Shown piece by piece: positions 1 to 43,180 of a DNA stretch of 43,180 bases. The notes under the pieces are model-generated. The model saw only the letters and a list, made by a program, of their open reading frames with translations. It was not told where the DNA came from and did no database searches. Positions within the stretch are counted from its first letter, which is position 1, and each line of letters begins with the position of its first letter. This DNA is from Sulfuricurvum sp. (GTDB lineage: Bacteria; Campylobacterota; Campylobacteria; Campylobacterales; Sulfurimonadaceae). The stretch is taken from positions 1 through 43,180 of the forward strand of contig NZ_JAQTYM010000015.1 in the NCBI RefSeq assembly GCF_028688295.1. The letters are read 5' to 3'. Position numbers and translations under genes: made by a program.

Positions 1-797
1 GGCTCATCCAGTCCATCATCAGCGAGTTTAAAGGTTCCATAATGGATCGGGATCAGGGTTTTTGCCCCTAAATCCTCTGCCGCTTGGAGTGCTTCGAGAG
101 GCGAGATGTGAAAATGGCGCATGATCGGCTCAGGGCGGTAAGCTCCGATGGGTAAAAATACTTCATCGATTTCAAATCTCTCTTTTATCTCTTTAAAATG
201 TTCCCCATACGCGCTGTCACCCGAATGATAGAGCGTATGGTCGCTATTTTGAATTACGTATCCTCCCCAAAGCGCTTTATTCATATCAATCTGAGTTCGA
301 TTACTCCAATGTTTCGATGGGACAAAGGTGATAAATAGCCCCCCCACCATTAACGACTCCCACCACTCCAACTCAAAACACCGTTCACGATCAATCTTAC
401 CTTTTAGATAGCGCCAAAACCCGTTCGGTGCGACAATAATTGTTTGAGGATTTTGTTGGAGAAGATAGAGAACAGAGGCTTTGTCATAATGATCATAGTG
501 GGCATGGGTGATGAGGATGATATCGGCATGTAACTGCTCTTTAGGAAGGGGTAGAGGGCTGTATCGGCGGTATAATGGGAGATTACCGAGTACCGGATCG
601 ATCGCTACTGTCGTTTCTCCCAGTTTAAGCCATAGAGATGCGTGTCCTATCCAAAGAGCGTATTCGCCGCTAGGTAAATCTTCTTGCGGTATGATGCTCA
701 GATTAGTAGCTATTTTCTCGCGTCGATGCAATAATTTGGATAATTGCCATTTGAGAATGGTTGCTAAAGAAATTTTGGGTGAGGTATAGTGCTCCAT
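1..797 (-). CDS. MBL-fold metal-dependent hydrolase (3' end outside window)
   Basis: The reading frame opens with ATG at 797 and runs off the left edge, giving about 265 visible residues. It carries the metallo-beta-lactamase signature THAHYDHYD, a later HSGDSAYG segment with a metal-binding Asp, and IPIHYGTFKL near the visible end, which are the usual metal ligands. The pattern resembles the UlaG / NAPE-PLD-like branch of the superfamily (lipid or lactone hydrolases), but the substrate cannot be told. No signal peptide is seen, so it should be cytoplasmic. Its start codon overlaps the stop of the CDGSH gene by one base (TAATG), so the two are translationally coupled. The fold is sure and the specific activity is unknown. 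Confidence 0.85.
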   Translation of the reverse strand, partial: MEHYTSPKISLATILKWQLSKLLHRREKIATNLSIIPQEDLPSGEYALWIGHASLWLKLGETTVAIDPVLGNLPLYRRYSPLPLPKEQLHADIILITHAHYDHYDKASVLYLLQQNPQTIIVAPNGFWRYLKGKIDRERCFELEWWESLMVGGLFITFVPSKHWSNRTQIDMNKALWGGYVIQNSDHTLYHSGDSAYGEHFKEIKERFEIDEVFLPIGAYRPEPIMRHFHISPLEALQAAEDLGAKTLIPIHYGTFKLADDGLDE

Positions 798-1030
798 TAA
801 CCCTGCTGGTGTGAGCCGTCACAGTAGGGTTTACGCCCAGAGCGTCCACATCGGCAGAGCCATTTGTCAGTTTCTACTTCAACGGAAAATTTTATGGGTG
901 TTTTGTCGGTTCCGCTATGGCTACCGTCACAAAACGGGAATGTTTGTGAAAGACCACAGGTGCAATACCAGTATTCGGTATCGGCATCGAGTGACGCTTT
1001 AAAAGGCTCATTAATAAACTTAGTTTCCAT
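797..1030 (-). CDS. Dual CDGSH iron-sulfur domain protein
   Basis: This 77-residue protein has two complete CDGSH motifs of the form C-x-C-x2-S-x3-P-x-C-D-G-S-H: CTCGLSQTFPFCDGSH at residues 23-38 and CRCGRSGRKPYCDGSH at 59-74. Each motif binds one redox-active [2Fe-2S] cluster through three Cys and one His in mitoNEET-family proteins. Small tandem-CDGSH proteins are typical of bacteria; their role is probably electron transfer or cluster delivery, but no partner is established here. A GGAAG ribosome site lies before the ATG, and a TATAAT box on the minus strand lies about 34 bases upstream. The downstream MBL hydrolase overlaps it by one base, which suggests a shared function. Confidence 0.9.
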   Translation of the reverse strand: METKFINEPFKASLDADTEYWYCTCGLSQTFPFCDGSHSGTDKTPIKFSVEVETDKWLCRCGRSGRKPYCDGSHQQG

Positions 1031-1063
1031 GATACACTTCCATTATTAAATTCCATAACTATC

Positions 1064-1069
1064 ATTATA
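1064..1069 (-). promoter_or_regulatory. Probable -10 box for the CDGSH-MBL operon
   Basis: A perfect TATAAT is read on the minus strand about 34 bases before the CDGSH start codon. No clear -35 element was seen, which is common in Campylobacterota. Confidence 0.5.
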
Positions 1070-1149
1070 ACCGCATTTTAGAGAATTAAAAGGGGACTCG
1101 TGTTTAGGAAGAAAATAGTGTAAATGAGAAAATTATAAGCTAACTTGTG

Positions 1150-1155
1150 GATAAT
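1150..1155 (+). promoter_or_regulatory. Possible -10 box for the binding protein / GGDEF-EAL pair
   Basis: GATAAT preceded by TGTG lies about 35 bases before the ATG at 1191. It is a one-mismatch -10 element without a clear -35. Confidence 0.35.
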
Positions 1156-1190
1156 AGTCACTAATTTTACGTTGCGAGCATAGGGTTGTC

Positions 1191-2249
1191 ATGAATAAAG
1201 TCTCGATTAAATTTTTACTGATGATATTTGCTATCTCATTGGTTACTGTGATTGCTACTTATATTTCTTTCTCTTCAGAAGCCCAGAACAAAAATGCAAA
1301 CGCGATTGTGATTGATCCGCACGCAAACTTCTCTAACCATTCTCTCAAGCCTCACACAAAAAAGTTGGCCTATATTGTCTCTGATATGAGGATCCCTTTT
1401 TGGAGTATTATGGCTCGCGGTATTGACTTCAGTGCTGCTCAGAAGGGATATGATCTTGAGATCTACAGCGCGGAGAACAGCCGAAAAAGTGAATTGGAAT
1501 TTGTTGCAAAAGCGATACGGGAGAATGTTTCAGGGATCATCGTCTCTCCCACTGCTTCTTCAGCATGTGCGACGATTCTGAAGCTTGCAGATAATGCGGG
1601 TATTCCTGTGGTTATCTCCGATATCGGCACCGATGGGGGAGACTATGTAGCTTATATCTCTTCGAACAACAAAGAGGGGGCGTATGAAATCGGAAAAGTT
1701 CTCGCGCAAGAGCTCCATCTGCGAGGTTGGGAAACTGGACGTGTCGGCATTATCGCAATCCCTCAAAAAAGGTTAAACGGGCAACTCCGAACCGCCGGAT
1801 TCATGGAAGCGATGGATGAGTATGGGATAAAAGGGGCGGATATCAGGCAGCAAATTACTTTTTCGTACGAAGAGACGTACCATTTTGCGCAAGAGATGAT
1901 CAAAAAATACCCCGATCTTCGTGCGCTATGGCTACAGGGTTCTGATCGTTATCAAGCGGCATTGGACGCGATCGCCGATGAGGGAAAAAAAGGACAAATC
2001 CTCTTAGCTACTTTCGATGCGGAACCAGAATTTTTAGAACTGATTCCCAAAGGTATTTTGGTCGGTTCAGCGATGCAGCAACCCTATCTCATGGGACAAG
2101 AAGCGTTATACGCTATGGATGACTATTTAAACGGAAAAAAAGTAGAAAAAAGTAAACAGCTTCCAATCCTGGCAATTTCCACCCACAATATCAAAGAGAA
2201 ACTTCCCCTTATTCAACGGAATGTTTTAGGAATGGAGAGAGTGAAATGA
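1191..2249 (+). CDS. Periplasmic substrate-binding protein (LacI/ribose-binding type)
   Basis: This 352-residue protein starts with a hydrophobic signal segment (about residues 7-27). A type I periplasmic-binding fold of the Peripla_BP_4 family follows: LAYIVSDMRIPFWSIMARG opens the first lobe and SGIIVSPTAS and IPVVISDIGTDGG follow. Proteins of this family usually bind sugars or autoinducer-2 for ABC import. Here no permease or ATPase is nearby. Instead the stop overlaps the start of a membrane GGDEF-EAL protein by four bases (ATGA). I infer that it is the ligand-binding half of a c-di-GMP sensor rather than a transport component. The ligand is unknown. No lipobox was seen after the hydrophobic stretch. 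Confidence 0.85.
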   Translation: MNKVSIKFLLMIFAISLVTVIATYISFSSEAQNKNANAIVIDPHANFSNHSLKPHTKKLAYIVSDMRIPFWSIMARGIDFSAAQKGYDLEIYSAENSRKSELEFVAKAIRENVSGIIVSPTASSACATILKLADNAGIPVVISDIGTDGGDYVAYISSNNKEGAYEIGKVLAQELHLRGWETGRVGIIAIPQKRLNGQLRTAGFMEAMDEYGIKGADIRQQITFSYEETYHFAQEMIKKYPDLRALWLQGSDRYQAALDAIADEGKKGQILLATFDAEPEFLELIPKGILVGSAMQQPYLMGQEALYAMDDYLNGKKVEKSKQLPILAISTHNIKEKLPLIQRNVLGMERVK

Positions 2250-4327
2250 AAACGCTCAATTCCAAACAATCTCTTTATGTCACGCTAGGGATTATCATCG
2301 TTTCAACCGTCTTAATCAGTATGTCTATCTATACGACGTATCACTATGCTGAGACCAAAAATAAAATCATTGAAAAGATGAAAGAGACCTCAACTGTTAC
2401 TGTATCATCGCTCCAAAAAAATGTTGCGAATTTGATTGAAGTCTATGCTATTAATGAATATGAGAAGTTATTAGTGAATGAAATAGAGCCTAGGGATATT
2501 TTTGCGATCGTGATTGAAGATTTTCGTATGGGAAAAATATTAGGGAAAAAATCGTATATCAGTGGAATAATTCGGGATGAGAAAGGGCATGTTGTCGAAA
2601 TTGATCCTAAAAATGAACTCCAACTTCAACAGCTTCATAGATGTTACTACTCGGATCAATACGATATTAAATCTACATCGGGAGAGAACCTCGGTACGAT
2701 AAGAATCTATATCTCAGACGCAACGATGGTGCGTGAACTTAATGAGCTTATCCTTAAAGCGGTGATAAATATCATTGCCGTTTCTGTACTTCTGATATTC
2801 TCTCTTTTTATGGCGATACGCTATTTTATATTGAAACCTCTTTCTGACATCGTAGCGGTCATTGTTCATAGTGATGATGGGGGAATCCCGATCAACTTTG
2901 TTCCTGAATACGATGCACGAGAAATATTTGTCCTCTCCACTACTATAAATACAATGATTAAATCGATACGGGACTCTAAAATCGAGTTACTCAATCAGCA
3001 TAATGAGCTGCGAGCACAAAAAAATGCACTGCAGTACCAAGCAACTCATGATGCTCTAACCGGTTTAGCCAATCGAGTGTTATTTAGTGAACGACTCGAG
3101 TATGTGATTGCAAAATCAAAAAAACAACATACTCAAATGGCACTCTTATTTATCGATCTTGACCATTTTAAAGAGATTAACGATTCTCTTGGCCATGAAG
3201 CAGGAGATAAAGTTCTCACTATTGTTACTCAGCGCTTACGTGAAACCATCTCCAATGAGGAAGCGTTGGCTCGCTTTGGCGGAGATGAATTTACTGTTAT
3301 TATGGAGGGGTTGCAGGATCTGGAAGAGGCCTCTCGTTTAGCCGATAAAATTTTAAAATTGCTTTCCGAAGCGATTGTTGTCGAGTATAAAGAACTTTAT
3401 GTGGGATGCAGTATCGGGATCAGTCTGTATCCTAATAATGGAGATACCTCCCAAGATCTTCTTAAATACGCTGATGCAGCTATGTATGCCGCTAAAAATG
3501 AGGGGAGAAACAATATCCGCTATTACAGTTCTGACATGACTGCACGGGCATTGGAACGAGTGGTGATGGAGACAAGTCTCCGATCAGGTTTAAAAAACGA
3601 AGAGTTTGTTGTCTATTATCAGCCTCAAATGAATGGGAAAAATGACAGATTGATTGGGATAGAAGCTTTGGTGAGATGGCAAAATCCATTGGTCGGACTG
3701 GTTTCTCCTGCCGCCTTTATTCCTATCGCGGAAGCCACCGGACTGATTGTCGAACTGGATCGATTTGTGATGAAACGAGCTATGGGACAAATAGCTCAAT
3801 GGCACAATGAAGGGCTAAAACCTGGAATCTTAGCGATGAATCTTACGATAAAACAGCTTCAACAAAAAGATTTTATCGATTTCCTCCATAATCTTATCCA
3901 AGAGACGGGATGCGTTCCCGAGTGGATAGAGCTTGAAGTGACTGAAGATCAAATCATGATCAATCCCGAAGAAGCGATTAAAATCCTTCGCGAGATTAGT
4001 TCCATAGGGGTAAAAATTGCCGTGGATGATTTTGGAACAGGGTACTCATCCCTCTCATATCTAAAAAAACTGCCGATCAATAAACTGAAAATTGATCAAT
4101 CTTTTGTCCGTGATTTACCGAATGATGATGAAGATGCCGCCATCACAAAAGCAATTATAGCGTTGGGAAAAAGCTTAAATCTTGAGATAATCGCCGAAGG
4201 TGTTGAAACGGAGGCTCAAAAAGAGTTTTTGGTTCAAAACGGGTGTGAAAATATTCAGGGGTATTTTTATTCGAAACCTATATCGGCAGAAGAGATGAAA
4301 AAATTACTTTTGAAAAGTGTTCATTAG
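2246..4327 (+). CDS. Membrane-bound GGDEF-EAL c-di-GMP enzyme
   Basis: This 693-residue protein has a transmembrane helix at about 8-30, a periplasmic Cache/PAS-like sensor region to about 170, a second helix at about 172-195 and a linker. A GGDEF domain follows (about 260-425) with the active motif RFGGDEF (GGDEF 345-349), then an EAL domain (about 440-690) with EALVRW (EAL 473-475), ELEVTE, DDFGTGYSS and AEGVETEAQ. Both catalytic signatures are intact, so it may both make and break c-di-GMP. The product-inhibition I-site that should read RxxD upstream of GGDEF reads SNEE, so feedback inhibition is probably lost. It overlaps the upstream periplasmic binding protein by four bases, and that protein is its likely sensory partner. 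Confidence 0.93.
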   Translation: MKTLNSKQSLYVTLGIIIVSTVLISMSIYTTYHYAETKNKIIEKMKETSTVTVSSLQKNVANLIEVYAINEYEKLLVNEIEPRDIFAIVIEDFRMGKILGKKSYISGIIRDEKGHVVEIDPKNELQLQQLHRCYYSDQYDIKSTSGENLGTIRIYISDATMVRELNELILKAVINIIAVSVLLIFSLFMAIRYFILKPLSDIVAVIVHSDDGGIPINFVPEYDAREIFVLSTTINTMIKSIRDSKIELLNQHNELRAQKNALQYQATHDALTGLANRVLFSERLEYVIAKSKKQHTQMALLFIDLDHFKEINDSLGHEAGDKVLTIVTQRLRETISNEEALARFGGDEFTVIMEGLQDLEEASRLADKILKLLSEAIVVEYKELYVGCSIGISLYPNNGDTSQDLLKYADAAMYAAKNEGRNNIRYYSSDMTARALERVVMETSLRSGLKNEEFVVYYQPQMNGKNDRLIGIEALVRWQNPLVGLVSPAAFIPIAEATGLIVELDRFVMKRAMGQIAQWHNEGLKPGILAMNLTIKQLQQKDFIDFLHNLIQETGCVPEWIELEVTEDQIMINPEEAIKILREISSIGVKIAVDDFGTGYSSLSYLKKLPINKLKIDQSFVRDLPNDDEDAAITKAIIALGKSLNLEIIAEGVETEAQKEFLVQNGCENIQGYFYSKPISAEEMKKLLLKSVH

Positions 4328-4387
4328 ATAGACAGTTGATGTTTTGAGTGTCATAAAAGTGCAGTAAATGTGGAGTTTTATAAATGA

Positions 4388-4475
4388 TGGCGGGCCACCA
4401 AGGATTTGAACCTTGGGAGGTTTAACCCTCGCCGGTTTTCAAGACCGGTGCAATCGACCACTCTGCCAGTGACCC
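4388..4475 (-). tRNA. tRNA-Ser (anticodon TGA)
   Basis: On the minus strand the gene starts GGGTCAC and ends GTGGCCC-G-CCA, with a fully paired 7-bp acceptor stem, discriminator G and encoded CCA. The anticodon arm is CCGGT-CTTGAAA-ACCGG, reading UGA. A long variable arm (GAGGGTTAAACCTC) is present, as expected for serine tRNA. It is the last of four tRNAs transcribed leftward. Confidence 0.95.
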
Positions 4476-4505
4476 GTAGTAAAATTGAAGCTATTTGTTA
4501 CATTT

Positions 4506-4579
4506 TGGAGGTGGTACCCAGATTCGAACTGGGGGTCAAGGTTTTGCAAACCAGCGCCTTACCGCTTGGCCATACCACC
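4506..4579 (-). tRNA. tRNA-Cys (anticodon GCA)
   Basis: The acceptor stem GGTGGTA/TACCACC is perfect, followed by discriminator T and encoded CCA. U73 with a GCA anticodon (loop TTGCAAA) identifies cysteine. The anticodon stem is odd: CTGGT against ACCTT leaves only three proper pairs, with positions 27:43 (C-U) and 28:42 (U-U) mismatched. The D and T arms look normal. Confidence 0.93.
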
Positions 4580-4588
4580 ATCCATTTG

Positions 4589-4675
4589 TGGTGCCCGGAG
4601 CCGGACTTGAACCGGCACAGTGTTACCACCGAGGGATTTTAAGTCCCTTGCGTCTACCGATTTCGCCATCCGGGC
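4589..4675 (-). tRNA. tRNA-Leu (anticodon TAA)
   Basis: The acceptor stem GCCCGGA/TCCGGGC, discriminator A and encoded CCA are all clear on the minus strand. The anticodon arm is AGGGA-CTTAAAA-TCCCT, reading UAA. The long variable arm (CGGTGGTAACACTG) fits a class II leucine tRNA. Confidence 0.95.
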
Positions 4676-4683
4676 AACGATAA

Positions 4684-4732
4684 CAAAAAAATACCCCAGT
4701 TCAAACATCTTAAAAAGAGTGTTTCAACTGGG
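4684..4732 (-). terminator. Hairpin plus T-tract after tRNA-Gly
   Basis: CCCAGTT at 4695-4701 pairs with AACTGGG at 4726-4732, with further pairing inside the stem. Read on the minus strand, the stem is followed by TATTTTTTT. This has the form of a rho-independent terminator placed between tRNA-Gly and tRNA-Leu. If it works, it would lower Leu/Cys/Ser output relative to Gly; it could also be a processing hairpin. Confidence 0.55.
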
Positions 4733-4738
4733 ATATTA

Positions 4739-4813
4739 TGGAGCGGGAAACGAGGTTCGAACTCGCGACCCCAACCTTGGCAAGGTTGTGCTCTACCACT
4801 GAGCTATTCCCGC
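4739..4813 (-). tRNA. tRNA-Gly (anticodon GCC)
   Basis: The acceptor stem GCGGGAA/TTCCCGC, discriminator T and encoded CCA are seen on the minus strand. The anticodon arm CAACC-TTGCCAA-GGTTG reads GCC. It is the first tRNA of the leftward cluster and lies just downstream of a good promoter. Confidence 0.96.
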
Positions 4814-4832
4814 ATTGTTTTTGTGGACTGGA

Positions 4833-4861
4833 AGTATAGCAAAAAAATAATGGTGTGTAAA
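4833..4861 (-). promoter_or_regulatory. Promoter of the tRNA cluster
   Basis: On the minus strand TTTACA (4861-4856), a 17-base spacer and TATACT (4838-4833) form a near-consensus housekeeping promoter with an extended TGC before the -10. Initiation would fall a few bases before tRNA-Gly. Confidence 0.7.
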
Positions 4862-4883
4862 GAGGTTTTAGAGAAAATTGCCG

Positions 4884-4889
4884 TATAAT
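4884..4889 (+). promoter_or_regulatory. -10 box of ilvD
   Basis: A perfect TATAAT lies 67 bases before the ilvD start codon and points away from the tRNA promoter. The predicted leader contains a REP-like hairpin at 4916-4935. Confidence 0.55.
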
Positions 4890-4915
4890 GGCTTTATTAT
4901 AAAAATATGAGCTAG

Positions 4916-4935
4916 ATTCCTGCCTTCGCGGGAAT
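4916..4935 (+). repeat. REP-like palindrome (GATTCC/GGAATGACG family), copy 1
   Basis: ATTCCTGC-CTTC-GCGGGAAT forms an 8-bp stem with one T-G pair and a four-base loop, flanked on the right by GACG as in the other copies. It sits in the ilvD leader between the -10 box and the ribosome site. Confidence 0.75.
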
Positions 4936-4956
4936 GACGAAAGATAAAGGATAAAA

Positions 4957-6645
4957 ATGCGCAGTGATACGATTAAACGAGGATTTGACAAAACTCCTCA
5001 CCGCAGTTTGCTCCGTGCTACCGGACTTAAAGATGAAGATTTTGACAAACCGTTTATCGGAGTTGCAAACTCCCATATCGATATTATTCCGGGACACTTT
5101 TTCCTCCAAGAGTACGGTCGTATCGTCAAAGAGGCAATACGTGAAGCGGGCGGAGTACCGTTCGAGTTTAACACCATCGGTGTCGATGATGGTATTGCGA
5201 TGGGGCATGATGGGATGCTTTATAGCCTTCCAAGCCGTGAATTGATCGCCGATTGTATCGAGACAGTTATGAACGCTCATAAACTCGATGGGCTTATCTG
5301 TATCCCTAACTGTGACAAGATCGTTCCAGGGATGCTGATGGGGGCATTGCGTGTCAATGTTCCTACTATCTTTGTCTCAGGTGGTCCGATGAAGGCGGGA
5401 CATAAAAAAGATGGTACGCCGATCGATTTAGCGACAGCATTTGAAGCGGTCGGAAAACATGCGGACGGTAAAATGTCTGATGAAGAGCTTTATGAGATCG
5501 AATGTGAAGCGTGTCCGAGCGGCGGGAGCTGTTCGGGGATGTTTACGGCTAACTCGATGAATACCCTTTGTGAAGCGATGGGGGTTGCATTACCGGGCAA
5601 CGGTACGGTGCTCGCTATGACCCCTGAGCGTATCGAGATGGTTAAAACGGCGGCACGACGTATCGTCGAGATGGTTAAAGATGAAAATGCTCAAAAATGG
5701 AATATGCGCAATATTTTGAATGATAAAGCGATTCACAATGCCTTTGTTATCGATATGGCGATGGGGGGATCTTCCAATACGGTTCTCCATTTGCTCAGTA
5801 TCGCCAAAGAGGCAGAGGTTGATTTTGATATTACGAAAATCAATGAAATCTCTGAAAAAGTAGCCCATATCGCCAAAATTTCTCCATCCCTTTCAACCGT
5901 CCACATGGATGATATCAACCGTGCGGGTGGCGTGAATGCCGTTATGAAAGAGGTGAGTCGACGTGGTGGTGTGTTGGAGCTAGATGCGATGACGATCACG
6001 GGTGAGACATTGGGTGAGCGGATCAAGGATGCGGTAATCAAAGATACCAACATCATCCACACCAATGAAAATGCGTATTCGCCAGTCGGTGGTTTGTCAA
6101 TTCTTTTCGGGAATCTCGCGGAAGAGGGGGCGGTTGTTAAAACAGCGGGAATTACCCCTAATATGCGCAAGTTTAAAGGCTCTGCCGTTTGTTTTAACTC
6201 TCAAAACGAAGCCATTGCCGGAATTATGTCTCATAAAGTAAAAGCAGGCGATGTCGTTGTTATCCGTTACGAAGGGCCTAAAGGCGGTCCAGGGATGCAA
6301 GAGATGCTCGCACCTACGGCACTCATCATGGGAATGGGACTAGGTGAGAGTGTTGCTCTCATCACTGATGGGCGTTTCTCTGGAGCCACTCGCGGAGCAT
6401 CGATCGGTCATGTCAGTCCCGAAGCGGCTGAGGGGGGATTAATCGCACTCATCGAAGACGGTGATGAGATCGAACTCGATGTTGATACACATCTATTGCA
6501 ACTTAATGTGAGCTATGAAGTGCTAGAACAACGCCGTCTCCATTGGAAACCGATCAAAAAAGAGATCGCTTCTAAATGGCTCAAACGCTATAGCCTCCTC
6601 GTCTCCAACGCCTCTAACGGTGCCGCACTAAAAACGGAACTGTAA
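4957..6645 (+). CDS. ilvD: Dihydroxy-acid dehydratase
   Basis: IlvD dehydrates 2,3-dihydroxy-isovalerate and -methylvalerate to the 2-keto acids in valine, leucine and isoleucine synthesis, using an iron-sulfur cluster in the cytoplasm. The 562-residue length fits the family. [11 protein letters not shown] (Cys115, Cys119) and [17 protein letters not shown] (Cys186, Cys192) hold the cluster cysteines. The 73-residue spacing of Cys119 and Cys192 equals that of the two E. coli IlvD cluster cysteines as I recall them. The early [12 protein letters not shown] has PGH, not PCN, as in the E. coli type. [19 protein letters not shown] near the C-terminus is the IlvD/Edd signature. An AAAGGA ribosome site precedes the ATG. 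It stands alone, flanked by tRNAs and the convergent pgl cluster. Confidence 0.97.
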
Positions 6646-6653
6646 TTTTTTGC

Positions 6654-6730
6654 ATTCGCCCTGAGCTTATATGCCCTTTGGGTATGGCAAATGGGCATGT
6701 TCATGGTTCGACATGCTCACCACGAACGGG
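6654..6730. repeat. REP-like element (TTCGCCCTGAG family), diverged copy
   Basis: The outer arms ATTCGCCCTGAGCTT and GTTCATGGTTCGACATGCTC...CACGAACGG match the element at 38880-38940. The middle differs and holds its own palindrome (ATGCCC...GGGCAT). It fills the whole gap between the convergent ilvD and pglF ends, so it may act as a two-way transcription barrier. Confidence 0.7.
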
Positions 6731-8515
6731 TTACTTGCCGGAGGGTTGAAACTCCGGTACAATCTTACGCAACCCTTCAATGGTATTATCACTGAGTATG
6801 AGCTTTTCGATATCTTCTTGTAGTGTATCAATCGGATACACGGTTGAGCGGGCTATCATGATTGATTCAAACGAAGTTTTTTGTTCACTCTCATCAATTA
6901 ACAGTTCTTCATAAAGTTTTTCTCCAGAGCGCAGTCCAGTCGTAACCATTTCGATAGGTCGTGTCGCATATAAGCGGATCATCGTTTTTGCTAAATCGAC
7001 TATTTTGACCGGTTCACCCATGTCAAGGATAAAGAGTTCTCCACCGCGTGCTATGGCTGCCGCTTGGAGAACGAGTTGACACGCTTCGCTTATCAGCATA
7101 AAGTATCGGGTCACTTCAGGATGGGTAATGGTGAGCGGACCGCCTTGTTCGATTTGGGATTTGAATTTTGGGATAACGCTTCCGCTGGAACCCAATACGT
7201 TGCCAAAACGTACCGAGACGATTTCACTTTTACGCGGATCAACGTTTTGAGCATAAAGTTCAACAACCCTTTTTGTAGCCCCCATAATGTTGGTAGGGCG
7301 AACTGCTTTGTCGGTAGAGATGATAACTATCTTGCTGACATCATTGGCAATAGCGCTATCGATCAGATTTTGGCTTCCGACAATGTTATTCATAACAGCG
7401 GCATGGGGATTTGATTCGCACAAAGGAACATGCTTATACGCTGCGGCGTGGAGAATGATATCGGGTTTAGTCGTGTTGATGATGCTGTCGAGTGTTTTAT
7501 AATCGATGATATTACATAAATGCAAAATCGCGTGAGGGAGTTTTTCACCGATTTGGTAGAGGTTGTATTCACTGTGATCGATCAGAATAAGTTCTTTAGC
7601 ATGAAAATGATGGCACTGTAACGCGATTTCAGATCCGATACTTCCCCCTGCACCGGTGATGAGAACGCGCTTGTTTTGAATAAACGATTCTATTGTCTGG
7701 GTGTCCAGATCTTTGGGATGACGGGCGAGCAGTTCTTCGACCGATAGATCTTCGATTTTGTTAAGGGTATCATCAAGCAAGCGAGTCCGCTTAATCTCTT
7801 GAATCCCCGCGTTAGTTAGCCGTTCATAGGTGTCACGAAGGTATTCGTTTGGGAGTGAACCATCGATAATGGCGGCACTAATACTCTGGCTATCGATTAG
7901 ATCGCCTATTGCTTCAAGGGGATAGATTTTGATGTTGTTAAGATACGATCCGACCATGTTGAGATTTTTATCTTGTACGGCAATGATGGCTAGAGGATAG
8001 TATTCGCGTGAACCCTCAAGGGTACTTTTTATAAGATTCGCCGTGTTGGAGGATATTCCGATAAGGAGAGTTGCTTTGAGTTGGTCATGTTCAATCGCAA
8101 AACCGTAGACCACCCTTTTTAAAAGACGAACTCCCCCTAAAAAGACAAATGAGAGAAACAAATCGATAATGATGACACTGCGGGGAAAAGGGGCAAAAAG
8201 AGTTGGTGAGAGGGTATGAAGGAGGGCAAATATTCCATACGCTAAGATAAGGGCAAAAAAGAGGTTTTTCGCTTCCGAAAGTGAATAAAAACGCCAGATG
8301 ATGGTGTAATTTTTGAATCGATGAATCAAAAAAAGTTTAAGGGCGATAAGGGTGAGTGCTACCGGTACAAAAGGGGTTAAAAATTCTGGGGGGATATCAA
8401 AATTAAAACGGAGAAGATACGCCGCATAAAGGGTGAAAAGGGATAAAGTGATATCGGACAAGAGGAAAAATAGAATCCGGTTTGCGCTGCTCGGGCGAAG
8501 CCATACCGGTCTCAT
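6731..8515 (-). CDS. pglF: UDP-GlcNAc 4,6-dehydratase, membrane-bound (PglF-like)
   Basis: PglF converts UDP-GlcNAc to the 4-keto-6-deoxy sugar, the first step to bacillosamine-type sugars. This 594-residue protein has about four N-terminal membrane helices (within residues 12-125), a CoA-binding-like Rossmann region, then an SDR dehydratase domain with GAGGSIG (288-294) and STDKAVRPTNIMGATKR. Met411 and Lys415 form MxxxK instead of the usual YxxxK, as in the large membrane-bound PglF/WbpM/CapD dehydratases. It is the last gene of the glycosylation operon and overlaps the aminotransferase by four bases. CapD-like capsule enzymes share this architecture, but the PglE/PglB neighbours favour PglF. 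Confidence 0.92.
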   Translation of the reverse strand: MRPVWLRPSSANRILFFLLSDITLSLFTLYAAYLLRFNFDIPPEFLTPFVPVALTLIALKLFLIHRFKNYTIIWRFYSLSEAKNLFFALILAYGIFALLHTLSPTLFAPFPRSVIIIDLFLSFVFLGGVRLLKRVVYGFAIEHDQLKATLLIGISSNTANLIKSTLEGSREYYPLAIIAVQDKNLNMVGSYLNNIKIYPLEAIGDLIDSQSISAAIIDGSLPNEYLRDTYERLTNAGIQEIKRTRLLDDTLNKIEDLSVEELLARHPKDLDTQTIESFIQNKRVLITGAGGSIGSEIALQCHHFHAKELILIDHSEYNLYQIGEKLPHAILHLCNIIDYKTLDSIINTTKPDIILHAAAYKHVPLCESNPHAAVMNNIVGSQNLIDSAIANDVSKIVIISTDKAVRPTNIMGATKRVVELYAQNVDPRKSEIVSVRFGNVLGSSGSVIPKFKSQIEQGGPLTITHPEVTRYFMLISEACQLVLQAAAIARGGELFILDMGEPVKIVDLAKTMIRLYATRPIEMVTTGLRSGEKLYEELLIDESEQKTSFESIMIARSTVYPIDTLQEDIEKLILSDNTIEGLRKIVPEFQPSGK

Positions 8516-9624
8516 AAGAGAGCCTTTCTAATCAAAGAGCATACCTTCTCAACATCATTATATTCCATCTGAGTTCCGCTTGGGAGGCAAAGTCCTTTTT
8601 GAAAGAGGGTCTCTGAAGTTGTGTTTTGAATTGACAATGCGCTGTTGAAAAGGGGCTGCAGATGCATCGGTTTCCAAAGAGGACGGCTTTCGATGTTGTG
8701 TGTTTCAAGCAACAAACGAATAGCATTGGGATCGGTATGTTCAAACGTGAGAGTACTCAGCCAACGATTTCCGCGAGCGTCCGGTAATTCGGGCATAAAG
8801 GCAATTTCTTCGATCCCTGTTAGCCCATTACGATACCATTCGAAAATCATCCGCCGTTTTTCAATCCGCTTTGCAAGAACTTCCATTTGTGCTACCCCGA
8901 TGGCGGCGAGGATATTGCTCATGCGATAGTTATAGCCATAGTCGGTATGTTCGTAATGGGGTGCATCATCACGTGCTTGGGTTGAATAAAAACGTGCTCT
9001 CTCGATGAGTTCTTTATGTGGTGAGACGAGCATCCCTCCTCCGGAAGTGGTGAGGATTTTATTGCCGTTAAAACTGAAAACCCCAAAAGTTCCAAAGGTA
9101 CCGCTTTGCTTAGCGTTGTAGGTTGCTCCAAGACTCTCTGCTGCATCTTCGATCAGTGCAATGCCGTGAGCATCGCAAAGTGCTATGATTTTGTCTAAAT
9201 CGGCGCATTGCCCATACAAATGTGTTAGGATGAGAGCTTTAGGTTTTTTAGGGGCTTTTTGGATAGCTTCTTCAAGAAGAAGGGGATCAAGATTCCAACT
9301 TTTTGTGTCGCTATCGATAAAAAAAGGTGTTGCATTTTGATACAGTATCGGAGAAATAGAACCGATAAAAGTGAACGAAGAAGCCAAAACAATATCACCT
9401 TCTCCAACACCAAGAACACGAAGTGCCAAATGGATTGCTGCTGTGGCACTGCTGAGGGCAAGGGCATTGGGTGAGAGGGTAAGATCACGGATACTTTGCT
9501 CAAATCTCTCCACCATTGGTCCAAGCGGGGCAATGTAGTTGCTCTCGAAAGCCTGTGCAATATACTCCTGCTCACGACCACTCATGTGGGGAGGGGAGAG
9601 GAAAAGACGAGGGTGGCTCACCAT
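8512..9624 (-). CDS. pglE: UDP-4-keto-sugar aminotransferase, DegT/DnrJ/EryC1 family (PglE-like)
   Basis: This PLP enzyme should transfer an amino group from glutamate to the PglF product, giving UDP-4-amino-4,6-dideoxy-GlcNAc. The 370 residues match the family length. LFLSPPHMSGREQEYI opens the protein as in PglE/LegC-type members, IEDAAESLGATYN holds the PLP-contacting Asp, and FSFNGNKILTTSGGG contains the Schiff-base lysine, Lys189. The start overlaps the pglB stop by one base and the end overlaps pglF by four, so all three are coupled. The exact sugar is inferred from the neighbours. Confidence 0.9.
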   Translation of the reverse strand: MVSHPRLFLSPPHMSGREQEYIAQAFESNYIAPLGPMVERFEQSIRDLTLSPNALALSSATAAIHLALRVLGVGEGDIVLASSFTFIGSISPILYQNATPFFIDSDTKSWNLDPLLLEEAIQKAPKKPKALILTHLYGQCADLDKIIALCDAHGIALIEDAAESLGATYNAKQSGTFGTFGVFSFNGNKILTTSGGGMLVSPHKELIERARFYSTQARDDAPHYEHTDYGYNYRMSNILAAIGVAQMEVLAKRIEKRRMIFEWYRNGLTGIEEIAFMPELPDARGNRWLSTLTFEHTDPNAIRLLLETHNIESRPLWKPMHLQPLFNSALSIQNTTSETLFQKGLCLPSGTQMEYNDVEKVCSLIRKALL

Positions 9625-11729
9625 TATACCTTCAGCTTATAAACTTTGCTTAATGGATCGAGAATGACCGGCTCAAAGAGTTTTGGATCGTATTGTTCAA
9701 AGACAAACATTTGAATATAGCTGGAGTTTAGATAAAAGTCATCGACGATTAAAAATCGTCCATAACTTGCCATAAAAATGATATTGAGTCCTTCTGAAGC
9801 AAAATGTTGTTCGTTGATATCGATTTTCTGTTCTTGGTTATAACCTACTTGATAGAAACTTTTGATCGGCACCTCTTCACGTCCAAGTTTTATCATATTT
9901 TTTTCTTTAATAATTGAGAGGCCATTTCCGAGTTCAACGCTTTTACCACTATCTTGAAACTGCTGTGTTGTATAAAAGAAAGGTTGTTGCAGTTTATTAT
10001 CCGGATTTTTAAGATCGAGATAGCTAAAGAGGGTAACCGTTGGGAGAATATCCATCATCCGAAGGGGGAGATAGAGATAGATGTCTCGTGTTGATTTTGA
10101 TAAAACGGCGTTACTGAGCTGTAAGTTAAGTATTAGATCATCGACCGTATCAGCTTTATAAGCAGTGAGCATTTCAGCGATGATAGCACTTTTGTTGTTT
10201 TCGTACCCTTTTTCGGTGTATTCAACTGCTAGGCGTGCGATGAGAGCACTATTTTGCTGAGGTTGAACCAAAATGTAGCTAGCAGGGTAGTTGATATCAC
10301 CACTGTGTTTTCCCCCATCGACGAGAGTTTTTACATCACTATAATAACGGATTGGGTAACCGTAGTCCCACCATGTGATGACATAATCTTCTGTATTTGA
10401 AAGCGTACCAAATTTCTCAAGTACAGAGACCTCTTTTGCGGTAAATACGGTCGGTGTCATGTATTCACGAATGTGAAGATAGTTAGGGTAAAGTGCTACG
10501 CCGCTAAAAACAACCAAGACGATAACACGGAGCCATCCTTTTTCTATCGGACGGGTGATGAGCATTAGCATATAAGCAAATCCGATAGCCATTGGAGCTA
10601 CCGCATAGATAGTAAAACGTAACCCTGCACTCATTGCGATAAACCCTAGCCCAATAAGCGGCAACGTAATCAGTAACGGTCGATAAGCGAGGATTGCTGC
10701 AACATAGCCGAGTAATCCTAAAACAAAAGTAATCGGATGTCCGCTAATCCGCTCGGCAAAAATTGTAAACGGAATATTACCTGCTTCACGAACGGTTTGG
10801 GCTACATTATAAAAATGGAGACCTGCATCATCGGAAACACTGTCTCGGAAAACATACCCTTTTAACTGCCCCCATATCGGATCAATTCCTCCAGTGAAAA
10901 AGTAAAGGGAAATAATAGCTATAAAGAGACCCCAAAACCATTTTTGATCAAGGGCAGTTTTGTAATGGAAAAAAGCAAAAATAGCGAGTGCAATGGCTAT
11001 TTTAATCCACATAGGAAGAGATAAAATACCAATGATGATAAAGAGGGAAATTTTATAAAAATGGTGATTACAACGCTCAAAAATGAGAGCATATAAAAGT
11101 GTCGTTACTAAGATCGCTGTATTGAGCGAATAGCTTTGAGGATACCACCATTGGGTGAGTGCAAAAGCGAGGGTGATCGGAAGTAAAAAGCGGTTACGCT
11201 GATGGGTGATCGCTAAAATAATCGCGTAGATAGCAAATAGAGGGAGTACGATAGTGAGCATGTCGGTATCGTAGTATCCAGTCATCGTACGATTGTAATA
11301 ACTATGAGTGACGCTGGCTAAAAGGGCGGCAATAAAACCGATCCCCGTTTGTCCTAAGGTTCTGCCGATTAAAATAATAGGGATAACAATCAAAGAGCCG
11401 AAGATAGATGGCATATAAAGAATCAGGGTCTCAAAGTTAACAGGAACTATTTGAGAGAGCCAAGCGGTTAGGAGGGAGATAGGTTCATTGATCGGAGAGA
11501 GATCATTTGGCTGATGGGAACCGGCGAGAATGTCACGTGCACCCTCAGCAAAGTAATAGCCGTCATTGGTGTTGATCATGAGCTCATTATTGTATTTGAA
11601 TTGTTCCATTCCTTGAAACTCTGCAACCCAGATATAACGCATTGAGAGAGAAAAAAGGTATGCGATAACAATCAGTAAAAGAGTGAATCTAAGTACGATA
11701 TGTTCTTTTGGAAGTTTGAAAATATCCAT
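9624..11729 (-). CDS. pglB: Oligosaccharyltransferase PglB (STT3 family)
   Basis: PglB moves the lipid-linked oligosaccharide onto Asn of periplasmic proteins. This 701-residue protein has about 11-13 membrane helices and a C-terminal periplasmic domain, close to the 713 residues of C. jejuni PglB. Catalytic signatures are all visible: NTNDGYYFAEG with Asp56, NRTMTGYYDTDML, VREAGNIPF with Glu315, ERISG with Arg327 twelve residues later, and WWDYG at 453-457. In Campylobacter PglB the equivalent of Arg327 selects an acidic residue at -2, so the acceptor is probably D/E-x-N-x-S/T. A 69-base gap with a possible promoter separates it from the HAD gene upstream. Confidence 0.96.
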   Translation of the reverse strand: MDIFKLPKEHIVLRFTLLLIVIAYLFSLSMRYIWVAEFQGMEQFKYNNELMINTNDGYYFAEGARDILAGSHQPNDLSPINEPISLLTAWLSQIVPVNFETLILYMPSIFGSLIVIPIILIGRTLGQTGIGFIAALLASVTHSYYNRTMTGYYDTDMLTIVLPLFAIYAIILAITHQRNRFLLPITLAFALTQWWYPQSYSLNTAILVTTLLYALIFERCNHHFYKISLFIIIGILSLPMWIKIAIALAIFAFFHYKTALDQKWFWGLFIAIISLYFFTGGIDPIWGQLKGYVFRDSVSDDAGLHFYNVAQTVREAGNIPFTIFAERISGHPITFVLGLLGYVAAILAYRPLLITLPLIGLGFIAMSAGLRFTIYAVAPMAIGFAYMLMLITRPIEKGWLRVIVLVVFSGVALYPNYLHIREYMTPTVFTAKEVSVLEKFGTLSNTEDYVITWWDYGYPIRYYSDVKTLVDGGKHSGDINYPASYILVQPQQNSALIARLAVEYTEKGYENNKSAIIAEMLTAYKADTVDDLILNLQLSNAVLSKSTRDIYLYLPLRMMDILPTVTLFSYLDLKNPDNKLQQPFFYTTQQFQDSGKSVELGNGLSIIKEKNMIKLGREEVPIKSFYQVGYNQEQKIDINEQHFASEGLNIIFMASYGRFLIVDDFYLNSSYIQMFVFEQYDPKLFEPVILDPLSKVYKLKV

Positions 11730-11763
11730 GGCTATTTTGCCTTTTTAGTCTTGTATAAAATTA

Positions 11764-11769
11764 GTTATA
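11764..11769 (-). promoter_or_regulatory. Possible internal -10 box before pglB
   Basis: TATAAC on the minus strand lies 35 bases before the pglB start codon, in the only sizeable gap inside the cluster. It may give pglB-pglE-pglF their own promoter. The evidence is weak. Confidence 0.3.
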
Positions 11770-11798
11770 GTGTATCTAAATGCGCCATAAAAATGGAT

Positions 11799-12443
11799 TT
11801 ACTTTTCGAAAAGATAATTTTGAATGAGTGGAATAATAGCTAAGCGGGAAGTTGTTTCATAGGTTGCGTTTGAAAGAATATCACGATAGATTCCGTATGA
11901 ATTTTTATATCTGATCGTAAGCCAATCCAACTGATTTGGAGCAAAAAAATCTTTTTTTGGATTATCAGAGCAATAGATAAATTTATTTTCATTTTTAAAA
12001 TGTTTCATAACCATTTCAAAAGGGAGCGGATTAGGTTTGGAAGTGTTATAAAGATCAGTAAAGATGGGATAATCAATCCATTTTGAAAGTCCCAGCACAT
12101 TGAACTTTTGGATTTGCATCTGTGCCATTCCATCGGTAATTAGTGCGGTAGAACCAAAGCTTTTGGCTTTGTTTAAAAGAATAATTGTCTCATCAGCAAG
12201 TGTGATATTCGGGGTATGGGTTCGATAGGTCAAAATGAGAAATTCAATAGAAATTTGAAGGTGAAAATGTTCTATCAGTTTATTAAAAATAGAACCGCTT
12301 CCTTCTTTTAAAAAAAGGTTCCACATAAAATCAAATGGTTCTTGCGGTACATTAGAAATACTCGAAGCAACAGCCCAAAATCCACTTTTTACAAAATCAA
12401 TTTCGTCATAGAGGGTATCATCAAGGTCGAATACGGTAACCAT
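11799..12443 (-). CDS. HAD-superfamily hydrolase
   Basis: This 214-residue protein starts with the HAD nucleophile motif FDLDDTLYDE (Asp6, Asp8). It has the second motif LITDGMAQMQIQK, a conserved Lys in TSKPNPLPFEMV, and an acidic third motif CSDNPKKDF. The cap fits subfamily IA phosphatases. It should remove a phosphate from a small metabolite in the cytoplasm. Within this cluster it may act on a precursor of the ATP-grasp acyl donor or on a sugar phosphate, but that is inference. It lies one base after the methyltransferase stop. The base composition is AT-rich compared with pglB. Confidence 0.82.
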   Translation of the reverse strand: MVTVFDLDDTLYDEIDFVKSGFWAVASSISNVPQEPFDFMWNLFLKEGSGSIFNKLIEHFHLQISIEFLILTYRTHTPNITLADETIILLNKAKSFGSTALITDGMAQMQIQKFNVLGLSKWIDYPIFTDLYNTSKPNPLPFEMVMKHFKNENKFIYCSDNPKKDFFAPNQLDWLTIRYKNSYGIYRDILSNATYETTSRLAIIPLIQNYLFEK

Positions 12444-12444
12444 C

Positions 12445-13185
12445 TTATCTTCTTACTGCTTTACAAAACAAATTAGATGTTTCAAACATTTTTGCATCTT
12501 TTAATCGGATGAAATAGGGTATGATTTTTCCTACTTTTAAAAGATCAAATAAAATAAATACTCTTTGAAATAAGCAACTTCCATCAAACTCTATGACCGT
12601 AAATCCATTATTCTTTAGTAAATTTTCCAATTCAATTTTTGTAAAGTGCTGGTGCCACTTTTTTTCTTTTTCAACATCACCAATCAATCCATTTTGGTTA
12701 TTGAGATATCTATATTCATATTCTTCTTTGCTATGGTTTAATACATAACAATACTTATGTAGTGTAGGAAATAAAAATTTGAAATTACCCGCGTCTAAAA
12801 AAGAAAATAAATTTTTTTGAGGTGTTGTAATGATCAAAACACCCTCTTTTTTTAACACTCTATGTATTTCCCTCAGAACTTTATCTTGATCATGGATATG
12901 TTCAAGAACATCCAATATCGTTACATTGTCAAATTCATTATTTGCAAAAGGTATGTTGTCCTCAAAAAAAGTTATTTTTTCGTTATAAGGATTTTGAAGA
13001 ACAATATCTTTATTTTTATCTATACCCATATACTCCAAAGTTTTTCTTTCTTTACATTGATGTAAAAACATCCCATCATAACATCCGTAATCTAGGCATT
13101 TTGAGCCTTCAGATAAATTTTCAAAAGCATAACCGTATCTGTCATAATTAAAAGGGTTGCTAGAACTAAGGTGTGTTCGCATGCG
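12445..13185 (-). CDS. Class I SAM-dependent methyltransferase
   Basis: The protein carries the SAM-binding motif I as CLDYGCYDGMF, then FDNVTILDVLEHIHDQ and an REIHRVLKKEGVLIITTPQ segment typical of the Methyltransf_11/23 type. It probably methylates a sugar or the acyl decoration of the glycan. An upstream in-frame ATG at 13200 exists, but the ATG at 13185 has a GAGG ribosome site at good spacing and gives a smaller overlap (20 bases) with the ATP-grasp gene, so I chose it (246 residues). The gene is strikingly AT-rich with many poly-A runs, which suggests acquisition separate from the pgl backbone. Confidence 0.85.
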   Translation of the reverse strand, partial: RMRTHLSSSNPFNYDRYGYAFENLSEGSKCLDYGCYDGMFLHQCKERKTLEYMGIDKNKDIVLQNPYNEKITFFEDNIPFANNEFDNVTILDVLEHIHDQDKVLREIHRVLKKEGVLIITTPQKNLFSFLDAGNFKFLFPTLHKYCYVLNHSKEEYEYRYLNNQNGLIGDVEKEKKWHQHFTKIELENLLKNNGFTVIEFDGSCLFQRVFILFDLLKVGKIIPYFIRLKDAKMFETSNLFCKAVRR

Positions 13186-14122
13186 TAAGGACCTCGGCAT
13201 CGTATCGGAGCATTGTTAGGGTGTCTTCCCAGCTCTCTTGATAAGTGAGTTTTTCACCCATCATTTCTCGTATCATCAGTTCAAAAATATTCATTCCAGC
13301 ATGATAGCTCAGGGGGTATCCTCCTCCGACGCGAGGATTAATCTCAATAAAAATCAGTTTTTGGTCAGAGGTTTTAAATAGCTGAAGGGTCATAGGCCCC
13401 CAAGCTCCTTGCAATGACTTAGATATTTTTTTGACCTCTTTAATGATATTTTGCTCCTTGCAGGTTATTGATTTACTCACTTCACCCGCACGTACTTCAA
13501 GACGTTTGCGAGGGATGATGGCAAGAGGTTCTTGAGCTTTTGATAGATAAAAATCGACAGTATATTCTTCTCCCACCACCAGTTCTTGGAAAATATAGCT
13601 TTTGTTTTCTCGGTAAAGGGCAGATGCCTCTTGGTACGATGAGACTGGACTCGCACCAAGAGAGCAGCTAGAATTGTCTAATTTGGCGAATAAAGGATAA
13701 TTACTGTGTTCTAAATCTGCGATGATACGAGGTGTATTAAATCCATTGGAAACAAAAAATTCAAACGTCGAGCTTTTGAGATAAAAAGTATCGCATATGC
13801 TTTTTTCGGATACGGCGATGATAATACCGTGATCGACAAAAGATGCTTTTAAATCGGCGAGTATGGAAAGCTCGGTATCAATCGTCGGTATAATTAACAT
13901 AATGGTATGACGAATACAATAATTAAGGAGAAAAGGGCCGTAGCTTGGATCGTTGACACGCGGAGCTTTTGCATAAAAATCGGCAATTTGACACGCTGCA
14001 CTAAGATCGGGGACCATGTCGATTGCGTATACTTTTCCATCAGGTGCAAACCGTTTGAGGGTTTCTTGTGCGAAACGGATCAAACTAACACGTCTGCCTG
14101 CAGAGGTGATGAGAATATTCAT
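13166..14122 (-). CDS. ATP-grasp enzyme (carbamoyl-phosphate-synthase-like), probable sugar N-acyl ligase
   Basis: This 318-residue protein begins [20 protein letters not shown], the pre-ATP-grasp fold of the CarB-like/PylC-like group. It has [16 protein letters not shown] for nucleotide binding and [18 protein letters not shown], the metal-binding ENP-like segment. Such enzymes join a carboxylate to an amine through an acyl phosphate. It overlaps the pglC start region in the order pglC then ATP-grasp by four bases. In Neisseria an ATP-grasp domain is fused to the phosphoglycosyltransferase (PglB2) and produces a glyceramido sugar. I infer that this enzyme acylates the 4-amino group made by PglE. 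The acyl donor is unknown. Confidence 0.85.
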
Positions 14123-14727
14123 GATATGTGCCCGGTAAATTTTTCCATCGTTGTTTCCCCTTCTTGGGAAATTCCTTCCCGTATAAATACTTTTGCAAAT
14201 GTTTGAAAAAAGATTTTAAGATCAAACCAAAACGATATATTTTTGACGTAGTCAACATCATACCGAAATTTCTCTTCCCAGCTAATCGCATTACGCCCGT
14301 TGATTTGAGCCCATCCTGTAATACCGGGTTTAACATCATGTCGACGTGATTGCTCTAGAGTGTAGAGCGGCAGATATTCCGCTAAAAGAGGGCGTGGGCC
14401 GATGAAGCTCATCTCCCCTTTGAGGACATTAATGAGTTGGGGGAGCTCGTCCAGACTGAGGCTTCGGACCCATTTTCCAACCCCTTTTAGACGTAAGCCA
14501 TCACTGAGTAATTCTCCATTTTTATCTTTTTCATCGCTCATCGTACGAAACTTATAGATAGTAAAAATTTCCCCATGCAATCCGGGACGTTGCTGAGTAA
14601 AGAATATAGGTCGACCCATACGAATAGCGATTATAAGTGCAGTTAAAAGGATAATAGGAGAAAAAAGGATCAGTAAAAACAATGCACCAAAACGATCCAA
14701 TAAAGGTTTGATGAGGTTAACGTACAC
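14119..14727 (-). CDS. pglC: Phosphoglycosyltransferase PglC (bacterial sugar transferase)
   Basis: PglC transfers the amino-sugar 1-phosphate from UDP to undecaprenyl phosphate at the inner membrane. The protein has the re-entrant hydrophobic helix [14 protein letters not shown], then [24 protein letters not shown] and [14 protein letters not shown] chose the GTG at 14727. It gives 202 residues, places the catalytic Asp-Glu dyad at residues 93-94 exactly as in C. jejuni PglC, and makes the start read M-Y-V-N-L-I-K like that protein. A longer frame reaches an ATG at 14778 but would overlap pglA by 62 bases instead of 11. It overlaps the ATP-grasp gene by four bases. Confidence 0.93.
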
Positions 14728-15826
14728 GATGCAGTCCATACACTTCGAGATGTTTGTTGATAATTGTACTGATATCAAACTCGTTTATCGCTTTCTCTCT
14801 TCCCGCTTTTCCCATCTGCTGTGCCAAAGTAGGGTCCATAATCAATTTTTCGATCGCTTTTGAGAGGGCAGCTGAATTTTTAGGAGGGATGATAAAACCG
14901 TTAACCCCATCATCTACCGTCTCTCGACATCCTACGACATCGGTGGTTACGATCGGCAATCCCATGCTAAGAGCTTCCATGGAGGTGCGTGGCAGCCCTT
15001 CCCGATAGCTTGGTAGGACAAAAATATCGCTTTGAGAGAGGAGATGTCGGATATTGTCTTGATGTGCGAGATAGTGGATAGAAGATTGAGTCCTCATGAA
15101 CTCTTCACTCAGGCTAAATCGGTTTCCTGCATCAGGGGAGCCTATAAACTGAAAGGTCACTTGGGGATATTTTTGACTAAGAAGTGTTGCCGCTTCTATA
15201 AACTCTAATACCCCTTTGTGTTTGATCGCACGCCCTATCATCGTTACACGGAAACCTTCATCTATCTTTGGTCCGGGATGCCATGCTTGGGTATCAATAC
15301 CAACCCCCTTCATCCTAAAAACTTTTTCAGGAGTAATGATTTTTTTAGAGATTAGATACGCTGGATCGTCTTGATTGACGAACATAACGGTGTCGGAGAG
15401 TTTAAAAATACGGGTATAGAGAAATTCTATGAGAGTACGAATAGCACGGCTTTTGAAATCATTTTCGAGATAAAAACTTCCAAGCCCCTCTACGAGGTTG
15501 ATTATGCGGGGAACTTTGGCTAACACTCCTGCGATAGTGCCGTAGATATTGGGTTTTGCGGTGAAGGTATGCAGTATATCGAGCTTCAGCGGCAAAATCG
15601 CATCATAAATATTACGAATAGATCGGATCTCTTTGATGGGATTGAGGCTTGAGCGTTCAATGTCGTAGGGAATATGCGTCACATTGTGTTGCGCAAATCT
15701 TCCGCTTACCTCACCGCTTGGACAGATAGCATAAACTGTATGTCCCTGTCTAACGAGTTCTTGCATGATCGGCAAGCGGAAAAGCCAAAGATTGTAGTCC
15801 AAGTGGGAGAGAAAGCCGAAGGTCAT
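14717..15826 (-). CDS. pglA: GT4 glycosyltransferase, PglA-like
   Basis: PglA adds the second sugar (GalNAc in C. jejuni) to undecaprenyl-PP-linked amino sugar. The 369-residue protein has a GT-B fold: [20 protein letters not shown] resembles the PglA start, [11 protein letters not shown] and LVEGLGSFY follow, and the C-terminal lobe holds the E-x7-E motif [11 protein letters not shown] (Glu276, Glu284) and [14 protein letters not shown]. It lies directly before pglC in the operon, as expected for the enzyme that acts just after it. The donor sugar cannot be read from sequence. Confidence 0.88.
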
Positions 15827-16878
15827 TTTTCTGATTTTACTGAAAAAATGGAATCAATAAAATTTTTATAAATCGGGAAATATTTTTGTATTGAAAAATT
15901 ATAAGCATTTTGGAGAGCATATTCCGAATATTCAGTGTAAAGAGCCGAATTATTATAAAGCTGTGTGATTGCATCAATCCATTCATTTTGCTTTTTAGGT
16001 AAGAACCCGTTCATCCCTTCTTGGATAATAGTCCGATTTTCTCCGACAGGGCTTGCTACCGATGGCAATCCTGCCGCTTGGTATTGGATCAGTTTAAACC
16101 CTGATTTCCCTTGGCTAAAGGGATCAGTACTTAGGGGCATAATACCTACATGAGATTGTTTAAGAAGGGTAGCTTCTGTTTCACTAGACCAGTCATAAAA
16201 CTTCATAGATACACCGGGTATTGCTCTATTTTCCAATGTTTTGGAAGCAATGATAATAAGATCGTAATTAAGAGTTTTTGCAAGAGTTTGAAATACAGAG
16301 GCAAAAGCTTCAATATAGCGATAGGTGATGGGACTGCCAATCCATACTAGTGAGAAACGGTCAAACTTGTGTATAGCTACATTTTGATAGGATTCAAGAT
16401 TAATGACTGTTGGAATTTTAATGACATTGGGATTGAGTTTTCTCACATACTCTTCAAGATAATCATTTCCTACAATAACAGCGGCAGCATTTTCGACAAG
16501 ATGATCATATTTTTTTTTGAGCATTTTTTTCCCACGATAGTCTTCCCATACGTTATCATCATAATCAAGAATATAATTTTTATCTTTTAAAAACCATTTT
16601 TCAATTCCATAGGGAAGATAAGGGAAAAGTTCACGTTCGATAATAATATTTTGAGATGAGCGTAGAGATGCTATAAAGCGTTCTACGTATGATAGGATAA
16701 TTCGAAATTTTTGTTTGGGTTGATTAGAAAATAAACGAGTTAAATATTCAATAGGCATAAATGATTGAATTTCGATGTTGTAATTCATTTCAGTAAGACG
16801 GGATGCAAAAGCAAAACTACGATATCGGCTTGTCGCACCTTGTGTAGGGTATTTTGTGAAATAGGTGAGATTAGTCAT
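15823..16878 (-). CDS. GT4-like glycosyltransferase
   Basis: This GT-B protein of about 351 residues has MTNLTYFTKYPTQGATSRYR at its N-terminus, a YILDYDDNVWEDYRG segment, and a C-terminal donor lobe with HVGIMPLSTDPFSQGKSGFK and AAGLPSVASPVGENR. The TSRYR start is common in surface-polysaccharide transferases that bind a lipid-linked acceptor. The ATG at 16878 is preceded by GGGAAG and overlaps the upstream gene by eight bases; a TTG twelve bases earlier is less likely. It overlaps pglA by four bases. The sugar and linkage are unknown. Confidence 0.82.
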   Translation of the reverse strand: MTNLTYFTKYPTQGATSRYRSFAFASRLTEMNYNIEIQSFMPIEYLTRLFSNQPKQKFRIILSYVERFIASLRSSQNIIIERELFPYLPYGIEKWFLKDKNYILDYDDNVWEDYRGKKMLKKKYDHLVENAAAVIVGNDYLEEYVRKLNPNVIKIPTVINLESYQNVAIHKFDRFSLVWIGSPITYRYIEAFASVFQTLAKTLNYDLIIIASKTLENRAIPGVSMKFYDWSSETEATLLKQSHVGIMPLSTDPFSQGKSGFKLIQYQAAGLPSVASPVGENRTIIQEGMNGFLPKKQNEWIDAITQLYNNSALYTEYSEYALQNAYNFSIQKYFPIYKNFIDSIFSVKSEK

Positions 16879-17734
16879 GATACTTCCCAAAAATACCGCG
16901 TTTGTAATCGAGGTAGCCCCGTAGCATCATTTTGAATTTAGAGCATCTTTCTTTTTCGTAAAGAAGAACAATGATTATATCGACAAAAAATCTGGATTTT
17001 TCAAATTGACAATAAGTTGGAAAATTATTTTGATAAAGTTCAATAATCTTCAAACGATTTCTGAAACTATAATAACGACGTATTGGGCTGTGATTTGTAC
17101 TGAAAAATTTCTTCCAAAATATTTGATGTTGCTTTAGATTTCCTAAGTTGTGTTCTAGTATTGCATGATTGATTCGAATAACTTTAAATTTTAAAAGATT
17201 GCTGCGAAGACAATATTCGTTGTCAACATAATCTATAAATAGGTTTTCTGTAAAGCCTCCGATTTGTTGAAAGACATCTAAATTGAGTAAATTACCTGAG
17301 GTCATCGTTGTTAATATTGTCGAATAAAGTTCTTTAGTGGAACTGTTTTGCTGAAACTTATTTGCATGAAAAGGTGAAATGATACTGATTTCGGATGCTG
17401 TATGTGTTTGAATATAATGTGTCATTTTTAAAAGCATATCTTGTGTTATCTTGCTATCCTGGTCCATGGTCAAAAGCCATTTATATCCCATATTTATTGC
17501 ATTTTTGGAACCTATGTTTAATGCATTAGCGATACCTTGATTGCCGTGATTATCAATATAATAGATTTTTGAGTTTTTCAGAAGATTTTTAATAATAGAT
17601 ATCTTTTTTTGATCTGAGTTATCAACAACAAAGACGATCTCTACATCATTGATATAAGTATTAATATTATCAATTACGATGTTGTCAGGATTGTATAATA
17701 CTACTACTGCTGCTGCTGCCAAAAGGGAATTCAT
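16871..17734 (-). CDS. GT2 glycosyltransferase (rhamnosyltransferase-like)
   Basis: This 287-residue GT-A protein has AAVVVLYNP at the N-terminus, FVVDNSD, NHGNQGIANALNIG and the metal-binding TMDQDSK (Asp91, Asp93), then GGFTENLFIDYVDNEYCLR. This is the WbbL/rhamnosyltransferase pattern, a group that also includes galactofuranosyltransferases. With glf three genes upstream, it is a candidate for adding galactofuranose, but that is inference. The early codons run as repeated GCA and GTA triplets (AAAAVVV). It overlaps the methyltransferase upstream by four bases. Composition is AT-rich. Confidence 0.87.
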   Translation of the reverse strand: MNSLLAAAAVVVLYNPDNIVIDNINTYINDVEIVFVVDNSDQKKISIIKNLLKNSKIYYIDNHGNQGIANALNIGSKNAINMGYKWLLTMDQDSKITQDMLLKMTHYIQTHTASEISIISPFHANKFQQNSSTKELYSTILTTMTSGNLLNLDVFQQIGGFTENLFIDYVDNEYCLRSNLLKFKVIRINHAILEHNLGNLKQHQIFWKKFFSTNHSPIRRYYSFRNRLKIIELYQNNFPTYCQFEKSRFFVDIIIVLLYEKERCSKFKMMLRGYLDYKRGIFGKYHD

Positions 17735-18597
17735 GTATTGTCGGATGGGAAAGGTGATATTAGTTGCGATTTAAAAAATGCTTTATTCATTTGATCGGCA
17801 TATGCGCTATTGTTTTTTGCTACAACAAGAATATGCATGGGCCAAATAGCTTCTACGCAGATAATTTCCATTTTTATATAATCAATCATTTTTATTGCTA
17901 TTCGTGTTGTAAAAACGTGATGATGAAGGGCACGGTTTTCAAAGTTATTTAATGAACGTGATTTAAATTCTTGAAATGAACCAGCTCCTGTATCACGAGA
18001 TAAGTCATGTAAGCTTAAAATTTCTTCCAAGTGAGTCAAATCATTTTCTTGAATATTGACACTATAATCTTCAATTAAATGTTCTATTGTAGTAGGTGGT
18101 CTCAGATGGTCAAATGTCCCATCTTTATGTGGTAGTAATAAGATAAGGTAGCCATTGTCCTTTAAAATTCTTTTCCATTCATATAACGCTTTTATAGGAT
18201 TGGCTATATGCTCAAGTACATGAGAAGAGAGCATAAAATCATAGCTACGTGATGGAATAGGACTCATTTCGATACCGTCTAAAATATATTGATAGCCTAT
18301 TTTTTGAGAGTGTGAATAGCAATAGTGATATCCTTCTTGTTGTGTATTCCATAAAGTATGATTAGAAAAATTACTGTTATCTAATAAGTTGATTGATTGA
18401 TAAACTGGAAATATACCATTGTCTGTAAAAATCTGGCTTGGTCCACCAATTTCAAGTCCTTTCCCATTTAAGATTATTTGTTTGACAATAGCAAATGATT
18501 TGGGTTTTTGGCGATAAAATCGATTTAATACAATTAAAAATGTTCGTTTTAAACCATGTTCTATATATAAATTTAATAGTTGGTAAATGATTTTCAT
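17731..18597 (-). CDS. SAM-dependent methyltransferase
   Basis: The 288-residue protein has the motif GKGLEIGGPSQIF (motif I variant LEIGGPS), then SYDFMLSSHVLEHIANPIKA and a WKRILKDNGYLILLLPHKDG segment. DHLRPPTTIEHLIEDY follows. This is the class I methyltransferase fold of the type often found in O-antigen and glycan clusters. Its target is probably a sugar hydroxyl or an acyl chain of the N-glycan. It overlaps genes on both sides by four bases. The gene is AT-rich like its neighbours from 16.9 to 19.7 kb. Confidence 0.84.
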   Translation of the reverse strand: MKIIYQLLNLYIEHGLKRTFLIVLNRFYRQKPKSFAIVKQIILNGKGLEIGGPSQIFTDNGIFPVYQSINLLDNSNFSNHTLWNTQQEGYHYCYSHSQKIGYQYILDGIEMSPIPSRSYDFMLSSHVLEHIANPIKALYEWKRILKDNGYLILLLPHKDGTFDHLRPPTTIEHLIEDYSVNIQENDLTHLEEILSLHDLSRDTGAGSFQEFKSRSLNNFENRALHHHVFTTRIAIKMIDYIKMEIICVEAIWPMHILVVAKNNSAYADQMNKAFFKSQLISPFPSDNT

Positions 18598-19667
18598 GGA
18601 GTCTGATTCTTTTGATGCAAACCAAAAATTTGCTTAACATCTTTTTTAAATATTTCTTTTTCTGTAAATATATAGGTTCGGTAAGGATCAAAATCGATTG
18701 ATGCATCAGAAAAATTTTGGAGACAAAATTTTATTTTTGTGATTATTTGATCAACCACCTTCTCATCATCATGAAATTTATAATCTTCTGGAATAGGGAT
18801 GTCTATATCGTTTTCAGCTGCCCCTTTTTTTCCAGTTATAATACAGCATCCACATATAGCAGCTTCTCTTGGAAATCTATCTTTACCAGGATGATTACCA
18901 AAATCTATATAAACTTTAGATATAAGCAAAAGTTTAATAAGCTCATTTCTATTCATGTTGATTAGTGGTACCCACTCTAATTCAGGAGAATATTCTATCA
19001 GTTTTTTTGTAAATTCCATTCCTTTTTTTGGATTATATAAAATATGATTTTTCCGTGTAGATAAAGCATGCTTGTATTGCGATGAAGTGTAATCACTATT
19101 GATAAAATCGGATAGATAATCTATGAGCTCAATATTAATACCACGAGACAAAAGATGCTGAAAGGCATAGTGTGATTGAACAAGATGATAGTCTACCTTG
19201 TTGCCTTTCATACTATCAAGAAAATCAGTATGCATAAAATGTGACAATGAAGGACTTGGTAAGAAATAAGATAAATTGAGAATTTTGGCGAATTTATTAA
19301 AATATCCTATCAATTTAATCCAAGTTTTTTTGGATAATTTGATTGCATAATAATTATCGATACTTAACCACCAAATGATTTTTTGAACATACTGAAATTT
19401 TTGCAATAAATCAGTATTAACTTCAGGGACAATTAATATATTGGATGAATGATCATCAATTGCAAAAGTCGTTTGGGTTTGATAGCAATTATATTCAGCA
19501 GGTTTTGGGGATAACGAATAAGTATCAAAATAATAAATTCTTGTATCTAATCCTAAGTTAATAAGAGCATGAGATAGTTGATGTAGTAATTCTGGTCCTC
19601 CACTGCTTATAGACGGAGATGCTATATATATAATCGTATTAGGTGTGATATTTAATCTTTTCATCAT
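18594..19667 (-). CDS. Putative GT-B glycosyltransferase of unknown specificity
   Basis: This protein of about 357 residues begins TIIYIASPSISSGGPELLHQ, which looks like the GT-B acceptor-domain opening, and later has FTKKLIEYSPELEWVPL, YIDFGNHPGKDRFPREAAICG and CIITGKKGAAENDIDIP. The last two resemble a donor-binding lobe, with PREAA at the place of the E-x7-E element. The family could not be named with confidence. Start and stop are coupled: it overlaps glf by one base (TAATG) and the methyltransferase by four. It is the most AT-rich type of gene in the cluster and may be the most recently acquired. Confidence 0.65.
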   Translation of the reverse strand: MMKRLNITPNTIIYIASPSISSGGPELLHQLSHALINLGLDTRIYYFDTYSLSPKPAEYNCYQTQTTFAIDDHSSNILIVPEVNTDLLQKFQYVQKIIWWLSIDNYYAIKLSKKTWIKLIGYFNKFAKILNLSYFLPSPSLSHFMHTDFLDSMKGNKVDYHLVQSHYAFQHLLSRGINIELIDYLSDFINSDYTSSQYKHALSTRKNHILYNPKKGMEFTKKLIEYSPELEWVPLINMNRNELIKLLLISKVYIDFGNHPGKDRFPREAAICGCCIITGKKGAAENDIDIPIPEDYKFHDDEKVVDQIITKIKFCLQNFSDASIDFDPYRTYIFTEKEIFKKDVKQIFGLHQKNQTP

Positions 19668-20809
19668 TATTCTTTTATTAATATTGAAGATAATTGAAGC
19701 GCTTTTTCTACTATATCATCCATATCATAGTACATATATTCCGCCAGTCGTCCAAGTAAAGTCAAATTTGGGTAGTTTTTTGAGTATTCAACATATTTAG
19801 CATAGAGCTTTTGGTTTTCATTGGTAAAGATAGGATAGTAAGGGGTGTTTTTTCCTTGTATATATTTTTCTGGGTACTCTTTGAGAATTGTTGTCGTATC
19901 ACATTCGATGGGATGAATATGTTTAAACTCTGTAATTCTTGTAAAAGTGTGGTCATTAGGATAGTTTATAGTTGCTACTTTTTGATAATGTATTTGATTG
20001 ACGAGTTCAAAATCCATTTTGACACTGCGATAAGGAAGCTCTCCAAATTTACAGTCAAATAATTCATCAATCTGTCCTGTATAAATAACTTTTCCACTAA
20101 ATTTCTCCCCAAAAAGGTAAATTTCTTGTTCAGCTATAGAACCAACTTCTTTAAAATCAGTCTGTAACATAATTTCAATATTTGGATGGGCTAATAAGCT
20201 TTCAAAGAGTTTCGTATAGCCATATTTAGGAACAGCTTGGTAAATATCGGTAAAGTAGCGGTTGTCCCGATCCAATAGGATGGGAACACGTGCTGTTACA
20301 GCGCTATCCATCTCTTCAGGTTTTAGCCCCCATTGTTTGGCTGTGTAATTAACAAAGATTTTGTTATAAACATAATCAGCCAGACGCTGAAGATCTTCAT
20401 CATCAGATTGTTTGAGTTCAAGAATAGGAATCTTACTTCCTAAAGGATAAGTAGCTAAAAGTTTTTTTTCTAGCAACTTTGCCATTATTGCTGGGAAAGC
20501 TTCATAAAGGGTATTAAAATTAAAGGGGAGGGAAATGTTTTTTCCGTCAACAAAAGCTAAAACATGATGTTGATAAGTTTCCCATTCTGTGAATTGAGAG
20601 AGGTATTTCCAAACTTCTTCATTATTGGTATGAAAAAGATGGGGACCATACTTATGAATTAAAATATTATTTTGGTCGCGAATATCGTAGCAGTTTCCCC
20701 CTATATGTGGACGTTTGTCAATCAATAGAATTTTATCCCCATGTTTCGATAGGCGCTCAGCCATTACTGTACCCGCTAATCCGGCGCCAACGATCAAATA
20801 GTCAAACAT
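19667..20809 (-). CDS. glf: UDP-galactopyranose mutase
   Basis: Glf interconverts UDP-galactopyranose and UDP-galactofuranose with reduced FAD in the cytoplasm. The 380-residue protein starts with the FAD Rossmann motif FDYLIVGAGLAGTVMAERL and has DKRPHIGGNCYD, KYGPHLFHTNNEEVW, the family segment YTAKQWGLKPEEMD and DRDNRYFTDIYQAVPKYGY. All are typical of bacterial Glf. Its place inside an N-glycosylation operon, three bases after the flippase gene, implies that the glycan contains galactofuranose. Confidence 0.97.
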   Translation of the reverse strand: MFDYLIVGAGLAGTVMAERLSKHGDKILLIDKRPHIGGNCYDIRDQNNILIHKYGPHLFHTNNEEVWKYLSQFTEWETYQHHVLAFVDGKNISLPFNFNTLYEAFPAIMAKLLEKKLLATYPLGSKIPILELKQSDDEDLQRLADYVYNKIFVNYTAKQWGLKPEEMDSAVTARVPILLDRDNRYFTDIYQAVPKYGYTKLFESLLAHPNIEIMLQTDFKEVGSIAEQEIYLFGEKFSGKVIYTGQIDELFDCKFGELPYRSVKMDFELVNQIHYQKVATINYPNDHTFTRITEFKHIHPIECDTTTILKEYPEKYIQGKNTPYYPIFTNENQKLYAKYVEYSKNYPNLTLLGRLAEYMYYDMDDIVEKALQLSSILIKE

Positions 20810-20812
20810 AAA

Positions 20813-22537
20813 TTACCTTGATTCATTTTGTGCTAATCTCAATTTTTGGTTAGTGTGCAAAAGTTCAACTTTGACATTGCACCCCTCGATTGTACTAAGT
20901 CGATGAGCAATCACGATCAATGTTTTATCTTTACATATTTTATAGATTTCTTCCATAATTTTCGCTTCTGTATCATTGTCGAGAGCACTAGTAGCTTCAT
21001 CGAGAACTAATATTTCAGGATTTCCATAGAGTGCACGGGCGATGGCAATGCGTTGGCGCTGACCTCCGCTGAGCTTGATTCCACCTTCACCAACCATGGT
21101 ATTAATCCCTTGGTGTTGGATTTCCAAAAACTCCAAAAGAGACGATTGGGTGAGAGCCTCTTTGATTTTGTTGTTATCGATAGGTTTCCCAAAAGCGACG
21201 TTTTGAGCTACTGTACCATCGAAGAGATAGATACTTTGCGGTATATAACCGATTTTACTTCGCCATGCTTTGATATTATTTTCATTTAATGTTATGCCAT
21301 CAACACTGATGGATCCTTTTTTAGGACGGTATAGGCCTATAATCAGATCAACTAATGTCGATTTCCCACTGCCGCTTTCGCCGATAAAAGCAATTTTATC
21401 CCCTTTATTAATACTGAGTGAGATATCTTTCAAAATAGGTTTGTTTTCATTGTATTCAAAAGTGATCTGATCGAGTTGAAGCGTTTTCTTGAACTCTATA
21501 GATTCGTTTTGCAGCTTTTCTGCATCGTACATTAGATTATTATGAATAATATCGAGAGAGCTTTTGTAAAAAAGGATTTGATTATAACCAGATAAGATGC
21601 GATTGGCTGATGGCATAAGTCGATATAGCCCTAAAACAAACATAGAGATAAGAGCCAACGCGCCGGAAATATCACTTTGATATTTGTCCACGAGATAAAT
21701 AATCATAAAGATGATAATTCCAAATCCTAGAGCTTCTAAAAATAGTCTAGGAAAATGGGTCAGTGTTTCATTACGGATATTAGCCTGTGCATAGCCGGCA
21801 CTGGCATGGTCGAATTTTGCGAGAATTGATTCAGTATTGGAAGTGAGCTTCATCATTTTAAAGTTACCGAGGCTGCTTTTGATAATTTCAAAAAACTTTT
21901 TTTGATGCTCTTCTCGGGAAATCCCCGCTTTTTTTATGGCACGAGATACGGTCAAAATTAGAAAAAAAGCATTGACAATAAGGATTGTACTAATAAGCAA
22001 AGTAATCTTCCAATTGATATAAAGCATTATCACATAGATAAAGATGACCACAAAGATTTCACTGAGCATGAGCAAAAGACCTGAAATGAGAGTGGTCATG
22101 TTTTGTGCTTCGTTGATAATAGCTTTACTAAGATCAGCACTGTTTTTATCAATAAAATTACGATAACTCATCCCCAAATAATTTTCAAAGAGACGATAGG
22201 CAATGAGATGATAACGTCCTTTTGAAAATTTGGCGAGTAGATAAAAATATCCTAGATTGAGTAATGAGCGTAAAAAATAAAAAATTAAAAGGGTTGCACC
22301 GATTGTTGTCACAAATTGGATATCATTTTTAAATTTAAAAAATGTGTATAGGTATTCAGTGTAAGAATTCGTATGAATATAATCAAAATTACTGGCTATG
22401 TTGATAAAGGGGAGTATAGCCCCTACCCCAATCATTTCGATCAACGAGACAGTAATAGAGATAAATATTAATAGAATAAGAAACTTCTTATCGTGTCGTG
22501 TAAGAATGGAAAAAAGTTTGGTAAAAAATACCCTCAT
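20813..22537 (-). CDS. pglK: ABC transporter, lipid-linked oligosaccharide flippase (PglK-like)
   Basis: This 574-residue half-transporter has six N-terminal membrane helices and one ATPase domain with Walker A GESGSGKST (386-394), Q-loop YIPQSIYLFDG, signature LSGGQRQRIAIARAL and Walker B ILVLDEATSALD. C. jejuni PglK has about the same length (564) and flips the undecaprenyl-PP oligosaccharide to the periplasm. The helical part also resembles general lipid A and peptide exporters, so assignment rests mainly on the operon. It overlaps the coiled-coil gene by four bases and is followed by glf after three. Confidence 0.9.
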   Translation of the reverse strand: MRVFFTKLFSILTRHDKKFLILLIFISITVSLIEMIGVGAILPFINIASNFDYIHTNSYTEYLYTFFKFKNDIQFVTTIGATLLIFYFLRSLLNLGYFYLLAKFSKGRYHLIAYRLFENYLGMSYRNFIDKNSADLSKAIINEAQNMTTLISGLLLMLSEIFVVIFIYVIMLYINWKITLLISTILIVNAFFLILTVSRAIKKAGISREEHQKKFFEIIKSSLGNFKMMKLTSNTESILAKFDHASAGYAQANIRNETLTHFPRLFLEALGFGIIIFMIIYLVDKYQSDISGALALISMFVLGLYRLMPSANRILSGYNQILFYKSSLDIIHNNLMYDAEKLQNESIEFKKTLQLDQITFEYNENKPILKDISLSINKGDKIAFIGESGSGKSTLVDLIIGLYRPKKGSISVDGITLNENNIKAWRSKIGYIPQSIYLFDGTVAQNVAFGKPIDNNKIKEALTQSSLLEFLEIQHQGINTMVGEGGIKLSGGQRQRIAIARALYGNPEILVLDEATSALDNDTEAKIMEEIYKICKDKTLIVIAHRLSTIEGCNVKVELLHTNQKLRLAQNESR

Positions 22538-23409
22538 TTTTTCCCTACCCGCTCACAATATCGTTTCGCATTTAAAAGTCGCTCTTTATGCCCAGTATCG
22601 GCTAATGCTTCTGGCATAACGTTGCGTAGATAATATTCGACATATTTACAAAGGTCGAGATCCCCTTTTATTCCTGCTTCAGCTTTGAATTTTTGGATTG
22701 ATGTAGAACGCTCGGAATTTAAAAAGAGGGCTTGATTGAACTCAAAACCGAAAAAATTGAGTGATTCTTTAAATTGATGTGATAATTTCTCTTTAATTTC
22801 GTTAAAGTAGCGTAAAAATTCCTCTTTGTGAAGCTCTTCAAACTCTTTGAGTTTTCCCTGAAGATCTTCAAGCTCACGACGATGTGTTCCAATCATATGA
22901 ATAGTATCAACATGATCACGGCGAATTTTTTTGAGTTCTTCTTCAAAGACGGTACGTTTATCGTGTGGAATGGGGGTCTCTTTATTATTAAACTGAGCTT
23001 CCATTATTTCTCGTTTTTGAAAGAGCGTGGTTTCTTTAGTAATCAACATTTGAAGTTCTGATTTGAGGGTTTCAAAGGTGTGTTTTTCACTCATGTAGGC
23101 ATCTTGTGCACTTAAAAAATCTTTGCTGTAAACTTTGAGGGCGTATTGGCTCCGTTGTTCGAAGTCGCTATAACATTCATTGAGATAGCGGATGGTTTTA
23201 AATTTAGTGATTAGCTCTTGGTTATAGATAGTGGTGTCAAGGTCTTTGAACATTCCTGCGGCAGAATAGATAAATTCTTTAAAGACATCAAATCTAAAAT
23301 CTTCGTCAAAATCGAACCCGATCGCATTGAAATATTTCTTGACAATTTTAATATCGTTTTCAAAAAAGGCTAAAATAACCTGTTTTTGAGAGAGGGTGAT
23401 AGGTATCAT
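22534..23409 (-). CDS. Coiled-coil protein of unknown function at the head of the pgl operon
   Basis: I do not recognise this protein of about 291 residues. It has no membrane helix or signal peptide. The N-terminal third is helical (QKQVILAFFENDIKIVKKYF). Residues from about 100 to 210 are rich in Glu, Lys and Leu with heptad spacing (EELKKIRRDHVDTIHMIG, RRELEDLQGKLKEFEELHKE) and should form a coiled coil. The C-terminal part is globular and ends YYLRNVMPEALADTGHKE. I prefer the ATG at 23409, preceded by GCGGA, over a GTG at 23424. The four-base overlap with pglK points to a role with the flippase or assembly complex. Confidence 0.75.
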   Translation of the reverse strand: MIPITLSQKQVILAFFENDIKIVKKYFNAIGFDFDEDFRFDVFKEFIYSAAGMFKDLDTTIYNQELITKFKTIRYLNECYSDFEQRSQYALKVYSKDFLSAQDAYMSEKHTFETLKSELQMLITKETTLFQKREIMEAQFNNKETPIPHDKRTVFEEELKKIRRDHVDTIHMIGTHRRELEDLQGKLKEFEELHKEEFLRYFNEIKEKLSHQFKESLNFFGFEFNQALFLNSERSTSIQKFKAEAGIKGDLDLCKYVEYYLRNVMPEALADTGHKERLLNAKRYCERVGKK

Positions 23410-23457
23410 TGTTTTCCGCTGCACTAAAGATGATCTTATGGTTAGGTTATGATAGCG

Positions 23458-23463
23458 TATAAT
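23458..23463 (+). promoter_or_regulatory. -10 box of asnB
   Basis: A perfect TATAAT ends 20 bases before the chosen GTG start at 23484. It overlaps the upstream in-frame TTG at 23463, which argues against that codon as the start. Confidence 0.55.
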
Positions 23464-23483
23464 TGCGTAAAAAAAGGTTTCAT

Positions 23484-25289
23484 GTGTGCGGTGTATTCGG
23501 AATTATCGGTGATTACAACCCTCAAAAAGCGCGTGAAGCACTTCACAAAATTGCCCATCGCGGGAGAGATCATTGCGGAATTATTGAAGAAAAAAATCTT
23601 TTTTTAGCACACAATCGTCTCTCCATTACTGATCCCCATCCTAGATCTCATCAGCCGATGCGCAGGGGAAAAATCCTCATTAGTTTTAACGGTGAGATAT
23701 ACAATCATAACAAACTTCGCGATCAATTATCGGATACACTATGGGAAAACGAAAGTGATACGGAAGTTGTATTGGCAGCGTATGCGCGATGGGGAATAGC
23801 GTGTGTGGATTATCTAGAGGGGATGTTTGCCTTTGCTATTATTGATGGAGACAAACTCTATTTGGCGCGAGATCGTTTTGGTAAAAAGCCGTTATTCTAC
23901 CATCATATAAAAGGATCTTTTGTCTTTGCTTCGGAGATTAAAGCGGTTAAACCTTTTTTATCTTCAGTGCAAATGAATAATGAAGCTCTCCATTCGTATC
24001 TCTCTTTTTTAGCACCTGTTCCTCCGTATACATTTTATCAGGGGATAGAAAAATTAGAGTCAGGTGAATGGCTTTGTTTTGAACAGGATAAAGTCACTAA
24101 GCACCGTTATTACAAGGTGCTTCAAACTCACTCACGGGTTTTCACGGATAGGGACGAAATTGTAGAAAAAATAGAGATAGAACTGCACCGATCTATTGCT
24201 ATGAGGCTTGATACAAAAGCTCCGATAGCGGCTCTTCTTTCCGGCGGGTTGGACAGTGCAATGATCTGTGCCATTGCAGCACGACAGGGAAAAAAGCTTC
24301 CCGTTTTTACCCTCGGGTATAATGAATACGGAGCGTATGATGAGAGGGCAAATGCAGCAGTTACGGCAAAGTATTTGGGGCTAGATCATACAGAAGTTAT
24401 TATTTCTCAGGATGATTTTGAGGAACATTTGGATGAGTTGTTGGTCCACATGGATGAACCGCTCAATGATCCTGCCGCATTGCCCTTATATCTATTGATG
24501 AAAAAAATAGGCTTAGATGGTTACAAAGTGGTCCTCAGTGGTGAAGGTTCAGATGAGTTATTTTTGGGATATCGGCAATATTTCGAGTATCTCGACATAG
24601 AAAAAGCTTCATCACTGCACCACAAAAACTGGCTCAAAAAATATTTTCACAGCCATTTCTCGATGAACCGCGAATGGGAGTGGTACAAACGGGTATTTGA
24701 TGAGACGCTGCTGTTTCGTACATCGGGTGAAAAATTTACCGATTTGCAGCAAAATAAACTTTGCCGTCGTAATGTTCGGGATAATGAATCACTTCGCTTT
24801 TTGCAAACCTATCGAGACGAATTTGAGCAAAGTGGACAGCGCGATCCGAGCTTATGGTACAGCATGATCGATTTGAAACTCTTCGTCGGAGAGCATTTTC
24901 TCACTAAGCTTGATCGGGTTTCGATGGCGCATACCCTCGAAGCGAGAACACCGTTTTTGGATCATCGGTTAACCGAAACGGTACTTGCTGTTGATCCTGT
25001 ACTTCGCATTGGTGGAGGGGAAAGCAAAACCCTTCTCAAGCAAATCGCCCGAAACTATCTTAGTGATGAGATTATTGATCGGAAGAAAAAAGGATTTGCC
25101 AACCCCTATATGGAGTGGTTGATTGCTTCAGGACGCCTTGATTTGATTCGGGAAGTGAATGAGAAAACGGGACTTTTTTATCCCGAAGTGATAGAAGAGT
25201 ATTTAGCGTTAGCACGTCGAGGGAAATTCAAACAACATGTATGGGGGCTCTATGTTCTCAGTCATTGGATAAATAGGGAATTATTGTAA
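23484..25289 (+). CDS. asnB: Asparagine synthetase (glutamine-hydrolysing) family
   Basis: The N-terminal class II glutaminase domain starts CGVFGIIGDY, with HRGRDHCGI and LAHNRLSI, and the C-terminal synthetase domain has LLSGGLDSAMICA (ATP pyrophosphatase loop), VVLSGEGSDELFLGY and RTPFLDHRL. AsnB makes Asn from Asp, Gln and ATP. The GTG at 23484 is the true start because Cys2 becomes the nucleophile after Met removal; an AAGG ribosome site precedes it. The 601-residue length fits. It diverges from the pgl operon. Members in polysaccharide loci (WbpS type) instead amidate sugar acids, so a role in glycan amidation is possible but unproven. Confidence 0.93.
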   Translation: MCGVFGIIGDYNPQKAREALHKIAHRGRDHCGIIEEKNLFLAHNRLSITDPHPRSHQPMRRGKILISFNGEIYNHNKLRDQLSDTLWENESDTEVVLAAYARWGIACVDYLEGMFAFAIIDGDKLYLARDRFGKKPLFYHHIKGSFVFASEIKAVKPFLSSVQMNNEALHSYLSFLAPVPPYTFYQGIEKLESGEWLCFEQDKVTKHRYYKVLQTHSRVFTDRDEIVEKIEIELHRSIAMRLDTKAPIAALLSGGLDSAMICAIAARQGKKLPVFTLGYNEYGAYDERANAAVTAKYLGLDHTEVIISQDDFEEHLDELLVHMDEPLNDPAALPLYLLMKKIGLDGYKVVLSGEGSDELFLGYRQYFEYLDIEKASSLHHKNWLKKYFHSHFSMNREWEWYKRVFDETLLFRTSGEKFTDLQQNKLCRRNVRDNESLRFLQTYRDEFEQSGQRDPSLWYSMIDLKLFVGEHFLTKLDRVSMAHTLEARTPFLDHRLTETVLAVDPVLRIGGGESKTLLKQIARNYLSDEIIDRKKKGFANPYMEWLIASGRLDLIREVNEKTGLFYPEVIEEYLALARRGKFKQHVWGLYVLSHWINRELL

Positions 25290-25291
25290 CC

Positions 25292-25786
25292 CTATTTTTC
25301 CTCCATCAACAGTGCCAGTTCCAACGTTCCGCTGATATAATTGGCAAAAAAGCTCATAATCCCTTCATCTTTATCATCAAAGTCACCGTGATACTTGTTC
25401 AGGAGTTGAATTACTCCAATAACCTCTTGACGCGAGTTAAAGATAGGGACAGCAAGAATATTACGGGTGACGAAGCCGCTTTTTTCATCGATTTTTGTTA
25501 AGAATCGGCTGTCTTCATACGGATTGTTGACAAGTTGAGCTGCTTTTTTCTGAACGGTATCACCGACGATCCCCGAATCAATACCAATAGCAATGCGTCC
25601 GATTCCATCACTGAGTTTCGTCCAAAGCATTCCTCCCTCTTGATCGACCATAAAGATTGAACATCGTTCGGCATTTACAATTGCTTTTGCTTCTTCAGAG
25701 ATACTAGGCAAGGCATCTTCGATATGATCTTGTGCATTAAGGCGTTTACCAAAATCGGCAATTCTTTTATAGATTTCTATACTCAT
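25292..25786 (-). CDS. Stand-alone GAF domain protein with cyclic-nucleotide-type NKFDE motif
   Basis: The 164-residue protein is a single GAF domain with no output domain. AERCSIFMVD, GIVGDTVQ, NNPYEDSRF and GFVTRNILAVPIF are the core elements. NKYHGDFDDKDE contains Asn130-Lys131, Phe136 and Asp140-Glu141, matching the NKxnFx3DE signature of cyclic-nucleotide-binding GAF domains in phosphodiesterases and cyclases. It may sense a nucleotide or small ligand and act on a partner protein. It overlaps its paralogue upstream by four bases and ends two bases from the convergent asnB stop. Confidence 0.88.
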   Translation of the reverse strand: MSIEIYKRIADFGKRLNAQDHIEDALPSISEEAKAIVNAERCSIFMVDQEGGMLWTKLSDGIGRIAIGIDSGIVGDTVQKKAAQLVNNPYEDSRFLTKIDEKSGFVTRNILAVPIFNSRQEVIGVIQLLNKYHGDFDDKDEGIMSFFANYISGTLELALLMEEK

Positions 25787-26304
25787 TCTATCCCTTTTCT
25801 AATAAGTGAAGCTTCATCATCGAAGAGCATAGCAAGCTCAAGGTAACCACTAATGTAATGAGCAAAAAAGATCATAAATTTAGCATCTTCAGGCGTGAAC
25901 CCTCCAATCTTATTTAAAAGTTGGAAAACGCCGATAATGCGTCGATTGGAATCAAAAATTGGGATAGAAGCAAGATTCTCAGTAACAAAGCCGGTTTTAT
26001 TGTCAACGGCATGAAAAAAACGGTCATCTTCGTAAGGGTTGTTGACTAAAATCGGTTTTCCCTCTTTTAGGGTATGCCCTACGATTCCGTCATCTTTATG
26101 AACCATAATTTTTTCGACCCCATCGGCTAATGTGCTCCAGAGCATTTCAATTTTAGGGTTGTAGATAAAAATAGAGCATCGCTCAGCTTTGATTACCTGC
26201 TTGGCATATTCTGAGATCATCGGAAGTCCCTCAGAGAGTGTCGGCCGTTTGAGTAAAGAGCGGCCAAATTCGGCCAGTGCGCTATAAGAAGCGGTGGATA
26301 TCAT
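25783..26304 (-). CDS. Stand-alone GAF domain protein, paralogue with altered NKFDE motif
   Basis: This 173-residue single-GAF protein is clearly a paralogue of the next gene: both share AERCSIF, GIVG, NNPYEDxRF, GFVTxN and a QLLNK segment. Here the ligand motif reads NKIGGFTPEDA: Asn131, Lys132, Phe136 and Asp140 remain but the final Glu is Ala141 and the spacing is one shorter. The tandem copies overlap (ATGA) and are likely to form hetero- or homodimers. No enzyme or DNA-binding domain is attached, so the output must be another protein. Confidence 0.86.
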   Translation of the reverse strand: MISTASYSALAEFGRSLLKRPTLSEGLPMISEYAKQVIKAERCSIFIYNPKIEMLWSTLADGVEKIMVHKDDGIVGHTLKEGKPILVNNPYEDDRFFHAVDNKTGFVTENLASIPIFDSNRRIIGVFQLLNKIGGFTPEDAKFMIFFAHYISGYLELAMLFDDEASLIRKGIE

Positions 26305-26396
26305 TCAATTACCTTTTGTGAAGAATTCACGGAAAAGTAAATCGTATCCATTTAAAGCTAAAAATCAAATCAACAGAGAGGTAATAATTAAAGATT

Positions 26397-26412
26397 TCCC
26401 CTAAGTAGGGGA
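26397..26412 (-). terminator. Short hairpin after the DUF465 gene
   Basis: TCCCCT-AAGT-AGGGGA forms a perfect 6-bp stem just beyond the stop codon of the DUF465 gene. The following minus-strand bases (AATCTTTAATTATT) are T-rich but interrupted, so it is a weak terminator at best. Confidence 0.3.
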
Positions 26413-26424
26413 GAGGAGGATAAA

Positions 26425-26661
26425 TTAGAGGTTGTTTGCTTTTTTGTATTCGATGATCATTGCATAAGCTTCATCTTTAAGCAATAATTTTTCTTTTTTG
26501 AGTTTTTCAAGCTCAAGATCTGTCATTGGGACTTCACCATTTTCGGCTTTTGTAATTTGATTGTCAAGATCGTTATGACGATCAAAAATTTTCAAAAAGT
26601 GGGCATTTGCCGCATCATTTTGTTTCATTTGGGTGATTACATCGCGGTATTCGTGCAACAT
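26425..26661 (-). CDS. DUF465 / YdcH-family small protein
   Basis: This 78-residue protein starts MLHEYRDVITQMKQNDAANA and has FDRHNDLDNQITKAENG and LEKLKKEKLLLKDEAYAMI. The two-helix pattern with a central Asn-Asp-Leu-Asp and a KKEKLxLKDE end is that of the YdcH (DUF465) family, whose function is not established. No signal or membrane segment is seen. It lies alone between the GAF pair and dcd. Confidence 0.85.
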   Translation of the reverse strand: MLHEYRDVITQMKQNDAANAHFLKIFDRHNDLDNQITKAENGEVPMTDLELEKLKKEKLLLKDEAYAMIIEYKKANNL

Positions 26662-26703
26662 TAAGTGTCCTTGCGTGGAAATTTATCGGAATTATAGCAC
26701 TAC

Positions 26704-27264
26704 TTAATTTAAAATCCGTGGAAGAGTGATTCCCTCTTGTCCTTGATACTTTCCACTTTTGTCTTTATAAGAAGTTTCGCACATTTCATCCCCTTGTAAA
26801 AAAAGAACTTGTGCGATCCCCTCATTGGCATAGATTTTTGCCGGTAAAGGGGTGGTATTGGAGATCTCGATGGTGATGTGGCCTTCGAATTCCGGTTCAA
26901 ACGGTGTGACGTTTACGATGATACCACAGCGTGCATAGGTCGATTTACCCAAACAAATTGCTAAGACGTCACGAGGAATTTTAAAATACTCTACCGTACG
27001 TGCTAACGCAAATGAATTTGGGGGAACGATGCATACATCGCCAGTGAAATCGACTACATTCATATCGTCGAAATGTTTTGGGTCAACAACGGTGGAATTA
27101 AGATTGGTGAAAATCTTAAATTCGTTCGTCACACGGATATCGTACCCGTACGAACTAAGGCCGTAACTAACGACTCCAACCCCTACTTGATCTTCGCAAA
27201 ATGGGGTTATCATCCCCTCGTTTAATGCCTTTTCCCGTATCCATCCGTCACTTTTGAGACCCAT
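26704..27264 (-). CDS. dcd: dCTP deaminase
   Basis: Dcd deaminates dCTP to dUTP, feeding dTMP synthesis. The 186-residue protein fits the family length and contains [58 protein letters not shown] and [19 protein letters not shown]. The Ser/Arg/Glu residues of the trimeric active site lie in KSTYARCG and the EGHITIE strand. It is divergent from accB, with 72 bases between start codons. Confidence 0.96.
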
Positions 27265-27336
27265 ATTCTATCCGTTCTTAATTTTATTTGTGGTAGTATA
27301 GCACATCTATTACCCTACTTTTAGGAGCATTTTCCG

Positions 27337-27792
27337 ATGGATATGAAACAAATCAAAGCACTTTTGCAAGAGTTTGACGCAAGTACTCTTTCAAAATTAA
27401 AAATTACTCAAGACGCTTTTTCAATTGAACTAGAAAAAAATATAGGTGTGGTTGCCGCACCTATGATGGCGGCTCCTGTCGCAGTAGCAGCTCCTGCAAT
27501 TGCAGTATCTGCTGTAGCTGAAAGTGCAGCTCCGGCTGCTGTAGCTCATACAGGTGATATGATCGTTTCTCCAATGGTTGGAACATTTTATGCCTCACCA
27601 TCTCCTGATTCGGCCCCGTTTGTAAAAGTAGGTGACCGCGTGAAAAAAGGGCAAGTTATCGCGGTACTCGAAGCGATGAAAATCATGAATGAACTTGAAG
27701 CAGAATTTGATTGTAAAATTGTGAGTATTCTAGTCTCTGATTCTCAGGCAGTTGAGTACGATATGCCATTATTTGCTGTTGAGAAGCTCTAA
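27337..27792 (+). CDS. accB: Biotin carboxyl carrier protein of acetyl-CoA carboxylase
   Basis: AccB carries carboxybiotin between biotin carboxylase and the carboxyltransferase in the first step of fatty acid synthesis. The 151-residue protein has an N-terminal helical part, a flexible Ala/Pro/Val-rich linker (about 38-70) and a biotinyl domain with VLEAMKIMNEL, where Lys115 is biotinylated. SPMVGTFYASPSPDSAPFV is the domain's opening strand. A ribosome site (AGGAG) precedes the ATG. accC follows after two bases. Confidence 0.97.
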   Translation: MDMKQIKALLQEFDASTLSKLKITQDAFSIELEKNIGVVAAPMMAAPVAVAAPAIAVSAVAESAAPAAVAHTGDMIVSPMVGTFYASPSPDSAPFVKVGDRVKKGQVIAVLEAMKIMNELEAEFDCKIVSILVSDSQAVEYDMPLFAVEKL

Positions 27793-27794
27793 CT

Positions 27795-29135
27795 ATGGCG
27801 GAAATTAAACGTATTTTAGTCGCAAATCGCGGCGAGATTGCGCTTCGTGCTATTCGTACGATTAAAGAGATGGGAAAAGAAGCAGTAGCGGTTTATTCCA
27901 CTGCGGATAAAGATGCATCCTATCTAAAACTTGCCGATGCTGCGATTTGTATTGGCGCCGCTTCAAGCTCTCAAAGTTACCTGAACATTCCTGCAATTAT
28001 CGCTGCGTGTGAAATCAGTGGATGTGATGCAGTGTTTCCGGGATATGGATTTTTGTCTGAAAATCAACATTTCGTTGAAATCTGTACCCACCATGGGATT
28101 AAATTTATCGGACCGACTCCTGAAGTAATGGTGATGATGTCTGATAAATCGAAAGCGAAAGATGTCATGATTGCCGCAGGTGTTCCGGTTGTTCCGGGTT
28201 CTGATGGTGCGATCAAAGATATTGCTGAAGCCAAAGTGCGTGCGAAGGAAGTTGGTTATCCGATTATCCTTAAAGCTGCAGCCGGTGGCGGTGGACGCGG
28301 GATGCGTGTGGTTGAAGACGAAAGCTATGTCGAAAATGCTTTTTTAGCAGCAGAAGCGGAAGCGATCGGTGCATTTGGCGATGGTACGATTTACATGGAA
28401 AAATTCATTAAAAATCCACGTCACATCGAAGTACAAGTGATTGCCGACTCTCATGGGAATGTTCTTCATATCGGTGAGCGTGACTGTTCCATGCAGCGTC
28501 GTCATCAAAAACTGATTGAAGAGTCTCCTGCGGTAGCATTGACCCCTGAAATTCGTGCCGCATTGCACGAGTCAGCGGTTCGTGCAACTAAATACATCAA
28601 ATATGAGGGTGCAGGGACATTTGAGTATCTCCTTGATGCCGATAAAAATTTCTATTTTATGGAGATGAATACTCGTCTTCAAGTTGAGCATACTGTTTCT
28701 GAGATGGTGAGCGGTTTGGATTTGATCGAGATGATGATTCGTGTTGCCGAGGGTGAAGTATTGCCTGCGCAAGATAGCGTTGTTCTTACTGGCCACTCAA
28801 TCGAATGTCGTATTACAGCAGAAGACCCGATCAAATTTTTACCAAGTCCGGGGAAAATCACCCAATGGATTGCTCCGGGCGGACGTAACGTTCGTATTGA
28901 TACTCATGCTCACGCTGGGTATATCGTACCTTCTACTTATGATTCGATGATCGGTAAATTGATTGTGTACGGAAAAGATCGTAATGATGCTATCGCACGG
29001 ATGCATCGAGCGTTGAGCGAGTTTACGATTACAGGGATTCGAACAACGATCCCTTTTCATTTGAAAATGATGCAAAATCCTGATTTTATCAACAACAACT
29101 TCGACACCAAATACCTCGAAAACTATAACGGCTAA
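27795..29135 (+). CDS. accC: Biotin carboxylase of acetyl-CoA carboxylase
   Basis: AccC carboxylates biotin on AccB with ATP and bicarbonate. The 446-residue protein has the N-terminal domain RILVANRGEIALRAIRT, FPGYGFLSEN, the ATP-grasp glycine loop AAAGGGGRGMR, RDCSMQRRHQKLIEESPA and FMEMNTRLQVEHTVSEMV with the catalytic Glu, Asn and Arg. No carboxyltransferase or carrier domain is fused, and the adjacent separate accB fits the bacterial heteromeric ACC. Confidence 0.97.
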   Translation: MAEIKRILVANRGEIALRAIRTIKEMGKEAVAVYSTADKDASYLKLADAAICIGAASSSQSYLNIPAIIAACEISGCDAVFPGYGFLSENQHFVEICTHHGIKFIGPTPEVMVMMSDKSKAKDVMIAAGVPVVPGSDGAIKDIAEAKVRAKEVGYPIILKAAAGGGGRGMRVVEDESYVENAFLAAEAEAIGAFGDGTIYMEKFIKNPRHIEVQVIADSHGNVLHIGERDCSMQRRHQKLIEESPAVALTPEIRAALHESAVRATKYIKYEGAGTFEYLLDADKNFYFMEMNTRLQVEHTVSEMVSGLDLIEMMIRVAEGEVLPAQDSVVLTGHSIECRITAEDPIKFLPSPGKITQWIAPGGRNVRIDTHAHAGYIVPSTYDSMIGKLIVYGKDRNDAIARMHRALSEFTITGIRTTIPFHLKMMQNPDFINNNFDTKYLENYNG

Positions 29136-29241
29136 TTGCCGTTATAACTCTTTCTAAATTCATCGTATTAAAACTCTTTTTTAGATTGTTTTCATTAAAC
29201 TGTTTCTTATACAGGCTGTAATAGTCATTCAAGGGGTAAAG

Positions 29242-31371
29242 GTGAATAATCTTAGTATTGCACAAAAAGTCCATATTCCGCTCGTAGCGTCTATTGTTAT
29301 CGGATTTGTGGTTGTCTTGATTAACTATTGGCTCTCTGTAGATCAGATTCGTGAAGAGAGTTATGCTACTCAATCTAAAGAGATGAAAACCGTCTTTACT
29401 GAAGCATTGGAATCAAAAAACAGTGTTGGCATTACAAATGCGATTAATATTGCAAAAAATAGTGCCGTCATTAACGGCCTCAGTAGTGGTGATCGAGAGG
29501 GGACGTTAAAAAGTCTCAAATCACTCTCAAAAGAGTATAAAGAGCACACAAAATTTGGAAATATCAAAATCCATGTCCATGATAAGGATGTCCGTAGTTT
29601 TATCCGTGTTTGGAAACCCGAAAAGTTCGGAGATGACCTAAGTAGTTTCCGTAAAACAATTTTAGCAGTTAAAGAGACACGAAAACCTCTTGTTGCTATC
29701 GAAGTTGGGGTGGCAGGATTGGAGCTACGTGGGATTGCTCCTATCGAATTGGATGGTGAATATTTGGGTTCTGTCGAATTTATGCAAGGGCTTAACTCGG
29801 TTGTTAAAGATTTACAAAAAAACTTTGGGACTGAACTTATTATTGTAATTGATAACCGCTATTTAGAGAATGCAAAAGAGTTGCAAGATGCTCCAAAAAT
29901 TGCTAAAGATTATACCTTAGCCGTTAAAGAGGATGTTGTTAATAAAACATTTTTATCTGAATTGAATACGATAGAGTTTGATCCTAAAGCAGGCGCTTTT
30001 AACACAGATAATTATTACGTTACTCCAATTGCGATCAAAGATTTTTCAGGTGAAAATGTTGGGTATGCGTTTAGTGCAAAAGAATTAGCAACCGTTGAGG
30101 CGATCATTAGTCAATCGGAAGATTCCCTTATGCGGCAAGTGGTTATTATGGCGGTTTTAGACGGTTTTATTCTTTTCTTATTGATTTGGATTGTGCGACG
30201 TGCGGTAATTGATCCGATTGAACATTTAGATCACATAGCAGAAGAATTGGGCAGTGGTGAAGCAGATTTAAGCAAACGTTTGCAAATTAATTCGAACGAT
30301 GAGATTGGAAAAGCGGCAAAGAGTTTTAATATTTTTATCGATAAAGTTCAAAAAATTGCTGAAACAGCTCAACTACGAGCGCAAGAAGCGATGTTTGCAA
30401 AAAGTGAATCGGAAAATCAGGTACAAAAAAATGATATGTCATTATCACTTGCGAGACAAATGATTCGTGGTTCTATTTCGAACGCGGGAAGTCTTCGTAC
30501 TTCTTTGGAAGGAAATATCAAAAATCTTCATGAGGTTAATGAGCTTAATTATGATACCGGTAAAGTTGTTGATGATGTGAGTAATCAAACGGATGAAATC
30601 ATGGCGAGTATGTCAAATATTACAGAAATGATTAATGACTCAAGGGCTAATTCAGAACAACTCAATCACAATGTAAGTGAAATCTCCAATGTTATTACCC
30701 TTATTAAAGATATTTCGGACCAAACCAATTTGTTGGCTCTTAATGCAGCCATTGAAGCAGCGCGTGCAGGTGAACATGGACGAGGGTTTGCCGTTGTAGC
30801 GGATGAAGTGCGAAAACTTGCTGAACGCACCCAAAAAGCAACTAGCGAAGTGGAAGCCAACATTAGTGTGTTAAAGCAAAACTCTATAGGGATGCTTGAA
30901 AATAGTGAGCGAGTAGAAGAGCAGGCACATTCTTCGTCTGAAAAATTGGATAAATTTAAATCCATCATGGATAAATTAATTCAAAACGTAGAGCAAATTA
31001 AAGAAGACAATCAATCGATTAGTTATGAAATTTTTGCAAATATGGCAAAAATTGATCATATGATTTTCAAAAATAATGCTTATTCTGCCGGTTTTGAAGG
31101 GGAAGTGGCTCAGCAATTTAGCGATCACCATACATGTGCACTGGGTAAGTGGTATGAACAAGGAGAGGGCAGAACTACTTTCTCTTCACATCCGGTGTAC
31201 GCAAAAATGCTTGAACCACACAAGAGAGTGCATGAAGAGGTACGTAAAGCAATGCAATTACTCAGTGAAGATCCGAGTAAAAATGGGAAAGCGATTGCAC
31301 AATGTTTTGAAAAAGCAGAAGAAGCAAGTGATGAACTTTTCGGTATTCTCAATGAGATGGTGGAATCGTAA
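29242..31371 (+). CDS. Methyl-accepting chemotaxis protein with C-terminal CZB zinc-binding domain
   Basis: This 709-residue receptor starts with GTG after AAGGGG. It has a membrane helix at about 13-35, a periplasmic Cache-like sensor to about 295 ([28 protein letters not shown]), a second helix and a HAMP domain. The signalling hairpin tip [19 protein letters not shown] lies near 494-512. A chemoreceptor zinc-binding domain follows: His606, His629-x2-Cys632 in [11 protein letters not shown], and a later [15 protein letters not shown] supply the 3-His/1-Cys site. CZB domains are linked to sensing of hypochlorous acid or zinc state. It therefore joins a periplasmic ligand sensor to a cytoplasmic redox or zinc sensor. 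The gene stands alone. Confidence 0.94.
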
Positions 31372-31595
31372 AGATTCCTTCCTATCTGCTACACACTAAA
31401 ACGAATGCATCCGTTTTAGTGGCAAGGACTCCTTCGGCTATGCTTAAGCATATAGCCTTTGGTTTCAAAGCTAAAAAATTCAAGCAGTTGAATTTTCTGA
31501 CGCTTTTCACCTTTGCAATCCCCTAAAGCTACAAAAACTAGGTTTTTGAGAATTTTAGTGGTATTCATACGCTCTTTTTAGCAAAGTGCGTAAGG
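31372..31595. other. Gene-free convergent junction with several inverted repeats
   Basis: This 224-base gap between the chemoreceptor and the SurA-like gene contains four hairpins: CACTAAAACG/CGTTTTAGTG at 31394-31421 (perfect 10 bp), GGCTATGC/GCATATAGCC near 31436-31457, AAAATTCAA/TTGAATTTT at 31475-31496 (perfect 9 bp, four-base loop), and CAAAAAC/GTTTTTG near 31534-31550. None has a classic long T-tract. No open frame with a ribosome site was found. Confidence 0.6.
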
Positions 31596-32432
31596 TTAGT
31601 TCGGTAAACGGACAATTTTGATATCTGCATTAAGACGAAGTCGGGTGAAGTAATCATTCAAGACTTGATTTCGTTTCTCTCCCACAATCGCATTGGCAAT
31701 TTGAGGTCTGATAGATTCAAGATTTTCAGTGACAACATTGTTTTTATCGCGAATATAAAAACTCATAAATCCATTTTTTCCATTTGGCAAAACGGGGCTA
31801 AAATTTCCATTTGGTGTTTTATTAAGGATCTGGGCTAATTGTGGATTGATTTTATTATAAGGGATAGTTTCGTCTTTATTTTTAATTATTTCAATGTCGC
31901 GCATTGGATCGGCAATTTTTGCCATTAATGCCTCTTGAGATGAGGAAAAGTACGTCGTAACATCGAAACTCTCGGGGCGTGAAAATTCATCCAAATGGAG
32001 TTGGTAATATTCATTTTCCTCTTCAGTAGTAGGTTGCCCCATTTTAGAAAAAGCGATAGCACTATAGAGTTTTTGCCCTTTGATAGTCTCTTCTACTTTT
32101 ATTTTTAAATCTTTTTCACTAAGTCCGCGTACGCTCTGCATAGCGTTTAAAAATTGTTCCATAGAGAGATTATTCTGTGCTGCCATACGGGTGAGTTCTT
32201 CATTGATTTCAGCAGAAGAAACGGTAATTTTTTTCTCTACTGCTTCGAGTTGTTCTAATTTTTTACGGATTAGGGTATCGGCACTTTGCGCAGCACTGGT
32301 ACCACTGAGTTTCATCTCTTCTTGCACCTCATAAAGGGTGATAGGGGTGTTTTTAACCAACACTGCCACACCGCCGATAGGGGCGCTCCATAAAAAAGTA
32401 GCGAGTAACGCTGAAAGGGTGAGAGAACGCAT
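31596..32432 (-). CDS. SurA-like periplasmic chaperone
   Basis: The protein starts at the ATG at 32432 (278 residues), which has an AGGAG ribosome site and opens with a signal peptide (RSLTLSALLATFLWSAPIGG). A longer frame to 32591 would run into gltX and lacks a signal peptide, so it is rejected. VLVKNTPITLYEVQEEM and the helical ADTLIRKKLEQLEAVEKK match the SurA N-terminal chaperone region. The C-terminal half (SFDVTTYFSSSQEALMAKI, NGFMSFYIRDKN) looks like a diverged parvulin domain, so isomerase activity is doubtful. The gene diverges from gltX as the SurA-like Cj1289 does from its gltX neighbour in Campylobacter. It should aid folding of outer-membrane proteins. Confidence 0.83.
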   Translation of the reverse strand: MRSLTLSALLATFLWSAPIGGVAVLVKNTPITLYEVQEEMKLSGTSAAQSADTLIRKKLEQLEAVEKKITVSSAEINEELTRMAAQNNLSMEQFLNAMQSVRGLSEKDLKIKVEETIKGQKLYSAIAFSKMGQPTTEEENEYYQLHLDEFSRPESFDVTTYFSSSQEALMAKIADPMRDIEIIKNKDETIPYNKINPQLAQILNKTPNGNFSPVLPNGKNGFMSFYIRDKNNVVTENLESIRPQIANAIVGEKRNQVLNDYFTRLRLNADIKIVRLPN

Positions 32433-32524
32433 TGATGCTCCTATGCAAAAGTTTCCTATTTTACCCGCTTTTAACATAGCCTTAACTAAAATTGCGCAAT
32501 TGCATCCAATAAAGGATTTTACAC

Positions 32525-33907
32525 ATGGTAGTAACCAGATTTGCCCCAAGCCCGACGGGATATCTTCATATCGGCGGATTACGCACGGCACTCCTTAGCT
32601 ATCTTTGGGCGCGCCGCAACAATGGGAAGTTTTTGCTCCGTATCGAAGATACCGATTTCAGCCGTAACGATGAAGCGGCGGCACTTGCGATCGTGGAAGC
32701 GTTTAAATGGGTCGGATTGGAGCATGACGGGACAATCGAGTACCAATCAAGCCGTTTGGCAATCTACCAAGAGTATGCACAAAAGCTTCTCGATAGCGGA
32801 AAAGCGTATAAATGTTACATGAGCCGCGAAGAGCTTGATGCCTTGCGTGAAGAGCAGATGGGGCGTAAAGAGAGAGCAAAATACGACAACCGCTACCGCG
32901 ATTTTACAGGGACACCACCGGAGGGGCGTGAAGCGGTTATCCGTATTAAAGCTCCATTGGAAGGTTCTATTACCGTACACGACGGAGTTAAAGGGGATGT
33001 TGTTTTCAATGTCGCCGATATCTTGGATGATTTTATTATCGCCCGTGCTGACGGCACACCGACCTATAACTTCGTGGTAGCCGTCGATGATGCATTGATG
33101 GGGGTCACCGACGTTATCCGAGGTGATGATCACCTCTCCAACACTCCAAAACAGATTGTCGTCTATGACGCGCTTGGCTTTGCACTACCGCGCTTTTTTC
33201 ATGTTCCTATGATCCACAACCATGAGGGGAAAAAACTCTCCAAGCGTGACGGTGCAACCGATGTGATGATGTATAAAGAGATGGGATATACCCCTGAAGC
33301 GTTGCTCAATTTCCTTGTCCGTTTAGGATGGAGTCACGGCGATCAGGAAATTTTCTCAATGGCGGAGATGTTGGAACTGTTCGATCCGAGCGATATCAAT
33401 CGCTCCGCATCGGTGTACAACGTTGAGAAACTCGATTGGCTTAACAGCCACTACATCAAAAATATGTCCAACGACAAATTGTGCGAGCTTTTGGAATTTC
33501 ACGGGGTGATGCTCGTAAGCCATGATAAGCGGGAAATCTTGCTTGATGCACTAAAAGAGCGTGCCAAAACATTGGTTGAGATGGCAACGCTTATCAATGA
33601 GATTTTGGTACGCCCTGCCGCGTTTGATGAAGTGGCACTTAAAAAAGGGTACAAAGAAGATAGCAAAGCGATTCTGGAAGCTTTTGCCCAAGCGCTTAAA
33701 AACAGCACAGAGCTTCATCTCCCGAGTGATTATCACCATGTAATGGAAGCGGTTGTTGCGCAGTTGGAGATCGGTTTTGGAAAAATCGGTCAGCCGTTAC
33801 GTGTTGCACTGATGGGGAAACTCTCAGGCCCTGGGTTAGACAGTGTTATGGCGATCATCGGTGTCGATGAGACGTTGGCGCGGATTGATGCGCTTTTAAA
33901 TCATTAA
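32525..33907 (+). CDS. gltX: Glutamyl-tRNA synthetase
   Basis: GltX charges tRNA with glutamate. This 460-residue class I enzyme has RFAPSPTGYLHIGGLRTALL, with the HIGH motif as HIGG (15-18), a YNFVVAVDDALMGVTDVIRG catalytic segment and KKLSKRDG for KMSKR. Campylobacterota usually have two GluRS enzymes, one of which serves tRNA-Gln. I cannot tell from one gene which one this is. A ribosome site (AAAGGA) precedes the ATG. It is divergent from the SurA-like gene and its stop overlaps the convergent mqnA by four bases. Confidence 0.96.
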   Translation: MVVTRFAPSPTGYLHIGGLRTALLSYLWARRNNGKFLLRIEDTDFSRNDEAAALAIVEAFKWVGLEHDGTIEYQSSRLAIYQEYAQKLLDSGKAYKCYMSREELDALREEQMGRKERAKYDNRYRDFTGTPPEGREAVIRIKAPLEGSITVHDGVKGDVVFNVADILDDFIIARADGTPTYNFVVAVDDALMGVTDVIRGDDHLSNTPKQIVVYDALGFALPRFFHVPMIHNHEGKKLSKRDGATDVMMYKEMGYTPEALLNFLVRLGWSHGDQEIFSMAEMLELFDPSDINRSASVYNVEKLDWLNSHYIKNMSNDKLCELLEFHGVMLVSHDKREILLDALKERAKTLVEMATLINEILVRPAAFDEVALKKGYKEDSKAILEAFAQALKNSTELHLPSDYHHVMEAVVAQLEIGFGKIGQPLRVALMGKLSGPGLDSVMAIIGVDETLARIDALLNH

Positions 33908-34584
33908 TATCTAATCTTTCCGAATGAGGGATTCAGCCCCCTCTTTTTCGCTTCTCCCACAAAACGTTTATACCCCTTTTCTTCTTTTACACCCACTTTA
34001 TAACTAATAAATTTTAGATAATGGGTGATTTGCGCAGGGCTAAGGTTGCTTTTTCGAGATGCTTCCATGAGCATATAATAGGGAATTTTCACTTTCTTGG
34101 AAACAAACGCTCGGCTAAGGCGGCGAAGCTCATCGGTGTGATGATGGGTGCATAGCAGGGCAAAGACGAACGGAAGTCCTGTGCGCTCATGCCAAAGCCC
34201 CCCCAGATCGATATGCTCACCTCCGTTGTAATAGTAGCGAAGTGCTTTGTCTCCGATTAGTACCTCTCCGTGGACATTGAGAATCTGTGCAAGGAGGTTG
34301 GACGTCGCTGAATCGGCATCCGCTTTGTCGGCATTGGGGAGTGATAGGACGCTGAGCACTTCACGTTGTGCGACGATCCCAACCCCGAAGTGACGGCAGT
34401 TTTTGGCGGTGATACTGGAGATAAATGCCGCATCGATTCGGCGCATGGCAAACTCGCGGTTGAGGGCTGAGGGGACACCTTTGTGATAATGGAGGCTTTG
34501 GTGAAATCGGGTGCTTCGGGCGTAGCGTTTGATAAAGACGTGAAAAGGGAGGAGATTTATAAAATCAATTTTGCCGAAAATCAC
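33904..34584 (-). CDS. mqnA: Chorismate dehydratase MqnA (futalosine menaquinone pathway)
   Basis: MqnA dehydrates chorismate to 3-[(1-carboxyvinyl)oxy]benzoate, the first committed step of the futalosine route to menaquinone. The 226-residue protein begins MIFGKIDFINLLPFHVFIKR and has RRIDAAFISSIT, VLIGDKALRYYY and FALLCTHH, all typical of the MqnA periplasmic-binding-like fold (COG1427). No signal peptide is present, as expected. The futalosine pathway is the menaquinone route used by Campylobacterota. It converges on gltX with a four-base overlap. Confidence 0.9.
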   Translation of the reverse strand: MIFGKIDFINLLPFHVFIKRYARSTRFHQSLHYHKGVPSALNREFAMRRIDAAFISSITAKNCRHFGVGIVAQREVLSVLSLPNADKADADSATSNLLAQILNVHGEVLIGDKALRYYYNGGEHIDLGGLWHERTGLPFVFALLCTHHHTDELRRLSRAFVSKKVKIPYYMLMEASRKSNLSPAQITHYLKFISYKVGVKEEKGYKRFVGEAKKRGLNPSFGKIRY

Positions 34585-34658
34585 ATGTGCTCCCTAGTAA
34601 ATAAGAGTTGTATTATACTTAACCCAAAGTAAATAAGTCAGCGTTAGGGCTCTTTTGC

Positions 34659-34664
34659 TATAAT
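34659..34664 (+). promoter_or_regulatory. Extended -10 promoter of the moaD-moaE-moeA operon
   Basis: TATAAT preceded by TGC (TTTTGCTATAATC) lies 30 bases before the moaD ATG. It is a consensus extended -10 element. Confidence 0.6.
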
Positions 34665-34693
34665 CTCATTAATATGAATATGAGGATTTCGCG

Positions 34694-34915
34694 ATGGTAA
34701 CCGTAGAATTTTTAGGGCCGATCCAAAAGGCACCGCTAACATTGGAAGTATCATCATTGCGTGATGTGGCTGAGGCATTAAAAAATGACAGTGAAATGGC
34801 ACAGTGGTTGGAAAACTGTGCCGTAGCGGTCAACGATACACTGGTTGCAACTCTCGATACACTGCTCAAAGACGGTGATAAAGTTTCACTTCTTCCTCCG
34901 GTGTGCGGTGGATGA
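34694..34915 (+). CDS. moaD: Molybdopterin synthase small subunit (sulfur carrier)
   Basis: MoaD delivers sulfur, as a C-terminal thiocarboxylate, to cyclic pyranopterin phosphate in molybdenum cofactor synthesis. The 73-residue ubiquitin-like protein starts MVTVEFLGPI and ends LLPPVCGG with the required Gly-Gly terminus. DGDKVSLLPP is the usual last strand. The stop overlaps the moaE start (ATGA), ensuring matched amounts of the two synthase subunits. Confidence 0.94.
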   Translation: MVTVEFLGPIQKAPLTLEVSSLRDVAEALKNDSEMAQWLENCAVAVNDTLVATLDTLLKDGDKVSLLPPVCGG

Positions 34916-35364
34916 GTATGGTAGAGCTTTATAACGGAGCACTGAATGTTCCTGAAATCATTACCCGATGGTATGCAGAAGAAGCTGAATATAACTACGG
35001 TGCCTATATACCCTTTATCGGAACGGTACGCGAGGAAGACGAGATCGAGGGACTAAGTTTCGATGTGTATGAGCCGATTTTATCCAGTTGGTTTGACGCA
35101 TGGCAAGTAAAGGCTGAGGCTCTTGGGGCAAAGCTCAAAATGGCACATTCTCGAGGAGATGTATTGGTACATGAAAGCTCCTATATCGCGGCGGTATTTT
35201 CCCCGAAACGGCGCGTGGCACTTGAGATGATCGAGCAGTTTGTTGAGGATTTTAAAGCTTCCGCTCCGATTTGGAAATACGATCTGAAAAATGGTGAGCG
35301 CCTTTATGCGCGTGATCGATCTACCGCTATTGCGGGGGCAGGCATTTTGGGAGGAAAACAATGA
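34912..35364 (+). CDS. moaE: Molybdopterin synthase catalytic subunit
   Basis: MoaE forms the dithiolene of molybdopterin with MoaD. The protein (about 150 residues) has AYIPFIGTVREEDEIEGLSF, FDVYEPI, MAHSRGDVLVHESSYIAAVF and APIWKYDLKNGERLYARD, with the Lys and Arg residues expected at the active site. I chose the ATG at 34912 because it overlaps the moaD stop by four bases; an ATG at 34918 and a GTG at 34903 are also in frame. moeA overlaps its end by four bases, so the three genes form one operon. Confidence 0.95.
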   Translation: MSMVELYNGALNVPEIITRWYAEEAEYNYGAYIPFIGTVREEDEIEGLSFDVYEPILSSWFDAWQVKAEALGAKLKMAHSRGDVLVHESSYIAAVFSPKRRVALEMIEQFVEDFKASAPIWKYDLKNGERLYARDRSTAIAGAGILGGKQ

Positions 35365-36560
35365 TTTCGTATGAGACCTCTCAAAATATGATCAGCCTCC
35401 TCAGTATCGGCACTGTCCGAAGCGAGCGTATTTTTCTCTCCTCTGCGCTGGGTCGTATTTTGGCGGAAGATATTGTGGCAGATAGTGATTATCCTCTCCA
35501 TCCCACCTCAGCAATGGATGGGTATGCGATTCTGCACAGTGATTTAGATGAGTATGAGTCGCTCGAAATTTTAGGCGATAATCCCGCCGGAGCCGACGAA
35601 ATTGGCGGCGTGATGAGCGGTGCGTGTATCAAAACCTTTACCGGATCATTAATGCCAAAAGGTTCTGATACCCTCATTCCGATTGAAAATGTGCAGGTAG
35701 AGGGTGCGCAAATTCGTATTGTAAAAGAAGTTTCTTGCGGGTTTGCCGTCCGTCCAATCGGGGAAAGCTACCGCGAGGGAGAAGTCTTAATCGCGCGCGG
35801 AACGAAAATCGGTTTTGCCGAAATCGGTGTCTTGGCGGGGATTAACCGAGTGATGATCCGCGTTGCTCAGCGTCCGCGTGTGGCGATCATCGCAACGGGG
35901 AGCGAGATTCTCGACATCGGAGAAGCTGCGCGTCACGAGGGGCAGATTCGAAGCTCAAACAGCTACACTCTCCAAGCCCTCGTCGATGCTCTCGGAGGCG
36001 AGAGTGTTCAAATGGGGATCGTCGGAGACGATAAAAATGCCATTATGGAGCGTTTCGAAGAGGCGATCAGTTCATGCGACATCGTCGTGAGCACGGGCGG
36101 GGTGAGTGTCGGCGATTACGATTTCGTCAAACACATCGTCCCGCGCCTTGGTGCCGAAGTGATCTTCAAAGGGGTGAATATCAAACCGGGTCAACACGTC
36201 ATGGTGGCTCAGCGCGGATCGAAATTCATCGTCTCTTTGCCGGGGTTTGCCTACTCGTCTACCGTCACCTTTATCCTCTACGCCGCACCGTTGATCGCTC
36301 GGATGTTAGGGGTTGAGAACCCGTACGACGTGATCGAAGCGACCCTAAAAGTACCGTTTGCAAAACGTTCGAACAAAAGCGAATTTACCGCATGTAATTT
36401 GACCTTTGAAGAGGGGCGTTATTGGGTCGATTTTGAGGGGAAAAAGACGGGTAGTTCCGCTATTTTGACCAATCTTCTCGGAAATGCGGGGCTTATGATC
36501 TGCGGTGAAGAGGATGGGGATTTGGAATCGGGGACACTGGTTAGAGTTATAAAATTATAA
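35361..36560 (+). CDS. moeA: Molybdopterin molybdenumtransferase
   Basis: MoeA inserts molybdate into adenylylated molybdopterin to give the active cofactor. The 399-residue protein has HPTSAMDGYAI at the start of domain I, VAIIATGSEILDIGEAARHEGQIRSSN split across the molybdopterin-binding domain, STGGVSVGDYDFVKHI with the catalytic Asp, and KPGQHVMVAQRG followed by VSLPGFAYS. It is the third gene of the operon. Three hairpins follow it before the convergent MFS gene. Confidence 0.96.
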   Translation: MISYETSQNMISLLSIGTVRSERIFLSSALGRILAEDIVADSDYPLHPTSAMDGYAILHSDLDEYESLEILGDNPAGADEIGGVMSGACIKTFTGSLMPKGSDTLIPIENVQVEGAQIRIVKEVSCGFAVRPIGESYREGEVLIARGTKIGFAEIGVLAGINRVMIRVAQRPRVAIIATGSEILDIGEAARHEGQIRSSNSYTLQALVDALGGESVQMGIVGDDKNAIMERFEEAISSCDIVVSTGGVSVGDYDFVKHIVPRLGAEVIFKGVNIKPGQHVMVAQRGSKFIVSLPGFAYSSTVTFILYAAPLIARMLGVENPYDVIEATLKVPFAKRSNKSEFTACNLTFEEGRYWVDFEGKKTGSSAILTNLLGNAGLMICGEEDGDLESGTLVRVIKL

Positions 36561-36571
36561 TTTAGAACGCA

Positions 36572-36599
36572 AACGTAGCAAAGCCCCTTTTGCTACGTT
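36572..36599 (+). other. Strong hairpin downstream of moeA
   Basis: AACGTAGCAAA and TTTGCTACGTT form a perfect 11-bp stem with a six-base loop. It lies 12 bases after the moeA stop. No T-tract follows, so it is more likely an RNA-stabilising or cooperating hairpin than a terminator on its own. A second hairpin, GGTTTCC/GGAAGCC, lies at 36607-36627. Confidence 0.55.
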
Positions 36600-36628
36600 A
36601 ACACTAGGTTTCCTTCGGCAGGAAGCCC

Positions 36629-36649
36629 ATGCACGTTTACGTGCATTTT
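36629..36649 (+). terminator. Intrinsic terminator of the moa operon
   Basis: ATGCACG-TTTA-CGTGCAT is a perfect 7-bp stem followed by TTT on the plus strand. It is the third hairpin in a row and abuts the stop codon of the convergent MFS gene. Confidence 0.55.
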
Positions 36650-37973
36650 AACCTTTAACTATCTTCGCTTTAATCGCCTCTTCTTCTACCATATCTTTAC
36701 GATACTTCACAGCGACAATATTTTCGGTTTCATTGATATACCACTCTGCAATATGCTCATGTTCCAAGTTATTTAATTTTTCCATATCGACATGATCTAC
36801 CGGGATATAAAGATGGGAATAACGGTGAGGATTTTTCATTTTAAATGTCCACAAAAGCCACAGTGTACTGATAACGATCAATCCAATAGCCAATACTTCA
36901 CGGTTGGAGTATTGTAGCGCAATTCCCGCAGCAGCACCTCCGAGAAAAGTCATAAAATAGGCAACGCCGTTGGCAATCCCAAGCGCGGCTCCCTTTTGAT
37001 GTACTTTAGCGTATTTGGAGATCATCGATTGAACGAGCGGCTCCATCATGTTAAATGCCATAAAGAAAGCGATGACTCCGAGAACAAACTCCCAGCTTTT
37101 GGTTGCAAATCCCATTAGGGTGAATGAGACGATAAACAAGACGATAGAGAGCAAAAAGATTTCGCGTGGTTTATTGTATTTTTCACCAAACACCGCCGCA
37201 GGTCCCATAGCGATAAGCCCCATGAACATTGCCGGGACATAAACCTGCCACAGCTCTTTGGCTTCCCATTTGAAGATACCTGCCGTGTCTAAAAGCAAGA
37301 TCGGGATGAGGACGAACGCGACGGTCATCAACCCTTTTTGCATCCCGTTTGTGATGATCATACTAAGCAGATTAGGGTCTTTCAAGATATCAGCCGTCGT
37401 AGTGGTTGAGTGATAGATGTGACGGATGCGCGGAGGGGTAGGGACTTTCGTAAAGAGTACCAACATCGCCAAGATGGAGAGTACGGCGGTGATCCAAAAC
37501 AATGATGAGACACCCGCATAGGCACTGATAACGGGACCGGCAGCCATAGCCAGAGCGAAACTGATTGCGATGGTTCCCCCCATAAGTGCCATTGCTTTTC
37601 CACGTGACTCTTCGCTCACTAAATCACTGATCATGGCTGGGATTACCGCACCGATAGCTCCGGCACCTTGTAAAAAGCGCCCTGCCATAAGAGTATAGAT
37701 ATCCGTGCTCACCGCACAGATGATGGAACCGACTAAAAAGATGATCAGTCCCACAAGAAGCGTTGGCTTACGACCGATTTTATCGCTCATCACCCCAAAT
37801 GGAACTTGAAAAATGGCTTGTGTGAGGGCATAGCCTCCGACGATAACCCCGACGAGAAAGGGAGTTGAACCCTCAAGTCCAAGGGCATACGCTGAGAGAA
37901 CGGGGAGAACGAGAAAAAGACCGAAAAATCGTAAGGATAAAATTGCAGAGAGAGGGAGAACTGTTTTAAACAC
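36648..37973 (-). CDS. MFS transporter, YajR-like
   Basis: The 441-residue protein has 12 predicted membrane helices. Helix 1 reads SLRFFGLFLVLPVLSAYALG, motif A is GVMSDKIGRKP, and motif C-like AAGPVISAYAG follows. The helix-1 and motif-A pattern is that of E. coli YajR. After helix 12 a cytoplasmic tail of about 70 residues (HIAEWYINETENIVAVKYRK, then EEEAIKAKI) resembles the ferredoxin-like YAM domain that YajR carries. The substrate is unknown; YajR is thought to be a proton-driven exporter. It stands alone between the moa operon and rdgB. Confidence 0.85.
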   Translation of the reverse strand: MFKTVLPLSAILSLRFFGLFLVLPVLSAYALGLEGSTPFLVGVIVGGYALTQAIFQVPFGVMSDKIGRKPTLLVGLIIFLVGSIICAVSTDIYTLMAGRFLQGAGAIGAVIPAMISDLVSEESRGKAMALMGGTIAISFALAMAAGPVISAYAGVSSLFWITAVLSILAMLVLFTKVPTPPRIRHIYHSTTTTADILKDPNLLSMIITNGMQKGLMTVAFVLIPILLLDTAGIFKWEAKELWQVYVPAMFMGLIAMGPAAVFGEKYNKPREIFLLSIVLFIVSFTLMGFATKSWEFVLGVIAFFMAFNMMEPLVQSMISKYAKVHQKGAALGIANGVAYFMTFLGGAAAGIALQYSNREVLAIGLIVISTLWLLWTFKMKNPHRYSHLYIPVDHVDMEKLNNLEHEHIAEWYINETENIVAVKYRKDMVEEEAIKAKIVKG

Positions 37974-38073
37974 CTTGTCACCTTAAATGAGTTAAAATTT
38001 TCGTCATTATAGTACATCTGCGTATGAGGCGGATGATTGAGAAAATATTGCTAAGTCTAATCTAAGGAATGAA

Positions 38074-38679
38074 ATGAAAGTTGTATTGGCAACATCGAAC
38101 AAAGGAAAGGTGCGTGAAATCATTGAACTGCTTCATGATCGGGAGGTTTTCCCTTATACCGAGCTGATAGAGGGATTTGAAATCATCGAAGATGGCGATA
38201 CCTTTAAAGAAAATGCGTTGATCAAAGCTCGTGCCGTTTATGCGGCACTGGGAGATCACGAGGCGATCGTAATTGCCGATGATAGCGGTATCAGTGTCGA
38301 TGCATTGGATGGGGCTCCAGGGATTTACAGCGCACGTTACGGTGGAGAGGGTGCGAGTGATCGGGATAATCTTCTGAAACTGGTAGAGGCGCTAAAAGAA
38401 AAAGGTTTAAATACTTCTCACGCTCACTATACGGCGGCGATTGCGATTGTGTCGCGCGAAGGGGAAAACTGTGTTCATGGATGGATGCACGGAGATGTGA
38501 TTACGCAGTTACGTGGCGAGAACGGCTTTGGATACGATCCGATCTTTATCCCGAGTGGATACGATCAAACGCTCGGAGAACTGCCGAATGATGTGAAAAA
38601 AGGGCTTTCGCATCGCTCCAAAGCGTTGGAGTTGGCGAAGATTTTGATCGATCAGATTAAGGTTTTACGGACAAGATAG
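38074..38679 (+). CDS. rdgB: XTP/dITP pyrophosphatase (Ham1/RdgB)
   Basis: RdgB hydrolyses non-canonical purine triphosphates such as dITP and XTP, keeping them out of DNA. The 201-residue protein has [16 protein letters not shown], the metal-binding [40 protein letters not shown] and [11 protein letters not shown], all diagnostic of the family. A small gene follows after ten bases with its own ribosome site. Confidence 0.96.
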
Positions 38680-38689
38680 GAGTTCCAAA

Positions 38690-38911
38690 ATGATCCCTTT
38701 GGATGAGTATGAGAATGAACTTTTAGAGAGTGTCGAAAACGGTGAATGGGTGAGTAAAGGGAACGTAGATGAGCGGTTGAGGGTGTTGCAATCCTATATC
38801 AAAAACCAGAACAAAAAAGCTAGATTCCCGATCTACCTTAAATGGCACGTGAAGTCGGGAATGACGGAGGAATTTACGTCGTTCGCCCTGAGCTTGTCGA
38901 AGGGTATTTAG
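38690..38911 (+). CDS. Small protein, probably a truncated CopG-type antitoxin ending in repeat DNA
   Basis: This 73-residue frame has a good AGGAG ribosome site. Its first 44 residues (LDEYENELLESVENGEWVSK, then ERLRVLQSYIKNQNKK) resemble the N-terminal part of small CopG-like ribbon-helix-helix antitoxins (COG5304 type), which normally continue with a RINIRIS-like DNA-binding strand. Here the sequence from residue 45 on is translated from the palindromic repeat at 38824-38862 and then from the next repeat, ending LSLSKGI. The gene therefore looks cut and extended by repeat insertion. No toxin gene is adjacent. The antitoxin assignment is tentative; the truncation is seen directly. Confidence 0.6.
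   Translation: MIPLDEYENELLESVENGEWVSKGNVDERLRVLQSYIKNQNKKARFPIYLKWHVKSGMTEEFTSFALSLSKGI
38824..38862 (+). repeat. REP-like palindrome (GATTCC/GGAATGACG family), copy 2
   Basis: ATTCCCGA at 38824-38831 pairs perfectly with TCGGGAAT at 38855-38862 and is followed by GACGG. The loop is 23 bases, longer than in the other copies. It is translated as part of the preceding small gene. Confidence 0.75.
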
Positions 38912-38940
38912 TTCATGGTTCGACAAGCTCACCACGAACG
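38880..38940. repeat. REP-like element (TTCGCCCTGAG family), intact copy
   Basis: CGTTCGCCCTGAGCTTGTCG...AA and its partner TTCGACAAGCTCACCACGAA...CG form arms of 22 bases with 19 matches around a 17-base centre. The element at 6654-6730 is a diverged second copy. Palindromes with this CCTGAGCTTGTCGAAGG core are widespread in proteobacterial genomes. Confidence 0.8.
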
Positions 38941-38959
38941 GAATTGCCGCCTCTTCGTC

Positions 38960-38980
38960 ATTCCGTACTTGATACGGAAT
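38960..38980 (-). repeat. REP-like palindrome (GATTCC/GGAATGACG family), copy 3, inverted
   Basis: ATTCCGTA-CTTGA-TACGGAAT is a perfect 8-bp stem with GTC before it and CC after, so it is copy 2 in opposite orientation. Together with the two preceding elements it makes a mosaic of three palindromes within 160 bases. Confidence 0.75.
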
Positions 38981-38994
38981 CCATAGATTTAAAA

Positions 38995-39474
38995 TTAGAG
39001 TGCTAGAATACCTAAGCCAACAAGTATCGCAGATAAAATGAATGCTAGAGCAAACGCTATTGCCATTCCACCAATGATTCCGAATAGTACATGCCAATTC
39101 GACTGTCTTAATTCCTTATCTGCAACAAATGCATTGACTTTGGCATTTTCTGGTATTAAAGTTATATTGTTTGATAAAAAATATTGTTTTGTTAAGAGAG
39201 CTAATCCGAATCCTATTACACTTGATAATAAAAAACCTACTGCTGGTTTAAGATGCATGAAGATTGAAATAAGAAGAAAACCTACCGTAAAAAGCAATCC
39301 AATAATAAGTGCCGAGTTTCTTTTTTTACTATCTCCAAAACTTCCATAGTTTTTTACCAAAAAATAAAACCCTGTTGGAAATCCGCCAACCATTGAGCCA
39401 ATTAAGAGATGCACAGGAGAAAAAAGTTTTCCCTGTAATTGATTTACTTGAGATGGGATTTGACTTTCTGACAT
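38995..39474 (-). CDS. Small multi-pass membrane protein of unknown function
   Basis: I do not recognise this 159-residue protein. It has about four membrane helices: near SPVHLLIGSMVGGFPTGFYF, SALIIGLLFTVGFLLISIF, AVGFLLSSVIGFGLALL, and a long C-terminal one, LFGIIGGMAIAFALAFILSA. A hydrophilic stretch (TLIPENAKVNAFVADKELRQ) separates the last two. No catalytic motif is seen. It is AT-rich and sits between REP-like palindromes at 38960 and 39588, which suggests that the segment was inserted. Confidence 0.7.
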   Translation of the reverse strand: MSESQIPSQVNQLQGKLFSPVHLLIGSMVGGFPTGFYFLVKNYGSFGDSKKRNSALIIGLLFTVGFLLISIFMHLKPAVGFLLSSVIGFGLALLTKQYFLSNNITLIPENAKVNAFVADKELRQSNWHVLFGIIGGMAIAFALAFILSAILVGLGILAL

Positions 39475-39587
39475 TTAAGATTCCTTTTTCAATTTTTTAT
39501 AAGTTTATTTTAGCAGAGAGAGAGAGAATGGTGTCAATGAGTTAATTTGTTATTTAATATTTTCTGTTATTTTATTTATCTAGCTGG

Positions 39588-39608
39588 ATTCCCGATCACG
39601 TCGGGAAT
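39588..39608 (+). repeat. REP-like palindrome (GATTCC/GGAATGACG family), copy 4
   Basis: ATTCCCGA-TCACG-TCGGGAAT is a perfect 8-bp stem with GG before and GACG after. It lies just beyond the uppP stop codon on the minus strand and may also act as an end-of-transcript hairpin. Confidence 0.75.
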
Positions 39609-39620
39609 GACGAGAAGCTC

Positions 39621-40400
39621 TCACGCCGGAAGTGTAGTAATCAAATAAAAGAAAATAATCCCCACAACGATTCGGTAAATCGCAAATGGGGTAAAGGTAT
39701 GACGGCTAACGAAGGCAACAAACAGCTTCACCGTTGCAAGGGCAAATACAAAAGCCGTTATAAATGCTATAGAGAGCATGAAATAGTCATCCACCACCAT
39801 TTCATTACGGTGCTTGATGAGATCGTACGCGGTAGCAATGATCATGGTAGGGATAGCAAGGAGAAACGAAAACTCCGCCGCACTTTTACGGCTAAGTCCC
39901 ATCACTAATCCACCGATGAGTGTAGCCCCTGAACGGCTGGTTCCTGGGATCATTGAGAGGCTTTGAAAAATACCGATAGTAAAGGCTTGTTTAAAGGTTA
40001 ATTCACTGATATCTTTCCCTGCATCGATGGGTTTATCACGACGAAGATATTCAAATAGCAAAAATACTATCCCTCCTGCGATCAGCATAATACTCACGGT
40101 TTCGACTCCAAAAAGAGCTTTAATCTGCTTATAAAATAAAAAACCCAAGACTCCTGCGGGGAGAAAAGCGACACCGATTTTTAACCATAATGTTTTGTCT
40201 TGGAGAAGTCTTTTAGCGTATAAAAATAAGACGGCGAGGATACTCCCTAGCTGTATAGAGACTTCAAATGCTTGATGGGCGTTGGTTTGCTCTAACCCTA
40301 AAAGATGTGAAGCTAAAATGAGATGCCCAGTAGAGGAGATAGGGAGAAATTCGGTGACCCCTTCGAGGGCTCCGAGGATCAATGCGTCAAATAATGTCAT
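39621..40400 (-). CDS. uppP: Undecaprenyl-diphosphatase
   Basis: UppP (BacA) dephosphorylates undecaprenyl pyrophosphate so that the lipid carrier can be reused for peptidoglycan and glycan synthesis. The 259-residue membrane protein has LEGVTEFLPISSTGHLILAS (Glu13, Glu17, Ser22-His26 region) and the second signature SMIPGTSRSGATLIGGL, both part of the active site. Helices are evident throughout. Though far from the pgl operon, it completes the carrier cycle used by PglC and PglB. It diverges from the aminotransferase gene. Confidence 0.96.
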   Translation of the reverse strand: MTLFDALILGALEGVTEFLPISSTGHLILASHLLGLEQTNAHQAFEVSIQLGSILAVLFLYAKRLLQDKTLWLKIGVAFLPAGVLGFLFYKQIKALFGVETVSIMLIAGGIVFLLFEYLRRDKPIDAGKDISELTFKQAFTIGIFQSLSMIPGTSRSGATLIGGLVMGLSRKSAAEFSFLLAIPTMIIATAYDLIKHRNEMVVDDYFMLSIAFITAFVFALATVKLFVAFVSRHTFTPFAIYRIVVGIIFFYLITTLPA

Positions 40401-40514
40401 AAAAAGCTCTTTTTTGTGTGCAATTGTACCATAGCTTTACCCCTTAAACCTCCGCTAACCTCAATTAGGATAAAATGCGCGGATTTATGACACTTTCCCT
40501 CAAGGAATTTTTGA

Positions 40515-41618
40515 ATGTTACTTTTTACCCCAGGCCCTACCCCTGTTCCTGAATCTGTCCGTGTTGCGATGGCAGGCGAGACACTGCACCACCGTACGCC
40601 GGAATTTGAAGCGATTTTTGAACGAACCCGCACATTGTTATTTGAACTTCTTGGGATGGATGAAGTATTGATGCTTGCGTCATCGGGCACAGGAGCGATG
40701 GAAGGTGCGGTGATCAATCTCGCTCACTCCAAACTCCTCTCGATCAATTCGGGAAAATTCGGTGAGCGTTTCGGCAAAATCGCCGTAGCTCATGGGATCG
40801 CAAACGTTGAAATTAAACACGAATGGGACACTCCGGCAACCGTAGAGGAAGTCCAAACGGCATTGAACGCAAACCCGGATATCGATGCGATTGCGATTCA
40901 AATCTGCGAAAGTGCGGGCGGATTGCGCCACAGTGTTGAAGCGATCGCAGCGGCAGTTAAAGTACATAACCCAGCTATTATGGTGATTGCTGATGGTATC
41001 ACGGCGGTGGGTGTTGAGAAAATCGACGTCACCAATATCGACTGTTTGATTTCAGGGAGCCAAAAAGCATTGATGCTCCCTCCGGGGCTTGCGATCATGG
41101 GTCTCTCCAATGCGGCGATTGAAAAAATGGGAAGCGGCAAAGGGTATTATTTCAACCTCGTTACCGAGATTAAAAATCAGCGCAAAAACACGACAGCATG
41201 GACGGCGGCAACGACGATTACCATCGGATTAGAGTCTATTTTGAACCGCATCAAAGCAGAGGGTGGACTCGATAAGCTCTACGCCGACACGGCGCGCCGT
41301 GCGCAAGCAACCCGCGAAGCGATGGTAGCAATCGGTCTTTCTATTTATCCAACAGCTCCCGCTGATTCGATGACGACGGTAGGGGACGCGGAAGCGAAAA
41401 AAATCCGATCAACTCTCAAAGCGTTCGATGTGAATGTCGCGGGTGGACAAGATCACATCAAAGATTCGATTTTCCGTATCAACCACATGGGTCTGATCGC
41501 TCCGTATGAAGCGTGTTGGGCAGCGAATGCGGTGGAATTGGCACTCGATAAAATGGGACGCCGCGCCTATGACGGAACCGCTAACCGCGTGTTTAACACC
41601 GTCTATTTTGGACTCTAG
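40515..41618 (+). CDS. Class V aminotransferase (alanine-glyoxylate / serine-pyruvate type)
   Basis: The 367-residue PLP enzyme begins LLFTPGPTPVPESVRVAMA and has HHRTPEFEAIF, MLASSGTGAMEGAVINL, VIADGITAVGVEKIDV and the PLP lysine in SGSQKALMLPPGLA (Lys184). This is the alanine-glyoxylate/serine-glyoxylate aminotransferase group. In bacteria lacking a classical phosphoserine route such enzymes may serve serine or glycine metabolism, so the substrate is uncertain. An AAGGAA ribosome site precedes the ATG. hisZ follows after four bases, indicating one transcript. Confidence 0.88.
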   Translation: MLLFTPGPTPVPESVRVAMAGETLHHRTPEFEAIFERTRTLLFELLGMDEVLMLASSGTGAMEGAVINLAHSKLLSINSGKFGERFGKIAVAHGIANVEIKHEWDTPATVEEVQTALNANPDIDAIAIQICESAGGLRHSVEAIAAAVKVHNPAIMVIADGITAVGVEKIDVTNIDCLISGSQKALMLPPGLAIMGLSNAAIEKMGSGKGYYFNLVTEIKNQRKNTTAWTAATTITIGLESILNRIKAEGGLDKLYADTARRAQATREAMVAIGLSIYPTAPADSMTTVGDAEAKKIRSTLKAFDVNVAGGQDHIKDSIFRINHMGLIAPYEACWAANAVELALDKMGRRAYDGTANRVFNTVYFGL

Positions 41619-41622
41619 TATT

Positions 41623-42468
41623 ATGGTATTTGAACACGAAATCCCTGAGGGTTCCAAGCTCTATTTTGCCGCTACGGCAAAGACCAAACGACTTATCGAA
41701 ACCAAAGCGAGCACACTTCTGAGCGATGCAGGCTTTGAAGAGATCATTACACCGCTGTTTTCATATCATCAGCACATGAGTGTTTGCGATCAGCGTGAGT
41801 TGATCCGAGTTAATGACAGCGAAAATCATCCGATCAGCCTCCGTGCCGATTCGACGATTGATGTCGTCCGTATCATCAACAAACGCCTCGGCGGTAATAC
41901 GGAACACAAAAAATGGTTCTATATCCAACCGGTATACCGTTATCCTGCGGACGAGCAGTATCAAATCGGGGTTGAGATCATTGATGAGCCGAATCTCAAA
42001 GTTGCACTGACCCAAGCCACGCGGATTTTAAATGTGTTGGAGATGAAGCCGTTATTGCAAATATCCAATATTAATATTCCACGACTCCTTACCGAGATGT
42101 TGAATTTGAACTTGGATGATTTTCGTCATGTGAACATCGAGAAATTTTTGTCCCTTAAAATCGACTGGTTGACCCGATTGGTTTACATGCAGCATGCTGA
42201 TGAGATCGATGCTGTTGCCGCAATCGTCCCAGACGCGATCAAACCGGAGCTTTTGAAAATAAAAGAGCTCTGCGAAGGGCTCGAATATCCGAATGTAGTC
42301 ATAGCCCCTTTGTATTACGCTAAAATGCTCTATTATGATGAGCTTTTTTTCCGTGTTATCGAGGCTAATGAAGTCTATGCGATGGGCGGACGCTATAAAA
42401 GCGACGAAACTGTTTCAGTCGGATTCGCTATTTACACCGATGCGTTGATTGACGCATTACACCAATAA
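41623..42468 (+). CDS. hisZ: ATP phosphoribosyltransferase regulatory subunit (HisZ-like)
   Basis: HisZ is a catalytically inactive histidyl-tRNA-synthetase relative that activates the short HisG in histidine synthesis. The 281-residue protein has the class II fold pieces IPEGSKLYFAATAKTKRLIE, LLSDAGFEEIITPLFSYHQH, ISLRADSTIDVVRIINKRLG, FYIQPVYRYP and a C-terminal YAMGGRYKSDETVSVGFAIY. The length is far below HisRS and no anticodon-binding domain follows. A longer frame from 41506 would overlap the aminotransferase by over 110 bases, so the ATG at 41623 is chosen. purA follows after 18 bases. Confidence 0.85.
   Translation: MVFEHEIPEGSKLYFAATAKTKRLIETKASTLLSDAGFEEIITPLFSYHQHMSVCDQRELIRVNDSENHPISLRADSTIDVVRIINKRLGGNTEHKKWFYIQPVYRYPADEQYQIGVEIIDEPNLKVALTQATRILNVLEMKPLLQISNINIPRLLTEMLNLNLDDFRHVNIEKFLSLKIDWLTRLVYMQHADEIDAVAAIVPDAIKPELLKIKELCEGLEYPNVVIAPLYYAKMLYYDELFFRVIEANEVYAMGGRYKSDETVSVGFAIYTDALIDALHQ

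Positions 42469-43180
<712 letters not shown>

What the first reader, a model, noticed from the sequence alone, without database searches (positions are those of the whole stretch)
13166..14727. ATP-grasp gene coupled to PglC where PglD should be: a predicted acyl-amido (glyceramido-like) N-glycan sugar
The cluster has PglF, PglE, PglC, PglA, PglB and PglK homologues but no PglD-type left-handed-helix acetyltransferase. An ATP-grasp enzyme overlaps pglC by four bases. In Neisseria the PglB2 protein is a phosphoglycosyltransferase fused to an ATP-grasp domain and yields a glyceramido-acetamido-trideoxyhexose. The same two activities appear here as split, coupled genes in a locus with a true PglB oligosaccharyltransferase. 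This predicts N-linked glycans whose first sugar carries a ligated acid, such as glycerate or an amino acid, on N4 rather than acetate. I know of no description of this in N-glycosylation.
Basis: partly seen in the sequence, partly recalled or inferred. Interest (0 to 1): 0.75.

Follow-up and report, generated by a model that had tools for sequence, protein, structure and literature searches.

The report
Swapped acyl cassette in N-glycan locus
In this bacterium's protein-sugar-tagging gene cluster, the gene that usually puts an acetyl group on the first sugar has been replaced by a small gene set that probably attaches a different acid (most likely glycerate) using ATP, which would give proteins an unusual linking sugar.

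Summary
ATP-grasp gene 13166-14122(-) overlaps pglC by 4 bp in a PglB N-glycosylation locus, and the draft genome (93% complete) has no PglD. Twelve of 36 congeners carry PglD beside PglC/PglB. Against all 8 congener loci compared, DNA homology stops at 11.59-11.80 kb and resumes at 14.13-14.16 kb, so a block (ATP-grasp, methyltransferase, HAD hydrolase) sits where seven of them have PglD. The window PglC nests among congener PglCs, so the swap was in situ.

In Neisseria the pglB/pglB2 choice is a known exchange of the same kind (acetyltransferase or ATP-grasp beside the PGT), and PglB2 gives the glyceramido sugar GATDH; one Neisseria-type genome has PGT and ATP-grasp fused. I therefore favour ATP-dependent N4-acylation of UDP-4-amino-QuiNAc, probably with glycerate. 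At least two other PglB loci carry the module.

ATP-grasp in place of PglD: well supported. Glycerate: inferred. Methyltransferase role: unknown. No chemistry was tested. PglD is also missing from 24 of 36 congeners, so absence alone is weak evidence. New variant of a known kind.

The parts
13166..14122 (-). ATP-grasp ligase (PRK12767/CPS-like), predicted to ligate an acid to N4 of UDP-4-amino-QuiNAc
11799..12443 (-). HAD-family phosphatase-like hydrolase, conserved partner of the ATP-grasp
12445..13200 (-). class I SAM methyltransferase in the replaced block; 29% G+C; a similar gene lies within two genes of the ATP-grasp in 1 of 80 named loci
14119..14739 (-). PglC phosphoglycosyl transferase (ATG start 14739; TTG 14778 or GTG 14727 possible)
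11730..14135 (.). replaced block: no blastn homology to 8 congener loci, which match on both sides (edges vary 11,591-11,801 and 14,125-14,159)
9624..11729 (-). PglB oligosaccharyltransferase (WWDYG at residue 453)
8512..9624 (-). PglE/LegC-type aminotransferase
6731..8515 (-). PglF-type 4,6-dehydratase
14717..15826 (-). GT4 glycosyltransferase (PglA position)
20813..22537 (-). PglK-type ABC flippase

Best explanation
The locus makes an N-linked glycan whose first sugar is a 2-acetamido-4-acylamido-2,4,6-trideoxyhexose other than diNAcBac. PglF and PglE make UDP-4-amino-QuiNAc. Instead of PglD with acetyl-CoA, the ATP-grasp enzyme activates an acid as an acyl phosphate and joins it to the C4 amine. 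The HAD enzyme either makes that acid from a phospho-acid (such as phosphoglycerate) or removes a phosphate after ligation. PglC, kept from the congener-type locus, loads the sugar on the lipid; glycosyltransferases extend it, PglK flips it and PglB transfers it to asparagine. The most likely acid is glycerate (a GATDH-like residue, 274 Da instead of 228 Da), perhaps O-methylated by the methyltransferase. Shown by calls: gene content, the replaced block, family relationships, ATP-grasp/HAD linkage, kept conserved residues. Inferred: all chemistry.
For: Slot: of 18 congener loci that have PglE and a visible slot, 12 hold PglD, 1 a NeuD-type cassette, 3 a short hexapeptide transferase, 2 nothing recognised; the window holds ATP-grasp-MT-HAD. 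Homology breakpoints in 8 of 8 congener loci tested. No PglD in the genome. Window PglC groups with those of G011 (PglD-linked) and G035 (NeuD cassette) at 100/93 inside the congener clade. HAD directly downstream in 72 of 80 named loci, only 2 further HAD hits among their 797 other genes of 150 aa or more. 26 of 30 module genomes tested (of 80) lack PglD at 1e-15. Neisseria-type genus, 46 genomes: ATP-grasp only 20, PglD-type only 19, both 5, neither 2; in 15 of 15 fetched ATP-grasp loci (of 25) a PGT is beside the ATP-grasp and in 0 of 15 is there a PglD. One fused PGT-ATP-grasp ORF; 8 fused PGT-PglD. Papers: pglB and pglB2 mutually exclusive, PglB2 gives GATDH, and PGT, flippase and OTase have relaxed donor specificity (PMC11130364 passages); GATDH by MS in N. 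oralis and N. mucosa (PMC6959607 section 8); HAD and formyltransferase named for N. oralis in the S2 Fig legend.
Against: No biochemistry. PglD is absent from 24 of 36 congeners too, so absence alone proves little. Identity to the Neisseria-type ORF is only 36%, so the acid may differ. The HAD is not directly downstream in 8 of 80 loci (in 2 of these it is two genes away, in 1 the contig ends) and is missing in 2 of 15 Neisseria-type loci, so it may be dispensable. 4 of 30 module genomes have a PglD-like gene, 6 of 80 loci a PglD-like gene over 100 bits in the stretch, and G072 has PglD plus a distant ATP-grasp. Only 51 of 80 loci show a PglE-like gene, so the family may act on other amines. 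The fold matches also include biotin carboxylases and PurK, so the fold does not name the reaction. 5 of the 19 PglD-only Neisseria-type genomes show no PGT near that gene, and the 46 genomes are related, so Fisher 1.5e-6 overstates. Two congeners with PglE have no recognised acyltransferase in the slot. PglC specificity is unknown.
Confidence: 0.8

Rival explanations
1. Same mechanism, but the acid is not glycerate: an amino acid (serine from phosphoserine), glycolate (from phosphoglycolate), lactate or another hydroxy acid.
For: After 2pn1, the best-ranked fold match is the L-amino acid ligase 3vot; PylC is at rank 18. The HAD profile also hits phosphoglycolate phosphatases. Identity to the fused Neisseria-type ORF is only 36%.
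Against: The motif PRxRxEVRxGEVSK is shared by the window and the Neisseria-type fused protein; PglB2 makes GATDH.
Confidence: 0.35
2. The ATP-grasp/HAD pair modifies a different sugar or the extended glycan, and the C4 amine of the first sugar is left free or is acetylated by an unlinked enzyme.
For: 51 of 80 loci, not all, have a PglE-like gene, and 46 of 80 a same-strand PGT in the stretch, a lower bound. Five weak hexapeptide hits exist in the genome. Two congeners keep PglE without a recognised acyltransferase in the slot.
Against: Occupation of the PglD slot, PglB/PglB2 alternation in Neisseria and here, fusion to the PGT. The genome's hexapeptide hits (43.6 bits or less) are like those found beside true PglD in congeners.
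Confidence: 0.12
3. Assembly artefact or non-functional insertion in a draft genome.
For: 137 contigs. MT and HAD are AT-rich, 29.1% and 33.3% G+C against 41.0% for the window. A decayed module exists in G267.
Against: Intact overlapping ORFs, conserved residues kept, homology to congeners on both sides, and the same module in other PglB loci, L022 and L210.
Confidence: 0.03

Closest known systems
Neisseria PglB2 (ATP grasp/PGT, O-glycan GATDH)
   Same: PGT and ATP-grasp families; exchange with a PGT-acetyltransferase (PglB) at one locus is already known there (PMC11130364); full-length similarity to a fused ORF of that architecture
   Different: Genes are separate here (a split pglB2 also works), an HAD and a methyltransferase share the block, and the glycan is predicted to be N-linked by PglB, not O-linked.
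Campylobacter jejuni Pgl N-glycosylation (diNAcBac)
   Same: PglF, PglE, PglC, PglB and PglK homologues in one locus
   Different: PglD replaced by ATP-grasp/MT/HAD; predicted first sugar is not diNAcBac
Helicobacter pullorum N-glycan (PMC6025236, passages)
   Same: A Campylobacterota PglB pathway whose wild-type reducing-end sugar is not diNAcBac
   Different: There it is HexNAc, not a 4-acylamido sugar
PRK12767 carbamoyl-phosphate-synthase-like ATP-grasp family (PDB 2pn1)
   Same: Sequence and fold match
   Different: Known in these records only as CPS-like; context here suggests a reaction

Membership tests
PglB-type N-glycosylation locus | STT3/PglB oligosaccharyltransferase with WWDxG motif and a PglK-type flippase | tested here: met
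   (NCBIfam equivalog cut-offs for PglB and PglK not reached)
diNAcBac (C. jejuni-type) pathway | PglD acetyltransferase in locus or genome | tested here: not met
PglB2-like PGT/ATP-grasp pair | small PGT next to or fused with a homologous ATP-grasp ligase | tested here: met
PglB2-like PGT/ATP-grasp pair | fusion in one polypeptide | tested here: not met
   separate ORFs overlapping by 4 bp; split pglB2 reported functional (PMC4569582 passage)
PglB2-like PGT/ATP-grasp pair | product is a glyceramido (GATDH) sugar | not testable with these tools
   needs mass spectrometry or enzymology
PRK12767 ATP-grasp family | score to NF009405 above its cut-off | tested here: not met
   301 bits against 390, though a full-length match
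HAD phosphatase | DxD, T/S, K, D residues | tested here: met
   D6, D8, T103, K136, D160; roles of the residues recalled

The most novel reading that the evidence does not exclude
The stretch between pglC and pglB/pglE is a hot spot where whole acyl-donor cassettes are exchanged (PglD; short hexapeptide transferase; ATP-grasp/MT/HAD; ketoacyl-synthase/oxygenase/SDR/NeuD). Bacteria of this genus would then vary the N4-acyl group of the N-glycan linking sugar as surface antigens are varied, including a glyceramido or O-methyl-glyceramido sugar not yet reported on N-glycans in the papers I could search.
Probability: 0.5. Interest if true: 0.75.

Novelty: new variant of a known kind. Interest (0 to 1): 0.6.

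Why it matters
That the reducing-end sugar can vary is known (HexNAc in H. pullorum; GATDH on Neisseria O-glycans). If this is true, the C4-acyl group of Campylobacterota N-glycans can also be swapped by a cassette. The ATP-grasp/HAD pair, seen here next to PGT/PglE genes in Bacteroidota, Pseudomonadota, Bacillota and Campylobacterota, would be a widespread ATP-dependent alternative to PglD and help to read many unnamed glycan loci. It predicts a 46-Da shift on glycopeptides, gives enzymes for new linking sugars, and the swap within one genus is a natural experiment on how PglC and PglB tolerate a changed first sugar.

Tried and rejected
Considered and rejected: PglD hidden elsewhere in the genome; chance neighbour; transfer of the whole module with PglC (one search places PglC with congeners). 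An unrelated carbamoyl-phosphate role is thought unlikely from context only.

Led nowhere: the viral-contig scan (3 stretches, no relatives). Plasmid hits are all under 60% identity (110 records); five of the records were opened and gave the HAD lead. Paper searches: searches gave 0 papers, but they used the hyphenated 'ATP-grasp', and PMC11130364 writes 'ATP grasp', so those zeros are weak. Searches (2 papers; 2; 16, 15 listed) showed nothing on this by title; 12 papers hold 'GATDH'; by title, Neisseria/type IV pili or an unrelated use of the letters. Searches (14 papers; 16; 220, 20 listed; 15,743, 20 listed) were listings. Three's non-Neisseria papers were checked and only cite the 2007 paper. 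PMC2824669 and PMC10653937 (passages) did not bear on it. Chamot-Rooke 2007 and Viburiene 2013 are not held; their content comes from citing papers.

The methyltransferase could not be assigned; a weak match lies near the ATP-grasp in 1 of 80 loci (two in the looser).

Rows left out of counts: 30 of 80 module genomes were tested for PglD; 15 of 25 ATP-grasp-positive Neisseria-type loci were fetched; the PglC tree used hits of 230 bits or more, 97 rows; the ATP-grasp tree 35 of 104 rows. My ORF-picking script drops some overlapping genes, so PGT counts (27 of 80 directly upstream, 46 of 80 in the stretch) are lower bounds; of 24 PglD-type loci it recovered 23. The 18-locus slot count leaves out L183, whose order differs, and contigs where the slot is cut off.

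Full report
Observation. The window holds a minus-strand N-glycosylation locus with PglF, PglE, PglB, PglC, a GT4 at the PglA position and a PglK-type flippase. The ATP-grasp gene (13166-14122) overlaps the end of pglC by four bases. No PglD is among the proteins of the locus scanned. The genome (2.6 Mb, 137 contigs, 93.3% complete) has no PglD_N match. A PglD profile built from six relatives finds nothing above 43.6 bits there, against 326.7 and 322.8 bits in two congeners.

Replacement in place. PglB occurs in 33 of 36 congeners. Twelve of 36 have a strong PglD (279.9 bits or more), and in all twelve it lies beside PglC and/or PglB: directly between them in seven (G002, G008, G011, G013, G018, G022, G025), with one more gene before PglB in G003, followed by PglE in G017 and G030, and at a contig end in G001 and G007. 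The other 24 have no strong PglD, so absence is common in the genus. DNA comparison with eight congener loci shows homology ending at 11,591-11,801 and resuming at 14,125-14,159 in all eight. The block holds ATP-grasp, methyltransferase and HAD. The window PglC falls with those of G011 and G035 (100/93) inside the congener clade. The window ATP-grasp falls in a group of Campylobacterota, Thermodesulfobacteriota, Myxococcota and Bdellovibrionota rows (99/99) and was found in none of the 59 other relatives at 1e-20. The simplest reading is that PglD was replaced in this lineage while PglC stayed.

The missed partner. Plasmid relatives first showed an HAD hydrolase after the ATP-grasp. Of these 80, 72 have the HAD directly downstream on the same strand; among their 797 other genes of 150 aa or more there are only two further HAD hits. 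Of the 8 exceptions, two have the HAD two genes away and one contig ends. Twenty-one of 80 show PGT-ATPgrasp-HAD-PglE in order. Of 30 such genomes tested, 26 lack PglD at 1e-15. In the window the methyltransferase separates ATP-grasp and HAD.

Other N-glycan loci with the module. L022 (G092) and L210/L037 (a Helicobacteraceae MAG) have PglB, PglC, ATP-grasp, HAD, PglE and PglF together. In L036/G436 PglB and PglC lie on the other strand, beyond three or four genes. G264 has the module, and PglB elsewhere in the genome. G267 carries a decayed copy with stops. None of G092, G264 and G267 has a PglD hit above 41 bits; G072, with a distant ATP-grasp, has one of 262.5 bits.

Link to Neisseria PglB2. 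PMC11130364 (passages) calls PglB2 an ATP grasp/PGT that makes GATDH, says that pglB and pglB2 are mutually exclusive and share the PGT domain, and infers relaxed donor specificity of PGT, flippase and OTase. Five genomes with strong ATP-grasp hits are enriched in the neisserial uptake sequence (its meaning recalled). In the genus of G757, 25 of 46 genomes have the ATP-grasp and 24 of 46 a PglD-type gene of 150 bits or more: both 5, ATP-grasp only 20, PglD only 19, neither 2 (Fisher 1.5e-6, not corrected for kinship). In the five with both, the stretch round the PglD-type gene shows no PGT; the same holds for five of the 19 PglD-only genomes. Of 15 ATP-grasp loci fetched (of 25), 15 have a PGT beside it, 0 a PglD, 13 the HAD, and one (L163, G866) has PGT and ATP-grasp fused in a 527-aa ORF. 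Eight PglD loci have PGT fused to PglD. Window ATP-grasp is 36%, PglC 58% and HAD 35% identical to the L163 proteins over the aligned parts. A split pglB2 keeps function, and the GATDH unit is 274 Da (PMC4569582, passages). N. oralis and N. mucosa type strains carry GATDH (PMC6959607, sections 7 and 8 read), and its S2 Fig legend names an HAD hydrolase and a formyltransferase for N. oralis (passage); L138-L142 show an HAD and a gene like the formyltransferase (identified by Pfam in L138 only).

Mechanism. AlphaFold2 models are confident (mean pLDDT 93.9 and 97.1). The ATP-grasp matches 2pn1 first, then L-amino acid ligase, biotin carboxylases, PurK and PylC; the HAD matches sialic-acid-9-phosphatases first, then dehalogenases and others. 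Folds alone do not name the reactions. Conserved residues are kept. The HAD family has its own invariant signature YRxHxP, suggesting a shared substrate. C. jejuni PglB is said to need a C2 acetamido group on the first sugar (PMC6025236, passage), so a changed C4 group should be tolerated. I infer an acid-amine ligation at C4, with glycerate most likely because of GATDH. Expected residue mass: 274.1 Da, or 288.1 if O-methylated (my arithmetic).

Limits. No chemistry was done. The HAD is not universal. Only 51 of 80 loci show a PglE-like gene, and 6 of 80 also a PglD-like gene over 100 bits. Some congeners with PglE have a short hexapeptide transferase (L179, L180, L201) or nothing recognised (L181, L186) in the slot. 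Others have no PglE beside PglC/PglB and may start with another sugar. The organism is placed in Campylobacterota by inference from its nearest named matches. The claim that this is unreported on N-glycans rests on open-access papers only, with the hyphen weakness noted.

Noticed in passing
L184 (G035:C16) 4119-8796: In this congener the PglD slot holds two ketoacyl-ACP synthase III genes, a Rieske oxygenase, an SDR reductase and a NeuD/PglD-type acyltransferase, which looks like another acyl variant.
   Followed up: partly
L179 7072-7473, L201 7152-7556, L180 11909-12451: Short proteins with hexapeptide repeats (Pfam for L179 and L180; L201 by similarity) occupy the PglD slot in other congeners.
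   Followed up: partly
L176-L178, L185, L187, L190: These congener PglB loci show PglC-PglB-PglF with no PglE beside them, implying a different first sugar.
   Followed up: no
G267:C1:803167-804390 and 807592-807939 (L023): Decayed PglB and ATP-grasp genes, each with a stop inside, beside PglE pieces.
   Followed up: no
L138 6575-7375: A formyltransferase-domain gene sits between HAD and aminotransferase; similar-looking genes lie at that place in other Neisseria-type loci, so N-formylation may be a further option.
   Followed up: no
window 15823-20809: AT-rich block (29.5-34.5% G+C) of glycosyltransferases, a second methyltransferase, an unassigned 357-aa protein and a UDP-galactopyranose mutase, probably the variable part of the glycan locus.
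   Followed up: no
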